Positions 1 to 64,000 of a stretch of DNA of 64,000 nucleotides are shown piece after piece. Origin of the DNA: Loripinus fragilis (Eukaryota > Mollusca > Bivalvia > Lucinida > Lucinidae). Positions within the stretch are counted from its first letter, which is position 1. Each line of letters begins with the position of its first letter. Where the stretch lies: the NCBI GenBank assembly GCA_964019695.1, contig OZ026518.1:82207950-82271949 (forward strand). Direction: 5' to 3'. Both the position numbers and the translations under genes were made by a program. The notes beneath the pieces are model-generated. The model saw only the letters and a program-made list of their open reading frames with translations, was not told the DNA's origin and ran no database searches.

Positions 1-1239
1 ATCACCCTGCCCACGCACTAATTTCGTACATGTATAACGTATCAGTTGTAAACAACTAATTATGACCTCTCGGCAAAATATATAAATCAATATTGAGAGA
101 TTACATTCTGCTGTTTTATGTGTGTAAAACCGTACAATGCTTTCTTACATTTATTTTGGTGTAACACAAAATGCTTTACATTTACTTTGGTGTAACGAAA
201 ATATCTTACATTTACTTTGGTGTAACAAAAATATCTTACATTTACTTTGGTGTAACATTACACCTACCTAATCTCTAAACATACATGTCAGCTATCACCT
301 TATTTATGTAAGTGTGTTGTAGTGTATGCACCTAACCCTTATTCTTATATGCGTCAGATATAACTCGAGGTGACACAGACAGGTCGCTACAGAAAGTCGA
401 TTATCACTAGCAGTTAAATCGTCTTTCCAACAACGCCGTACAAATCACAACAATTTAAAATCTAGCTGCTAAAATTGTTTTTCACCTATCGGTCCCTGGT
501 AAATCTTTCAGCATGCCATTATAGTTTTAGGTGCGGCCCGACATGGCCTGTGACTACATTTGTCCGAAATAACCCGACGAGTCCATTCGGACAGCTTTTA
601 CTATAGCCGCAAGAATGTTCCCAGCAGATTATTAGGCAATACGCATGTGCGTAACTTCATACGCAAGTGCGTAACAATCGCTATTTTCACCAAAAAAACG
701 GGACGTTATTGATAACACCCGAAAGAACACATACACGGAATGCTGGCCGATTCAACAGACGACAAAATAGAAAACGAGTGACTTATTATTTCAATACAAT
801 GTGACATGCTAGAGACATCGCGATTCAATGCAATTACACGGATCGCCATCGCCCTGTCATGTACAATATCAATACAGTAACAATATATATAGCTTCACGT
901 ACCTTTTATAATAATAAATAGCATCTCTATATCGAACCTTTCATCGGTATGTTTAAAATGTCCCCTAACAAGAATGGGAAATTCCATCCTTTATATATTG
1001 AAAAACGCACAAGATTTCCGAGATATTCAAGAAGAATAAGGAAAACGTGCAAGCGTTGATAAATATAGATACAATGAATTCCATCTCAGACAAACCGACC
1101 TTTTATTGGGACTATCAAAAGAAAGAGTACCGTATCATGGTTCGAATAGGTGCCCAGGTGCATACCTAAACCACTGCGTATTTGTGCGTATACGCAACCA
1201 TAGCTGATTCTGTTATTCCAGCCATTCTGTATCGTAACA
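1..1239 (-). repeat. 3' LTR (truncated by window edge)
   Basis: Matches 6288-7526 without a difference in the stretches compared. Read on the minus strand it begins TGTTACGATAC at 1239, the usual TG start of an LTR. About 37 more bases probably lie before position 1. Confidence 0.93.
144..256. repeat. 30-31 bp tandem subrepeat in the LTR
   Basis: Four head-to-tail copies of a unit with the core ttacatttactttggtgtaa start near 145, 176, 206 and 236. The same array is at about 6432-6543 in the other LTR. In retroelement LTRs such arrays can be enhancer-like, but nothing here shows function. Confidence 0.85.
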
Positions 1240-1883
1240 AAGGCCCTTCCTTTTGGAAGAAAAAGGAATGACTTTTTCTTACGATACACGATGCAGAAAA
1301 GAAGGAATAATACAGAATAAATATATAATACAACATATATACACGTGCGACTTCAATGGCGGACTACCTGGAAAGATAGTCTGCCCCCACATTGTCTTGT
1401 CCTCGGATTGCCACAATTATAGACCTGTACTGTTGAAGCTTTAATGCTCAACACATAAGTATGGGGTTGTACCCCTTTAACTTTTCCACATATGGGGTTG
1501 TACCTCTTTAACTTTCTATGAAGTTTTATGTCTTATGACATTTAATATAAATAAGGCTTAATAGCCCACCTTTTGCAAAGATCCACAGGTTATGCATTCC
1601 TATGCCAAGTATACCTATTAATAACTTCCTCCACAATACAATCTTTGCTCAAAATAAATTAACGTGACTTTTCACGTTGAAGCCAACCTCTTTTGCAAAA
1701 TTTATATTTTATCGTGACTTGCTCACGTCAACCGTCTACCGTCATACGTCATGACTTAAATATAATTCTGTGACTCCTCACGTCAAAAGTACACCTATGT
1801 GACTACTACTATGCTATCATAGCTAAAATATAGGTCAACAATCCGAGACAATTGGGTCATTACACTGTCGCACACCTTTAACA
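1240..1883 (-). other. Region between the coding frame and the 3' LTR
   Basis: No open frame of note. It contains the purine tract next to the LTR (1244-1254) and short repeated phrases such as the paired 'tatggggttgtacc' at about 1460 and 1490. An autonomous element would have more pol sequence in or near this position, so this may be what remains after an internal deletion. Confidence 0.5.
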
Positions 1884-4163
1884 CTAACACTGACTACTGC
1901 TTTCAGTCGTCATATTGCGCCAATAATATGGTATTGGGCAACGTCTACCACTACCATATGAACGTCGTCGTTCTGTCTGGCTTTCAGTCCGTCTTGTACG
2001 GCTAACTACTGCCTCCTTAGAGGATATGTTTCTCTGGGTTACACTACAACAATGAGTCATTGCGACCTTTATATTGTGAGTTGTCCTTTGACAAATGGCA
2101 CAAGATCTACAAAATTGAGTTACCTCCCTACAAACACCGGGCCAATAAAATTCATCTAAGACCTTAGATATAGTTTCCTTTCTGCCTCTATGATTTACCA
2201 CCTTTCGTGATTCATGGGCTAAATTCATAACGCTATGCGTTAAACTAGAAGGAACTACTAACTGTAGTGAAACATTTGCATTTTTCTTAAAATGTCTATA
2301 AATTAAACCATTCCTACGAATGAATTTAGTTTCACCACTAGAGAAACTGCGACTCTTAGTCACACTACCAGACTCTACCCTTCGTCTAATCTCTATTAAC
2401 TTAACATCTGACGCTTGCATCATACATAATTCTTGCCTGTGCTGCCTAATAAACTTATCTGCCACCTTGACCTTTCTATTCTTTCTACTTTTCTTTGACC
2501 TCTTCTTATTGACTACCCCTGATGAAAAATGGGTCATATCGGGAAATTTAGACCCCTCAATATTTCCAATGACTAAGTCATGTGCAGGATCATCAATGCA
2601 CAATGCATCCGTACTACCTCTAAAAAATGGACAATCAATATTAATACGGGCCATAGGACATCTCTGATTATAATTGTTAATAAGAGTCACACCAGACTGC
2701 TTATTCAACATTTGACCATCAGAAACTAAGCTCCTCCTAACAACTACCCCCGTACAACCTGTGTCTCTCAAGACCCTAACCTCTTTACCATTTACGTTAC
2801 CAACCGCTGTCGGCAACCTTGACCTTGGGAAATGACAAGTGCCCTTGCTATCCTTATGGGGTAAACCCTCTGGTGAAGAATGAGGATAACTAAACTTAGC
2901 CTGACCTTTTCCTACATCCGAACTTTCTATTTTACAAAAATTGACCTGATGGTCGGTCCTGTAATTAATATTATAATTGTCAAGTTGGTCAACTCGACCA
3001 AAATTTCTATCCTGATCCCTATACGAGTTATTTCCCCTATACTGGGAATCAAATTCGGCACTATAAGCTACCCTCTTGTTATCGGGGTTTTTCCAACATT
3101 TATGCGTGGGGTGAGGCTTGCCACAAATCTTACACTTAACTACTGGCCTTTGATCTTGCTTGGGCTCTACCTTAGGCTGGACTTGATCTACACTCTTACT
3201 TTTATGCTGCCCCTTAGTAATACACAAGGGAACACCCCCTTTGGCATCGGCGAACAAATCCGCCTCATGGGCTAACTCATCAATGGCTTTAAATGGCTTG
3301 GGCTTAAGATACAAATAGAGCTCATGACTGCAACAGTCAAGGAACTGGTCTCGGGCCAAAAAATCACAAACTGCCTCGTAGGTCTTTTCAACCTTAGCCA
3401 AACCCAACCATTTATCAAGGTAGCTCGCTAGCCTACCGCTAAATTGTCTGAAAGTTTCGGCTTTCTCGGGCCTACAATCCCTTAATTTCTTACGAAAAGA
3501 TCGTTCGGTGAGGTCGAAATTGGTAAGCAGAGCCTCCTTAATCTGACCATAATCCGACTGGTCATCTCTGGAAAGCCTAACGAAGACTTCCAAAGCGCGT
3601 CCCTTTAATAAGGCACTTAAGTATGATGCCCACATGGACGGGTCCCATTTATTTGACAAAGCATAACTTTCGAACCTAGTTAAATAGCTATCCATCTTAT
3701 CCGTATGTTCGTCAAAGTATGGAAGCTTGGGACTCCTAGGATTCGAACTTTTCTCTTTGGGCCCCCAGGGATGTGAAGTGGTCTCGGCCTCGATTTTTTT
3801 TAGTTCTACTTCGGCCTCAATTTTTTTTAGCGCAATTTCCTTTTCCATTTCCATTTCTTTATCCTTGCGCGCGGCCTCAATTTTCAATTTTTCCGCCTCA
3901 ATCCTTAACTTTTCTAATTCCCGATCCTTATCTTTTTGCTCCCTATCTTTCTCTTTTTGCTCCCTTTCTTTCTCTTTTTGCTCCCTTTCTTTATCTTTTT
4001 CCTCCCTTTCTTTATCTTTTTGCTCGGCCTCCCTTTTCTCTTTTTCATATTCCCTTTGGGCCAACCTTTCCTCCCTTTCTAAATCTTGTTGCCTCTTAAG
4101 ATAATCCCTTAGTTCTTGCCCTTCATATCCTAATTCCCGTGCTAATGAAATATGTTTATCCAT
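1884..4163 (-). CDS. Gag-protease-integrase finger polyprotein of LTR element
   Basis: A 759-residue frame starting at the ATG at 4163. Residues 1-130 are extremely charged (Lys/Glu/Arg/Asp repeats), probably a coiled coil. Residues about 150-310 resemble a Gypsy Gag capsid. A short zinc knuckle with pattern C-x2-C-x3-H-x4-C lies near residues 340-352. A retropepsin-type motif DTGCTG lies near residue 465. An integrase-type HHCC finger (H-x7-H, then FCRSCAIC and CQRT) lies near residues 650-695. The frame then runs into unrelated-looking sequence and stops. Reverse transcriptase, RNase H and the integrase catalytic core are missing. The order protease then integrase finger is either the result of a deletion or the unusual Gmr1-type order, in which integrase precedes reverse transcriptase. 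The frame has no internal stop, which fits a young copy. Confidence 0.88.
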   Translation of the reverse strand: MDKHISLARELGYEGQELRDYLKRQQDLEREERLAQREYEKEKREAEQKDKEREEKDKEREQKEKEREQKEKDREQKDKDRELEKLRIEAEKLKIEAARKDKEMEMEKEIALKKIEAEVELKKIEAETTSHPWGPKEKSSNPRSPKLPYFDEHTDKMDSYLTRFESYALSNKWDPSMWASYLSALLKGRALEVFVRLSRDDQSDYGQIKEALLTNFDLTERSFRKKLRDCRPEKAETFRQFSGRLASYLDKWLGLAKVEKTYEAVCDFLARDQFLDCCSHELYLYLKPKPFKAIDELAHEADLFADAKGGVPLCITKGQHKSKSVDQVQPKVEPKQDQRPVVKCKICGKPHPTHKCWKNPDNKRVAYSAEFDSQYRGNNSYRDQDRNFGRVDQLDNYNINYRTDHQVNFCKIESSDVGKGQAKFSYPHSSPEGLPHKDSKGTCHFPRSRLPTAVGNVNGKEVRVLRDTGCTGVVVRRSLVSDGQMLNKQSGVTLINNYNQRCPMARINIDCPFFRGSTDALCIDDPAHDLVIGNIEGSKFPDMTHFSSGVVNKKRSKKSRKNRKVKVADKFIRQHRQELCMMQASDVKLIEIRRRVESGSVTKSRSFSSGETKFIRRNGLIYRHFKKNANVSLQLVVPSSLTHSVMNLAHESRKVVNHRGRKETISKVLDEFYWPGVCREVTQFCRSCAICQRTTHNIKVAMTHCCSVTQRNISSKEAVVSRTRRTESQTERRRSYGSGRRCPIPYYWRNMTTESSSQC

Positions 4164-6249
4164 TTTAGCCTATTGTTGGGAATGGTATGAGTCAACTATA
4201 CTGTTGAAAATAAATAAGGGTTCGCTTTGTCCCTTTTAAATAGGTATGGGCTAACCAACGTTCGCGCTGGTAAACTAATAATTTTACTAGGGATTTAAAG
4301 ATGTTACATATGAGTAACGTAAAGTACAACGTATAAGAGATCACCACGGAAAGGTGCCTAGGATATATATCAACCTTAAATAGGCCTTCACTAAACGCAT
4401 TTGACTAAAAAACGTCATTCATTTTCTCGCATTTACGTCAAGAAATGTATACCTACGCGATATTAATATAAACGCGTTACAGTCAAGTCAACAGTCACTT
4501 GTCATAGCAAGACATAATAATTGACTAAAATAATCTTTCTATGGACTTCTTCTAATAATAAAATCAGTTGAGTGGCGTCACACACTATGACGTCACTGAG
4601 GTGATTTAAATTATTAGTACCCCCAAACGATATGAAATTTTCCACATCAGTATCCTTAATTAATAGGAATACAGGGCATAAGCCAATACACAATGATATG
4701 GGTAAAGTAAAGGTGGACAAGTCTAATAATAAAACTCTGACAAATTTTCCTTGGGTTTTATACCCTAATGGCAATCCACAGAACAAGAAAGTATGGGTCC
4801 CCTCAGAATGTTATGTGATGACTTATTTACATGTGTCGCACTTCATCACAGGGGAACGCATTCAATCAGTACTGTGTGTTGACACTCACCACCTTTCTTG
4901 TAAAGAAAACTACTAGTGTGCGCCCGTAGCAACGTCACAGCAGAGAAATTTGCCAATAAAACCTCAAAAATCCCACTTCTGACACCATTGTTACGACATA
5001 ATGCCGGTCAGGAAGGAAGAGGGGAAATCTTATTGGAAAATTCCTTTTTGCGATGACGATGCTACCAGGGAAAAATAATGCACACAACTAGCAAAAACTT
5101 TTCAGTACTTTATGTACTAAGAAAACATCAACAACACATTAATATACAATGACACCACCTACGCTGTTATTTCTGGCTAATTGACCATCCTATACTAGAG
5201 CAAGTTGCCACTCCAAGATCGTTTCAATTAGAACCAATCTTGGACTGTCCTGTTCTAGATGCACGTCAACTAGTCAGAAATAAGAGACGTAAAGAATATG
5301 ATTAACATATAACTTAAGAAAAAAAAACAATTGGATCCTTTAATATTTAAGTTCTCGTATTGACGAGAAATCTCGAGATTATACGCGTCTCGCGAACACT
5401 ATGTCTTCTAAGCTGCACGTGTGTCTATTTCAGACCATCGGCGCTGAGGTGATCGAACCTGTACTTTGGTCGTCACTGGATTAACGTATTCGTGTTATCT
5501 GTTATGCGTACTGCTCGTACGTTACTCAAGACGTCAGTATTTATTTATGTCCTCCTGATCGTATCCCACGTTGGGACGTCAGATTTTTCATATAACCATT
5601 CGAGCCGGTTGGCTTCCCATTTTGTTGCACTACGTTGTAACGATTGGGGCTTTGATCCACGCTGGTCGTGGCCTAAGGGGGACAACTATTATGTGCCCTC
5701 AGGTACTTATCAATGGCTCACCAACTTTCAGCCTCCAACGTAGGAGGGGACACAAGAGATGATTCTGCAAAAAACAATCTATATTTAGAATCTCAGAATC
5801 ACTCTTTTGCGTCGATAATGGGGTTGTTCGTTCGAAGTTCACAAAAATAGAAATAATTTCAGTGGTCTTACTCTTTTAAATTACAGCCTAACCCTATAAG
5901 CGCGCGATTAGCCCACACCCGTGGGTGTATGGCTAACGGCTCTCATGCGGTTAGGATGGATCGGCTCTTCTAAATACCCACACTTAAACTTATATAATAG
6001 AGAAGTATTTTTTTAGTGACTGGCCTATGTCAGCGCTAAACAATACCTCTTATGCCAAACGAACAAACCCATACGTAACAAACTCTTCTATACACTGTCG
6101 TAACGTCACCCTGGTTGAGACGCTATCGCAGCCGAAACATCAAGATCCTGTGGCCCTTTTTCCCTTCAAGGTCACGTTATCTAGATAGTTTCGAGGTTTA
6201 CACATACTGATACCAATTCTCTTAAAATTCCAGGAAAAAGGTTGAACAG
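4164..6249 (-). other. Long 5' leader of the LTR element
   Basis: About 2.1 kb between the 5' LTR and the Gag start. Only short frames on both strands (up to about 94 codons) are present and none is recognisable. One 83-codon plus-strand frame at 5492-5743 starts with a hydrophobic stretch but resembles nothing I know and runs antisense to the element. The leader is long for a Gypsy element. Confidence 0.55.
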
Positions 6250-7526
6250 TGTGGTGCCGACGTAACGTTTGGACGTTTACGTCGGACATCACCCTGCCCA
6301 CGCACTAATTTCGTACATGTATAACGTATCAGTTGTAAACAACTAATTATGACCTCTCGGCAAAATATATAAATCAATATTGAGAGATTACATTCTGCTG
6401 TTTTATGTGTGTAAAACCGTACAATGCTTTCTTACATTTATTTTGGTGTAACACAAAATGCTTTACATTTACTTTGGTGTAACGAAAATATCTTACATTT
6501 ACTTTGGTGTAACAAAAATATCTTACATTTACTTTGGTGTAACATTACACCTACCTAATCTCTAAACATACATGTCAGCTATCACCTTATTTATGTAAGT
6601 GTGTTGTAGTGTATGCACCTAACCCTTATTCTTATATGCGTCAGATATAACTCGAGGTGACACAGACAGGTCGCTACAGAAAGTCGATTATCACTAGCAG
6701 TTAAATCGTCTTTCCAACAACGCCGTACAAATCACAACAATTTAAAATCTAGCTGCTAAAATTGTTTTTCACCTATCGGTCCCTGGTAAATCTTTCAGCA
6801 TGCCATTATAGTTTTAGGTGCGGCCCGACATGGCCTGTGACTACATTTGTCCGAAATAACCCGACGAGTCCATTCGGACAGCTTTTACTATAGCCGCAAG
6901 AATGTTCCCAGCAGATTATTAGGCAATACGCATGTGCGTAACTTCATACGCAAGTGCGTAACAATCGCTATTTTCACCAAAAAAACGGGACGTTATTGAT
7001 AACACCCGAAAGAACACATACACGGAATGCTGGCCGATTCAACAGACGACAAAATAGAAAACGAGTGACTTATTATTTCAATACAATGTGACATGCTAGA
7101 GACATCGCGATTCAATGCAATTACACGGATCGCCATCGCCCTGTCATGTACAATATCAATACAGTAACAATATATATAGCTTCACGTACCTTTTATAATA
7201 ATAAATAGCATCTCTATATCGAACCTTTCATCGGTATGTTTAAAATGTCCCCTAACAAGAATGGGAAATTCCATCCTTTATATATTGAAAAACGCACAAG
7301 ATTTCCGAGATATTCAAGAAGAATAAGGAAAACGTGCAAGCGTTGATAAATATAGATACAATGAATTCCATCTCAGACAAACCGACCTTTTATTGGGACT
7401 ATCAAAAGAAAGAGTACCGTATCATGGTTCGAATAGGTGCCCAGGTGCATACCTAAACCACTGCGTATTTGTGCGTATACGCAACCATAGCTGATTCTGT
7501 TATTCCAGCCATTCTGTATCGTAACA
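6250..7526 (-). repeat. 5' LTR
   Basis: The right-hand copy, about 1277 bp. Identity to the left LTR is verifiable from 6288. The boundary at 6250 is inferred from a TG there and the CA at 7525-7526. A 9-bp-arm hairpin (6257-6265 with 6277-6285) lies at the LTR edge next to the internal region. The promoter of the element should lie here, but no TATA box can be assigned with certainty. Confidence 0.88.
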
Positions 7527-7970
7527 AATGTCTGTTTCTTGCTGCTTAGAGGTAATACTAACATTCCATGTACCTGCCACATCCAAATGTTCAGCAGGGA
7601 ATAAGCTTGGGGGCGACTAAGCAAAATAGTTGCCCTAGGGGCCAAAATTTCACCTAATTGGGACCCAGGGAGAAGTGGGAGTCTCCCTAAAAAAAAAAAA
7701 ATTGGGAGACTCATTTTCGTTCTGTCACCATACAAACGCAAGCTGTGGTGACAATCTACTACCTTTGTATCATATTTCTCCTTCCATTTAATGGCAATAG
7801 TATGTGTAATGGCTAATTTGCTTCTTAACTGACAGAAAATGTCGTAATTTTGTGCTATAGCTTCTCCCTATCTAATTTTCCTGGAGGGAGAAGTCACTTC
7901 TCTCTACTGTGGGGACCCAGCTTGAACCCTGTGTTGAGATTCTAGCTTAAATATTTATATTCTGTTACAG
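7527..7970 (+). other. Flank of the retrotransposon, probable intron
   Basis: No coding signal or recognised repeat. It ends in a pyrimidine-rich stretch and AG at 7969-7970, read as the acceptor of the exon that follows. Confidence 0.4.
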
Positions 7971-8064
7971 TGGTGAGGTGAAGAAAATTGAGACATCTGC
8001 CCTGAGGAAAGTGCCAGGTTTTGGGTTTGATTATGGTGGAGGACAAGGAGTATCTAAGCGATAG
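7971..8064 (+). CDS. Probable last coding exon of an unidentified gene
   Basis: After the acceptor-like ttctgttacag at 7960-7970 the frame reads GEVKKIETSALRKVP and then GFGFDYGGGQGVSKR before a stop at 8062-8064. The residue composition looks like real protein, the acceptor is good, and AATAAA hexamers follow at 8305-8310 and near 8883-8900. Upstream exons are not visible and must lie left of the window or beneath the retrotransposon, which would then sit in the intron before this exon. I do not recognise the protein. With only 30 codons a chance reading is possible. Confidence 0.45.
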
Positions 8065-8961
8065 CTGCATGACTACTGTGACAATATTTAATTGTGTGTT
8101 ACGAAGACAGTTTCCAAAAAGAAAAATATGATAGTTTTAATAGGCTGCCTCATTCAATTTAAGAAAAAGAGATTTCTTGTTTTTTGCTATGAATACATGT
8201 AGTGCTTGTTATCAAGTGGAAAGTCTTTTTGACATTTTTCTTACAATTTTTGCCCTCTTGCACTCAGAGAGGGAGTTTTGGCTGCGCCGAGTGCTAGAGG
8301 ACCCAATAAAATGAATGTGGATTAGTGAAATGGTTGCAATGATAAGCAATTATAAAATGTTATGGTATTCCCTTTTATCTTTATATTTGTTAGATTCAGC
8401 AAACTTAGAAGTGTATCAAAGCAGTAATTTGACTTAAAGCAATAAGTCTATTACATTTTTAGTTAATATTGCTTTGAGCAGTGCATTCAAATTTAGTTTT
8501 CAACTCGCAGAAAATGATTAAAAAAAATAACTGAATGAGCACACATGATTTGGGTCCTGCTCACATAGCTGACCATGAAGATTTAAATGAGCACGCTTGC
8601 CAGAACCTTCACTACTCACCCACTCAAAGAATGGAAATACATACGGAGAAAGTTTCAAACCAAAAATCTAGACATCTAGTTTAACTAAATTGCTTTCCAT
8701 AACATGTTTGAAGTAAGACTTTAAGCAGATGTCATAAGCACCAATTTTCTCATTTGCTGGTCAAAATGTTTATGTGTTGCAATGATGATGGCTTAATTTT
8801 AGGATTGCTGTTACCTATGAAAGATTGCAACCTAGTTTTTGATAATTATTTCCCATTTTGTTGTTCTTCTGTATTTAAATAGAATAAAAAAAATAAAATA
8901 AACATTACCCTATTCTCATGAATCATTTTTGCACTATGGTTACACATTCCAAGAATCTATA
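8065..8961 (+). other. Probable 3' UTR and downstream DNA
   Basis: AT-rich sequence after the stop at 8064. AATAAA at 8305-8310 and a cluster of A-rich hexamers near 8883-8900 are possible poly(A) signals. Nothing else is recognised. Confidence 0.35.
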
Positions 8962-9757
8962 TACACTGAACTACAAAAGAAACACATCAGTCATTTCTTA
9001 GGGGAATTATGGAAAATAGAAAAAAGAAATGAAAATATATTTATACCATATTCCTTAACAATCAGTTCTGCATCAATTCATTGAATAAAGTAACCGTTTT
9101 AATTAAATCCGTTCATGCTGTTCGTCGGTGTTTACACAAGGGATCATTTTCGAAAATGACAAGTTTCTCACTGTAGAATGAATATTTCGTTCTCGTCTAA
9201 ATCAGTTCACTTTAGTTAAATTCGTCAAAAACTGGCATGGGCTTCTACTGCAGCAATAACTGCATCGTAATGAGGTCGAATCATATGCACGTAATGTCGC
9301 ACAACATTCATGTGAATCTGTGCTCATTCTTAATGGAGACCAACCTGAAGCTATCAAAGAATCCGAGGCTGCACTGAACGATCCTGGATGCGTCGCCAGA
9401 GCACATCCCACAGCTGCTCTATTAGATTGAGATCCTGGCTCACTTAACTAACGCAGTTTGTTTAGCTCCTGCACACACTCGATGGCCTCGTCAGAGAGGG
9501 ACATTTCAGTTGTTGGACCAAGTGAACTGATTTAGACAAGAACTTGAGGGAAACCAATTGTCTGAAACTTGTCATTTTCAGAAATGACCCCTTGTCTATA
9601 CACTGGCGAACAACATAAACAGGTTTGAGTAAATTCAGTATTTTGATGCATAATTGATTGTTAAAGAATATGGAATAAAACATGTTTTCATTTCTTAATT
9701 ATTTTTTTCCATAATTGCCTCAAAAAGTGACTGATGGGTTTCTTTTGTAGTTGAGTA
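8962..9757 (-). mobile_element. Tc1-like transposon relic with long inverted repeats
   Basis: The ends are mirror images: ctacaaaagaaac near 8971-8983 and gtttcttttgtag near 9738-9750. The similarity continues inward for roughly 250 bp on each side, including the shared phrase tctaaatcagttcact and its complement. TA dinucleotides flank both ends. The short centre encodes a remnant of a Tc1-family transposase on the minus strand. The element is far too short to be autonomous. Confidence 0.82.
9354..9440 (-). pseudogene. Tc1-like transposase C-terminal fragment
   Basis: Minus-strand translation gives SQDLNLIEQLWDVLWRRIQD followed by RSVQPRIL and a stop. This matches the well-known 'SPDLNPIEHLWD' block around the last catalytic acidic residue of Tc1/mariner DDE transposases. 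Only 28 codons are open, and the preceding catalytic Asp blocks are gone. Confidence 0.78.
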
Positions 9758-10225
9758 TATCATCTCTCGGGAGTCAAAACCTTGTATCTGTGACTTTTAA
9801 TTTTTTTCAGGAGAGGCAAAAAAATGATGATTTTTGCAAGGAGTGATCAATATTGACGAAAGTTGGACAGGATTGTATTAAGTAACATCCAAATTCACTG
9901 CTGTTGCAATTATGAACTTGTAATTAAGAATTCATACCATTTTAAAAGTGGAGACAATTTGGTTAAATTTTCAAGCAAAACATCCTATCTTGGTAGAACT
10001 GTTATGCAAACGATTACCCAAATGTTTGTAATTCAAAAAATATATTCAAGATATATATTTTTATGAGATACAGTGTTTTAGTATGCATTCCCATCAGCCA
10101 ATTGAATTACGACTTTTCATTACATGTATTTTAAGTGGTTTCTAATTGTTCTAGTGGTATGAGAATTTGACAAAATGTGCGTCATATGGTTGGTATTCCA
10201 GCACTGCCAAATAGGTGTTTAGTCA
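9758..10225. other. AT-rich sequence, nothing recognised
   Basis: No exon, repeat pair or RNA gene could be supported on either strand. Confidence 0.4.
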
Positions 10226-10836
10226 AAAAATTGAGTTACGAGGTATTGACAAAAACTACTGGGCCGATTTGAAAATAATTTGGCACAAAATGTTCCTTGT
10301 GTGACCCTCTACCAAGATTGTTGAAATCAAATTGATATTTTGAAAACTATGGCCACCAGGTTTTCCCTATGTATATAAAGGAAAAAACTTTAAAGATCTT
10401 CTTTTCATATTGATCTGTTGAAAACATGGCCGCCATGGGCCAGGGACAGTTTTCCTTATGTATATTGGGGAAAGCTTTTAAAATCTTCTTGTCAAAAATT
10501 ATCGGACCGATTTGAAAATAATTTGGCACAAATGGTAACTGGGTGACCATCTACCAAGATTGTTCAAATATAATTTTTTGTTGAAAAAATATGGCTGTCA
10601 GGGGGCGGGGATCTGTATTCCATAGCCATGTATCAGATTTGATTTACTTTTGGTTTGAATTGAATGAATCTTTCATTTTTCTCAACTTTACTTTAACTTT
10701 TTCAAGTAAAGTCTTATTAATAGTGCTTACCAATCAAAGATTCAAAGCTGGATAGTGGGCTGTATAATGATTCCCCGGACCTTATAAACAGACATTCTCA
10801 GGTGAGCTACCTAGGACCGAAGGGCCCTCTTGTTCC
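10226..10836 (+). repeat. Interspersed repeat with an internal 243-bp duplication
   Basis: The phrase ccgatttgaaaataatttgg occurs near 10264 and again near 10507, each followed by 'ctaccaagattgtt' some 45 bp on. The block ends at the phrase gggccctcttgtt (about 10823), which resembles the 3' end of repeats common in bivalves (from memory). Probably a non-autonomous element with internal tandem copies; its class is not clear. Confidence 0.6.
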
Positions 10837-13800
10837 AATGTTGGTATGGCAATACTTTTATAAAAGGAAGGGGATACTTACCCATTAATCAAAGATATTT
10901 GGACCAGCAATCAAGATATTGATACATAGCGCATACACATAAATTCACTCTTAAAGCATGCATATGTACTGTAGACCACTTGATATTCCCAGCATCAAAA
11001 AACCTTTTTGGGTAGTTAAAATTTAGTAGTTTCTCAATTTAAGGTCCTTATAGCTTTTATCTATTTACATAGGGAGCACATTCTTTCCTTTAATAGTAGC
11101 CCCTTTTAAGCCGTCGTTTCCTCAACATTGAAACATACTCCACCATTTAGAAGTTGACTTTTGACGATACGGATACCAACCTACTAAGGGTGTATATCCA
11201 TTTATTGCTTATTTTGTGAATGTATTAGAATCTGTATTTCATAGTCTCATATTTTGGCCATTTTTGTGTTTATCGCCAAAAGCGTCAAATAAAAATGCCT
11301 GTCAAATATAAGGGTTTTACAGTAGTTATCTAGTGGGACTACAGGCCTCAATTTTGGTGTGAATCAGTGACTGAGTCTTCTTCTACATCCTTTTATGTGT
11401 GTGCGAGCGGTGAAGGCTCAAGACACTGCACAGAATCTCAGACTCTCTGAGCCTTTGCTGATTACCTATATGATAAGTACCAAAATCACACGTGTTGTCC
11501 CATTTATTTTCTAGTTCCCTCTATTAGAACGATCAAATTGCTAAAATACTGAGATGGCCTTTCGACCTTGTTCCATACCTAGCAAAGAAATTGCAACTGG
11601 AGATCAAGCGTGCCAGAGTAAAGCTATCAGCTCTCTCTTCTTCGGTGGGATGATTGCAAAACTACAAAGTACTATATCACAAAACCAGACCCAAGGTTAC
11701 ATTTTTTCATGCTCAACTGAGCAGGAAATTTCAGCTGCTCATAAAAACTAAAATACCGACAAATAAAGGAGTTTCGTGATTTAAGTCTCTCAAATGTTGT
11801 CTTTATCATGCCTATAAATGTTAAAATGCCAATCTCGAAGCCATTACAGAACACAGAATGCCCACATTGCGATAGTGCGTGTTGAAACAGAGGGTTGTCT
11901 ACAAAAGGAATGACGTCGGCAAAGCTATGTACAAGAGAGTAAGAATGATGAAAATATTAGCATTTAAAGAGACTAGATCTGTAACTATAAACATTTTTCG
12001 AAAAAAATATTTTCTTTTTAAATCATTTGTAAAAATAGAATTAAGTTATGTTTTCACAATAAATATGTTCAGTACAGCTGAAAAATGCATGGAACAGTGA
12101 ATTATCTTATAGAAACAGGCGATTTTTCTCTTGTTAGGAATTATTTACGTCCCTCCAATAATTCTAGACAGTTGATTCTTAACATAAATGCTGTTGTTTT
12201 GATAGATATAATTTGTTAAAATTTATAAAAATGGGAAAATGTTTACCTGAATTTGAGTTTTTTTAACTGTATTCTTGAAAAATAGAAACTTTGTTTCCAA
12301 AATTAGAATATCAAACGTTACAGGCTATGCAGCTTTAATGTCTCCAATAACACCAGAGGGCTTCACAAGCATTAAAAAGCCTCAAGTGTATTTTTATGCA
12401 TAAATTGTATATAATCCAGTGTAAGCTAACAATCTGCACTTTATTCCTTAAATGAACCAACAACAACAGAATTACCATAACCAATTTTGCACTGAAAATA
12501 ATGTAGACCGCGATCATAAACGGTCACATCAGCATGCAATGTATGCAACAATAAAACAATAATCAGAAACAAAAATACAATTAAAACGCTAGCCTGTGGC
12601 ATGCATCATGCCATTTCATCTGTAATCATGCTTCAAGATAGCTGGAATATTCCCTCAGTGCAAAACGAGTAAAAAACGTATCACAGTTGCATGTTGAAGA
12701 ACAGACATATAGGAATGGGAGGTTTTTATAACAAGTAACAAATGTTGTATATAACCATACATGTTTAATGATTGAAGTTTTTCAGTTGCAAATAAACGCA
12801 TTCAAGTAGAAAATTTTAACATGACACAAAATGCTACAGTAGACATATAATATATTGTTCAACCTTTATTTTTAATATGCCACACTTAATGTACACATGC
12901 ATTGTCTGTTCTGGAGACGTATTGTTTAAAGGGGCGTGAAAGATCATTTAATTTTTGTCTGAACTATACAACTATAACAGGGCTGCCAATATTATCAATA
13001 TCATAAAGCATTTTTCATGTACTAATGACATAAAGCTAAGCATATTTTTGTTTGTGTTGCGAATTTTTACCAGAATATCATTTTTTTACAAAATTATCTA
13101 TTGCTCATTAAAAGTACTGTTATTCTACTGTCCAAAAGTCAGTAATATAGAACTCTACAAATCCTGTTGGCGTGATAGGAACGTGAGAACTGTACCTACT
13201 AAAACACTTCCGAAAACCAAAATGTTGATTTCCTCCAAATTTCGGGAATGATTTTGCTGACTGTCTGTCAAAGTTTGCAGATAATCAACCGTGTGAAATC
13301 ACACCTGCATAGCTGTATGGCTCGGGCAATTTCGAATGAGTTTAAAAAATGACATATATTTGCCCTTTGAGACTAGGCTGCATTTAGGATAATAGCTAGG
13401 AATCATGTTTCCTGGATCTTATCGCCTATAAATGCCACAGCGATTCTTCTCACATCACCAAGCAGTATTTTGCAGCCAAAGGGGACAGATTAAAACAGTA
13501 AAATAACAATATTATTGCATGAATTGCATTTCACTTATACAATTCATGACCAAAATTTGTACATATTTGCTTTCAAAATGCTCCTTACCAGATCGTCTGA
13601 CATGTCAAACTTTGCTGTAACAACTTAGAAGGAATTTTTGTCTAAAAAGTCTGAAAAACGTTGCCCTTTCCTATCCATTGTTTGTACATAGCATCGAAGG
13701 TTGGCATTTTGCATACTGAGAGTTGACCCAGAAATCCGTTCTCTTGAGTCAATGAATATGTTTCGGAATACCAAAATATCCGTTTTCGACTCAAAATAAG

Positions 13801-14516
13801 AATGGTAGACTAATGTAAAAAGTATTTTATGTAAGACCATCAGCATTTATTATTTTTGTTTTTGGAAGTACAATAAGCTTAACTTTATGTCAATAGTATA
13901 TTTACATCGCACCCACTCTGAGTCATTTGTTTGAAAACTTATTGCCATCAGGCATATCAGAAACCAATATTTTATAGTAATTGGGAGTATAAATTAAAAA
14001 GAATTGTAGAGATGCCACCGTGTCAAGATCTATTCATAACTATGACTAAGCATATAGCATAGATATATGTGATAGTTCTTGACAGAGCTCTATCATTACG
14101 GCTTAAATGCATTAAGGCAAGTCTCTTTCCCTCGTCGTTCCGTGTTTACGCCAATGATCATTAATAGGCTAAAGACGAAAGCCAACTACAGTTTAGCAAA
14201 GTATGGTACAGCGCAATTCAAGAAAGTTGGCAATGTTATAGCGTCATACAAGACCAGTGCCTTGTTGTAAACAGAAGGCACAGGTATAATGAAAAAAGTC
14301 AATAAGCCATGCATATTAGATACCCCCGCACAGTAAGGGTCAGTGAAATAACTTAGTTTTGACAAATGATAGTTCTTTGCCCTCTCTCTTACTTTCAAAC
14401 CAGCTGACCTTAAAAATGAGATTTCAGTAGATCTGTGCATATTATCTTTAAGCCTGCAATCTGGAACTTTGTTAAGATCAAATACGCAAACATATACAAA
14501 AAACATATAAGGGGAC
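10837..14516. other. 3.7 kb without a supported gene
   Basis: AT-rich, with only short random frames. A partial fold-back repeat sits at about 11700-11840 (ends with 'aaatgttaaaatgccaa', a phrase shared with the elements near 38.8 and 57.3 kb). No splice-bounded coding exon was found. Confidence 0.45.
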
Positions 14517-14890
14517 ATTTGTCTAAGTTCTCATAGCTGTCATTTTGTCAAAAAACTTTTTTTAAACCAAACTCCTGCATGCTTATGTTCAATGTGCCTA
14601 CATCATACAGGCCAACTATCAAATATCTCCATCAGAAGCTGTGGTAGGAGTTAATTGGCCCATGAAGACACTACCTATGCATATACAAAGCCATATTAGT
14701 GAAAAATTGTCTAAGTTCCCATAGCTGTCATTTTGTCAAAAATATTTGTTTTGAACCAAACTCCTTCATGCATATGTTAAATGTGTCTACATTGTATAGG
14801 CAAAGTATCAAATTGCTCCATCTAAAGCTGTGGTAGGAGTTGATCAGCCAGTGTATGGACCATAGAAGCATAAGAATAAATCAATATATA
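14517..14890 (+). repeat. Two-copy tandem repeat, about 187 bp unit
   Basis: The phrase 'tgtctaagttctcatagctg' at about 14520 returns as 'tgtctaagttcccatagctg' at about 14707. Each copy goes on through 'ccaaactcct' and 'aagctgtggtaggagtt'. Sequence after the second copy (to about 14940) is typical low-complexity filler. Confidence 0.8.
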
Positions 14891-16931
14891 AAAAGCCATT
14901 TAGAACTACAAAGGGAAATAACTCTAATAGAATTGACCCATAGCCCTTACTTTTTTGTTACAATTATTTTTCTAGTATATATAAATATGATTGCAAGGTT
15001 TGATGAATTCCAGCAATGACTCTTTTAAGATATTAAGGAAACAAAACGTTATAGACGGATTGACAACGTGAAAACAGTATACCCTCCACAAACAAAGTTT
15101 GCGGTGGTATAATTAAGAATTACAATTAACATGATCATTTTCCTTATAAAACATTTCCATAGACAATAAGTGTTCAATATATAGGGGAGTGGATAAGGGA
15201 GTATAGTTTTTGTTCTCGGGGGTCCGTGGTTCCAATTCCAAATTTTTTCCAGAGCATTTTCTTTTAGTTTCATATAATAACTGCTGTTATACCCAAAAAA
15301 TAACCCACAAAATATTTATACATCAAAATAATAAAATTGACAAACCATAATCTTGATTACTTTGATAAATCATGCGGTTGTTGGAGTTTAAGTCGCATTT
15401 AACAAATTGCCAGTCATATCACGGCGATCACACTGATTCTGAGCATGTTTCTTATAAGTGGTTTACCAAGACTTAGAGAAATTATACTTTAGCAAGTAGC
15501 TGATAACTATCCTACTTGAATCAGCGGTAGGGAGCCATAATCTTAACAAGGATATCGCCCTAACTGAAATCGAACTAAGTACCCCAATTTTTGAAGCCCA
15601 CAGATGTCAAATTCGCTGCTGTCTACTTACTATATGAAGTATTTTATTCAAATGTTAAAAAAGTGGCTATTGCACAATTCTGAATGGAAATGGAATAAAT
15701 TTAAAGAGAAAGTGAAATGTTAAAGCAAAAATATAGCTAATGCTTAAACAAGAAAACAACAACAAAAAAACAAAAAAACAAGAGGCATTCATTACAGCAA
15801 TGCTAAAACTATTACAGACAACTTTCGCTGGTTCCCAACTGAGCTGGAGTGGATTTTATGCCTAGTATTATATTCCCAACGTACACTTACCAAACAGCCT
15901 ACAATTTACAGGAACTTTTCAGCTCCTAAATAAACAGTAAAAGTGAACCAAACAGTATTCATTGTAAGGAAAGTGCTTCAGAATAACCATATTAATCCTA
16001 ATAGACGTTTATAGTCATTTTCTTTGTTCACTACGATATAATCAGCTGACGATTGTAAGATTCAATAAGAACAAGCACTCGGAAGCAATAACTCCATATC
16101 AAAACCCTGAAGACACATGTCAAAATGATGTCATATCCAAGCTGTGTCATTGCCATATGACATCCATTTGACATCTATCTGCTGGGAATCAAACATATAC
16201 AGCAAGCACAAAATACAAATAAACTTTAAAAAGCAAAACACTCAAGAACACAGCCTTTCACAAGTTAAAATATCGGATGGGGTTAGTTTGTGTTGGTATA
16301 AACCAGTCACACAACTATTCCTTTAATGATTGATGGGCTCATCCATTCAGAGTTTGATACAGTTTGGAAGATCTATCAAATACGTATGGTGGTCATTTGA
16401 AAGTATTCTCAATTAAACTGCATTTCTAAATGTTCTTTTTTTGCGAACAGTCAATACCCTGATGACAACATTCCCATGGTAATATACCATCTGAGTGTAT
16501 ACTGATTGCAACTGTCTCTATTTGGATGTTACCCCATCTGGCATCAGGAAAGGATGGAATGATTAGGGGCTGCTTATACAATACTTACGATTAGTAAATG
16601 TAAAGTGTCATTTACACAAAAGCATATGGTATATAAGGAAACATGTAAGTACTATAACCGAGCAAATTTTGCTATTTTCCCTAACATTTTATTGGCAAAT
16701 CTATCATTTTATTTAGTCTTATATGATCAACCCCTTAACTAGTACTGAAAAGCCATAACAGGCACCTAAAATGAGATGTCACAGTATGTATGCAACATCT
16801 TATCAGGGTCTTCACATTTTGCTTATATAAAACAATATTTTGTTTGACTTGACAGTATAATTTTGAAGCACCAAACTGTGACTCCCTTAAACTTCAGTAG
16901 ATCAATCCAAACTTAATTGTATCAATATAAA
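14891..16931. other. Downstream of the TINAG-like gene, nothing recognised
   Basis: AT-rich, with poly-A-rich patches near 15760. No supported coding exon, RNA gene or paired repeat. Possible poly(A) signals of the minus-strand gene lie at its right edge (16688-16713). Confidence 0.4.
16688..16713 (-). promoter_or_regulatory. Candidate poly(A) signals of the TINAG-like gene
   Basis: Two AATAAA hexamers on the minus strand (16693-16688 and 16713-16708), about 550-570 bp after the stop codon at 17260. If used, the 3' UTR would contain a whole MITE copy. Confidence 0.35.
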
Positions 16932-17168
16932 TGAGCCGTGGCATGAGATTTCCAACAATGTGGTAAGTGCGACAAGCAAAGCCTCAGATCAGCCTGCGCA
17001 TACGCGCAGTCTGATCAGAGCCTTTACTTGTCCGCTTGAATATTCTTTGACTGTTAAGCTACTTACTGAGCACCATTAGGAGTTTCTAATCTTAGGGGGC
17101 TGCACAGGCTCGTCTGAGTCTACACTTGTCAAAATGCCACATTGTTGGAAATCACATGCGGCTGCTCA
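16932..17168 (+). mobile_element. MITE family 1, copy 1
   Basis: Starts tgagccgtggcatgagattt and ends with the near-complement (cacattgttggaaatcacat...ctca), giving terminal inverted repeats of about 33 bp. Inside are smaller hairpins around 'cctgcgcatacgcgcag'. It lies about 90 bp beyond the stop codon of the TINAG-like gene, so probably in its 3' UTR. Confidence 0.85.
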
Positions 17169-17259
17169 AATGTAACAATCCATTTGTTTACATAGGTGAG
17201 TATGACCATGAGTAACTCGGACCTGGATTTTAGATTTGTAATTTTAGCACCTTAGTTTA

Positions 17260-17502
17260 TCACTGAGACCTCCAATTTTGTCGTCTGCGATATATGCGGC
17301 TTGTACGACGTCGTAGCTCTCCAAACTGTTGTCTCTGTCTTTCTCTACGGAACTGGGTAAGAAGAGCACGAAGTTCGAGGTCACCTTCAACTTTTCCCCA
17401 CACTCCAAGAACAAATGATTCTATGTCACATTCGTTGACACCACGGGCGATCTTGAAGTACCCATTTTCACCCCAGTTACGCCCCCAGGAATTTGCACAC
17501 AA
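17260..17502 (-). CDS. TINAGL1-like: TINAG-like exon 10, asparagine exon and basic tail
   Basis: 243 bp including the stop. Acceptor tttacatttcag, phase 0. Encodes [16 protein letters not shown] (417-432) with Asn420, then [16 protein letters not shown] (437-452), a TINAG hallmark, then the arginine-rich tail 453-496. Confidence 0.96.
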
Positions 17503-20500
17503 CTGAAATGTAAACAAAACAATTACTATATATTCCTTACTCCAAAAAATCATTATACTTACTATTCCACAAATCATTAATGGCAATGACTTATGGTAAA
17601 TCCCAAAAAGATACCACTTTCAATAACCGTAAAATCTACTGTTAACTTGAATTTAGCACCAAAAATATATTGTGACCTCACAATCTCCAACATTTTTATA
17701 TAGAATTCAGACCTTGAAAAAATACTAAGTTGATTCATAAAATAATTAATTTTCTTTAAGTGTGGCATTTATTTTTCATGTCCTTGTCATCCACAAGAAC
17801 TTGTGATATAACTTAAAATGCGTATAGCATAGGAAGTCAATAGGAAGTTCGAAAAGTTTTTTTTATCCCTTTATATACTAGTGACTCCTAATTACATACT
17901 TTGGCAAGCAGTGAAGACCAAGACGAAATGCTGCATGGTGCGGTATTTCATCAGGGTCTACATTGTTTGCTAAGACAAAAACGATCTTCAGAGAAAGAAA
18001 TATAATTGTTATTTTGAAATTATAACAATTGAGCCCCCTCAATATATACAATGGACCTTCCCAAATTTATTGCATCAATCGGAAAGGAAGAATATATTAG
18101 TGGTTAAAGGGTTATGGGATGATACACAACACTTACATGATATCAATCGTGTTAACATGGAATTGCAAAGAAAAATACTTGGAACATGTAAACATAAGGG
18201 CCAAGTTGGCCCTGAATCACTCATATAAATCCCACATTGTTGCTTAAATTGTTAAAGTTAAGCTATTTCCAATGTGTTGTAACATTTTTAAACTAACCTA
18301 AAGATGCATCATGAACAATTACTGAAATTCTGCCAGATTATCCTTAATATACTGATGGCCGTTAGAGAATAAGAGTTTTATGTAATTCAATATCAAAGCA
18401 GGTTATAAAAAACAGTACCCCTTATTGGTTGGTCACAATATCTGTCAAAGAACATATATATAAGCTACTTTTCTATGCTAAAATGTAACATCAAAGCAAT
18501 TTTCGCCACAACCATTCGTTTCTATTGAAAAAAAACAACTGTATACTCTTTAAAAAGTCCAATTCATTTGTCAAAATGGTTAAAGGTAATCTGACTATTA
18601 TACTCTGGTCATTTCATATGAAATTCATGAGACTCGCGAAAGCTTGTTTCATAAAATTCATTTTAAATGATATGGCAAGAAATGACATTTCCTGAAATTG
18701 CCATATGTGACAAAAATTCCCGTCATCAAAATTTTGAGAATAAATATGGTGTCAGAGGACATTATTGGAGATTGACCGTTCATGAAGGTCCAATCTGGGT
18801 ATAAACTGTTTATTGAATAACCCGTTTAGAGATTTGTATTTTAAACATGGTTAATGTAAATCATTGTCTAGTAACTTACCCAGTATTTCAAATTGCGTCC
18901 ATTTCGTCGTTCAGTACCCCACCTGAAAGTATAAAAACGATAACATTCTGATGATGTGATTTATTGTAACCCTTTACAGATATGCAATCTGGACTTTCAC
19001 TTGTCACAGAACCGCAGTCATGTTAATAAGAAAGGGAACAACTAATTCAGTCTGGAGACCCGTCATTCACTGTAAAAATGAAAAATAATGTTGGAAGGTT
19101 CCAAACAGTAGACCACGCTTCCCTAATACATTGTAAAATGTTTATAATAAAATACTATGTTTAAAGTTACCTAGTTGCTGGTATCGATTGTATGGGTTAT
19201 TTGTCCTTCTTTACAACTGTACAGAGAAAAATCAAATTGACCTTACCAATACTTTTAAGAATGGACTGACGAATGTTTAAGAAACAGACTTCTGCTGTTA
19301 CAACCACATAGAATGCACAAAATATAAAATCGATCAAAACTGTGCAGGTTTCATATTTGGTAATTAACAGCGATTGCACCTTTTTTTCTATCTTTTATAC
19401 ATTTTCAGTTTTAATTTAAATGTGAACCCTCTGTCAGCATAACGTTTTTCACCTTAAATGAAGTTGAATGAAGAAATAATTGAGCTGCAACATGAGATTT
19501 CCAACAATGTGGTATGTGCGACCAGCAAAGGCTCCAACCAGCCTGCGCATACGCCCAGTCTGATCAGAACCTTTGCATGTGGCTTGAACATTCTATGACT
19601 GTTAAGCTACTGACCGAGCATAATTTGGAGTTTCTAAGCTTGAAAAGAAGCTGCACAAGCTCGTTTGAGTCTACACTTGTCAAAATACCACATTGTGGAA
19701 ATCACATGTCGCTACTCAAATATGGCAGAGGTTTGAATAATTAAATAGTAGGTTATGCTTGGTTCTTAAAAAATGTTATTTTTTCATAGCTTTGTCTGCA
19801 TGTAGTGTTATTTAACTTTTTACCAAGACTTACTGATCTAATTATAAAATGAAAGATACTTGTTAAAGAGAATAATAATGCGTGTGTCTTATAGAAAGGA
19901 AGCCATAAACAATTAATAGGCAGTCTCCATGGATATTTGGCAATTGTTGCTTTAGCCTGGTAATGTTTAGGCTACAGAGTGTAACAATAAGTGCCATAAA
20001 GTGCAGCATTATTGGAATTAAAAGGATTATTTGAAAACAAAATGAACTGAATAAATAGAACAAGGGAGACTATTTTTGTAACCTATATTACAGAACTGAA
20101 AGTTATGTTTTTGTTTGATTTGACACTGCAACAAATTTCCAGGTATGTCAAGACATTCGCTGGTTTGAACCAGTACTTAGCAGAGGATAAAATGTCTTGC
20201 TCAAGGACACAACACAGTGGCCATCGATCTCAAGCCCAGAATTCAGCCACTGAGCCACTTAAAGTTTTGTTTTTCCCTAACCATATTGTCTGAAAATTTT
20301 AAGAAGCATGTTTAATTTTGAATAGCAAGACCTTATAACTTCATATAATTTCGTTTATCAGAGGTACATAAAGATGAACACCATTGTTTCAGTACAAAGT
20401 TAGTGATACATCCATTTGATAATGGCTTTATTCCTTTCACGAACCTCTGAAACATGAAATTAGATCCTTGATAAAGAATTCATTAAAACTTTGGGATACA

Positions 20501-23500
20501 CAATAATTTAATATTTCGTTTGGCTATAACCTCTGTTCTGTCAATTGCATTTGCTCCTCACCCAATCAAATAGTTTATCACAGCCAGCCTCGGTTTTCTA
20601 ATCCCAACAATGATTGGTTCATGTACTTTAGTTGGCATTCAGTGGCAACTGAAAACACTGTGGTCTAGGCTATAGCCAGACTATGCGCATTCACTTCAGA
20701 AATGGCTGAGACTAGAATCAGGCTATTGCTGCAAACAAAGTCGGCCACAGACAGCTGGAAATAAACAAAACAATAATGTTTATGAATACAGAAGAAAATG
20801 TTACTCACCCAATTATTCTTACAGAGTGATAATGCCTCCTTTCATCGCCAGGCATTTCATCAGGAACAACTTGAGAATAGCTGTATACTCCAGATTTGTA
20901 CATGAAGAAGTCCTCTTTTACTTTAAATGATGCTGAAATACAAACCTCTTTAATAAAAGAATTATTCGACATAAAAAGCCCACATGCTTTTTTAAGCAAA
21001 CAGAGTACAGTATGACATGACCTTTTTGAAAGCATTTCTTATATGGCTCGTTTTGTGATTCAGTTTAGCTGTAAAGAGGAATATCATTTGAATGAGTTTG
21101 CTAGAATGAATTGACAATAAATTAAAATGAACTCGCTTAAAATGTACGACACAGCCCTGATTATTCTCTCTTTTTTAACAATTTTAACAGCAATTCAAAC
21201 AGGTATCAAAGAATTAAGGGTGCATATTTGGTCAGAAAGTTACAGTTATACCCAAGGCTCATGTGGTGGTAAGGTTGGTGCTCTTTCTTGTAAGGTCACA
21301 CCGAACCATAGCACAAAAGAACAAAACACAACCCCCACACATAATAGGAACAACAACAAACGATGAACCGATAACAACATGTTTATATGTTTCATATTTC
21401 ATGATTTAAAGTTTGATTGCTTCCAACTTTCCTTAATGGTCACGAAGAGACGAATTAACTCACACTATGAATGTCCAGACTGATTTGAGTTATCGCTTGG
21501 TGAACAATTAATTTGTTGATTTTGTCATGCATAGGCTCATACGGAATTGTCACCAGGCCTAGAGGTTATAGCGATTTCTTCATGCTTAACGCAACTTTGC
21601 ATGAAATTTCAATTCCTTAAATACCAAAAAACATATTTTGCTTAAGCACTCATATGCCCTGCAAATAAATGGTAGAATGCCAACAATTGTTGAGTTGACC
21701 ATGGAAAAAGTTTTATAACATCAGGGCCAGTTTTTAAGGCTAGGTACAAACGTTCAAATTCTCACCTTGGACTGGACCATTGTTATATATCTCTGCCATA
21801 ATGTCATTTTCCTACAAAAGAATTAAACAGATGGGTATATGATTATTGAAATGTCTGGTACCATGTGTATAAAATGATTTTAACAGGACTCTTTTTGTAT
21901 TGTAAAAGTATACAATTACGTTCAATGAAAATTCACGACTTTGGCTTAATTTGAATTGCTCAATTTAAACCTTTTAAAACTGAGAAAAATTCAAGTTATG
22001 AACTTGCACATTAGCTGTATTTTTGTCAAATATCCTTCTAATATATATGCATAAAGTCAGTATTTTCAAATTATTTACTAATTTTACAGTTTTTTCATTA
22101 TAACTTTTAAATTCAAAAGAAAGAATGCAATGAAATAGAAGCTGTACTTTGGGGACAACATTCATAGTAAGTACAATTCCATACGTATTGTATCAATAGG
22201 TATGGGATAATCCACCAGAATGAAAAACACTTACATTAGCGGCTAGTCTGTAAGGAGGCGTTGCCTGGTATATTGACTCATATCGAAATGGTATACCACT
22301 GGGACATGTACCCCTTGTTTGTGTTCGGGAAACACTACACCTATCTGTGTTCTTATTCTTGCCACTAACATATGGGTAACACTTCTCTGTTGTAACCCTA
22401 AAAATACAAGAACATATATTGTATAATCTTTAATGTACAGAACATCAATTTCTGTCAAACAGTTAAGAGGTAAATGCTATAATGCCATCTAAGAATTGCC
22501 TTAGTCAGGGCTCCAGATAAGAGTGGGTATAAGAAAACTATTTTCTTTATTTTTCATCGAATATATATGTTGGGGTACTCAAAAGAATCGTTTTAATGGG
22601 ACGGTTCTTTTAAGCACCCAAAACACATGTTAAATTGATTGGTAAGAAGATATTTACAATTTTACGCTCATAAATTTTTCTTATCTGGATCTATGCTTAG
22701 TGCAGTTTATTGTGTCAACTGTGATGCTTTTTAAAGAGAAAACCTGCAGAGACATTATAAATTGTAAGACCTGAATAAGATCTAAATAGAATTACACGAA
22801 CTGTCACTCCTGTTACAATAGTATAGAAAGGCTCTACGGATATGATCACAATATTTGTAATACAAGATAATGAGTAACAATATAAATGATAAGACCTGGA
22901 TTATTTGTAATTACAAATAAAATAACACAAATAACCAACAGAATGACCACACTTTTTGTAAGATTTCTTTGATAGCCAAGTGATTCATTATTGCAAGTAC
23001 TGGAAAAGTAATTAATGTTTTTCAAATATTTATGTATATACAACAACTTTCTAAAGTGACGCTTTTTCGTTCATGTTCGTTTATTTGCTTTGGTGGGAAG
23101 TGCGAATTTTATCAGCATCTCTTCAACTTTATTTTACAGCTTTAACTGAGAAATCTAGCTCACTATATTGTCACCAGCTGTGAATACTCTCACATCTTTC
23201 TAATGATAAATGCACCATAATTTATAATTATGCCAAAAACTTGGCTTACCAAAAACTTGGTCTGGAAACCCAATTTAGTCCGGGAACCAAGGTAGAAAAA
23301 ATGCTAACCCTTGCACCCGAAAGGTATACAGCTGGATTTTGTATGGTTGCAAAGGTAATTAAATGGTATATCTGAAACCACTGTATAGCAGACTCGATCG
23401 ACTTGCATAACGCCAGAGCAGTCATCTTTCTACGGAAGCCCAGCAAGAACATGTCAAAATATTATTTTTCAAAATGTTATATATTTTTATCAAAAAAGTT

Positions 23501-26500
23501 CAGGATTGCAAAATATTGAGTTTATGTAATAAAACAACATCGGCGTAGACCTTAGAAGCAGTGGTGGTCATCTAAGAATACTGGTTATAGATTTTTAAAG
23601 CATGTAGATTAGGGCACCCCCATTTTGAAATTAAATTTATAGATTTCTTCAAATCTCCTTAAAACTGCATTTATTGCCTCAAAATATTTTTGATAATCAT
23701 CTATATATCGATTGGAAGCATATCTCGTAAAAAATTGTGTGCTTACTTATTCACTTTTGTCCTACCGCTGAAGTGGTTTGAATTGCATATTTTTTACATA
23801 AACAAATAAATTTTAAATTGAATGTGTTTAAACACTGCATACAGTTAGACAGATGTTTGGGACATAATTTAAGAAAATTTATTTTATTTTCTATGGCAAA
23901 ACTAGAAAAGGTAGCTGAAAAGTAAAAATATGAAACCACGATAATTTGATACTTAGTAGTTTAGTTCATACCGGCGGGTGCGTAGTTAAATACCAGGACA
24001 ACTTAAGGGCAGTTTAACACATAAATGAAATTTAACAAAGTTTAAAGGATGCTTATCTTCCATATTTACAGCAGCTTTGAAGCAGATGGTCATTGTAGGG
24101 TCCAAGGGGATTTTTATCTACTGAAAACATTAAATTTCATTTAACAGTGGTAAAATAAGTATAAAAACTCATATAACTATATCATATCACCATGGAAAAC
24201 CTGTCTGTCCCTGTCTGAGATGCAGAAATTAAACCGCATAGTACTTGTAAAGACAAAAATGTCCCTAAGAAGATAATTTTGGTGCAGAAATGACTGTCCA
24301 TACTTATAAATGCATTTGATAGTGTATCATTGTATTATCGAACAGTCAAACGGCTTCTCATACCCATTCTCCAGATAAGAGTGCGTAATGGAAAATTAGT
24401 TTTGTTATTTCTCAACCAAAACATATGTTTTGAGTACTTAAATGGACCTATTAAATGAGACGGTTCTTTTTGAAGACCGAAAGCACGCTCTTTAACTTAT
24501 TGATAAGGGAAACATCACAATTTCTATGCTATGAAAGATTGCTTAACATGACCTATGTAGTGGGGTGACAATCAAGGCTAAAAAGTAGACGGGGTGGTAA
24601 CAAAAGTATAACAAAGGTTGTTATATACCAAAATGTTGGGCTTGGTCTGAAGTTTACCAGACAACCGGCATAAATTTTCTAAAGTGAGGGCGAGCCGAGA
24701 AATTCAAGATGGCGTCTAAGATGGCTGCCGAAAATGGCAAATTTCAATATATACACAAAATCAGTAATATGATCATATATTTTGATGTTTTAAACTTTTC
24801 AAATGGATGACCAAATGCTTTTTAACAGAAATAGTTTCTATGAGTGGTCATTTAAATAGTAAATGACCAATATTATATATGTTATTTGATGATCAAAAGG
24901 TCAAATCGGTGCAGAAAAATAAAAAAATGCATTTAAACATGCCAACATTCAACCACATGATCTTTTTTCAACTGCTTTGTCATTATTTACCGTAGCTGCA
25001 TATCAGGGTTATTTCAGACACTTCATATGCAGAAAACACTTCAATCAGACCAACAGAAGTTATACTATTCAATAATAATGTGCCATCTGTATACTGTTCA
25101 TATTTAACAAACAATTCTATGTGATTTGCTAGCCGGTTATTTTATACTTGCCATTGTTTGCAATGTTACTTGCTGACTATTTATTCACTTATATCTTCAG
25201 TTGTAATAAGTGAAAGAACTGTGAAGACATTCTCACAAGTTCTATCAACTTGTGTACAATTGCAAACTTGAGTACAGAGTTGTCAATTTGTTGTACAAAC
25301 ACAGGCATCGCTACAAAGATCTTCACAGAAATGAACAAGATCATTTAGCAATTCAGGTGGAGCTGATGGTTGGCTAACCAATGTAGGCATATAATATCCT
25401 GTATCAGTGTCAATCTCATAACCATAATGATAATCTGTTAAAAGGAGGTATCTCTACAATACTTGTGAGTGACTCCCTCCAAATCATTATTTGGTAACTG
25501 CAACGTAGCACATGCAGAAATTGAAACTGTCGTCAGTTGGAGGCAATTTTCTAGGTTTAACCTTTTTGTTTTCAAGCACTCTGTTCACTCGTAGTTTGTT
25601 AAGTGACGAACATCCATTGCAACCATACAATAAACCAACAAAAGAGACACAGGCCAGCCATGCTGTCAGCGAAAGTGAATGTTCTTTACCAATGTCAGCC
25701 AGCCCTTGCAATTCTGCTGAATAATTCATCATTGTTTTGAAAGCCTTTGGCTTTCCTATACCAAATAGTGCACAACAAGTGTCACAGCCTGTGAGAGCAA
25801 ACACACTGGAGAAGGTTTGTTTGTCCTTCATTCAGCTTGCACACTACATTGTGTACAGGAATAAATCTGGTTAGATCTGCATGGGTATGTTTCCTTCCGG
25901 TTTTAAAGAATATTTCGCGTACACTCATGTGACTAAACTGATATACAAGTAAAACTAACCCATTAGTATCTTGGCTTGCCACACTAACACTTTTTGCACT
26001 TTATCTGGCCTGGTAAGCAACATGTAGCAAAATGGGTGTGTCTGCTTCTTCATGATTTGATCGAAGCTGCTCAATAATATGTACAACATCATTTGATACG
26101 TTCAGTGCCTTCTCATCAATGCCTCCACTCACATACACATGCTGGTTCCTGTTGATTCATTTGTTACAATGTTCAGCTAGATATAAGGTATAGAACTTTG
26201 TGAGTTTTGATTTGAAGCTGCCATTTACGAGAGAACTTTTTTCCAATCAGGAATATTTATTTTCCCCTTTACATGTACTGATGTAAGTCTTGACATATCA
26301 GGCTATGTACCAGGTATCTGTCAAACACAACATGTACAGCTGGAATGCCCTCACTAACACACAAAAGATATTTCCAGAATAATGAGGCCATGTCATCGTA
26401 TGTTGGCTTAGCAGCTGAAGTTGGTACTGGTATCATTTGTATGATAGCCATGCCATCAAATACAATACTGTCTACATCTTTAATAGTTTTCAACACTGTT

Positions 26501-29500
26501 CATGCTTGATAAGGCTTTCAAATATGTTCTAAAAAGGGTATCCCTTGGAAGCAAAGACTGCACCAAAGACCTGAAACTAGAGTTTGCATATTTCCTGGGC
26601 CAGACTAGCTAGTTTCTGTCATTTAGGCTTCATCAGTGACCCTCTAATAGTTTCAAAGTTCCACATAGAAACCCATGATCCCAAAGGACTAGCAAATAAA
26701 ATCTACACTATAGTGAAGGGCATGGGGACGTTCTACCGCCGCCACACAATCCCAGTCACCAGCAGTAGTGAAGTCAAATATATGTTCTAAATTTGTCTAA
26801 GAAATCAGACTTCTTTGTAGTTACCATTTTACCATTGTCACAAAATAAACTCAGAGGCACGGTTGCATTTTCAAATGCCGAAACACGTTCTAGAGGAACC
26901 TTTTTGTATGCATTCATTGCTAACAGTCTCAAGTACATCTCTTCGCCATTCATTGGAATGTCTTTAGTTTACACCGCACTGCGATTTTGGATTTGACATT
27001 GTCTTCACCTTGTTTTTGGTAACAGGATCATAAAGCCCTTTACAGGTTCATCCCTACCGCTGTGTGTTACAAAACGTTCCTCAACAAACTGCTCTAATAA
27101 CGCTCTGCTTTAATGACAGTGTTGTAAACTGCTTTCCACTTCCTCCCACACTTATATTCCAGTTGCAAAGTGAGTGAGTCTGATGGGTGGACTATTTGTC
27201 AAAAAGGGGTCCACGAACGTTTCATCAAACATGTCAAACATTTTCTAAGCATATTCATTGTAGGTTTCTTGTACGACTCTCTGTCAGTGTGGTGCCTAAT
27301 GGATACTTGTCGAGTCAAGCTCTCTCTGAAATATACTGAATTCTTTGCTGTGACTGGACGAGACAAAAACCATCGTGTTAGTGCATTGTCTTGATTAGTA
27401 AGACCAATGATTCCACCAGATGATTTAAGGGCCTTTTTTCCGTAGCCTCCAGGACATATTCCATCCATAGTGAGTTGAATGTACCTGGTGTCAGTTTTGC
27501 AACAAAATGTCCATTGTTAAAACTCTCTTGCGCTTCAGCGAGGCGGTTCATCTTTAGGAAGAGGTAAGGCATGTGCCTTGAATAGATTGTTCTGTAGGAT
27601 GCAAAAAAGAAAGGAAGCAACTGTGACTTGGCAAATTGATGAGCATCCCATATGGCATGTCTAGCTGATGAAATAAATAATTTCATGGGTGCATATTTCA
27701 AACGGTTGCTTTCTCTGGTATGGCCAGATTTAAGGTTTATTCCAAGAACAGAAATGACAGGTCTCGTTTGCTCCATGAGCATAACAATTGGTGATGTATT
27801 GCTAAAACAGTGTCTCTCAAAACACATTTAAGTACAGTAGCTGACGACAACCCAGAACTACATGTTATAGTTGATGCCTCCCTATCAGAGCCAAACGATG
27901 AACTAAACATCCTTCACCAAGTAGCGAAAATATTAAGGGAAAGAGTGCTTAAAACAAAAAAGAGACACAGAAGGCTTTTCTTGATCTAATGCTTCTTCGA
28001 TTTGTAATATGGCTTTCGAGTAATAAGAAACTAATTGAAGGAGCTGATATTCATGACTCAGATCTTGATTCAAAGACATTAGCTATTTCAAGTGATATTA
28101 CTACACTAGTAGCTTCAAACTTTACACCGAAGCACTTATGTCTAACAGTGTACTACACCTTTTTTTTGGAGCAAAAAACTAATCGAAGACTTAAATACCC
28201 TATGTTTTACAATGTCATATTCTGAAGTGAGACATTTTTTACCTTCTGCACATTGTGATTATTGAGTGAACTTTTTAAGTCTAACGAAGCTGGTGTTTCT
28301 TCTGAGAGGAAGCATTTGAGACAGAAACAACATCTTTCTGTGTTAAGGCTCATACCACGCTTTTTGATAGGCTCTATAGAGAGGTCTGTTCCTGGGTCTT
28401 CCATGGTGTAATTAAGGCTATGCAATTACGAGAAACTCATCAGGAGTAGATAAATACAGCAACCCAGTGTCTAAAACATGAATAAGTAATAATTTATGAC
28501 CAGATAAATTTGCAGGGTATAAATTTACCTGGACACCGGTCTTACCACATTATTGAACTGGCCTTAGAATACCATGTTTTTTCCAAAAATAATATATTGT
28601 TAGAATGCTGAACTGTATACTGATGAAATACAACAGGCAATAATTCATTCATGCTACTGCCATCTTTAATACCAAACGTGTATATTGATTCATTCATGAT
28701 ACTTCTTGACCTTATAAGAACTCTGTTTACTAACCCAATTCTTGAATACAAGCAAAGAATAATACTCATATACTTACTTTATCTTCCTGATCACATTGAT
28801 TTCAATAACTCTGTACAGACATTGGAGATTGTAGAACTAGTATGCTTATATTTTTAGAGCTTTGTTTTAGTGGAACCGGTGCTCTATTAGAGGTTTACCT
28901 ATCCTACTATATTTACTATAACAAACATAAAATACAAAACATTACTGAAATAAAAAGACATACATGTAAAAAGATATCAAAATTAGACATTCATACATTC
29001 TGTTACATCCAATTCAAAGATTTTATGTTGTATTTATCAAAACAACAGCGAACTTTATTCCATCGCTTTGTGACCCATATAGTCTGTCTTTTGTCTCCAA
29101 GCTTACCATTTCAAAATAGCAAACGAGAAAGAAAGTTGGCAATACATTATTAACTCATGTTTTGTTAATACATAAAATCTATATGTTAAAACAGTGATGG
29201 AATTCTGCGAAAGAACGTTTCCAAAGTAATGTATATGAATTTTGATGCACTTATTGACCTTTTGACCATATGTTACGCGGCAAGAACGTGTTGTCAACAT
29301 GAAAGTGTTGTTTTCCAAATAATATATGTATCTGCAAGTCTATTTCGTAGTATATAAAAGAATTGATTGCTTTACATGGTATTTATTGGTGGTTATCAGC
29401 TTTTAAGGGGTTTGTTAAATAACGGCGGCCATGTTGGACGCCATATTGGATTTCTCAGTTCGCCCTAATTTTTCCAAATTTATGCCGGTGGTACGATAAA

Positions 29501-32500
29501 CTAGACACATTTGGCAACATTTTGGTATATAACAATCTTTGTTATACTTTTGTTACTACCTCACTCAAAAATAGGCCTCCTATATAATCAAAGTCACCCC
29601 ACTAATGTGGCATACAAAAATGCATTATTCCGCGAAATGCAATTCCGGTCGCATTGCTATACATTGGTTTCATATCAAGCACTATTTAGACTATCAGTAT
29701 ATAAAATTCCAGCCGTATACCTTTCGGGTGCAAAAAATGTGTGTTTTTGCACAATACGCGACTTTGGTTCCCCGACTAATTAACTTTGGTTGGATTGCAA
29801 TGTGCAAGGAAGTCTAAAATCGAGCTTAAAAGACAGTTCATAATTAAGGTATTTTTTCATTGCTAAAATCACATGTGATTAAACTTACATTTTAATTTCA
29901 TTAGCATAACAAGTTTAGGACAAGCACATAAATTGGTGCATTTACGAACATTTCTGTAAGCTTACCCTCGTTTTCGTAGAAACCACCAAGCTCTGTCCAA
30001 ACTACCACCGGTGCAACCATCTTGTCCTCTTACATTACATGAAAGTAAATGCTGAGGTGAAAGGTCCTCATCAAATGCCCCTCGTGACTCGATAGCAAGA
30101 CGATCAGCAGAAAGTGCTGTAAGAATATATTCATATATAATTATACCCATTTGGTTTGCTTGTGAATATGCTTTACGTACCAGTCAATATTTTACAGTCA
30201 TGTCGGTACGTTTTCTGAGCTGAACCAGTATTAAACGGAGGGTAAAGTGTTTTGCTCAAGGACACAACTTAGTGCCTCCGGTGGACTCCTTGATTACAAG
30301 TCGAGCACTCTACCACTGAATCTATGCTCATAAAATGCATTTGAAGTTTTATAGAGATATAATAGCCTGCGGCAAACTGAACTTTACTCTGGTGTTAACG
30401 CTCTGGCTTTACAAGCGAAAGGTCCTTGGTTCAATCCTCACTCGAAACCCATTTTTCTTCTTTTTTATACTCATAATTGTCTGGGATAACAAGGATAGGA
30501 TCTAGGTGACTAAAACTCCATTTTGTTCGAAAAAACACCCCGTCGTGAAATGTGAATAAAAATAGAGTTCAAGTGTTTAAACTAATGTAATGTATATATT
30601 AGTGGGTCATGGTGTGTGGTGCACCTAAACATTGGTTGATGGGTTTTATCATGCAATAACATGTATGAAATACTAGAACTTGTGGCGTCAGAAGGATTGA
30701 AACGTCACTAATACAATTTAGCCAGAGTTATACAGTTCTTGCACATGATAATTATGAAGGTAAAGAATGAATTATACAATAAAGTAGACCTATAGCTGCT
30801 AGACTGGGTGTCTTAGCTTAAACTGTTGTAAGTACAATATTACAGTTTTGGTTTGCAAATTCACTCGTGTTCTCATTTTGCAATGTACTAGACTGGCTCC
30901 AGTCCTTAAAACAATTTTTCATCAATATCTCGTATCATATACTTGTAGCTAGTCTTACTCTGATGGCTCTGTTTTCTTAAAACAGAGCCATCAGAGTAAG
31001 ACTAGCTACAAGTATATGATATGACACATCGATGAAAAATTGTTTTAAGGACTGGAGCCAGTCTAGCAGTGTACCTGTGGTGGAAAAGGCCCAAGACGCT
31101 GCACAGTTGCCTTGATCTCTGATCTCAGTGACCAGACCGGGCCACCGTATACGTGCATCGAAAGCGTCAGGCAGTCGGCCGCTGCTCTTTATTTTTATGG
31201 GGTTCATCCGTTCCACTTCAGCATCAGGCTTATGTGTTCCCAGGCGATAGCGCATACCATCCTCCAGTGTCATACCCCAGAACATAGAGTAGTTGGACGC
31301 TCTCCATCTGTAAATAGAGAGGCAGATTCGAACAAGTCTTAGACTTATTCCTGTATCCCTTTCAAATGTATTGTACTGTATATATGGTGTATCTTGATGT
31401 ACTTTTATATTTGAATAAAATATTGTTTACACTAAATAGAGGACTTCACACGAGTGGTCATTAATCCTTTTCAGACCAAGGGGATTTTCCATAAAGCTAA
31501 ATACAGTGCAGTCAGGATGGTCCATTGTATATATTGAGGGCGAAAGTTTATTTTTTCCAAAACATGTTGTTTTGCTTTCTCTGAAGATCATTTTTGTCTT
31601 AGTAAACAGTACAAACCCTGATGAAATGCCGCTTCAAGCGGCATTTCATCTTGGTGTTCACTGTTTACCAAAGTACTCGTTTAGGGGTATCTGGTCCACA
31701 AAGGAGTTAACATGAAATATTTGAAAAGAGCTATAGAGAGTTTTTAAGAGTATCATATTGAATGACCACGGATATTATTCTATTGATCATATGACCATTT
31801 TAACTAAGAGTTTTGAAATTAAAAGATAGCAAGTATTTCAAAAGAAAACGTATGTTATCACAGACGTATTTTTGCTGTCACAGACGGCTTTATCGCGTAC
31901 TCGAAAACGTAAAATTCAACGTATAGTCATGTCACACTTTTTTACATGTTGTTATCCACTGAAAACCATTGGTGTTCATATCGCATACTCGAAGAATCAC
32001 TCTCTAAACCATATTAGTATAGCGTCCTTTTGTTGGACATAGGCAAACAGTGCAAACCCAGATCCGACGCCGCAGTACGCGGCGTCTGATCAGGGTCTCC
32101 ACTGTTTGCTTACAGAAAGTTATATTTGAAGTTTAATAAAATGAAAACTAAATTTACAATCTAACAACCCTTAAAACGGAAATGGACTGGTCCAATTATT
32201 GAGATTGGGAAATTTCATTCGGCTTAAACATGTTAAATGTGTTAAACATGCATGTACAACTACGAAAGTCGTATATATACAGGGACTTTGAATGAATAAT
32301 GCAGCAACTACTGATAAAGTATTCGACCGATGGAGACTGCACGGAAGCATAGGTCATCTTAGATTTCGCTCAATGCGAAAAGTACAAATCTGTAAGGTGT
32401 GCCTGTAGCCTTTGCTCAATGTAAAAAGTACAAATCTGTGCGGTGTGCCTGAACCTTCGCTCAATGCGAAAAGTACAAATCTGTAAGGTGTGCCTGTAGC

Positions 32501-35500
32501 CTTTGCTCAATGTAAAAAGTACAAATCTGTGCGGTGTGCCTGAACCTTCGCTCAATGCGAAAAGTACAAATCTGTGCGGTGTGCCAGTCCATATGTTTAT
32601 AAGCTTTTGTTTCAACAAGAGATTATTTTATACCACCTTTACTAACTTGAGCATTATGTTCAAGGTCTACACTGATGTAGGTGGTATAGAATAGTTACAC
32701 CATGTTTGTCCACCTGTAATCCAATCCCAAAAGCTCGTGGATTATCTCCACGTACAAGTGGATAACCCATGGAATAACCATTACATATCTTGTTTCGCAG
32801 GTTAGGCTCAAATTATATTCAATGCAATGTATACTCAAACAAAAAAGAAACGTCCGATTTTCATTGTCCTGTATCTTTCGATCCGGTTAAAATGTTGCAA
32901 CAGAAATAAAACCAAAATGTTTATCAGACGTCTGACAAACAAAAAATGGTGATTACTTGATTTTATCTTCTGATCTTGAAGAGTTATTAAACCTTATGTG
33001 CATACAGCTTTTTCCATTATCATCAGGAAGTTAATCATAAAAACTTGACATATTTTACGTTAAATAGCAACCAGAAGGGTCCGACGATGAAAAAAACATC
33101 TAAAAATCCCAAGTCTGCTTACCGAACGAGCGAAATTGCAGTTCCAAATCTTTCATTCAAGAAATTAACTAAAATTACCTCCCTTTGAATTAAACAAATA
33201 ACAATTTAAGAACTTTCAAATTTCCTCAACCTTACATTATTTTGAGACCGTTTTTGTTTTAATGTGTTGTGTTTGTTTATGACAACAATTACACAATAGA
33301 GAAAAAAGAACTATCGCTTATGTCGGGCATCAAAGGTTCACTAAATCCGTGTTTTATACCCCAGCCCCTACCGCAAAATCATCGGAGAATTTCCATTATC
33401 AATTGTTTTGATGCTGGTTAGTCTTAATTAATGTTAAAATGCTTGTGATGACGAAAAAACATCAAATTTGGTCGATTTTGTTGATTATCAAAATGTTGGA
33501 CCAATAATGAATTTTCTGAGTGTTTTCACGCACGCTCTTGTTAGTTGTTTTGTGAAGTCAGAGTATGTTACAGACTAATGGCTGTGGCCGTAAAAGCAAT
33601 GCATACAACTAGCCAGCTTATCTTTCTAGAGAGTTTTTTTCAGTGATGTTTAAATGTGCTTAAATGGTTCCGGATTATGACGAGCACAAATGCTATTGAT
33701 GTTGTGACTTTTGATTTTAAGGGTACTCGTGTTCGCTGCTTTGTCAGCGGCTACACTGATTATCAAATGGATTATTCTTAGGTGCAAATCATTTCTAAAT
33801 GATCAAAGTTTGCAAGGTGAAAATTTGAATGAAATGCGTTCATACATTTGGAACTGGCAGATATAAATGCCAAGCGGACATAACTTTATTGTTTGAGTAT
33901 ATATATCACACAGTGCTCAAAATATTTAAAGGAACACTGCATGTTTTGCCATTGATCACAATACAAATGCACCCATAGTCCGACTCAAAGCAAGAGGTGG
34001 ATTAACAAGGCAAACACATGTTTGTCCTGTGATTAGTTCAGTTACTGATGAAGAATGATGATTCCTGGTGAAAATGAAGTAATCCCTTTCCAGAAATCTC
34101 CATGGAACGCTTTATGTTAAAATGGAATTTTGTTAACGATACCCTTTTTTCAAAATCAAATTTAAAGACCACTTTTTCAATCAAACACCACAGCACCATC
34201 ATTTCTGTTCATTCAATGGCCCTTTTATGATTCAAAAATCATTAGGTTACTCTATTAAAAATCCAAATATTCTACAGATCGAGTTCCAGAAAAAATCGTC
34301 ATTTTCAAGAAAATTAAAATTACAAAATTTCAGCCATGAACTTGAGCAGCGATTGTTTTGTCAAAAACTTTTTTTGATCCAATACTTTGACTCTCTTTGC
34401 AAGGATAGAAAATAAACTGGGTTTCTACCTTATTGTCTAGTGAAATGTATTGGCTTGTCTATAGGACATGGGTTTAACATATCACATATGGAAAATTATC
34501 TGGTGTTCCTTTAAATATTTTAAGCAGTGTAGTATGGATCATTTACCCATATCGGCCATCATTCACAGAGTTGTAGACATTTTCTCTAACTAAGCATATC
34601 TCCCCGCTACATCTAAAGCTGTGTCCTGTCTTGCTGTTAGCATCGGGTGAGCAGGTGCTGTAAATACATTTGCACAGGTTTAGATAAGCACTATTTTTCA
34701 GCGTAAAATTGTAAATATTTTCTTACCCATAAATTTTAGCATTTGTTTTGGGTGCACCCGTCTCAATGAGACGGTTCTTTTGAGTACACACAACATATGT
34801 TTTGGTTAAGAATAAGAATTTTAACTAAATGCCTACATTTGTATAATAATCTGTGAGTATATGATGATCAAATATCACGGTTTTTACCAGGTATCCAAAA
34901 CATTTAAATGCAATAACTGATTTTTTAATCTCATTTTTACATACAGCTTAGTGCTCGTGGAGTACCCGAAATTATATGATAATTGCCTTTGGTGACAAAT
35001 AATAGCACTAGAAATGTGTACACCATATGAAAATAAATAATGACCTATTTGGGCCAGAACACCCGATATACAGAATGAAAAGCTTGAATAATTTTCAAAA
35101 TAATCCAGCCTCAGATTTCGAACTTTTTCACATTAAAGTACTGTTACTTTGCATTTAAGCTAAAGTAAGCATAAAATCCAGAACATAAGCAAACCTTTCT
35201 TTCATCCTCTTTTTCAGGAAAAAAAACACATATTGGCATAACTCTGGCGCTGGAGCGACTATAACTTAACCCACAAAATCTTTGTTAATCAGATACACAG
35301 CTGGATTTATAAGTGACAATAACTCGCGATGAATATTTTTAACAGCTATGTACACTATTTTGTGCACTCGTCGTCGACTGCAACCACCACGCAATGACTG
35401 CGCTGTTCGAGTACAGTGGTTCTCTAGCGTCTATATGCGTCCGAAAAAATCGTTTTCCTCTATCGAAAATTGTAAAAGGAGTTTGAATTTCGAGTCATAC

Positions 35501-38500
35501 AGACATATGTTTCAGTAAAGTTGGCCTCGACCTTTGACTTCAAGATCATACCAGCAATCCGAAACTTCCGTTGTCATCTACACAACAAATTTTAAGTATA
35601 TTTGTCTTTGACTATACAGTAAAACCTGTCTTAAGTGGCCACTCAAAAATAGACAAACAAAGGTCTTTAAGACAAATTGTAGCTTAATGAAGGTTGAAAG
35701 TATTGCAGAATGCTCCAAAAGAGCATTCTGCAATACTTTTGACCTGCATTAAGCGATAATCGGTTATGAAAACCAATTTTCGATCTTCTTTTTTGGGTGG
35801 ACGCTTAAGACAGGTTTGACTATAATTCCATATAGCGGTAATCTGAAACCTTCGATGGCCTCTACACACAGTAACCGTGACTAGGCTTGAATTTGGTGCT
35901 GTCTTTGCTTCCAAAGGATACCCTTTTAAGAACATATTTGATATGAACATCCTTCAGCAAAAGATGAAAGAGGAGTTCCCACGCAGATTTGAAGTATATT
36001 TGACATTGACCTATGAGACTAACGTCATAACGGTGCTCTGAAGTATCTAAGGTCATCTACACACTATAAGCAATCATTGTGCAAACGCTGAACGCGCTCC
36101 ATCAAAAAATGTAAAAAGCTCGTGAAGAGCTGTAAGACAGATTTTAAGTATATTTGACCTTGACTTTTGACTCCAAGGTCATATTGGCGATCCGAAACAT
36201 TCGTTGGCTTTTACACACCATAAGAAATGATTGTGCTAAATATGAACACACTCCATCCAAAAAATGAAAGAGGTGTTCGCATTACGAGCTGTAAGACAGA
36301 TTTTAAGTACGGTAAAACCTGTCGTAAGCGGCCACTCAAAAAGATGACCAAAATTGGTTTTCAAGACCGATTGTCGCTTAATCAGGTCAAACGTATTGCA
36401 GAATGCTCGGAGCATTCTGCAATACGTTCGACATACATAAAGCTACCGTTTGTCATTAAGATCTTTGTTTGGTCTGTTTTGGAGTGGCCGCTTAAGACAA
36501 GTTTTACTTGACCTTCAATGTCATATTAGTGGTCTGAAATCTTTGTTGTAATTTTCACATCTTTGTGCCAATTGTGAACAACCACGGCCAAAAAAGTGAG
36601 GGAGGAGTTACGAGCAAAACTGACTGACGGATGGACGGACGGGCGAACAGACGGGATCAATTACAATATATCTTACTATTTTTTCTAATAGTGAGGATAT
36701 AAATATATTTCTGTTGTTGTTAAAAGTTCACATTAGGCCGTTTAACTTTATCATCACGTACAGCTTAACATCCATGAACCACAACAGAACTAATGACGAC
36801 GAGCATGTGTGTCCGTTAACACTGCAAGGCGGCACCTACTAAATAAGTAATTCATTGCTGAACTTTTCAGGCCAGACTATCGTTGTTATGGCGTGTGTGC
36901 TTTATGCATTCAAAGGGTATACTGTAAAACCTGTGTAAAACAGCCACTCAAAAATAGACAAAACAAAGAACTTAATGACAAATTGTAGCTTAATTAAGGT
37001 CGAAAATATTTCAGAGTGCTTCCCTTCAACAATACGTTTGGCCTGTATTAAGCGATAATTGCTTTTGAAAACCAATGTTTGGTCTTTTTGAGAGTGGCCG
37101 TTTTACACAGGGTTTACTGTACTTCTTTTTAAGAACATACTACCATTCTCGTTAATATTATTTTAGTTTCACGAGCGGACCATATTTTCTGTCGAAACTC
37201 CTTGTTATTCAAATGATATGTTAAAATGATTGGGGGAAATGACGATAAGCTAAGATATATAGTAAAATCATCCAAAAACTGAAAACATAACTACAAAACG
37301 AAGATGAAATACTGTTGTCCAATTTCAAAGAGTATAGACCTGGATAAAAGTGGACCTTCTGGCTACCCCTCGGTGCAGTTCAAATATGACACGTGTACCT
37401 ACATGAGCTCAAATTCCTTGCAATTAATTTTAGTAGTCAGCAAATTGGGCGTTATGGTTTGAAAAAGTAAAAAAAAAAAAAAAAAAAGAACAAATCAAAA
37501 CGAAAAACAAAAAAGAAACAACAACATGGATTCAATTTTTCTATTGAAGTTAAACTCTACCAAATTCGTCTCAAAATATTGTGTGGCATCTTATCATTTG
37601 TAAATTTATGGCAAAGTAAGGAATCTTAGTTCATCAGCAATGGTTTGGTGAGAACTGTTCGTTGATGAGTTAAAAAGTTAACCATTTTCATTCTGAAAGA
37701 TACAATACGCATGGATTTGTCCATTTTGGTAATTAAAGGGTCACAGGTCGAAACTAAATTCAAAGATGTTTCGGCCCCTGAAGATTGTTTTGTCTTAGCA
37801 AACGGTGTAGACCCTGGTGTAATGACACCTTATGCAGCATTTCATCTGTCTCTTCCCTGTTCGACATAGTACCTATTTACTGGTATCCAGAATGAAACAT
37901 GGTTGATATCTTGGTGCCATTGCTGTTATTTTAGACATAAACCATAAATGCTCATATTACCATTCTTGACAGTTGATCTTTATTCTTGAGTTTGGTGGGT
38001 AGGGTCTTCCTCTGTGTAGACATCCTCCTGAAAAATATTGAAATTAAAGCCATGTAAAGAGAAGACCATTTTGCTGTATGCCGAAAAATAAAGGTGGAGA
38101 TTAGCCTGTGCATTTTCAACTTCTATAAATCGCACTTAGATACATTATTTCTACACTTCTCACTAACTTGTAGTCCCTTATTTAGTCTGTGCAGATTATA
38201 TACTGACGGGCAAAAGAAACGTTACACTAAAATTTTCGATAAATCACTCAGAAGGAAATAAAATTAGTGACAGCAGTTTATTAGCCAACATGCCTGATAA
38301 ACATAAATCGATAAATTCAAATGACCCGATGCTTTACTCAAGGTTTTTTGGCGTTGTTTTACGTCCTATGTCAAGATCTATGGTCATGGCGGGACATTCA
38401 GTTCACCTAACCATAGCTTGAACAAGCGGTTAACCAGTACTTTGTGCACATACTTTCGCTTGTAACTGACAACAAACCTTCTTGAATGATTCAGCGGAAG

Positions 38501-41500
38501 GAAGAAGGATGACCGTAGAAATTATTTCATGATCAATTTCCACGAAAGTATGGGACCGGGCCGGGATCGACTCAAGGTTCTGGTGATGGTAAGCTCGTGC
38601 AGCTTGTGTTTGTGAACCACATGTCTAGCCTGACAAAATTCTAGTGTAGCGTTTCATATGCCCAGAAGTATATTTAAGTATAGCCTAATCACAAATCCCG
38701 AATGCATGGTGTCTATTGATATGGCTCATTTAGGCTACATCAAAAAACGTTTTGCATGTTCAACTCTACTGAGCATGAAATTTCAATTTCAATTGCTCAT
38801 AAGAGATAAAATAGTAAAAAAAAAGAGTTCTTGCTTTATAACCTCAGATGTTGTATTTATCATGTTTAAAAATGTTAAAATGCCAACAATTGTTTGGCAT
38901 TTTAACATTTATCAGCAGGATCAATCCCATGCTCAGTTGATTTGAGCATAAAAAGTTTTATAGCCTCGAGTCCTGGTTAAAGTATACAATGGTTGTTACG
39001 GAGACCATATGTTATTCACACGGGCCTGTAGAACCGCGTTGCTTTTTCCAGAAGAACTATGTGCCCAATTGACTTTTCTAGCCGTATCAAATGAACGCGC
39101 CCATTTTCAGTTTTTGATTTGCAAGATATATGTTTTCATTGTTACCTCATCTTAAATTGAAACTCCTGGAAGCAAACCATCAGTACACTGATCAAACAGC
39201 GTCTGGTCTGGGTCTGCGCTGTTTGCCTATCTCCCAATAATAGAACACCATGATTAAATGGGTTCAGAAACTCACAGTGGACAAGGGTCGCCTTGTATTG
39301 GAACGAGTTACGGTAGTTACCCAGCAAGCACACAACAACAGGCCACCAACGGCCCGCCAGTGACACGCCATCGAAATGGCGTATCGCTGGCGGGCCGTTT
39401 ACGGTGGCCTGACGATGTGTGCTAGGTGAGTAGGTCCGCTCAATATTCTTTCCTAACTTTCAGTGTAAACATTTTAAAAACTATACTTAAAGCCATTAAA
39501 AACGCAACTGGTACAAGTGTTATTTCTCCTATAAATATCAGCTTTATACACTTTGTCTTTGTACTAACAAGTGTCCCTTACGTAGGAGAACGTTTTACCA
39601 AAACTTGAGCTCAATTGCACACTTCTGCCAAAAGATTTGGTGAAAAATGACGAATTCATCAATTTTTTAGTAACCATATTAAGTCTTGAAATTTTATTTA
39701 ATTTCAGCATGCAATTACTGCGTTTCACTCAAACAAACAGAAAAACGGTTTACAACACAAAATTCACTTTGCTGGAAGGACCTAAATTTATGTTTTAAAT
39801 TTCATTTTTCGTGAAATTTCCCCAAAATTTGAGAAATTAATAGAGCTTCGATTAAACTGAATCATTTGAAAATTGGCATACGTAAGTTGTAAGGTCATAA
39901 CCTTTGCTTATCATTTATCGCAATATTTACCGTCGAAAGTGTCATATTTTCGTTAACTTCCGGTTTTCATGCTGAAACTTTGATGACATTTTTGAAGGTC
40001 AAAACTTCAAGACGAAAAAAATCTGTTACGTGTGCATAGAAAGTAGAGCAATGTTGAAATTTTCCGAGAGTTTGAATCCAAAAAAAACCCATTCATAATG
40101 AAGATCTGATATCCATATTAATAAGGTGATCTTGCAGTTTTTGGGTCGAAGTTGAGAAGCCCCCGTGGTGTAGTGGATAAGCGCTATGCCTTGTAAACCA
40201 GGGGTCGCAGGTTCGATTCCCGGCTTCTCCATAAAAAAAAATAAAACCACTTAAAACCACTTTCGGTGAGCCTTCGGGTGCTCCCGTCATATAATAAACA
40301 CACAAATCATAAACCCTCCCGGCGGTACTGGTTTCTACCCAGGGAAAGCCACAAAAAGTTTATCAAAAATACAGCCTGGCTTATCTGGACTGCTTTATCT
40401 GCACCAAAAGAGTATTGGCTTGATATCGCGACCATAGGTTTATGCTTTTATTTTATTATAATGATAAAATAGCATTAAATCTCGAGTAAGTTTATACTGT
40501 AAAAGTTGCGTTTTTACTGGCGTTAAGTATAATAACAGCCTCTTGTTACATCGCAATGAAAGTCTGTGATGATACCGTTTTTAAGTTAGGAGCATCACGC
40601 AAGCTAAACAATGTCCCGGGAAACAACGAACGAATAGTTGACATCAGAACATACGAGCCCCACTCCAATATCTGTCGATGATGTGCGTTCTTATGTGGTG
40701 GTAATGTTTTTGCCTGTTCATTAACTTTGCCCACAAAGGATGTGAAACGAGCACGCATTTTAGGCCCACATGAGATGCTTCTGTGCAAATCAGATGTATA
40801 CGTTGGAAATATGACAGCCAGTCCTTTAAAACTACAAATTACTACTATAAACTCGGGAATTTTCGTGAGAATTTTATTTTCGCGAATAGCGTTACAATAC
40901 ATATTTACGAATTTAAAAATTCGCGACTAGGGCATGATTTACTATATCAGTAAACGATAGAGTGATTTTGCCATTTTGCGAGGGATTAATTTTCACGAAC
41001 CTTCGCATATCGCATATGCGCAGTTTCGCGAAAAATAAAACCCTCGCAAAAATTTCCGAAATTACGGTATCTAAAAAAATACAACGCTACTTTTGAGAAT
41101 TCAAATCTGACCATAGGTGAAGCGGAGATAACAAATGACAGGAATTCCATCCACCATTCGACATTAACGAGTTTAAGTTTTGTTGCCATATTTATTTCTA
41201 AAGAGCCCAGAATTTAGTAAGTTACGTAGGAGTGAAATATAATCAAATACTTTAAGATGTCAGGCTGATAACAATAAAAACTGTTTACAGAGATTAAATC
41301 AATCCTCGGCTTCAAACAGCGTCATTGAAAATTTCTGCATATTTATACAATTATTTATATGAAAATATTCATCTTCATAACCATAGGCTTCTAGACCATG
41401 TAAATCGGGTTTGACCTACTAATCCATTTTAAAATTTGATTGCCTCACATTTGATGCCATTATCTGAGCCTCGTCGCAATAAAATGTCTTTGGGATCTCC

Positions 41501-44500
41501 TCCAATGAAGACTCAAAACAGCCTGCTCAGCTACAGAGACCAGGTAGATCATTGGAATTTCGCATGAAGCAAGTTTTACTATTATTCTTTCCAAAGAGTG
41601 AATAACAAAGGGGCTGATTTGACTGCGCGCATGCGCAGTCTGGTTTGCGCCTTTGTTATTCACATACAATTAAATAATGTTTTCTCGCTACGACGCCTAG
41701 CAAGTTATTGTGAGATAGTCTGTCAGTTACATGTATGTCACTTTTAAATGTAACAAGTATAAGCGTAGCATCCCTTAAATGCTTGCCTAACAGTATTTAC
41801 CTTGATAAGGCTGTCGTATCTTAACTTGGTGCTATGGATGGGAAGTGAGAGATAGTGGGGGTCTGGGTCGATTTTATCAGTAAAAAACTGGGCTTAAAAT
41901 GAGTGTATTTTCTTTAAAGTAGCATTTGTTTTTTTGCTTTAATCGTTATTCTTATATTATAATAAAATATCATTGTCGTTTTCTTCTTAAACTTTGCCAG
42001 ACTTTTCTTGATATTCTAAACTCATTTTTGTCTTTTATCTCACTAAAATTGTCATTTTCGCTTATAAGTTAATCATCCTCTGACAGAATTGACTGCAGTC
42101 ATGCATCAGTGATGTAAGAATATTGCGCATCACCTTATATGGGACTATACCATACTGAATGCAATTGACTGTCTGTTTTTTCTTCAGATTTTCAAGCGCC
42201 ATCTTCAAGTGATAAATTAACGCTTACATGCTGGGCAATTTTGGCTGCTTTTTGTCGTCTGAGGATATTTTACATAAACTTTTTCAAAACATCTTTCACA
42301 AATACATTGCACCACCAGTGGACCAAACACTTTGGACCCAGATCAGGTCCGACGTATGTTGGGACTTGATCTGGGCCCGGTTATCACTTGCGGGTTAAAC
42401 TTCTAACTACACTGGGCTCTTATTAAGACGGGTACTGAATGAGAAATGTGCATGATTGCACAAATAGGATTTTGTTGTTACAGAAGAGTGTTTCAGTCAA
42501 TATTGTATTTAACAATCAACGCTGAGTGTCTGTGGTATAATTTAGAAAATGCTATACGGATTTTATGATATTGATACCCTTATTTTAGTAACTCTGTTCA
42601 AATCTTGCTGAAAGCTTTACTGATACCTAAGAAAACCAATCTCAATTCCTTGTCACTATCAGGAATGGTAATTATGTATTTATTGGTATGTGGTAGAGTC
42701 AACCAGTACAAAGCTTGGCAGCCATGACATTAGTAACGTAGTTATAAATATATTTAAAAACGCATCGCGCCACCACTCTGCCAACAGAGCTTAACAATGA
42801 TTTAGACCTATTAATTGATCATAGGTCCAGATAAGGATAGTTTGTGCATCTAAAATATCATTTATACGCACTCTTATCTGGAGGCCTGTAATATAATTTT
42901 AAGGTAATGAATTGGAGTCTTATTTTGTAAAGAAATATGAGAAACATCGGCATTTTCCAGGCATTAGGAAAAATGCATATCTGAAGAGAACAATATAATA
43001 CAAAAAATAGTGAGTATGGCCAGGAAATGCCACAATCCGGCTCAGACCGCAGACCAACCCATCATAATTGTGAGGAAGAGGCACAAAACACAGACATTCA
43101 CATTACAATTTAAGCAAAGGAACCACCTCTATATCCCTCCGCAAGATGGTTGCTAAACTAGAAAGAATATCAAGAACCACACCACAACAATAAAGGCGGC
43201 TCTTTCAATATAGGTGCACATTCTTTTTGGAGTCGTAGACTCAGTTGATCTGGACCAATTGCAAGTTGTCAAGTGAATCAGAATGATAGCTTGGCTTATT
43301 GACATAATATCATTATAAGAAGAAATGCAAACCAACAGCATAATGGCGTGACTAGATATTTTCCAGCCTCTGCCCGACAAGAGCCTTTTCAAGACTATTT
43401 TGTTGCTAAGAGTCCAAAAGAAAACACTGACATCTAAATAAATGATATGCAAATATACAAATTGTGTGAGGAGATGCAATAAATGACATGCTGGGGAATG
43501 AGATTAGTTTGCATTAAGATGGAACGCTTGAAGAAATCGCCACATGGGTACTCATTAGTATTTTTATAGTCTAACTCAATATGTTTGTAATATCTTCAAA
43601 AACCTTCTCATAACATTTGCAGCAAATACATAATGGAGTAAATTTCCTGGCTTGTGATGTGGTTTTTGGTGCCCTTTCTAGTAATAACAGTCATTTTGCA
43701 GAGGTTTTGAGATCCAAGACTAAAGTTAAGAGTGCGTAACGAAAATTTAATTTTCTTATTTCTCACCCAAAACATATGTTGTGGGTACTCAAAAGAACCG
43801 TCTCAACGAGACGGTTTTTTGAGCACCCAAAATATATGTTAAAAATGATGGGCAAGGAAATATTTACAATTTTACGTTGAAAATTTTGTTGATCTAAACC
43901 TAGGGAGATCTGGTTGCTTTACTTTAATTGTGCATTGGCTTTCATTGTGCTGTGTATCTTCCTCGTGGTACCGTGGGTTGGTCTGCAGTCTTTGATTGTG
44001 ATATATTCTTGTCATACTCACTTACCGTTTCTGAATAATACCCTTAGCGACAGAAACATGGTTTACTTTTAAAAATGCCATTTGCATTTTTCGCAAACAT
44101 GTAATGTTCTTTGCAGATGACAGATCAAAATGAACAATTTAATTGAATCATTTATTTTAGCGGTGGTTTTATTAGCGTCTTCAGTCAGACCAATATTTCC
44201 AGAAATCTAAAATGACGTAATCCTGTGTCCTATTCGAATCTGTTTTTTGTACATATGATTTCGAATACGATTTCGTACATATGTTTTTTGTATCTCAATG
44301 TCCTTTATATTTTATAAAAATATTGTCATTTATTTCCTGGCGAAATAGTAGATAAAACTGCCACAACCATTGATAAAGTAGATCGAATAGAGTCTACTAA
44401 TAACATATTTGAGCCGTGACATATGATTTCCAACAAAATGGCATTTTGACATGAATAGACTCAGACGAACCTGTGCAGTCTCCTTTTAAGCTTAGAAACT

Positions 44501-47500
44501 CCAAATGATGTTTGGTCAGTAGCTTAATATTCGTAGAATATTAAAATGACTAGCAAAGGCTCTGATCAGACTCCGCATATGCGCAGGCTGGTCTGAGCCT
44601 TTGCTGGTCGCATATACCACACTGCTAGAAATCTCATGTCGTGACTCATTTTATTAAACGTTCTTAATTCTATCACCACCCTCAGGCCTAATATCAGTGA
44701 CTAGGAGAGTTTCATAATAGTTTTGGGTGTCAAACTGACCTTTTTCTTTTATCTGGAAAGACTTTATATAATTGGCAAGAAAAGTGTCGCCTTTAATTTT
44801 TAATTTATGTCAATGATATGTTTGGTGCTGTCCGTAGTAAACTGTTGTTGTACGCAGATGACTCTGCAATTTTAGTGGCAGATAAATGTGTATCTATCAC
44901 TGAAACTATCTTACAGAATGAACTTGGGATTGTAAGTGAATGGCTGGTCGACAATAAACGTTCTCTAGCATTTAGGGAAAACGGAATCTATACTTTTTGG
45001 ATCTAGACCTAGGTTAAAGTCACAACCAGCTTTAAGTATTTCTTGCAAGTGTACCGCTATTGAAGCGAATACTACTGTAAATACTTGGATGTAGTGTTAG
45101 AACAATGTCTTTCTGGTGCTATATAGTGACTTCTGTAATTCAAAAGGCAAATGCAAGGTTGAAGTTTTCATACAGAAAGTGGAAGTTTTTTTTAAAATTG
45201 CCGACCAAAAAGCTTTCAGTGAGGTCATTGATTCAGGGCCATTTTGTCTATGAATGCTCTTTTTGGTATCCTGGCTTATAGAAGGTTTTGAAAAAAAACC
45301 TTCCAGTTATCCAAAATTGAATCATACAGTTTGTTCTTAACAGTGATTCAACAGCACATATATAGTCTCTTGGCGGGTTATCTGTTTCAAAAAGAGTTGA
45401 CCAGAATATTTTGAAACATGTTTATAAGGTCAAGTCGGGTCAATCTTCAGATTATGTGGTCAAGCATTTTATTCCAGCAAGTTCCATACACTCATATGAA
45501 ACTAAATTTAGGGAACTTGGGTGTTTTTCTATTCCAAAAGTCAAACGTTTTGGAAAAAAAAAACAATTTGGATATGGTTGTGTTTTATGGAACGAACTCC
45601 CTGGTGATATTAGGAGCATACAGATATCCCAATTTTAAAGTAGTTGTTAAAATATCTTTTAAGCAAGATTGATTTGTACTTTGTGTTCTTACAGTATTGC
45701 AATACTTTTTACTTTCCTTTTATAATGGAATTTACGGGTTTAAGATATTTACGCTCATTTTTTCATAATTGTTTCAATACTCATTTGCTTAGTGGTGTCT
45801 CTTTAAGACTGGCAACCGGTGCAAAACGACCACAATGGAAATTTCAGTAATCATTATCTCTTTTTTGATTTATCCTTGGCATTGTTAAGCAAGCCATAAA
45901 ACATTGCAATTTGTGCATTTTAATTGTATATTTTATGTGTGTATTGAACATCGCTTTGTACTGTTTATAAATCAATCAACCAATAACATTAAAAACAACT
46001 ATAACATCAGAACCACTGCATAAACACAGCCATCAATAGCAAATAACAGGGGATTGGTTTTGATGAGATTTACTTGCAAATTCTACACCTAAGCTCGTAC
46101 TGCTATTTAAACGCACGAAATGGGTTTGTGACAAAACAATAAGTGAATATAACAAATAAATACCACAGCCCGATAGCACAGATCACAAAGAGAAAGAGAC
46201 ACCAGGTCACAGAATGCGCGGATCTAGAAAGTTTTGTCAGAGGTGACCTAACTTTGACAACGTTTTTTTTGTTGTACCACTATAAGCGGGCCATCACCGG
46301 TCCGCCAGCGAAACGCAAATGATAGCCCAATATTGAATCCTAACAAGGTAATTTTGTGATTTTTCAGGGGATCCCTACCAGTATTGCTGAGAAACCCTTT
46401 ATTGTTTTGATTTCCAGGGGTCTGGATCCCCTGCCCCCTCTGGATCAGCGCATGCACAGGTAAACCAACAGTATGTAAATGCAAGTTAAATAAAGTAACG
46501 GAAGCATCCACCTCACTCACCAACTTGCAAGGTGATTGCAAAACTTGAAAGGAATTAAAGCCATGTATGTTGCATTTGTTAAATATATCCCGGTTAAAGA
46601 TATAGAGGATCTTACATAAGTGATCACTTCATACGAAATTTATTAAACGAGCCTTTAACGAGTTTAATAAATTTCATATGAAAGAATCACGAGTGTAAGA
46701 TTCTGTTTATCATATTACCTTTGAAATGTGATTTTATCGCCTTCAAAGTTTGTTTATGTTAATGAAAATTTACATTGTTGTCACAGACGTCGTCATGACG
46801 TTACTTGCCCCCCCCCCCCCCCCCCGAAAGTTTTATGTTACGTGTACATAACATTATTAATGACATGACCTTATCCGCTAAAAAACAGTAACGTCTTTTG
46901 ATAAACAAAATTATCAATTGCCGCACATTACTCTCAAGATAATGTATGTTGTATGACACTAATAGAGACAGTTCTTTAGAGATATATAATTTCAGACGTT
47001 ACAATTGGTTGAGTTACCCCATACATTATTACTATCTGCATATAGGCAATATAAAACGCGATTTATGCTCAATACTTAGACATGATTTAATATTTGAAAA
47101 GAGCCAACTTTATGAAGATATCATTTATGATATATACTACTCAAATTTGATAAGGGTCACACCTTTAGTACCATAGTAAGTTTTATTTATCAATACAATT
47201 TATGTCACACATGACTCCATGTCTTTATTAAATCATCTAGAACAAAGTTCACAGATGGATCTTCCTCGCGAAGCCAAGGGTTTGTCTGCAGTTTGTGATT
47301 GTGGTATTCCCTGATCATAGTCACTTACTATTTTTGAAAAGCGTAATTGAAGTCATTTTTACAATTGAAGCAAATGTTTGCTTTGACTGAGCTAAATGGG
47401 CAGCTAAGGATCCGGACATTTTTCAATGTACAGTGAGGACTCTCACTTGACTTGGTGGGTGTACAGACTAATCTCACACTATCAAACGGTCGATTTTGTC

Positions 47501-50500
47501 AACATGTCCAAAATATCTCTTTCAATGATGAATCTTATATAGGGATACGCTGTTAAAAAGAACTCCAAACTCGTATATGAGTTCAATTTATACTCAGAAA
47601 AACAATTGAGGGATATTAAAATTCTTTTGACTATATAACAGTTGAGAAAATAATTTCCATACAAGGCATTTTCATATCTGATAGAACTACCAATATGCAA
47701 TTCAGCGGAATGCAAAATAAAATTTACGGGTCATTGGTTACGATACAGTACCACACCAAATGTACCAACCCTCTTTACCCAAAGTTCAAAAGCAAAAAAT
47801 TTAGCGTGTAAATTTTTTGCTGCAACCTTTACCTGGTCTTTACTTATGTTCTAATACTGATCACAGACAAGTGTTCACACCCATTTATCAGTAATTTCAC
47901 CCAATAACGTGACAACTTCTTCAACAAAAATGCACAGATATGGCATACCCCAGCCAATATGACAACAACTTGGAAGAAAAACACTTACAAAACTACAAAA
48001 TTAGGTGTCATACCTTTGGCTGAGAGCCAGCAATGATTTTGGAGCCAGCCATTATGGAATACAAACGATAAAAATGGGGTTCAATCATTTCTGAATGCTT
48101 GTGACTTTTAAGTATAGAGTGTTGCACCATTTGGACATGTACTGTACTTTAATCATCGAAGTGTGACTTAAATCAAACATTCATTTTGATTGCAGATATC
48201 TGGAACTATGAAATGCATGCATAATTATTTTCGATTTTATTGTATTAAATGTTAGAGATGGAACTGATTCTAAATATCCTTCAATTGTTTTTCTGAGTAT
48301 ATGTAGTTGTCACCGCTAGAAATATCCAGTCTCAGGAAATAGTCAGCCACGCTAAATGCTATTGTGTATGCCATATTTTCAACAGAGATTTTCTAACTCA
48401 CTCAATGTATTATCAAATATAAACTGAAAATTGCTAATAACCCGCAGATGGTCAAAGCTAAAGCAAGCCAAAGGAACCCAATTTTTGACCCATGGAGGGC
48501 GTAGCAAAAGATACGCATCACCCCACCGATACATTGTGACAGTTTAATCTCAGAGTCATCGTTGATTCTGATGCCTGACCATCTGTGCTATTAAAGTTTA
48601 ACTAAATTATATCGCATTCCTTCATAACGGTTACTTTTGGAATGGTCAAGAAAATGTGTTTAAGCAAGAACAGAAACTAGGATGATGATTTGACCAGTAA
48701 AGCATGTTTTAAAGCCCCTGTGTATTGCGATGGTGACGCTGTTTCTAGTCTTTGTTATTTGCTGCTCTAAGTATGTGTAGAAGTAAGGAGTGATTTACAA
48801 TATCAAACCATTTTCCAAGATTAACCATAAATATAATATATAAACTGCATACGGCCATCTCTTACTGGGGTATTGCACTTCCAATGGAACACTGTTTTGG
48901 CAATAACATTAAATTTAAAATGGGAATTTTAAATTTAATTCGAAAAATATATTTTAACCCCAAAAAAAAACCCTAACTAAAATTATTTTTTGAAGTTTGT
49001 ACACGTTTTCATAAATGCTGTGATAGGATGGAATATTAACAGTCTTAATGTTTATGACAAATAACATTCCCGTCTTGTACCTTAATGACTATCAGTTGAA
49101 CATAAAGCCATGTATATACTATAATATAAGACAATTTACAACAGTGCATCAGTGGGTTTTAAATGTAGCTGCATATTGTTTAACAACATAGTCAACAATA
49201 TATCAGTTATCTAAACATGTCACAAAGACGGTGACTCAAGCGAAAGGCTACACATATAGATATCTACTGCCCAAAATGCCCTCTTAGCTGGAAGCGCCCA
49301 TTTGCCTAGTTATTCCATGAATGGTCTGCTTATTGATCTCACCACTCCCAAATGAAAATAGGCATATTTTCCATTATATAAAGAAGCAGCAAAAGATAAA
49401 TATAAAATGAAATGTAGTACATGTAAGTGCCTGTACTTCTGAGATCTGATTCGTATTATCAGGACTGTGTATTTCTAGTTGTACGCTCGCACATACAGAC
49501 CATGTGCCAATTCAGAAGGGGGGGGGGGGGGGAGAGGTGTCCGGACTCCCCTAAAAACCACGAAAATATAGGGTTTCTTAGTTATACTGGTCTGGATCTC
49601 CTGAAAAACCAAGCCAACATTCGATGTTAGGCCAACATCGGCCCGCCAGCGAAACGCAATTTCATTGGCGATTTGCTGGCGGGCCGAGGATGGCCCGCTT
49701 AAAGCGGTATTTGGATCCACCCTCCCCCATCAACTCTCCCCTCATAAAAAAATCAAATAAATAACGTTGTCAGAGTTGGACCCCCTCTGACAAAACTTTC
49801 TGGATCCGCGCATGCAGACACATGGACAAAACTTACATATAGGTACAGACAGAAGCAGGCAAATAGGCATAAAACGCGTAAATAACCCCTTATCCGTAGA
49901 ACTATATAAGCAGCTTGGATTGCATCGTAAACCGCGCCATTTGATGTTACAAATTAATCGTCTGCTGTACTCTATAATGGACATTTTATAGCTGATCAAA
50001 TGCTACGATACCTGTCCCAGGTTTTTTGCACTGATAGTACAAAAATGGGTACTAAATGGGTATTTTCATTCGAACAAAAACTAAGTTATTTATTTTTACA
50101 AGGTATCAGAGCAGTAAGATTGATATCATTCTCCGCCAAAATTTAAAACTAGTTAGGGTTTTGCTATATCTATCTGCATGCAAAGGGGTATGTGCATTAA
50201 GAGGCTATTTTGGCCCCCCTATGAGGTCAAAAAATAAAAGTTGCTCTTCACAAGTTTCTTCTTATTAGTTTATTAGAACAATAGCCAAAGTGTAAATGTC
50301 TGGTATTGATTCGACTTTTATGGTTGCTGTGGTAACAAAAATGGCTGCCAAAATAGGCTGAAAATAGGAAAATTACCATTTTGGAGCAAATTTGAGACAT
50401 GTAACAGAGGATTTAATATAGAGCACAAGCAAATACCAAAAAAATATTTTAACAGATGAAGAGAATTATCACGGTACACAATATATTAAAAGGTTCTTTA

Positions 50501-53500
50501 GGTATTTTCTTGTGCTGATATCTAATTTTTTAAAAAATCGGTCTCAAAAAGCCTCAAATTTGGCCTAAAATGGCTATTTCTCTATTTTACGGCTAGTTTG
50601 GCGGCCATTTTGGTAACCATAGCAGACGGTAAAAGTAAAATAAATGCCAGAATTTTACACTTAGGCTATTCTTCTAATAAACCAATAAGATGAAATTGGT
50701 GAAAGCAATTTTCAGTTTTTGGCTCTAGAGGGGGCCAAAATAGCCCCTTAATGCACGTCCCCCTTTTCAGAGTGAAGAAACCTTCATGTAAAATTTTGAA
50801 AATAAAAAAAACTGTGTTCCATTTGAGGTGCAATACTACAGTAGTCATTTAAAATAATAAAACAATCTCTGTAAAATGCCTTGCACAGAATCAAATGTGA
50901 AGTAAAGAATATTAAATTGAACTAATAAGTCCATTAAGTTATCGCATGGTTTGTGCGCATGTACGGGGGATAATCCACGAGCTTTAGCGAGTGGATTATC
51001 TCCCGTACATGCGCATAACCATACAATAAATAACTGCCTTATTGCACTAGCATACCTGTGCACTTTGTGCATTGTGAGATATCTGATGTAAAACATTCGA
51101 ATATCACTCAAGGGTGCAATAATTGATTTTAAGTAACGTTTTGACCAATTTTGATAAAGTAGATAAATCAGAAATATGGCGATACTTGCTCATGCTAGTT
51201 TCTATATAATTTAGCCGTGTCTCAAATCTGCTTCTCATGTCACGACTCATTTTTCAGTTTTCTATCAACTTTGATAGAACATACTGTTTGCCTATGTCCC
51301 CTAAAAATGACACAAGGCTTATATGGGTAAAAGTTGTTCTTGAATCACTTCCATTGGTGTTTGATGCCATAGCTGTGCTTCGAGCTGTGGTCGGGAAGTC
51401 CCTGGTATGGGTGCCACACTGTATATATTCGCATTTTATAAATTTTAGTGGGTGCATCGACATCATATATTAGCGAAAGTGGTGTTTTAACAAAAGTCAA
51501 ATTATATAGGCATAAATTGCACATAACAAGCGAGCTGTTTTACAATAGCATTCCCTTGCAATTTGTACATCCATGTGACAGTTAACGTCGTTAGGTAGTC
51601 ATTTGATCAAGTATCAACTACTTTTTGTAAAAGTTGTCCCATTTTTAAATCTTTTAACGCACTAATAAAGATCAGCTATTGAAGTAGGCGTGTTGATGTA
51701 ATTGCCTGTTCAGTTACATTAAATCGAGTTTAAACGATTGATTGGTCAGATAAACCATCATTATATTATATTGGAGTTCAGGGTATTTCTTTTCTAAATG
51801 CGAAGATCGCATCGATTATGTTGCTCATGCTACATGTAATGTATTTCCTGATCATACGTACTTTTTGGCTAATGACCATTATCACAAACTGAACATAAAG
51901 TGCATACTGTTCTGATCCTGCATAGCTTAAGCGATTGGGATCATTTGTCACCTTGTTATGTTATTATTAACCTGTTATGATTTAATAGAGACATAAAATG
52001 ATGTTGCTGACTTTTTTAAAAAATACTTGAGCCTATTCATGTTGAATAGTACTTATCTGGTATGCGCGCAGCGACGGCTCAGGCGAGACCGTCACTGTGC
52101 ACTAGCACAGTCTTAGTGCGCAGACTCACATGAACCGCCGGCTCGCAAACACAAAGGATGGCTCATACCTAAAACGACAAATATATCAATTTAGCTGCGC
52201 TTGCGGGTTTAAAGGATTCTGGGATGACATGCTCGTGTGATAACTTTTTCATATGATCTAGATGTCTAAATATTATTTTGTCTGGCCAACCATACAGCAA
52301 TTACAATTTAATATCACTTATTATGAAGAGGAGATGCTGGGACGGTACAGCTTGCCCTAGTTGGTAAGATCACACTAGCACCTGAGGCTTCTTGGTTACT
52401 GCGGAGTTACATGACCCTAGGAAGGTCACGAAGTGTGTCCTATAAAAACAATGGGAAATATCAGTTAGTGGCATTCACTTGTAACAAACTGACACTTTTC
52501 TCACCCAGTGTTAAAGTGTTCGAGTCGCTGGTTTAATATCCCTGGTGCCCCCAATTTTTGGTTTTCTACTGGTAAAAAAGGTCCTAAACTCTCTGAAATC
52601 CATGTATACTTAAGGACTTTTAAAATGCATCACCCAGATTAAATCCTTTATTTCACAAACCCTGAAAATGCAAGCAAGATAATTGTTATTGCATATCATA
52701 GTCTGACCAGCTTGATGTGTGTCCTAGAACATTCATGGTTGTGTTTACTTTAAGGTATGAAAAAGTATCAGTTTTATGACAGGGGTGGTCGATTTTGAAA
52801 GACACCAATTCAGCTGCAAGATAACACGCGTTAGTTTTGATTCCTGACTCAACAGATTTGCGTCCTGGGTTTCTTTCACGATTGCACATTCATCATTGAA
52901 CGATTCGAAATGAATTCACAGTTCGGTATGCTCAAATTCCCACCCTCTTAAAGATACCGACACACCTCAACCACCCTTATTACTATAGTCTTGTAATAAA
53001 ATTCAACATCTTGGGCCTTTCAAAGTTTCGATTTTTTACGTCCGGTTTTGGCCATACACAAATGACAGATTATGCATAAATTACGCTTGTATCGCGTGTC
53101 TTTTGTATTGTGCAAGTGACGTTAACGTAATTTTTTAAGACGTTCTCGATCACATGACAGCATATCTCCTGCCATGATTTATATCAAAACGTCTTCCCCA
53201 CATGGTTGTCAGTGTATGTAGTCAATATCAGTAATGAAAGCGTGCATAAAGGTAACTAATGGAGATGTGTCTAAAAAGGAGCTGCAATTTGATGTTCAAA
53301 TTTGACGTTTATTTTCGAAATATTGAGGTTATCAATTACTTTTAATTAGAAAAAAGTCTATAAACTCTTTGGTGATATGGTATCATACACGCCTCAGTTT
53401 AAACACAAAAATAATCCAAAAGCTTCAACTGACTGTGCATAAAGGTGCTGGATGCTGTATGTACCCATGTGACGTCATCAACAGCGTCGCGCGCGTGATA

Positions 53501-53892
53501 GCCTAGTGCAGTCAAATTAACGACTGATTTGTACCAATTCTGGGTTGCACATTAAAACCTGCGAGTAACTTTTCTATTGCATATACGGTTTGCAAGAAAA
53601 GTGCAAAAATATGGTGATGCGTTTTCAAAGTCCTCAAGTATATTATCCCTAAAGTAAGTGAATGGCAAGTTCAAGTGGTTAGAAATATATGTAATATAGT
53701 GGATAGAGATGAATGGCGTTTTGCTTGTTTAGTATATCACACGTTTTCTGGACTAAGCTTACTGAACCAATAACCACGAAACGTCGATGCAATTATCTTT
53801 AAGTTGTTTTCTTTTTAAAAATTAAAAATGCAAATTATTGCAAGGTCACCAAGCTAGATTAATGGACAATTGTATTGTCCCGAATGCGCGTG

Positions 53893-53943
<51 letters not shown>

Positions 53944-56900
53944 ATAAAATTGCGTAGTGAAACTATCAACAAGGTCAACTTCCATAATTGTACCCGATTT
54001 GCTGGCCAATTTATTTTAATGGGGCTTGTCACGAGAAACCCTGGTTTAGTGTTCTCGAATAGGTAAGGTTCAAATTCGCCGACTCATTTACAGAGAAAAT
54101 CTAGCATCCTGACATTTTGTATGCAATACGTTTAGCTATTATTATGCAAATCATGACTGTTCTGATCGGACTACGCAGGCGGGTCTGTGCCTTTGTTTTC
54201 CACAAACACCATAGGCAGCTTTCTCCCGACATGACTAAAATAAAGTGCCAAGTAATTTTAAGGTTTATAAACTGTAATATAACTGAAGATCCGTGCTCTC
54301 TGTCACCATAAAACAATCTAATTTTTTTCTTTCTAAAAATGGCAAATACAAGCATGTTTTGTGATAAGAACATACATTTACCACAATCAAACCAGCTCAG
54401 CGAGACTGTGCGTACGCATAGGCTGAATTGTGTCTTACAAAAAGTACTTAAAATCTCGAATTGGCTCAAATTAAGAATAACGCTGTCTTGTTACGAGAAA
54501 GTTTACATTTAGTAACAATGTACTGAATCACAAAAAACAGGGCTTAACCAAGATTTAATGCACAAAAACAACAACAAAGAATTATCAACAGAAACATTAG
54601 TATGGACAGCAAACACAGCCTCTTGCGATTTTAGATATACATATACATTAACTAGTCAAATCGCCCTATATTCTGGAGTTGGTTTAAACAATATTTATTT
54701 CATAACTCAATACATTTGCATACACAAAGTCACAATATGAAATTGTAGTTTTTAACAGGATTTGAAAACAAGCAATCATGCTTTTTAAAATCATCTCCTG
54801 TAATACAAGTACATTTAATGAATGGAGTTAGTGGCATTACCTTCCCGAGGCCGCTAAGTACTCAGGGTAAACATATTTGTTGCATGGTTATAGCTGCAAA
54901 GAAAAAAAAAGGAAAGAGAGAAGGGAGGAAAGAAAGAAGGAAGAGAAGGAAGGATGGAAATATAAAAGAAAGTACTACAAATTATTAGCTGTAAGAATGG
55001 ACATTGTCGTGTTCTAAGAAAACAGTACTATTTCAATGCACAATGCACAATAGTTCCAGTTTTGTCTACTGAAGGTATTAGTTTCGATATGAAAACCTTT
55101 TAGTTTGATGAATATATCTATGGACAGCTTTAAAAACAAGTTCATTATTTGCATCTGATAGGTTGCTATCACCATATAAAAGAACCATTTCAGATACATC
55201 AGTAAACCTACTGACTGTTTGCAACATTTCCCTACGCATAACATTATACCTTTGACATTCCAACAAGAAATGGAAATTATTTTCTACGGTTCCACAGAAA
55301 CACAAAGCATCGGGGACCAATTTTCTATTGTACAAGTAATATCTTAATGCGCTACAACCAGTTCTTAATCTTGTGTGCAATATCTGACTTATTCTATCTC
55401 CACAATAGTAATATTTTGGGGTTTTAGAAGTATCTTTTTCTAATTTATGCTTAAAGGATAGCAGGGATGGTGTTGATTTAATATCATCTGGGAGTTTGTT
55501 CCACTCTCGAATTGTTGATGGGAGAAATGAGTCATAATATGATCGAGACGAGGCATGGATTTGCCGTAAATTGTTGGCATTGCGTAAACTGTAAGAGGTT
55601 TCGTCCCTGACACGGTGTGGAATCAGTTCCGCCAAATAATCAGGAGCCAGACCATTCTCCATTTTATAGAATAAAAAAAAAATTATGGAGTTTTCTCCTT
55701 TCAGAGAGTTTAAGCCAGCCTAATTCTTGATAAAGCCGATCTAGTGCAACAAGTTTAGTTGCACCTGAAACTATCCGTCCCGCTTCAATTTGTATTTTTT
55801 CTAAGTCATTCATCTGCTGTTGAGTACAATTGTCTCACACAACATCAGCATATTCCAAAATGGGTCTTATAAAATTGAAAGACATACTTTGGAGGGATTT
55901 CTGATCAAGAACAAAACTGAGCGATCTTAATAAATGAACACGAGACATAGCTTTAGCCTGAATATACTCAAGATGGGCCTGCCAATCACACTTATCTGAA
56001 ATATATACAGCTAGGTGTTTGTGAGTTTGAACTTCTTCTATGGGAATGTGGTTGAAATACAGAACTGGATGGTTGATTCTATGTATCTTTCGTGAAATAA
56101 GCATTGCCTCATTTTTATTTGGATTAAAATTAACAAGCCACATGGCAGCCCAGTGAGCTATACGCTCAAGATCAATATTTAAAATTTGAGCATTTGATAC
56201 TAGTATCATCCGCAAACAATCGGATATTATAGTTAATTTCACGAACTATATCATAAATAAAAAGCAAGAATAGCAGAGGCCCCAACATGGGGCCTTGAGG
56301 AACACCTGCCAAGATCTCGACCCAGTCTGAGATACCACCTGGAATAGTAACTCTTTGAAATCGATTTGATAAATAACTTACAAACCATCTGTGCAAATTA
56401 CCGGTGATCCCATAATGATACAATTTAGCAAGAAGACCACGATGCCAGACCCTGTCGAATGCTTTGCTCATACAAAATACCACACAGACTTCTTTGCCTT
56501 CGTCCAGTGCCTGACAAAATGTATTGTTCATGTCAGTTAGCTGATTAACCGTTGAATCCCACGGCATAAACCCTGATTGAAAAGGTGTTATTATCTGACT
56601 AGCTAGTATAAAATTGTGAACATGTTTATGTATTGCTTTTTCGAACGCCTTGGAGTTGATACATGTAAATACACAAGATGTATTTTTGCCCACTTAAATA
56701 ACTTAGCTTCATCGCAGATCAGCATCAAATGATCACAAATGCGATAAAACAAATAAAATGGCTCTCAGTAATCAATGCACATACTGATAAAGCTGATTAA
56801 AACACAAACAGAGCCATGGTGAACTGGACCAAAAGACAAACATTTAATAGGCAACAAACCCACCGATGGAAGTTTTCGAACATGGTCGTCATTGAGACCT

Positions 56901-59900
56901 GAGTCACCACAGGGGTTTATGTTGTTTAACTACGATCTAACAGTACATAATCGAGGCAACTTCAAGAGCTGTTTAACATATTTAGTATTAATGTCTGTGT
57001 CTGCTCCCATTTTTTTGGTTGAATAAGGAGGGAATAGTTAATAAAATATGAAGGGGTCGTAGATGGTAATTTCTAATTTATGAAGCGATTCGGTCCGTGA
57101 AAAGTGTCGATATCTTAGCAACTAGTGTAAACCCTGTTGAAATACAGCGGTTTGCAGCATATCTTCTGGGTCTTCCTTGCTTGCCAAAATAGCCTTTTAG
57201 GAGTCACTGAATAAACAAGGATTAAGACATAAATATCAAGAGTCATACTCATCTCAGCTGAGCACGAAATTTATCCTGCTCATAAATGTTAAAATACCAA
57301 CAATTGTTGGCATTTTAATATTAAGTAGCATGTTAAATACAACATCTGAAAGACTTAAAGCAAGAAACTTCTTGATTTGTTGGTATTTTACTTTTTATTA
57401 GCAGTCGAAATTTCGTGCTCAGTTGAGTTTAGCATGAAAAAAGTTTAATAACCTCGGGACCTGAAGTAAAGAATTAAATTTCTGGATTCATATGATACTG
57501 TACTACTTGAATATTCTTTTAAATAAATTACTGGTACAACAAAGATACATCATTATGCTAAACTCCTGGTTCAGGGGCTAAAGTCATCCGAATTAGGCAT
57601 AATCCTAAAACGTTAATCAACGCCATTATTAAGAGGATAATAGCCCCGTGTGCACCTATCGAAATAAGCTGTCACGTGAAGTCGCAATGTAACCGTATCA
57701 AGGACAATGGGGATATATGCAAAGCTTCCTGGCAGCAACTTCTAAATCATGCAATGATACATATCATCTCGGTCAGCTGGGAAAGGTCATGTAGGTCACA
57801 TTTCTTTCTATCTTCCAAAGTGAAACATAATATCTGATCATATCTAGGACTTTTTCCATTTATTCTTTATCTACTATGTTGTATATATCACTTCAACTGG
57901 TTAAAATTCGTAATTTACAACAATGTCTTGGCTTATCTTTCGATATAGAAACTTTTTATATCATACAAACTTTAAATCGTGATTAATGTATATTTCATGT
58001 AAATATGGTGTGTTGATTATGTTTGTTGAATCTGTTTGTATGCTCTTCAGATTTAGACGAACTTTAGATAATTTATCATTGTCATTAGGTTCGTTACCCT
58101 CTACCAATGTCCAGCTTTTCGTTGAAAACACAGTATTTGAGCCACGACATGTGATTTCCAACAATGTGGTATTTTGATAAGTGTAGACTCAGACGTGCCT
58201 GTTCAGCCTCCTTTTAAGCTTAGAAACCTCAAACAAAGTTCAGTCAGTAGCCTGAGAGCCATAGAATATTCAAGCGACCAGCAAAGACTCTGATCAGACT
58301 GCGCGTATGCGCAGGCTGATCTGAGACTTTGCCGGTCGCACATACCACATTGTTGGAAATCTTGTGTCATGGCTCATTTCTATTTATGATCATTGCATCC
58401 TATTCAGCATCAGTACAATAATTCGGTAACAGCAATAGGGAAACTGTGGGGCAATCGAATGTAGAAATGTTGCCTAAGCTTTCCAATCCACTTTGTCTAT
58501 CGTCCTGCAAACATTGCAGACCCATATGAGAGAGAAACATCCTCCAATTGGTATGTACTGTTTCCCGTTTGTATGCGATCTTCAACAAAGTTTTTCTTTA
58601 TAATTACATGTATAACCAGCATACCATTTAAATGGAAACTGATTATACAAAATTCATGACATTATGCAAAATGGAAGAGCTCAAAAACGGACAAAATGGG
58701 TTAAGCTCACAAGAGCTAACTCTATCATTTTTACTCATTACACAGGAGAACAGCAAAGGCCTATGCAAGCGAATGTATTTAGAAGCTCCAGTTACTCGCT
58801 GTAAGCCCACATTGAGTTTGAAAGTTTTTGTTGATTGATTTCACTCTTATCGCCTCAGTCAACGATCTTTCAGTTATGTCTGGACGGGTCTTGAACCAGT
58901 ACTGAGCAAGACTTAATGTGTCTTACTCAGTGACACAAGGCAGTGACGCCGGTGAGGCTCTATCCCGCAGCCGCTCGGTTTCGAGTCAAGCACTCTACCG
59001 CTGAGCCACTGCGCCCCCCCCCCCCTGAGTTTGAAAGAGCTACGTTATCATGATGTACAGGGCTGAAAATAACCTCGTTGATATACCAGCCGAAAACCAT
59101 CTAAGCCCGTATTGCTCTGTCATCACCAACAGTAATTTCCTTCCGTTAATAACACATATCTGAATCGATTGCCCTACCGATCTCTGTGGTAACCGCGACA
59201 TCTCTTAGGGCCTTAAAGAGCTGCGTGAGCGGTGGACTGCCACCATTCTGAACAAGATATGATATTAACCCTTAATGCGCCAATATCAACAACAGTCGTC
59301 TGCTTTTCTCGTCTGCTGAAATGTTTAAGAAGCGTCTATGGCAAACAGTGCGGACCCAGATCAGACTGCTCCTATAGGACCACGTTGTTTGCTTCTATAT
59401 TTAATTCGTCAGTAATATTAGGCAATTATTTGCAGCAGACGACTTCAGCAGACGAGGGTTAAGACCTGCGTCCCCGCGGAAAGAGGACAAAAAAGTACCA
59501 CCACCTCATGCAACGGTTGATATTTAGCAGCCCCAGACAGATGCCCACTTGACCTAGCTCATGGGAGATAGCTAATCGGAGTAGCCTCCATCCTGCTTAA
59601 TTACCATTATCGACACAATAAACGCACACGCTCTTATGAGCTCTTATTAGCGCCCGTGTTCTTCAACCCTTATCCTGTCAGATTTTTTTTCTTGAAAATG
59701 TCGTCTGCTTTTTACGTCTGCTTAATATACCATACTACATTTTACTATTTAGGCAAACACTATGAATCCAGATCAGACTGTTCCGTAGGGAGCAGTCTGA
59801 TTTCGGTCCATAGGCCTCAAAAGTGTACAAGCAGATAAGAAAGCAGACGACAAGAATCGTGACTGGCGGGAAAAGGGTTGAAAGATCACTGGGTACTCAT

Positions 59901-60677
59901 TATACAAACCTTAAAAGTAGCCATTGATCAGCTGCCTGGTCGGAACTCAGCTGGTCTGGATTAACTCTTTTTTTCAAAGGGTGTATATATTTTTTGAGTT
60001 ATACAATTTGTCCGCTTATAAGATCGACTACGATAACTTGTTTTGCAGTCAATTAAATATGTATGATCACAAACGCATAAAACAGTTTGGATCCCTGATC
60101 AGTTTGCTTCCGCCAATATGGATCTACACTCTTATAAAAAACATCCGAGCTTAGCAGGACAATAGTTACTGTAAATTTAACAAAAATCACGAGAATTTTA
60201 TTTTCGAGAATGGCCTTGAAAGACGTATTTGGGACATTATAAACTTACGACTGGAGTAGGGGTTACCTAGATCAGTAAATTGTAGTGATTTTGACATTTC
60301 GAGGTTGTTTTTTTTTTCGCGAAAATTTCTAATTTACAATATGGCCATATGGCCGAAGAATACTTACCTCTGAGTGGGGCAGGTGTTGTCTCCACTTGTC
60401 CAAGACAAAAACTGAAGTAGTCGGGACAGCAATCACTCCGTGTTCTGTTGCAAAAGCGATCACAGTAGCAGAGGGTGTCCAAGATCGGAACTGAGCATTC
60501 ATCAATGCGCCCTGGGCAGCAGCCATCACGTCGAGTTGCGCAGTACGGTCCAGCAATATCAGGACCGTATTCTATAAAGCGCTTTGCTCGACGTCGAGCT
60601 TCTGTGGTAGAACAACTCGACAGTACAATAAAACAAACCGCACAGATTTTGAAAACGTAAAACAAGATATTTGACAT
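17260..60677 (-). CDS. TINAGL1-like: Tubulointerstitial nephritis antigen-like protein (10 exons)
   Basis: Joining ten minus-strand exons gives 1491 nt, 496 residues plus stop, close to vertebrate TINAG/TINAGL1 (about 470). All nine introns are GT-AG and every phase matches. Residues 1-27 are a signal peptide, followed by a basic RRRAKR furin-like site. Residues 46-91 are a somatomedin-B-like cysteine-rich module (CCPGR, CYC, CNRT, DCCPD). Residues 106-147 are a VWC-like module. Residues about 208-452 are a papain-like (peptidase C1) domain. The catalytic Cys position is Ser234 ([10 protein letters not shown]), while Gln228, His396 and Asn420 remain. TINAG proteins share this serine and are non-peptidase matrix or secreted proteins. 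A tail of about 44 residues (453-496) contains 13 arginines and looks longer than usual. Paralogue choice (TINAG or TINAGL1) cannot be made from this sequence. Family assignment is firm; function is taken from the family. Confidence 0.95.
17503..18879 (-). other. Intron 9 of the TINAG-like gene
   Basis: 1377 bp. A degraded copy of the widespread hairpin repeat with ends 'gcaagcagtgaagacc' and 'gggtctacattgtttgc' lies at about 17904-17976. Nothing else is recognised. Confidence 0.6.
18880..18922 (-). CDS. TINAGL1-like: TINAG-like exon 9 (43-bp microexon)
   Basis: Encodes the end of Gly402 and then [14 protein letters not shown] (403-416). Acceptor tatactttcag, donor gtaagtt, phase 2 in and phase 0 out. 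Confidence 0.93.
19481..19718 (+). mobile_element. MITE family 1, copy 2
   Basis: Same 239-bp fold-back element as copy 1, starting tgagctgcaacatgagattt and ending in 'gctactca'. Same orientation as copy 1. Confidence 0.83.
20114..20260 (-). mobile_element. SINE family A copy (diverged)
   Basis: Carries 'gaaccagtacttagcagag', 'tcttgctcaaggacacaac' and 'gccactgagccact'. The last is the complement of a tRNA-like A-box start, as in the better preserved copies near 58.9 and 63.3 kb. Confidence 0.6.
20809..20932 (-). CDS. TINAGL1-like: TINAG-like exon 8, histidine exon
   Basis: 124 bp encoding residues 361-401 plus part of 402: [14 protein letters not shown] and [10 protein letters not shown], with the conserved active-site His396. 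Acceptor ttgtatttcag, donor gtgagta, phase 1 in and phase 2 out. Confidence 0.95.
20933..21765 (-). other. Intron 7 of the TINAG-like gene
   Basis: 833 bp. A diverged fold-back repeat of the 'aaaatgccaacaattgtt' family occupies about 21590-21725. The rest is unremarkable. Confidence 0.5.
21766..21811 (-). CDS. TINAGL1-like: TINAG-like exon 7 (46-bp microexon)
   Basis: Encodes [15 protein letters not shown] (346-360), the papain-fold block that usually reads 'I...GPV'. Acceptor ttcttttgtag, donor gtgagaa, phase 0 in and phase 1 out. Confidence 0.94.
21812..22234 (-). other. Intron 6 of the TINAG-like gene
   Basis: 423 bp of AT-rich sequence, nothing recognised. Confidence 0.6.
22235..22397 (-). 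CDS. TINAGL1-like: TINAG-like exon 6
   Basis: 163 bp between acceptor tgtatttttag and donor gtaagtg, phase 2 in and phase 0 out. Encodes residues 291-345, beginning [13 protein letters not shown], with cysteines 297, 311 and 322 and ending [12 protein letters not shown]. Confidence 0.95.
22398..24365 (-). other. Left part of intron 5, with repeats
   Basis: Contains MITE family 3 copy 1 (22505-22695) and a diverged interspersed repeat at about 23235-23455 ('cacccgaaaggtatacagctgga'), which is related in inverse orientation to 29700-29800. The remaining 22700-23230 and 23460-24365 show nothing recognised. Confidence 0.45.
22505..22695. mobile_element. MITE family 3, copy 1
   Basis: Fold-back element: 'ctccagataagagtgggtat' at the left, 'ttcttatctggat' at the right, and a central hairpin around 'gggacggttctttt' between two 'acccaaaa/caccca' phrases. 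Shared with copies at 24.4, 34.7 and 43.8 kb. Confidence 0.75.
24366..24540. mobile_element. MITE family 3, copy 2
   Basis: 'ctccagataagagtgcgtaa' followed by 'aaaacatatgttttgagtac' and 'tgagacggttcttttt'. The right end is degraded. It ends about 20 bp before the 5-kb inverted-repeat element. Confidence 0.68.
24560..24730 (+). repeat. Left terminal inverted repeat of the 5-kb element
   Basis: Pairs with the complement of 29423-29602. The outermost 10 bp are perfect and similarity runs in blocks to 'gatggctgccg' at 24720-24730. Confidence 0.82.
25250..28425 (-). pseudogene. Broken gene of an uncharacterised invertebrate family with a PIN/XPG-like C-terminus
   Basis: Minus-strand pieces in several frames follow one N-to-C order: a CCFCLKC zinc-like motif (28425-28265); [20 protein letters not shown] with [10 protein letters not shown] (27827-27378); [20 protein letters not shown] (27468-27199); [19 protein letters not shown] (about 26950-26800); [11 protein letters not shown] with VHVVFDRY (26496-26269); [12 protein letters not shown] (25982-25782); [19 protein letters not shown] (25831-25487); and a cysteine cluster [11 protein letters not shown] (about 25250-25420). 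The segment 27836-28264 reads only on the plus strand. The acidic blocks VFDG, VFDR, QDTN and GCDT, with a GIGKPKA turn, resemble a PIN/XPG-type nuclease (inference). Several frameshifts and an inversion make it non-functional. I recall the family as repeated in many invertebrate genomes, with no function known to me. Confidence 0.72.
27836..28264 (+). pseudogene. Inverted internal block of the same broken gene
   Basis: The plus strand reads [20 protein letters not shown], then [11 protein letters not shown]. After a frameshift near 27960 it reads [20 protein letters not shown] and [20 protein letters not shown]. After another shift in a T-run (28160s) it reads [20 protein letters not shown] and stops. 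This is the expected middle of the same family (from memory of related proteins), but it reads opposite to the pieces on both sides. Confidence 0.6.
29423..29602 (-). repeat. Right terminal inverted repeat of the 5-kb element
   Basis: Inverse counterpart of 24560-24730, ending gtcaccccac followed by TA. Confidence 0.82.
29603..29965. other. End of intron 5 with an interspersed repeat
   Basis: About 29600-29815 carries a repeat with 'gtatacctttcgggtgcaaa' and 'gactttggttcccc', related inversely to 23235-23455. No coding content. Confidence 0.45.
29966..30116 (-). CDS. TINAGL1-like: TINAG-like exon 5
   Basis: 151 bp between acceptor tattcttacag and donor gtaagct, phase 1 in and phase 2 out. 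Encodes residues 241-290, including 'LSPQHLLSC' and '[14 protein letters not shown]', standard papain-fold blocks. Confidence 0.96.
30194..30330 (-). mobile_element. SINE family A copy
   Basis: 'tgaaccagtattaaacgg', 'tttgctcaaggacacaactt' and 'caagtcgagcactctaccac' align with the copies near 20.2, 58.9 and 63.3 kb. The tRNA-like head lies at the right, so the element reads on the minus strand. Confidence 0.7.
30888..31066. repeat. Near-perfect 179-bp palindrome
   Basis: Left arm 30888-30975 and right arm 30979-31066, 88 bp each, with a 3-bp spacer. I count four mismatches, all in the stretch around 30921-30944. It lies in intron 4 with its right end 2 bases from the exon 4 donor hexamer. It could form a very stable hairpin in the pre-mRNA. 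No other copy was noticed in the window. Confidence 0.93.
31075..31307 (-). CDS. TINAGL1-like: TINAG-like exon 4, active-site exon
   Basis: 233 bp between acceptor ctatttacag and donor gtacact, phase 2 in and phase 1 out. Encodes residues 163-240: the family signature [16 protein letters not shown] (172-187) and the start of the papain-like fold, with [12 protein letters not shown] (227-238), where the usual catalytic Cys is Ser234. A 179-bp palindrome starts 2 bases after the donor hexamer. Confidence 0.96.
31464..31713. mobile_element. Fold-back element with ends 'ttaatccttttcagacca'
   Basis: The left end 'ttaatccttttcagaccaag' mirrors 'ggtccacaaaggagttaa' at the right. The centre holds a perfect hairpin ('gatgaaatgccgcttcaagc' with its complement) between 'taaacagtacaaaccctgat' and 'gttcactgtttacc'. 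Confidence 0.72.
32038..32122. repeat. Short hairpin repeat, 'gcaaacagtg' family
   Basis: 'ggcaaacagtgcaaacccag' faces 'agggtctccactgtttgc' around a central hairpin 'gacgccgcagtacgcggcgtc'. Relatives of the same core occur at about 17.9, 31.6, 37.8, 39.2, 57.1, 59.35 and 59.75 kb. Confidence 0.75.
32365..32590 (+). repeat. Minisatellite of alternating 46- and 45-bp units
   Basis: Five units start at 32365, 32411, 32456, 32502 and 32547. Units 1 and 3 (ttcgctcaatgcg...taaggtgtgcctgtagcc) alternate with units 2 and 4 (tttgctcaatgta...gcggtgtgcctgaacc), so the real repeat is a 91-bp dimer. The fifth unit is a hybrid of the two types. The open frame here (minus, 32618-32370) comes from the repeat. 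Confidence 0.92.
32830..33901. mobile_element. DNA transposon relic, about 1.07 kb
   Basis: 'tatactcaaacaaaaaagaa' then 'acgtccg' at the left faces 'cggacataactttattgttt' then 'gagtata' at the right, with TA at both ends. The terminus resembles that of the Tc1-like relic at 8.96 kb. No coding remnant was recognised inside. Confidence 0.55.
33907..34531. mobile_element. Fold-back DNA element, about 620 bp, next to exon 3
   Basis: 'agtgctcaaaatatttaaag' then 'gaacac' at the left is mirrored by 'gtgttcctttaaatatttta' then 'agcagtgt' at the right. Its right end is about 10 bp from the exon 3 donor (34546-34541). A 62-codon frame inside (34227-34415) has no known match. Confidence 0.72.
34547..34657 (-). 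CDS. TINAGL1-like: TINAG-like exon 3
   Basis: 111 bp between acceptor tgtatttacag and donor gtaaatg. Encodes the second half of the VWC-like module (residues 126-162), with CTC at 126-128, Cys142 and 'EICLV' at 145-149, matching the TINAG pattern. Ends in phase 2. A repeat element ends about 10 bp beyond the donor. Confidence 0.94.
34682..34815. mobile_element. MITE family 3, copy 3
   Basis: Opposite orientation to copy 1: 'agcgtaaaattgtaaatatt', then 'cgtctcaatgagacggttct', then 'acaacatatgttttgg'. Confidence 0.72.
35615..35822. mobile_element. MITE family 2, copy A
   Basis: Starts tacagtaaaacctgtcttaa and ends ttaagacaggtttgacta. TA flanks and a perfect central hairpin ('gtattgcagaatgctc' and its complement) support a Tc1/mariner-type MITE. 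Confidence 0.85.
36308..36508. mobile_element. MITE family 2, copy B
   Basis: Starts tacggtaaaacctgtcgtaa and ends ttaagacaagttttact, with central hairpin 'tattgcagaatgctcgg'. The flanks (ttttaag-TA / ttgacctt) match uninterrupted phrases elsewhere in the host tandem repeat, so they approximate an empty site. Confidence 0.85.
36920..37121. mobile_element. MITE family 2, copy C
   Basis: Starts tactgtaaaacctgtgtaaa and ends tttacacagggtttactgta. The central hairpin is degraded. Confidence 0.82.
37122..37960 (-). other. End of intron 2
   Basis: Poly-A run near 37470-37486 and a partial 'gcaaacggtgtagaccctgg' hairpin repeat near 37735-37880. No coding content seen. Confidence 0.5.
37961..38027 (-). 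CDS. TINAGL1-like: TINAG-like exon 2
   Basis: 67 bp between acceptor tatttttcag and donor gtaatat. Completes Gly104 and encodes [19 protein letters not shown] followed by Gln-Glu, the first half of the VWC-like module. Ends in phase 2. This short exon was found by reading; its phase agrees with both neighbours. Confidence 0.93.
38215..38335. mobile_element. One end of a Tc1-like element
   Basis: 'tatactgacgggcaaaagaa' then 'acgttacac' resembles the termini of the Tc1-like relics at 8.96 and 32.83 kb. The opposite end was not found. Confidence 0.4.
38432..38635 (-). mobile_element. SINE family B copy
   Basis: 'cagtactttgtgcacatact', 'ttatttcatgatcaatttcc' and 'gaaagtatgggaccgggccg' are the diverged complement of the block at about 63090-63270. 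Confidence 0.6.
38758..38950. mobile_element. MITE family 4, copy 1
   Basis: 'ctactgagcatgaaatttca' at the left faces 'catgctcagttgatttgagc' at the right, with the perfect internal hairpin 'atgttaaaatgccaacaatt' at about 38872-38911. Related copies are near 11.7, 21.6 and 57.3 kb. Confidence 0.72.
39319..39428. repeat. GC-rich hairpin element
   Basis: 'agcacacaacaacaggccac' with 'aacggcccgccag' faces 'ctggcgggccgtttacggtg' with 'gcctgacgatgtgtgct'. Much more GC-rich than its surroundings. A 'cggcccgccagcga' core is shared with elements at 46.3 and 49.65 kb. Confidence 0.8.
40154..40231 (+). tRNA. tRNA-Thr(TGT)-like sequence, probably a pseudogene or SINE head
   Basis: A perfect 7-bp acceptor stem (gagaagc 40154-40160 with gcttctc 40223-40229), an A-box-like tggtgtagtggataagcgc and a B box ggttcgattcc are present. 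The anticodon loop would be cttgtaa (TGT at 40192-40194). However, the left side of the anticodon stem does not pair with its right side and the T stem has a mismatch, so a functional tRNA is unlikely. An A-rich run follows at 40231-40245. Confidence 0.5.
40843..41070. mobile_element. MITE family 5, copy 1
   Basis: 'tcgtgagaattttattttcg' with 'cgaat' on the left and 'tcgcgaaaaataaaaccctc' with 'gcaaaaatttccgaaatt' on the right form imperfect inverted ends. A second copy is at 60169-60341. Confidence 0.7.
41071..43007. other. Stretch of intron 1 with small hairpins only
   Basis: Hairpins at 41597-41663 (gtgaataacaaagg with cctttgttattcac), at about 42338-42380 (gacccagatcag... with ...ttgatctgggcc) and at about 42828-42895 (ccagataag with cttatctgg, a reduced MITE family 3 copy). 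No coding exon is supported. Confidence 0.5.
43008..44026. mobile_element. Inverted-repeat-bounded element, about 1.0 kb
   Basis: 'gagtatggccaggaaatgcc', 'cgcagaccaaccca' and 'gaggaag' at the left are mirrored by 'cttcctcgtggtacc', 'tgggttggtctgcag' and 'ttgtcatactcac' at the right. A further single arm lies near 47262-47335. A MITE family 3 copy (43728-43885) is nested inside. The 108-codon frame at 43479-43153 (minus) is hydrophobic but unrecognised. Confidence 0.6.
43728..43885. mobile_element. MITE family 3, copy 4
   Basis: 'aagagtgcgtaacgaaaatt', 'aaaacatatgttgtgggtac', then the perfect hairpin 'aaccgtctcaacgagacggt', then 'aaaatatatgtta' and 'atttacaattttacg'. The clearest copy of the family. 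Confidence 0.8.
44410..44648 (-). mobile_element. MITE family 1, copy 3
   Basis: Starts tgagccgtgacatatgattt and ends 'atctcatgtcgtgactca'. The inner unique part is reversed relative to copies 1, 2, 5 and 6. Confidence 0.85.
44796..45640 (+). pseudogene. LINE reverse transcriptase fragment (CR1/L2-type)
   Basis: The plus strand reads LYVNDM then [17 protein letters not shown] (the RT catalytic YADD block) and [14 protein letters not shown]. After several frameshifts it reads [20 protein letters not shown] and [20 protein letters not shown] near the C-terminus. This ordered set is typical of the 3' half of CR1/L2-group non-LTR elements. The 5' part is missing and there are stops and frameshifts between 45007 and 45410. 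Confidence 0.82.
45641..45990 (+). mobile_element. 3' tail of the plus-strand LINE
   Basis: Follows the RT remnant and ends near 'ataaatcaatcaaccaataa' (about 45969), a short imperfect repeat tail as in CR1-type elements. The exact 3' end is not defined. Confidence 0.5.
46196..46460 (-). mobile_element. Non-autonomous DNA element, copy 1
   Basis: 'aagttttgtcagagg', 'gcgggccatcaccggtccgc' and 'ctggatcagcgcatgcac' recur in inverse orientation at about 49505-49815. Both copies end at 'ggatc.gcgcatg'. Confidence 0.68.
46603..46705. repeat. Fold-back hairpin, about 100 bp
   Basis: 'gatcttacataagtgatcac' with 'aaatttattaaacg' faces 'cgagtttaataaatttcata' with 'cacgagtgtaagattc'. No coding content. 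Confidence 0.75.
46808..46825 (+). repeat. Poly-C run
   Basis: About 18 consecutive C. The length may be uncertain in the assembly. Confidence 0.9.
47341..49504. other. 2.2 kb of intron 1 with nothing recognised
   Basis: AT-rich single-copy-looking DNA. Only short random frames; no paired repeat or splice-bounded exon was found. Confidence 0.4.
49505..49815 (+). mobile_element. Non-autonomous DNA element, copy 2
   Basis: Contains a poly-G run (49518-49532), a GC-rich hairpin (cggcccgccagcgaaacgca with its near-complement, 49639-49687) and 'gacaaaactttctggatccg' followed by 'cgcatgc'. Inverse copy of 46196-46460. Confidence 0.7.
50181..50769. mobile_element. Large fold-back element, about 590 bp
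   Basis: Almost the whole unit is an imperfect palindrome. 'gcattaagaggctattttgg', 'tattagtttattagaacaat' and 'gttgctgtggtaacaaaaat' on the left correspond to the complements of 'ccaaaatagccccttaatgc', 'attcttctaataaaccaata' and 'attttggtaaccatagcaga' on the right. There is no coding frame. Confidence 0.83.
50945..51012. repeat. Perfect-arm hairpin
   Basis: 'gcgcatgtacgggggataat' with 'ccac' faces 'gtggattatctcccgtacat' with 'gcgc' around a short loop. Confidence 0.88.
51212..51252. repeat. Residual ends of MITE family 1
   Basis: 'ttagccgtgtctcaaatctg' directly precedes 'tctcatgtcacgactcat', as if a family 1 copy had lost its whole interior. Confidence 0.5.
51253..53899. other. 2.6 kb of intron 1, mostly unrecognised
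   Basis: A possible diverged SINE lies at about 52350-52560 ('ccctagttggtaagatcaca' and 'gtgttcgagtcgctggttta' as A- and B-box-like pieces). Nothing else is supported. Confidence 0.4.
53900..53942 (+). repeat. (GA)n microsatellite
   Basis: About 21 uninterrupted GA/AG dinucleotides following 'gtatatat'. Confidence 0.97.
53943..54896. other. About 950 bp of intron 1, little recognised
   Basis: A weak remnant of the 'tctgatcggactacgcaggc...gtctgtgcctttg' hairpin type lies near 54155-54200. No coding exon. Confidence 0.4.
54897..54970 (-). repeat. Purine-rich low-complexity tract
   Basis: A run of A and G with short GGAA-like units. It lies beyond the 3' end of the minus-strand LINE and may be its simple-repeat tail. 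Confidence 0.65.
55078..56693 (-). pseudogene. 5'-truncated LINE reverse transcriptase (CR1-like)
   Basis: Three minus-strand frames, in order, make the 3' half of a non-LTR polyprotein. 56693-56172 has [27 protein letters not shown], the RT block [20 protein letters not shown] and FADDTS. 56242-55835 continues with [20 protein letters not shown] and the thumb region. 55662-55078 has [19 protein letters not shown] and a C-terminal [16 protein letters not shown] with a CFCG...H...C motif. Endonuclease and the N-terminal RT are missing, and at least two frameshifts separate the frames. The overlap of the first two frames near 56172-56242 marks one shift. Long open stretches suggest moderate age. 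Confidence 0.9.
56694..57240. other. Upstream of the LINE truncation point
   Basis: A partial 'gtgtaaaccctgttgaaata' hairpin repeat near 57110-57200. Otherwise nothing recognised. Confidence 0.45.
57245..57450. mobile_element. MITE family 4, copy 2
   Basis: 'cagctgagcacgaaattta' at the left faces 'tcgaaatttcgtgctcagtt' at the right, with the inner hairpin 'taccaacaattgttgg'. Same family as 38758-38950. Confidence 0.75.
57451..58137. other. Stretch of intron 1, nothing recognised
   Basis: No supported exon or repeat. Confidence 0.4.
58138..58376 (-). mobile_element. MITE family 1, copy 4
   Basis: Starts tgagccacgacatgtgattt and ends 'cttgtgtcatggctca'. Same orientation as copy 3. Confidence 0.87.
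58836..59026 (-). mobile_element. SINE family A, best preserved copy
   Basis: Read on the minus strand it opens with a tRNA-like head: gcagtggctcagcggtagag (A-box type), then a 'ttgactcgaaaccgagcgg' loop region. It continues through the complement of 'gaaccagtactgagcaagac' to 'aacgatctttcag'. A poly-C run (59014-59025) abuts the head. Confidence 0.78.
59264..59463. mobile_element. MITE family 6, copy 1
   Basis: 'aacccttaatgcgcc' and 'cagtcgtctgc' at the left face 'gcagacgacttcagcagacg' and 'agggttaa' at the right. The centre carries the 'ggcaaacagtgcggacccag' core. Confidence 0.77.
59665..59881. mobile_element. MITE family 6, copy 2
   Basis: 'caacccttatcctgtcaga' and 'tgtcgtctgc' face 'gcagacgacaagaatcgtga' and 'ggaaaagggttg'. 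The centre holds 'gatcagactgttccgtaggg' then 'agcagtctgat', a perfect small hairpin. Confidence 0.8.
60169..60341. mobile_element. MITE family 5, copy 2, next to exon 1
   Basis: 'tactgtaaatttaacaaaaa' and 'gagaattttattttcgagaa' at the left face 'ttttcgcgaaaatttctaat' and 'ttacaata' at the right. It ends 20 bp from the exon 1 donor (60367-60361). Confidence 0.75.
60368..60677 (-). CDS. TINAGL1-like: TINAG-like exon 1
   Basis: Starts at the ATG at 60677-60675 and ends at donor gtaagta, phase 1. Encodes residues 1-103: hydrophobic signal peptide, RRRAKR, and the cysteine-rich module with paired CC at 53-54 and 83-84 and an N-glycosylation sequon NRT at 77-79. The ATG was chosen because it is the first in frame and begins a good signal peptide. 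Confidence 0.95.
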
Positions 60678-61794
60678 TTTAAAATTAATTATGTTGCCCA
60701 GTATTCAAGTGAGAAAACGTTTAATATTGCACTCTCTTCCACAACAAGCCTGTAACTTCCAGTATGTCTGAGACTTTATCGGGCAAAAAAAATCTGCTTT
60801 CAAGCAAATTTTATAATTTATTAAGTCAGTCACTTTTGAATACCAAAGAATTCGACGTGTTTACGGAAATATCGAATTTTTGTTAAATATGCTTAGTTAT
60901 CCATAATTAATGTCACACAAATTCCGTAAGCTTAATGCTATTGGAATACCAACTAAGTAAATCCCATAGCTATTATAGCAAGATTGATGACACGAGTGTG
61001 CGAACAAATGCCTATAATGCTCAAGTTTTTTTCTAAGGACCAATTTCTTTTCTATTTCATTAAAGCTGTTTGACCAGTTTTAAAGTTCTAAAATCCAATA
61101 TTTGTATCGTTCTCCCATCCACTTTACTTTGTTTATCCTTGCGAAAAGAACATTATAGCCATTATATACTTGATAATGGCAAAGTAATCCTAACTATTCA
61201 CAATGACCTTTAAAGGAGCGTTGATAAATTTTGCTCATCTAAACAGTTCAAATTTGTTCAAATGTTTGATAGCATTTAATCTAGTCCTCACTGTATGACA
61301 AGCGTAAAATTATTTGAAGATGGGGTTTATTTAAACATTACTACCCACTGAGCGAGCGTCTAGGTTTTTGCCTATCGTAATTCTTAAAACGTCCTTTTAC
61401 ATTCACATATAGGCCAACTCAAAAATGAATTATGTGATGTACCCATTATTTTTGTATATTGCTATAAACAAACTAATAAGTAGGTAGCCTTGGGGATGCA
61501 ATTTATTTGTTAACATTTTTTAATAACTTGACTTAAGCAATATGACCAGCGAATGCGAAAAATGTATGTAGTAAATGTCATATGCTAAATATGCAAGTGC
61601 AGCTGTTTAGCTCTTTGCATAGTAGTGCACGTCGTCTAATGACACTACTCGCAGACAGCTTAGACCCCAATCAGGCCCGATAAAACGATCCAAACTATTT
61701 GACACTCTGATGATATTCCTGAAAGATATTTTCGAAAAGGTTGATTTTGAAAAAAAAATCAATAGACGACAAAAATGCATGAAAACTTACGCAG
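60678..61794 (-). other. Upstream region of the TINAG-like gene
   Basis: The promoter and 5' UTR should be here, but I cannot assign a TATA box or start site with confidence. An untranslated first exon further upstream is possible. No repeat was recognised. Confidence 0.4.
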
Positions 61795-62831
61795 CATACA
61801 GGTCGGTAAAGTTAGCACTAATTTTGCTGCAGCAAAAAACGGTAAAGTTGGCAGCAATTTTTCTGCAGTAAAAAACGGTCAAGTTAGCAGCAGCAGTAAA
61901 AAACGGTAAAGTTAGCAGCAATTTTTCTGCAGCAAAAAACGGTCAAGTTAGCAGCAGTTTTGCCGCAGCAAAAAATGGTAAAGTTAGCAGCAAATTTATG
62001 GCAGAGAAAAACGGTCAAGTTAGCACAAAATTTCTAGCACAAAAAATTTTGCTAGCAAAAAAATTTGCTGCTGGCACAAAAATTCCTGCTAGCACAAAAT
62101 TTGCTGCTAGCAATAAAATTGCTGCCGGCAAATTCTGCTAGCACAAAAATTTCTGCTAGCACAAAAATTTTTGCTAGCACAAAATTTGCTGCCAGCAAAA
62201 AATTTTCTGCTAGCACAAAAATTTCTGCCAGCACAAAACTTCCTGCTAGCACAAAAAATTTTGCTAGCACAAAATTTCCTGCTAGCACAATAAATTTTGC
62301 TAGCAAAAAATTTGCTGCCAGCAGAAAAAATTCTGCTAGCACAAAAATTTCTGCTAGCAAAAAATTTGCTGCCAGCAAAAAAATTTCTGCTAGCACAAAA
62401 ATTTCTGCTAGCACAAAATTTGCTGCTGGCAAAAAACATTCTGCTAGCACAAAAATTTCTGCTAGCACAAAATTTGCTGTCAGCAAAAAATTTTCTGCTA
62501 GCACAAAAATTTCTGCTAGCACAAAATTTCCTGCTAGCACAAAAAATTTTGCTAGCAAAAAATTTGCTGCCAGCAGAAAAAATTCTGCTAGCACAAAAAT
62601 TTCTGCTAGCAAAAAATTTTCTGCTAGCACAAAAATTTCTGCTAGCACAAAATTTGCTGCTGGCAAAAAAATTTCTGCTAGCACAAAAATTTCTGCTAGC
62701 ACAGAATTTCTGCAGACACAAAAATTTCTGCTAGCACAAAATTTTCTGCTAGCACAAAATTTGCTCCTGGCACAAAAATTTGCTGCTGGCAAAAAAATTC
62801 CTGCAGGCACAAAATTTGCTGCAGGCACAAA
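61795..62831 (+). repeat. 18-bp minisatellite (about 1 kb) with 36-bp higher-order start
   Basis: From about 61803 to 62030 the unit is about 36 bp (ggtaaagttagcagcaattt then ttctgcagcaaaaaac). From about 62030 it becomes the 18-bp unit tctgctagcacaaaaatt in variants (gctagc/gccagc/gctggc, caca/caaa). Nearly all units are 18 bp and lack stop codons, so long frames stay open on both strands (258, 285, 204 and 145 codons). These are not genes: the products would be endless SASTKI-like or LLAQKF-like repeats. Confidence 0.95.
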
Positions 62832-63070
62832 TGAGCAGTGACATGAGATTTTCAACAATGTCGTATGTGCGACCAGCAAAGGCTCAGACGAGCCTGCGCA
62901 TACGCGCACACTGATCAGAGCCTTTGCTTGTCGCTTAATTATTATATAAGTGTTAAGCTACTGATCGAAGTTAATTTGGTGTTTCTAAGCTTAACAGGAG
63001 GCTGCACAGGTTCGTCTGAGTCTACACTTGTCAAGATGGCACATTGTTGGAAATCACATGTCACGGTTCA
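62832..63070 (+). mobile_element. MITE family 1, copy 5
   Basis: Starts tgagcagtgacatgagattt and ends 'catgtcacggttca'. Directly abuts the minisatellite. Confidence 0.88.
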
Positions 63071-63089
63071 AATATTCCTGAATACCGGG

Positions 63090-63277
63090 CCGGTAGTCAG
63101 TAACGTGTCTGGCTACAGATACGTGTCTGACTGCAGATCCTGGTGTCCCGAGTTTGATCGAAGCCCGGTCTCATACTTTCATGGAGATCGATCGTGAAAT
63201 AATTTCTACCGTCATATCACTCCCTTCCGAGAAGTAGCTGTCAGTTTTAAGCGAAAGTATGCGCACGAAGTACTGGT
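63090..63277 (+). mobile_element. SINE family B copy
   Basis: 'cgtgtctggctacagatacg', 'gtcccgagtttgatcgaagc' and 'tcatactttcatggagatcg' recur (diverged and inverted) at 38432-38635 and begin again at 63946. Confidence 0.65.
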
Positions 63278-63440
63278 TTGATTTGATTCATTACGTCCCA
63301 TCAACAATCTTTCAGTTATATAGGGACGGGTCTTCCTGGGATGAACCAGTACTAAGCTAGGATAAATGCGTCTTGCTTAAGGGCACAATTCAATGTCACC
63401 GTTGGGCTCGAACCCGCGGCCACTCGGTCTCGAGTCAAGC
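63278..63440 (-). mobile_element. SINE family A copy, head replaced by minisatellite
   Basis: Matches 58860-59000 from 'caacaatctttcagttatat' to 'tcggtctcgagtcaagcac'. The next bases should continue 'tctaccgctgagcc' but are instead the first minisatellite unit (aaaaatttctgctagc). Confidence 0.8.
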
Positions 63441-63679
63441 ACAAAAATTTCTGCTAGCAAAAAAATTGCTGCTGGCACAAAATTTGCTGCTGGCACAAAA
63501 ATTTCTGCTAGCAAAAAAAATGCAGCCAGCACAAAATTTGCTGCTGGCACAAAAATTCCTGCTAGCACAAAAGTTGCTGCCAGCACAAAATTTGCTGCTG
63601 GCACAAAAATTCCTGCCAGCACAAAATTTGCTGCCAGCACTAAAATTTCTGCAGGCACAAAATTTGCTGCAGGCACAAA
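63437..63679 (+). repeat. 18-bp minisatellite, second array
   Basis: About 13 units of the same tctgctagcacaaaaatt family, ending in the same 'aatttgctgcaggcacaaa' as the first array just before a MITE family 1 copy. Confidence 0.93.
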
Positions 63680-63918
63680 TGAGCCGTGACATGAAATTAC
63701 CAACAATGTGGTATGTGCGACACGCAAAGGCTCAGACCAGCCTGCGCATACGCGCAGACTGATCAGAGTCTTTGCTTGTCGCTTAATTATTATATAAGTG
63801 TTAAGCTACTGATCGAACTTAATTTGGTGTTTCTAAGCTTAACAGGAGGCTGCACAGGTTCGTCTGAGTCTACACTTGTCAAGATGGCACATTGTTGGAA
63901 ATCACATGCCACGGTTCA
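63680..63918 (+). mobile_element. MITE family 1, copy 6
   Basis: Starts tgagccgtgacatgaaatta and ends 'catgccacggttca'. Nearly identical to copy 5, 848 bp away. Confidence 0.9.
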
Positions 63919-64000
63919 AATATTCCTGAATACCGGGCCGCGTAGGTAGTCGGTAACGTGTCTGGCTACAGATACGTGTCTGACTGCAGATCCTGGTGTC
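63919..64000 (+). repeat. Start of a second copy of the SINE B block
   Basis: Repeats 63071-63147 ('aatattcctgaataccgggc', 'gtctggctacagatacgtgt') and runs off the window, so the tandem duplication continues to the right. Confidence 0.85.

Follow-up and report, generated by a model that had tools for sequence, protein, structure and literature searches.

Which kind of mobile element is the 5-kb unit with inverted repeats that lies in the window (the whole 64,000-nt stretch of Loripinus fragilis DNA analysed here), and what protein could move it? An earlier note, made from the letters alone, proposed an undescribed kind of transposon that duplicates TA on insertion, encodes no recognisable DDE transposase and carries one large remnant of a PIN/XPG-nuclease-like gene. 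We analysed the ends and gene of this copy together with its relatives in the host genome and in protein databases.

The window copy has defined ends and a rearranged gene

The transposon copy occupies positions 24558-29604 (5,047 bp, gene on the minus strand) and shares its ends with copies elsewhere in the genome. It reads 5′-TAGTGGGGTGAC...GTCACCCCACTA-3′, with inverted-repeat arms at 24593-24730 and 29423-29560 that are 80% identical over 138 nt, and a perfect 12-bp terminus, TAGTGGGGTGAC, closing both repeats. Arm and terminus together give a plus-strand terminal inverted repeat on the gene's 3′ side (24558-24730) and a minus-strand one on its 5′ side (29423-29604). The inverted repeats reported earlier are therefore present, and so are the perfect 10-bp termini, which form part of the 12-bp terminus: the 10-mer GTGGGGTGAC matches the window exactly at the two element ends only, and with up to one mismatch at four places (two of them exact; 1.42 expected by chance). 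The unit previously drawn at 24560-29602 is a real transposon with inverted repeats, but at each end it extends 2 bp beyond those limits. The TA flanks taken for a duplication belong to the inverted repeats, as their outermost two bases, and flank comparison identified the duplication as the 3-bp sequence ATG at 24555-24557 on the left and 29605-29607 on the right, a 3-bp rule confirmed by the empty sites described below.

The single large gene remnant of the earlier note was recovered as a broken gene on the minus strand, in which every frame is interrupted. Relative to an intact copy on contig C14, the window copy comprises nt 1-1422, then nt 2071-2662 inverted, then nt 4227-7146. The start of exon 1 (28245-28404, minus strand; residues 1-54, with the first CxxC module) was recognised from its frame, MEDPGTD..., and the alignment to the C14 copy, and BLASTN between the two copies placed an inverted internal segment, corresponding to residues 271-468 of the intact protein in reverse orientation, at 27691-28244 (plus strand). 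The frames and the same alignment gave a remnant of residues 842-1148 at 26789-27692 (minus strand), including the transposase-glutamate motif near 27447-27449. The remnant of the FEN1/EXO1-like nuclease half (25181-26535, minus strand; residues 1144-1601) still has an Asp codon (25781-25783) together with the terminal Cys cluster. Between these two remnants, at 26536-26788, a repeat unit of about 250 bp has been inserted, bordered by about 15 bp of repeated element sequence. This unit forms tandem arrays elsewhere in the genome with a spacing of about 256 bp (for example, C3:40980103-40981401) and also occurs, at a different position, within the copy at 14.7M on C5.

The window copy lacks two parts of the intact protein, residues 55-270 and 468-842. 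No transposase is visible in it because both transposase aspartates, which fall in the 468-842 gap, have been lost; the claim that the unit has no recognisable DDE transposase is thus correct for copies of the window type, but not for intact copies, which encode a predicted DDE domain. A Pfam search with seven pieces of the window gene gave no match for six of them and, for the seventh, a match to Leucyl-specific (E 0.0024) that was below cut-off and taken as chance.

Full-length copies and shared breakpoints in the host genome

With the complete unit as query, the host assembly (685 contigs, 2.0 Gb in total) gave at least 132 matching pieces among the best 40 of 1,986 candidates; since 40 of the 1,986 were scored, copy numbers are lower bounds. 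Copies were assembled by stitching overlapping stretches of the matched loci. At least four of them span the full length of about 7.1 kb (C14:42206836-42213981, C76:61152-68298 and two on C18), and these diverge by 0.1-1.2% (1.3 kb on the 3′ side), while eight further compared copies differ among themselves by 3.6-10.6%. Both exon frames are open in the C14 and first C18 copies and interrupted in the C76 and second C18 copies.

Ten other copies share the window-type structure. Counting the window, the join at 4227 was present in 11 of 11 copies and the breakpoint at 2071 in 9 of 11, and the end at 1417-1422 was found in seven of the nine whose 5′ part could be compared. Because these breakpoints are common to other old copies, the window copy appears to be a defective derivative that was itself multiplied, beyond the mere decay of an intact copy.

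A terminus-only search with the 12-mer GTGGGGTGACTT gave 69 places in the genome versus 128 for the backward control. At eight cut-out loci the inverted repeat was absent and only two pieces of 21-23 nt matched; some of the remaining 61 places are true ends, among them C3:113448739 and those of the window copy.

Two further copies have unusual structures. A MITE-like deletion copy of about 670 bp (C19:10876477-10877143) retains about 630 bp on the 5′ side of the gene plus the final 54 bp or so, with TTA on both sides. At C18:75585021-75599290, two full-length copies that are 99.7% identical stand head to tail with one common junction; the palindromic double terminus expected there is incomplete by about 16 bp, and AAC lies on both outer sides. 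This dimer could stem from a circular or multimeric intermediate, from a subsequent duplication or from a join made in assembly.

Insertion duplicates 3 bp of the target

With the element start set at TAG, identical flanking triplets were found in 10 of the 11 copies with both termini: ATG in the window and TAA, TTA, AAA, TAT, TAG, AAC (around the C18 dimer, one entry in this count), GAA, AGA and TTA in the others. The last belongs to the C19 copy, whose left terminus has one mismatch and whose triplets were read by eye; the exception is on C3 (AAA/TTA). The count covers copies other than the one on C11, which has a damaged left terminus, and the one-ended copies on C9, C4 (82.97M), C10 and C17.

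The C14 copy sits inside an open frame that we took by eye for a retroelement's. Its flanks, joined with one TAG, matched five further loci with 95-99% identity across 361-362 nt (DNA search, 26 matches), and four paralogous empty sites that were cut out aligned without gaps and with a single TAG at the junction. An exact empty-site pattern for this insertion had no match in the genome, the empty sites carrying at least one base difference within the pattern. A TA duplication, as suggested by the flanks, was excluded because the triplets beside TAG match and the gapless empty sites hold one TAG at the junction. The alignment of empty sites that was expected to confirm a TA duplication thus returned a 3-bp one (TAG), with TA inside the terminal repeat. 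Tc1/mariner elements duplicate TA at the target, and the duplication of TAG seen at the C14 empty sites sets this family apart from them. Insertions of this family duplicate 3 bp of the target.

The intact protein combines a predicted DDE transposase and a FEN1-like nuclease

In the C14 copy, nt 1261-6507 are coding apart from a single GT-AG intron of 441 nt, as deduced from the frames, and the two exons, drawn from the reading frames and a homologue, give a spliced product of 1,601 aa. Aligned along nearly all of its length with Mercenaria LOC123541526 (P0008, 1,621 aa), this protein shows 49% identity. By eye, its N-terminus holds two Cys/His modules. The N-terminal half shows a cryptic DDE transposase pattern with conserved D, D, GxxH and E, the putative catalytic residues being D505, D680 and E925, and the predicted domain is RNase-H-like with an all-helical insertion. 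Foldseek gave no match under 1e-3 for this model; in a VIA second look, its best structural neighbours were Hermes, a hAT transposase, and RAG1, of the RAG1/Transib group, with weak fold scores. Residue pattern and predicted fold point to a DDE transposase. Membership of hAT, RAG1 or Transib is possible; hAT elements duplicate 8 bp and Transib 5 bp, against 3 bp here, and we know of no FEN-type nuclease domain in these groups.

The C-terminal half is predicted to adopt a FEN1/EXO1/XPG-type nuclease fold, followed by the terminal Cys cluster. It contains the conserved acidic residues and the GxGKxxA-type turn of the FEN1/XPG superfamily, and what we take to be the FEN1 active-site positions are conserved. 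The earlier recognition of a C-terminal part resembling PIN/XPG nucleases and followed by a cysteine cluster is confirmed, and structure prediction gives that part a FEN1/EXO1-like fold. In contrast to FEN1, EXO1 and XPG themselves, the domain is fused behind a transposase and borne by a transposon, and its sequence likeness is short (EXO1, E 0.0044). A sequence-profile match to Ask1 (E 0.0015) over a helical stretch was taken as chance.

Homologues and related families

Homologue searches, in each of which the best 8,000 or so candidates were scored, gave at least 47 proteins in the first search, where the five with a named organism came from the bivalves Mercenaria, Ruditapes, Dreissena and Mya, in line with a bivalve host, and at least 52 in an alignment-based second search, many overlapping the first set. 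A third search with a distant member gave at least 44 including the query, one of them annotated in the ant Temnothorax and another from a MAG of Candidatus Thiodiazotropha. Two family proteins listed in MAGs of this symbiont, P0058 and P0086, are probably clam host DNA binned with it. Among the 44 homologues, Pfam returned four families only at E up to 0.01, each in one or two proteins, and neither for these nor for a set of 5 homologues did Pfam list a helicase family. DUF6589 was matched weakly in 2 of the 44 and in three of six further homologues, those three all below cut-off; these matches are not counted as evidence of a link to Academ. Homologue P0083 carries the precomputed Pfam domain PF22445.

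The host genome contains at least 36 matches to the distant homologue P0042 (best 31 of 1,090 candidates), with open frames of up to 1,629 codons. We examined the flanks of 10 of these 36, taken for few or no stops and paired where possible; at least three stop-free matches lie outside this sample (C4:104073747, C13:7926552 and C53:350585). Inverted repeats were present at nine of the ten sampled loci and equal 3-bp flanks at eight. One family, X, has the terminus TAGGCTAC with flanks TAT, AAA and CTT; family Y has TAGAC with TTA and CAA, the triplets coming from the copy-to-copy boundary (a scripted reading of GAC/CAA for the C2b copy fell on another occurrence of the short terminus and is left out); family Z has TGGTAGAGC with TAA and TTT, read by eye from boundaries; and a locus on C16 has TAGTGCGGGGTCC with TAG. 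At C10:25057681 repeats are present, but the flanks are TTA/TAA. No inverted repeat was found in the flanking stretches examined at C2:112792106, where an open relative of 1,312 codons (C2:112792106-112795582) is a candidate for a degraded or host-adopted copy.

Placement of the family and alternative explanations

The nuclease of Academ transposons is of the XPG type. Within the Academ superfamily, AcademX elements are described as making duplications of 3 or 4 bp and AcademH elements of 9 or 10 bp, lengths tied to the encoded nuclease and helicase (PMC10045372). Academ is also reported to show bivalve-specific amplification, with 100 curated consensus elements of mean length 5,565 bp (PMC10294476). 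The present family resembles AcademX in being a long element from a group reported as abundant in bivalves, in encoding a DDD/E transposase (by pattern and predicted fold) together with a nuclease (the predicted FEN1/EXO1-like domain), here in one protein of 1.6 kaa, and in its 3-bp duplication (10 of 11 copies, four empty sites, 8 of 10 loci of other families). It differs from AcademH, which has a helicase and 9-10-bp duplications where we found a FEN-type nuclease, 3 bp and, in the 5 and 44 homologues, no helicase family. The element thus fits AcademX on every tested feature, a placement made by published description. It is very probably a new family of a known kind, matching AcademX in its DDE transposase, nuclease and 3-bp duplication, and the window very probably holds a dead, non-autonomous copy of such a terminal-inverted-repeat DNA transposon. 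The proposal of an undescribed kind is unlikely to hold; the unit looked new, with TA flanks and no DDE domain, because the ends had been shifted by two bases and the window copy is defective. Among the titles listed in a literature search on Academ, XPG-nuclease and PIN-domain DNA transposons, none describes this family.

The family might instead form a separate superfamily, in which the fusion of a FEN1-like nuclease with a hAT/RAG-like DDE core came to resemble AcademX by convergence. The predicted core is most like Hermes and RAG1, the termini vary between families (TAG... and TGG...), the link to AcademX is by description, and the homologues have no Pfam model of their own beyond the few scattered matches above. 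However, the combination of transposase, nuclease and 3-bp duplication is that of the AcademX description (PMC10045372), Academ elements are long and amplified in bivalves (PMC10294476), and the organism-named relatives of the first search are all bivalve; we therefore consider a separate superfamily unlikely. Far less probable still is a TA-duplicating transposon mobilised by its PIN/XPG-like protein without any DDE transposase. TA does stand outside GTGGG in all 11 two-ended copies, the nuclease fold is real and no DDE domain can be seen in the window copy, but the empty sites show a 3-bp duplication with TA within the repeat, and the open copies encode a conserved DDE-like domain. A host gene family duplicated with inverted repeats would agree with the annotation of the homologues as ordinary 'uncharacterized protein' genes, and is barely credible in view of the precise termini, 3-bp duplications and empty sites, the young near-identical copies on several contigs, and the defective derivatives with common breakpoints. 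That the gene belongs to a mobile element, as the earlier note had supposed, is borne out by intact copies with such termini, duplications and empty sites.

Proposed mechanism

For the AcademX-type element favoured here, the N-terminal Cys/His modules would bind the element ends, and the DDE site would cut these ends and join them across a 3-bp stagger. The FEN-like site may trim or cut a flap or the non-transferred strand during excision or gap repair. Intact elements may have spread the window type in trans after deletions and an inversion removed both transposase aspartates, and the window copy would then have decayed and taken its repeat-unit insertion. A bolder version, which we regard as possible but doubtful, makes the FEN1-like half a required catalyst: the DDE site would cut and join one strand and the fused 5′-nuclease release the other, in a two-enzyme, one-protein pathway built on a hAT/RAG-like core, possibly with the circular or multimeric intermediates at which the C18 dimer may hint.

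These findings suggest that anonymous invertebrate proteins of 1.5-1.6 kaa, almost blank in Pfam, are transposon proteins with a proposed two-domain chemistry. With their known ends, 3-bp duplication and empty sites, the nearly identical young copies provide material for testing the role of a FEN1-like nuclease in transposition. For annotation, such 'uncharacterized protein' genes, including the copies in symbiont MAGs, are probably mobile elements.

Surroundings of the window copy

At 30977-31426 lies an exon of a protease gene of the papain family (Pfam Peptidase_C1) and at 60267-60704 a cysteine-rich open frame with no Pfam match, both on the minus strand. Judged by eye, the two may belong to one TINAG-like gene; in that case the transposon would lie within or just downstream of it. 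A 761-codon open frame at 1884-4169 (minus strand) has an integrase zinc-binding domain (PF17921) and is therefore LTR-retrotransposon-like. At 56172-56693 (minus strand) there is a piece of a broken reverse-transcriptase gene (RVT_1), and two frames next to it (55078-56245) matched nothing in Pfam. An 18-bp repeat forms arrays, open in several frames, at 62034-62831 and 63438-63679.
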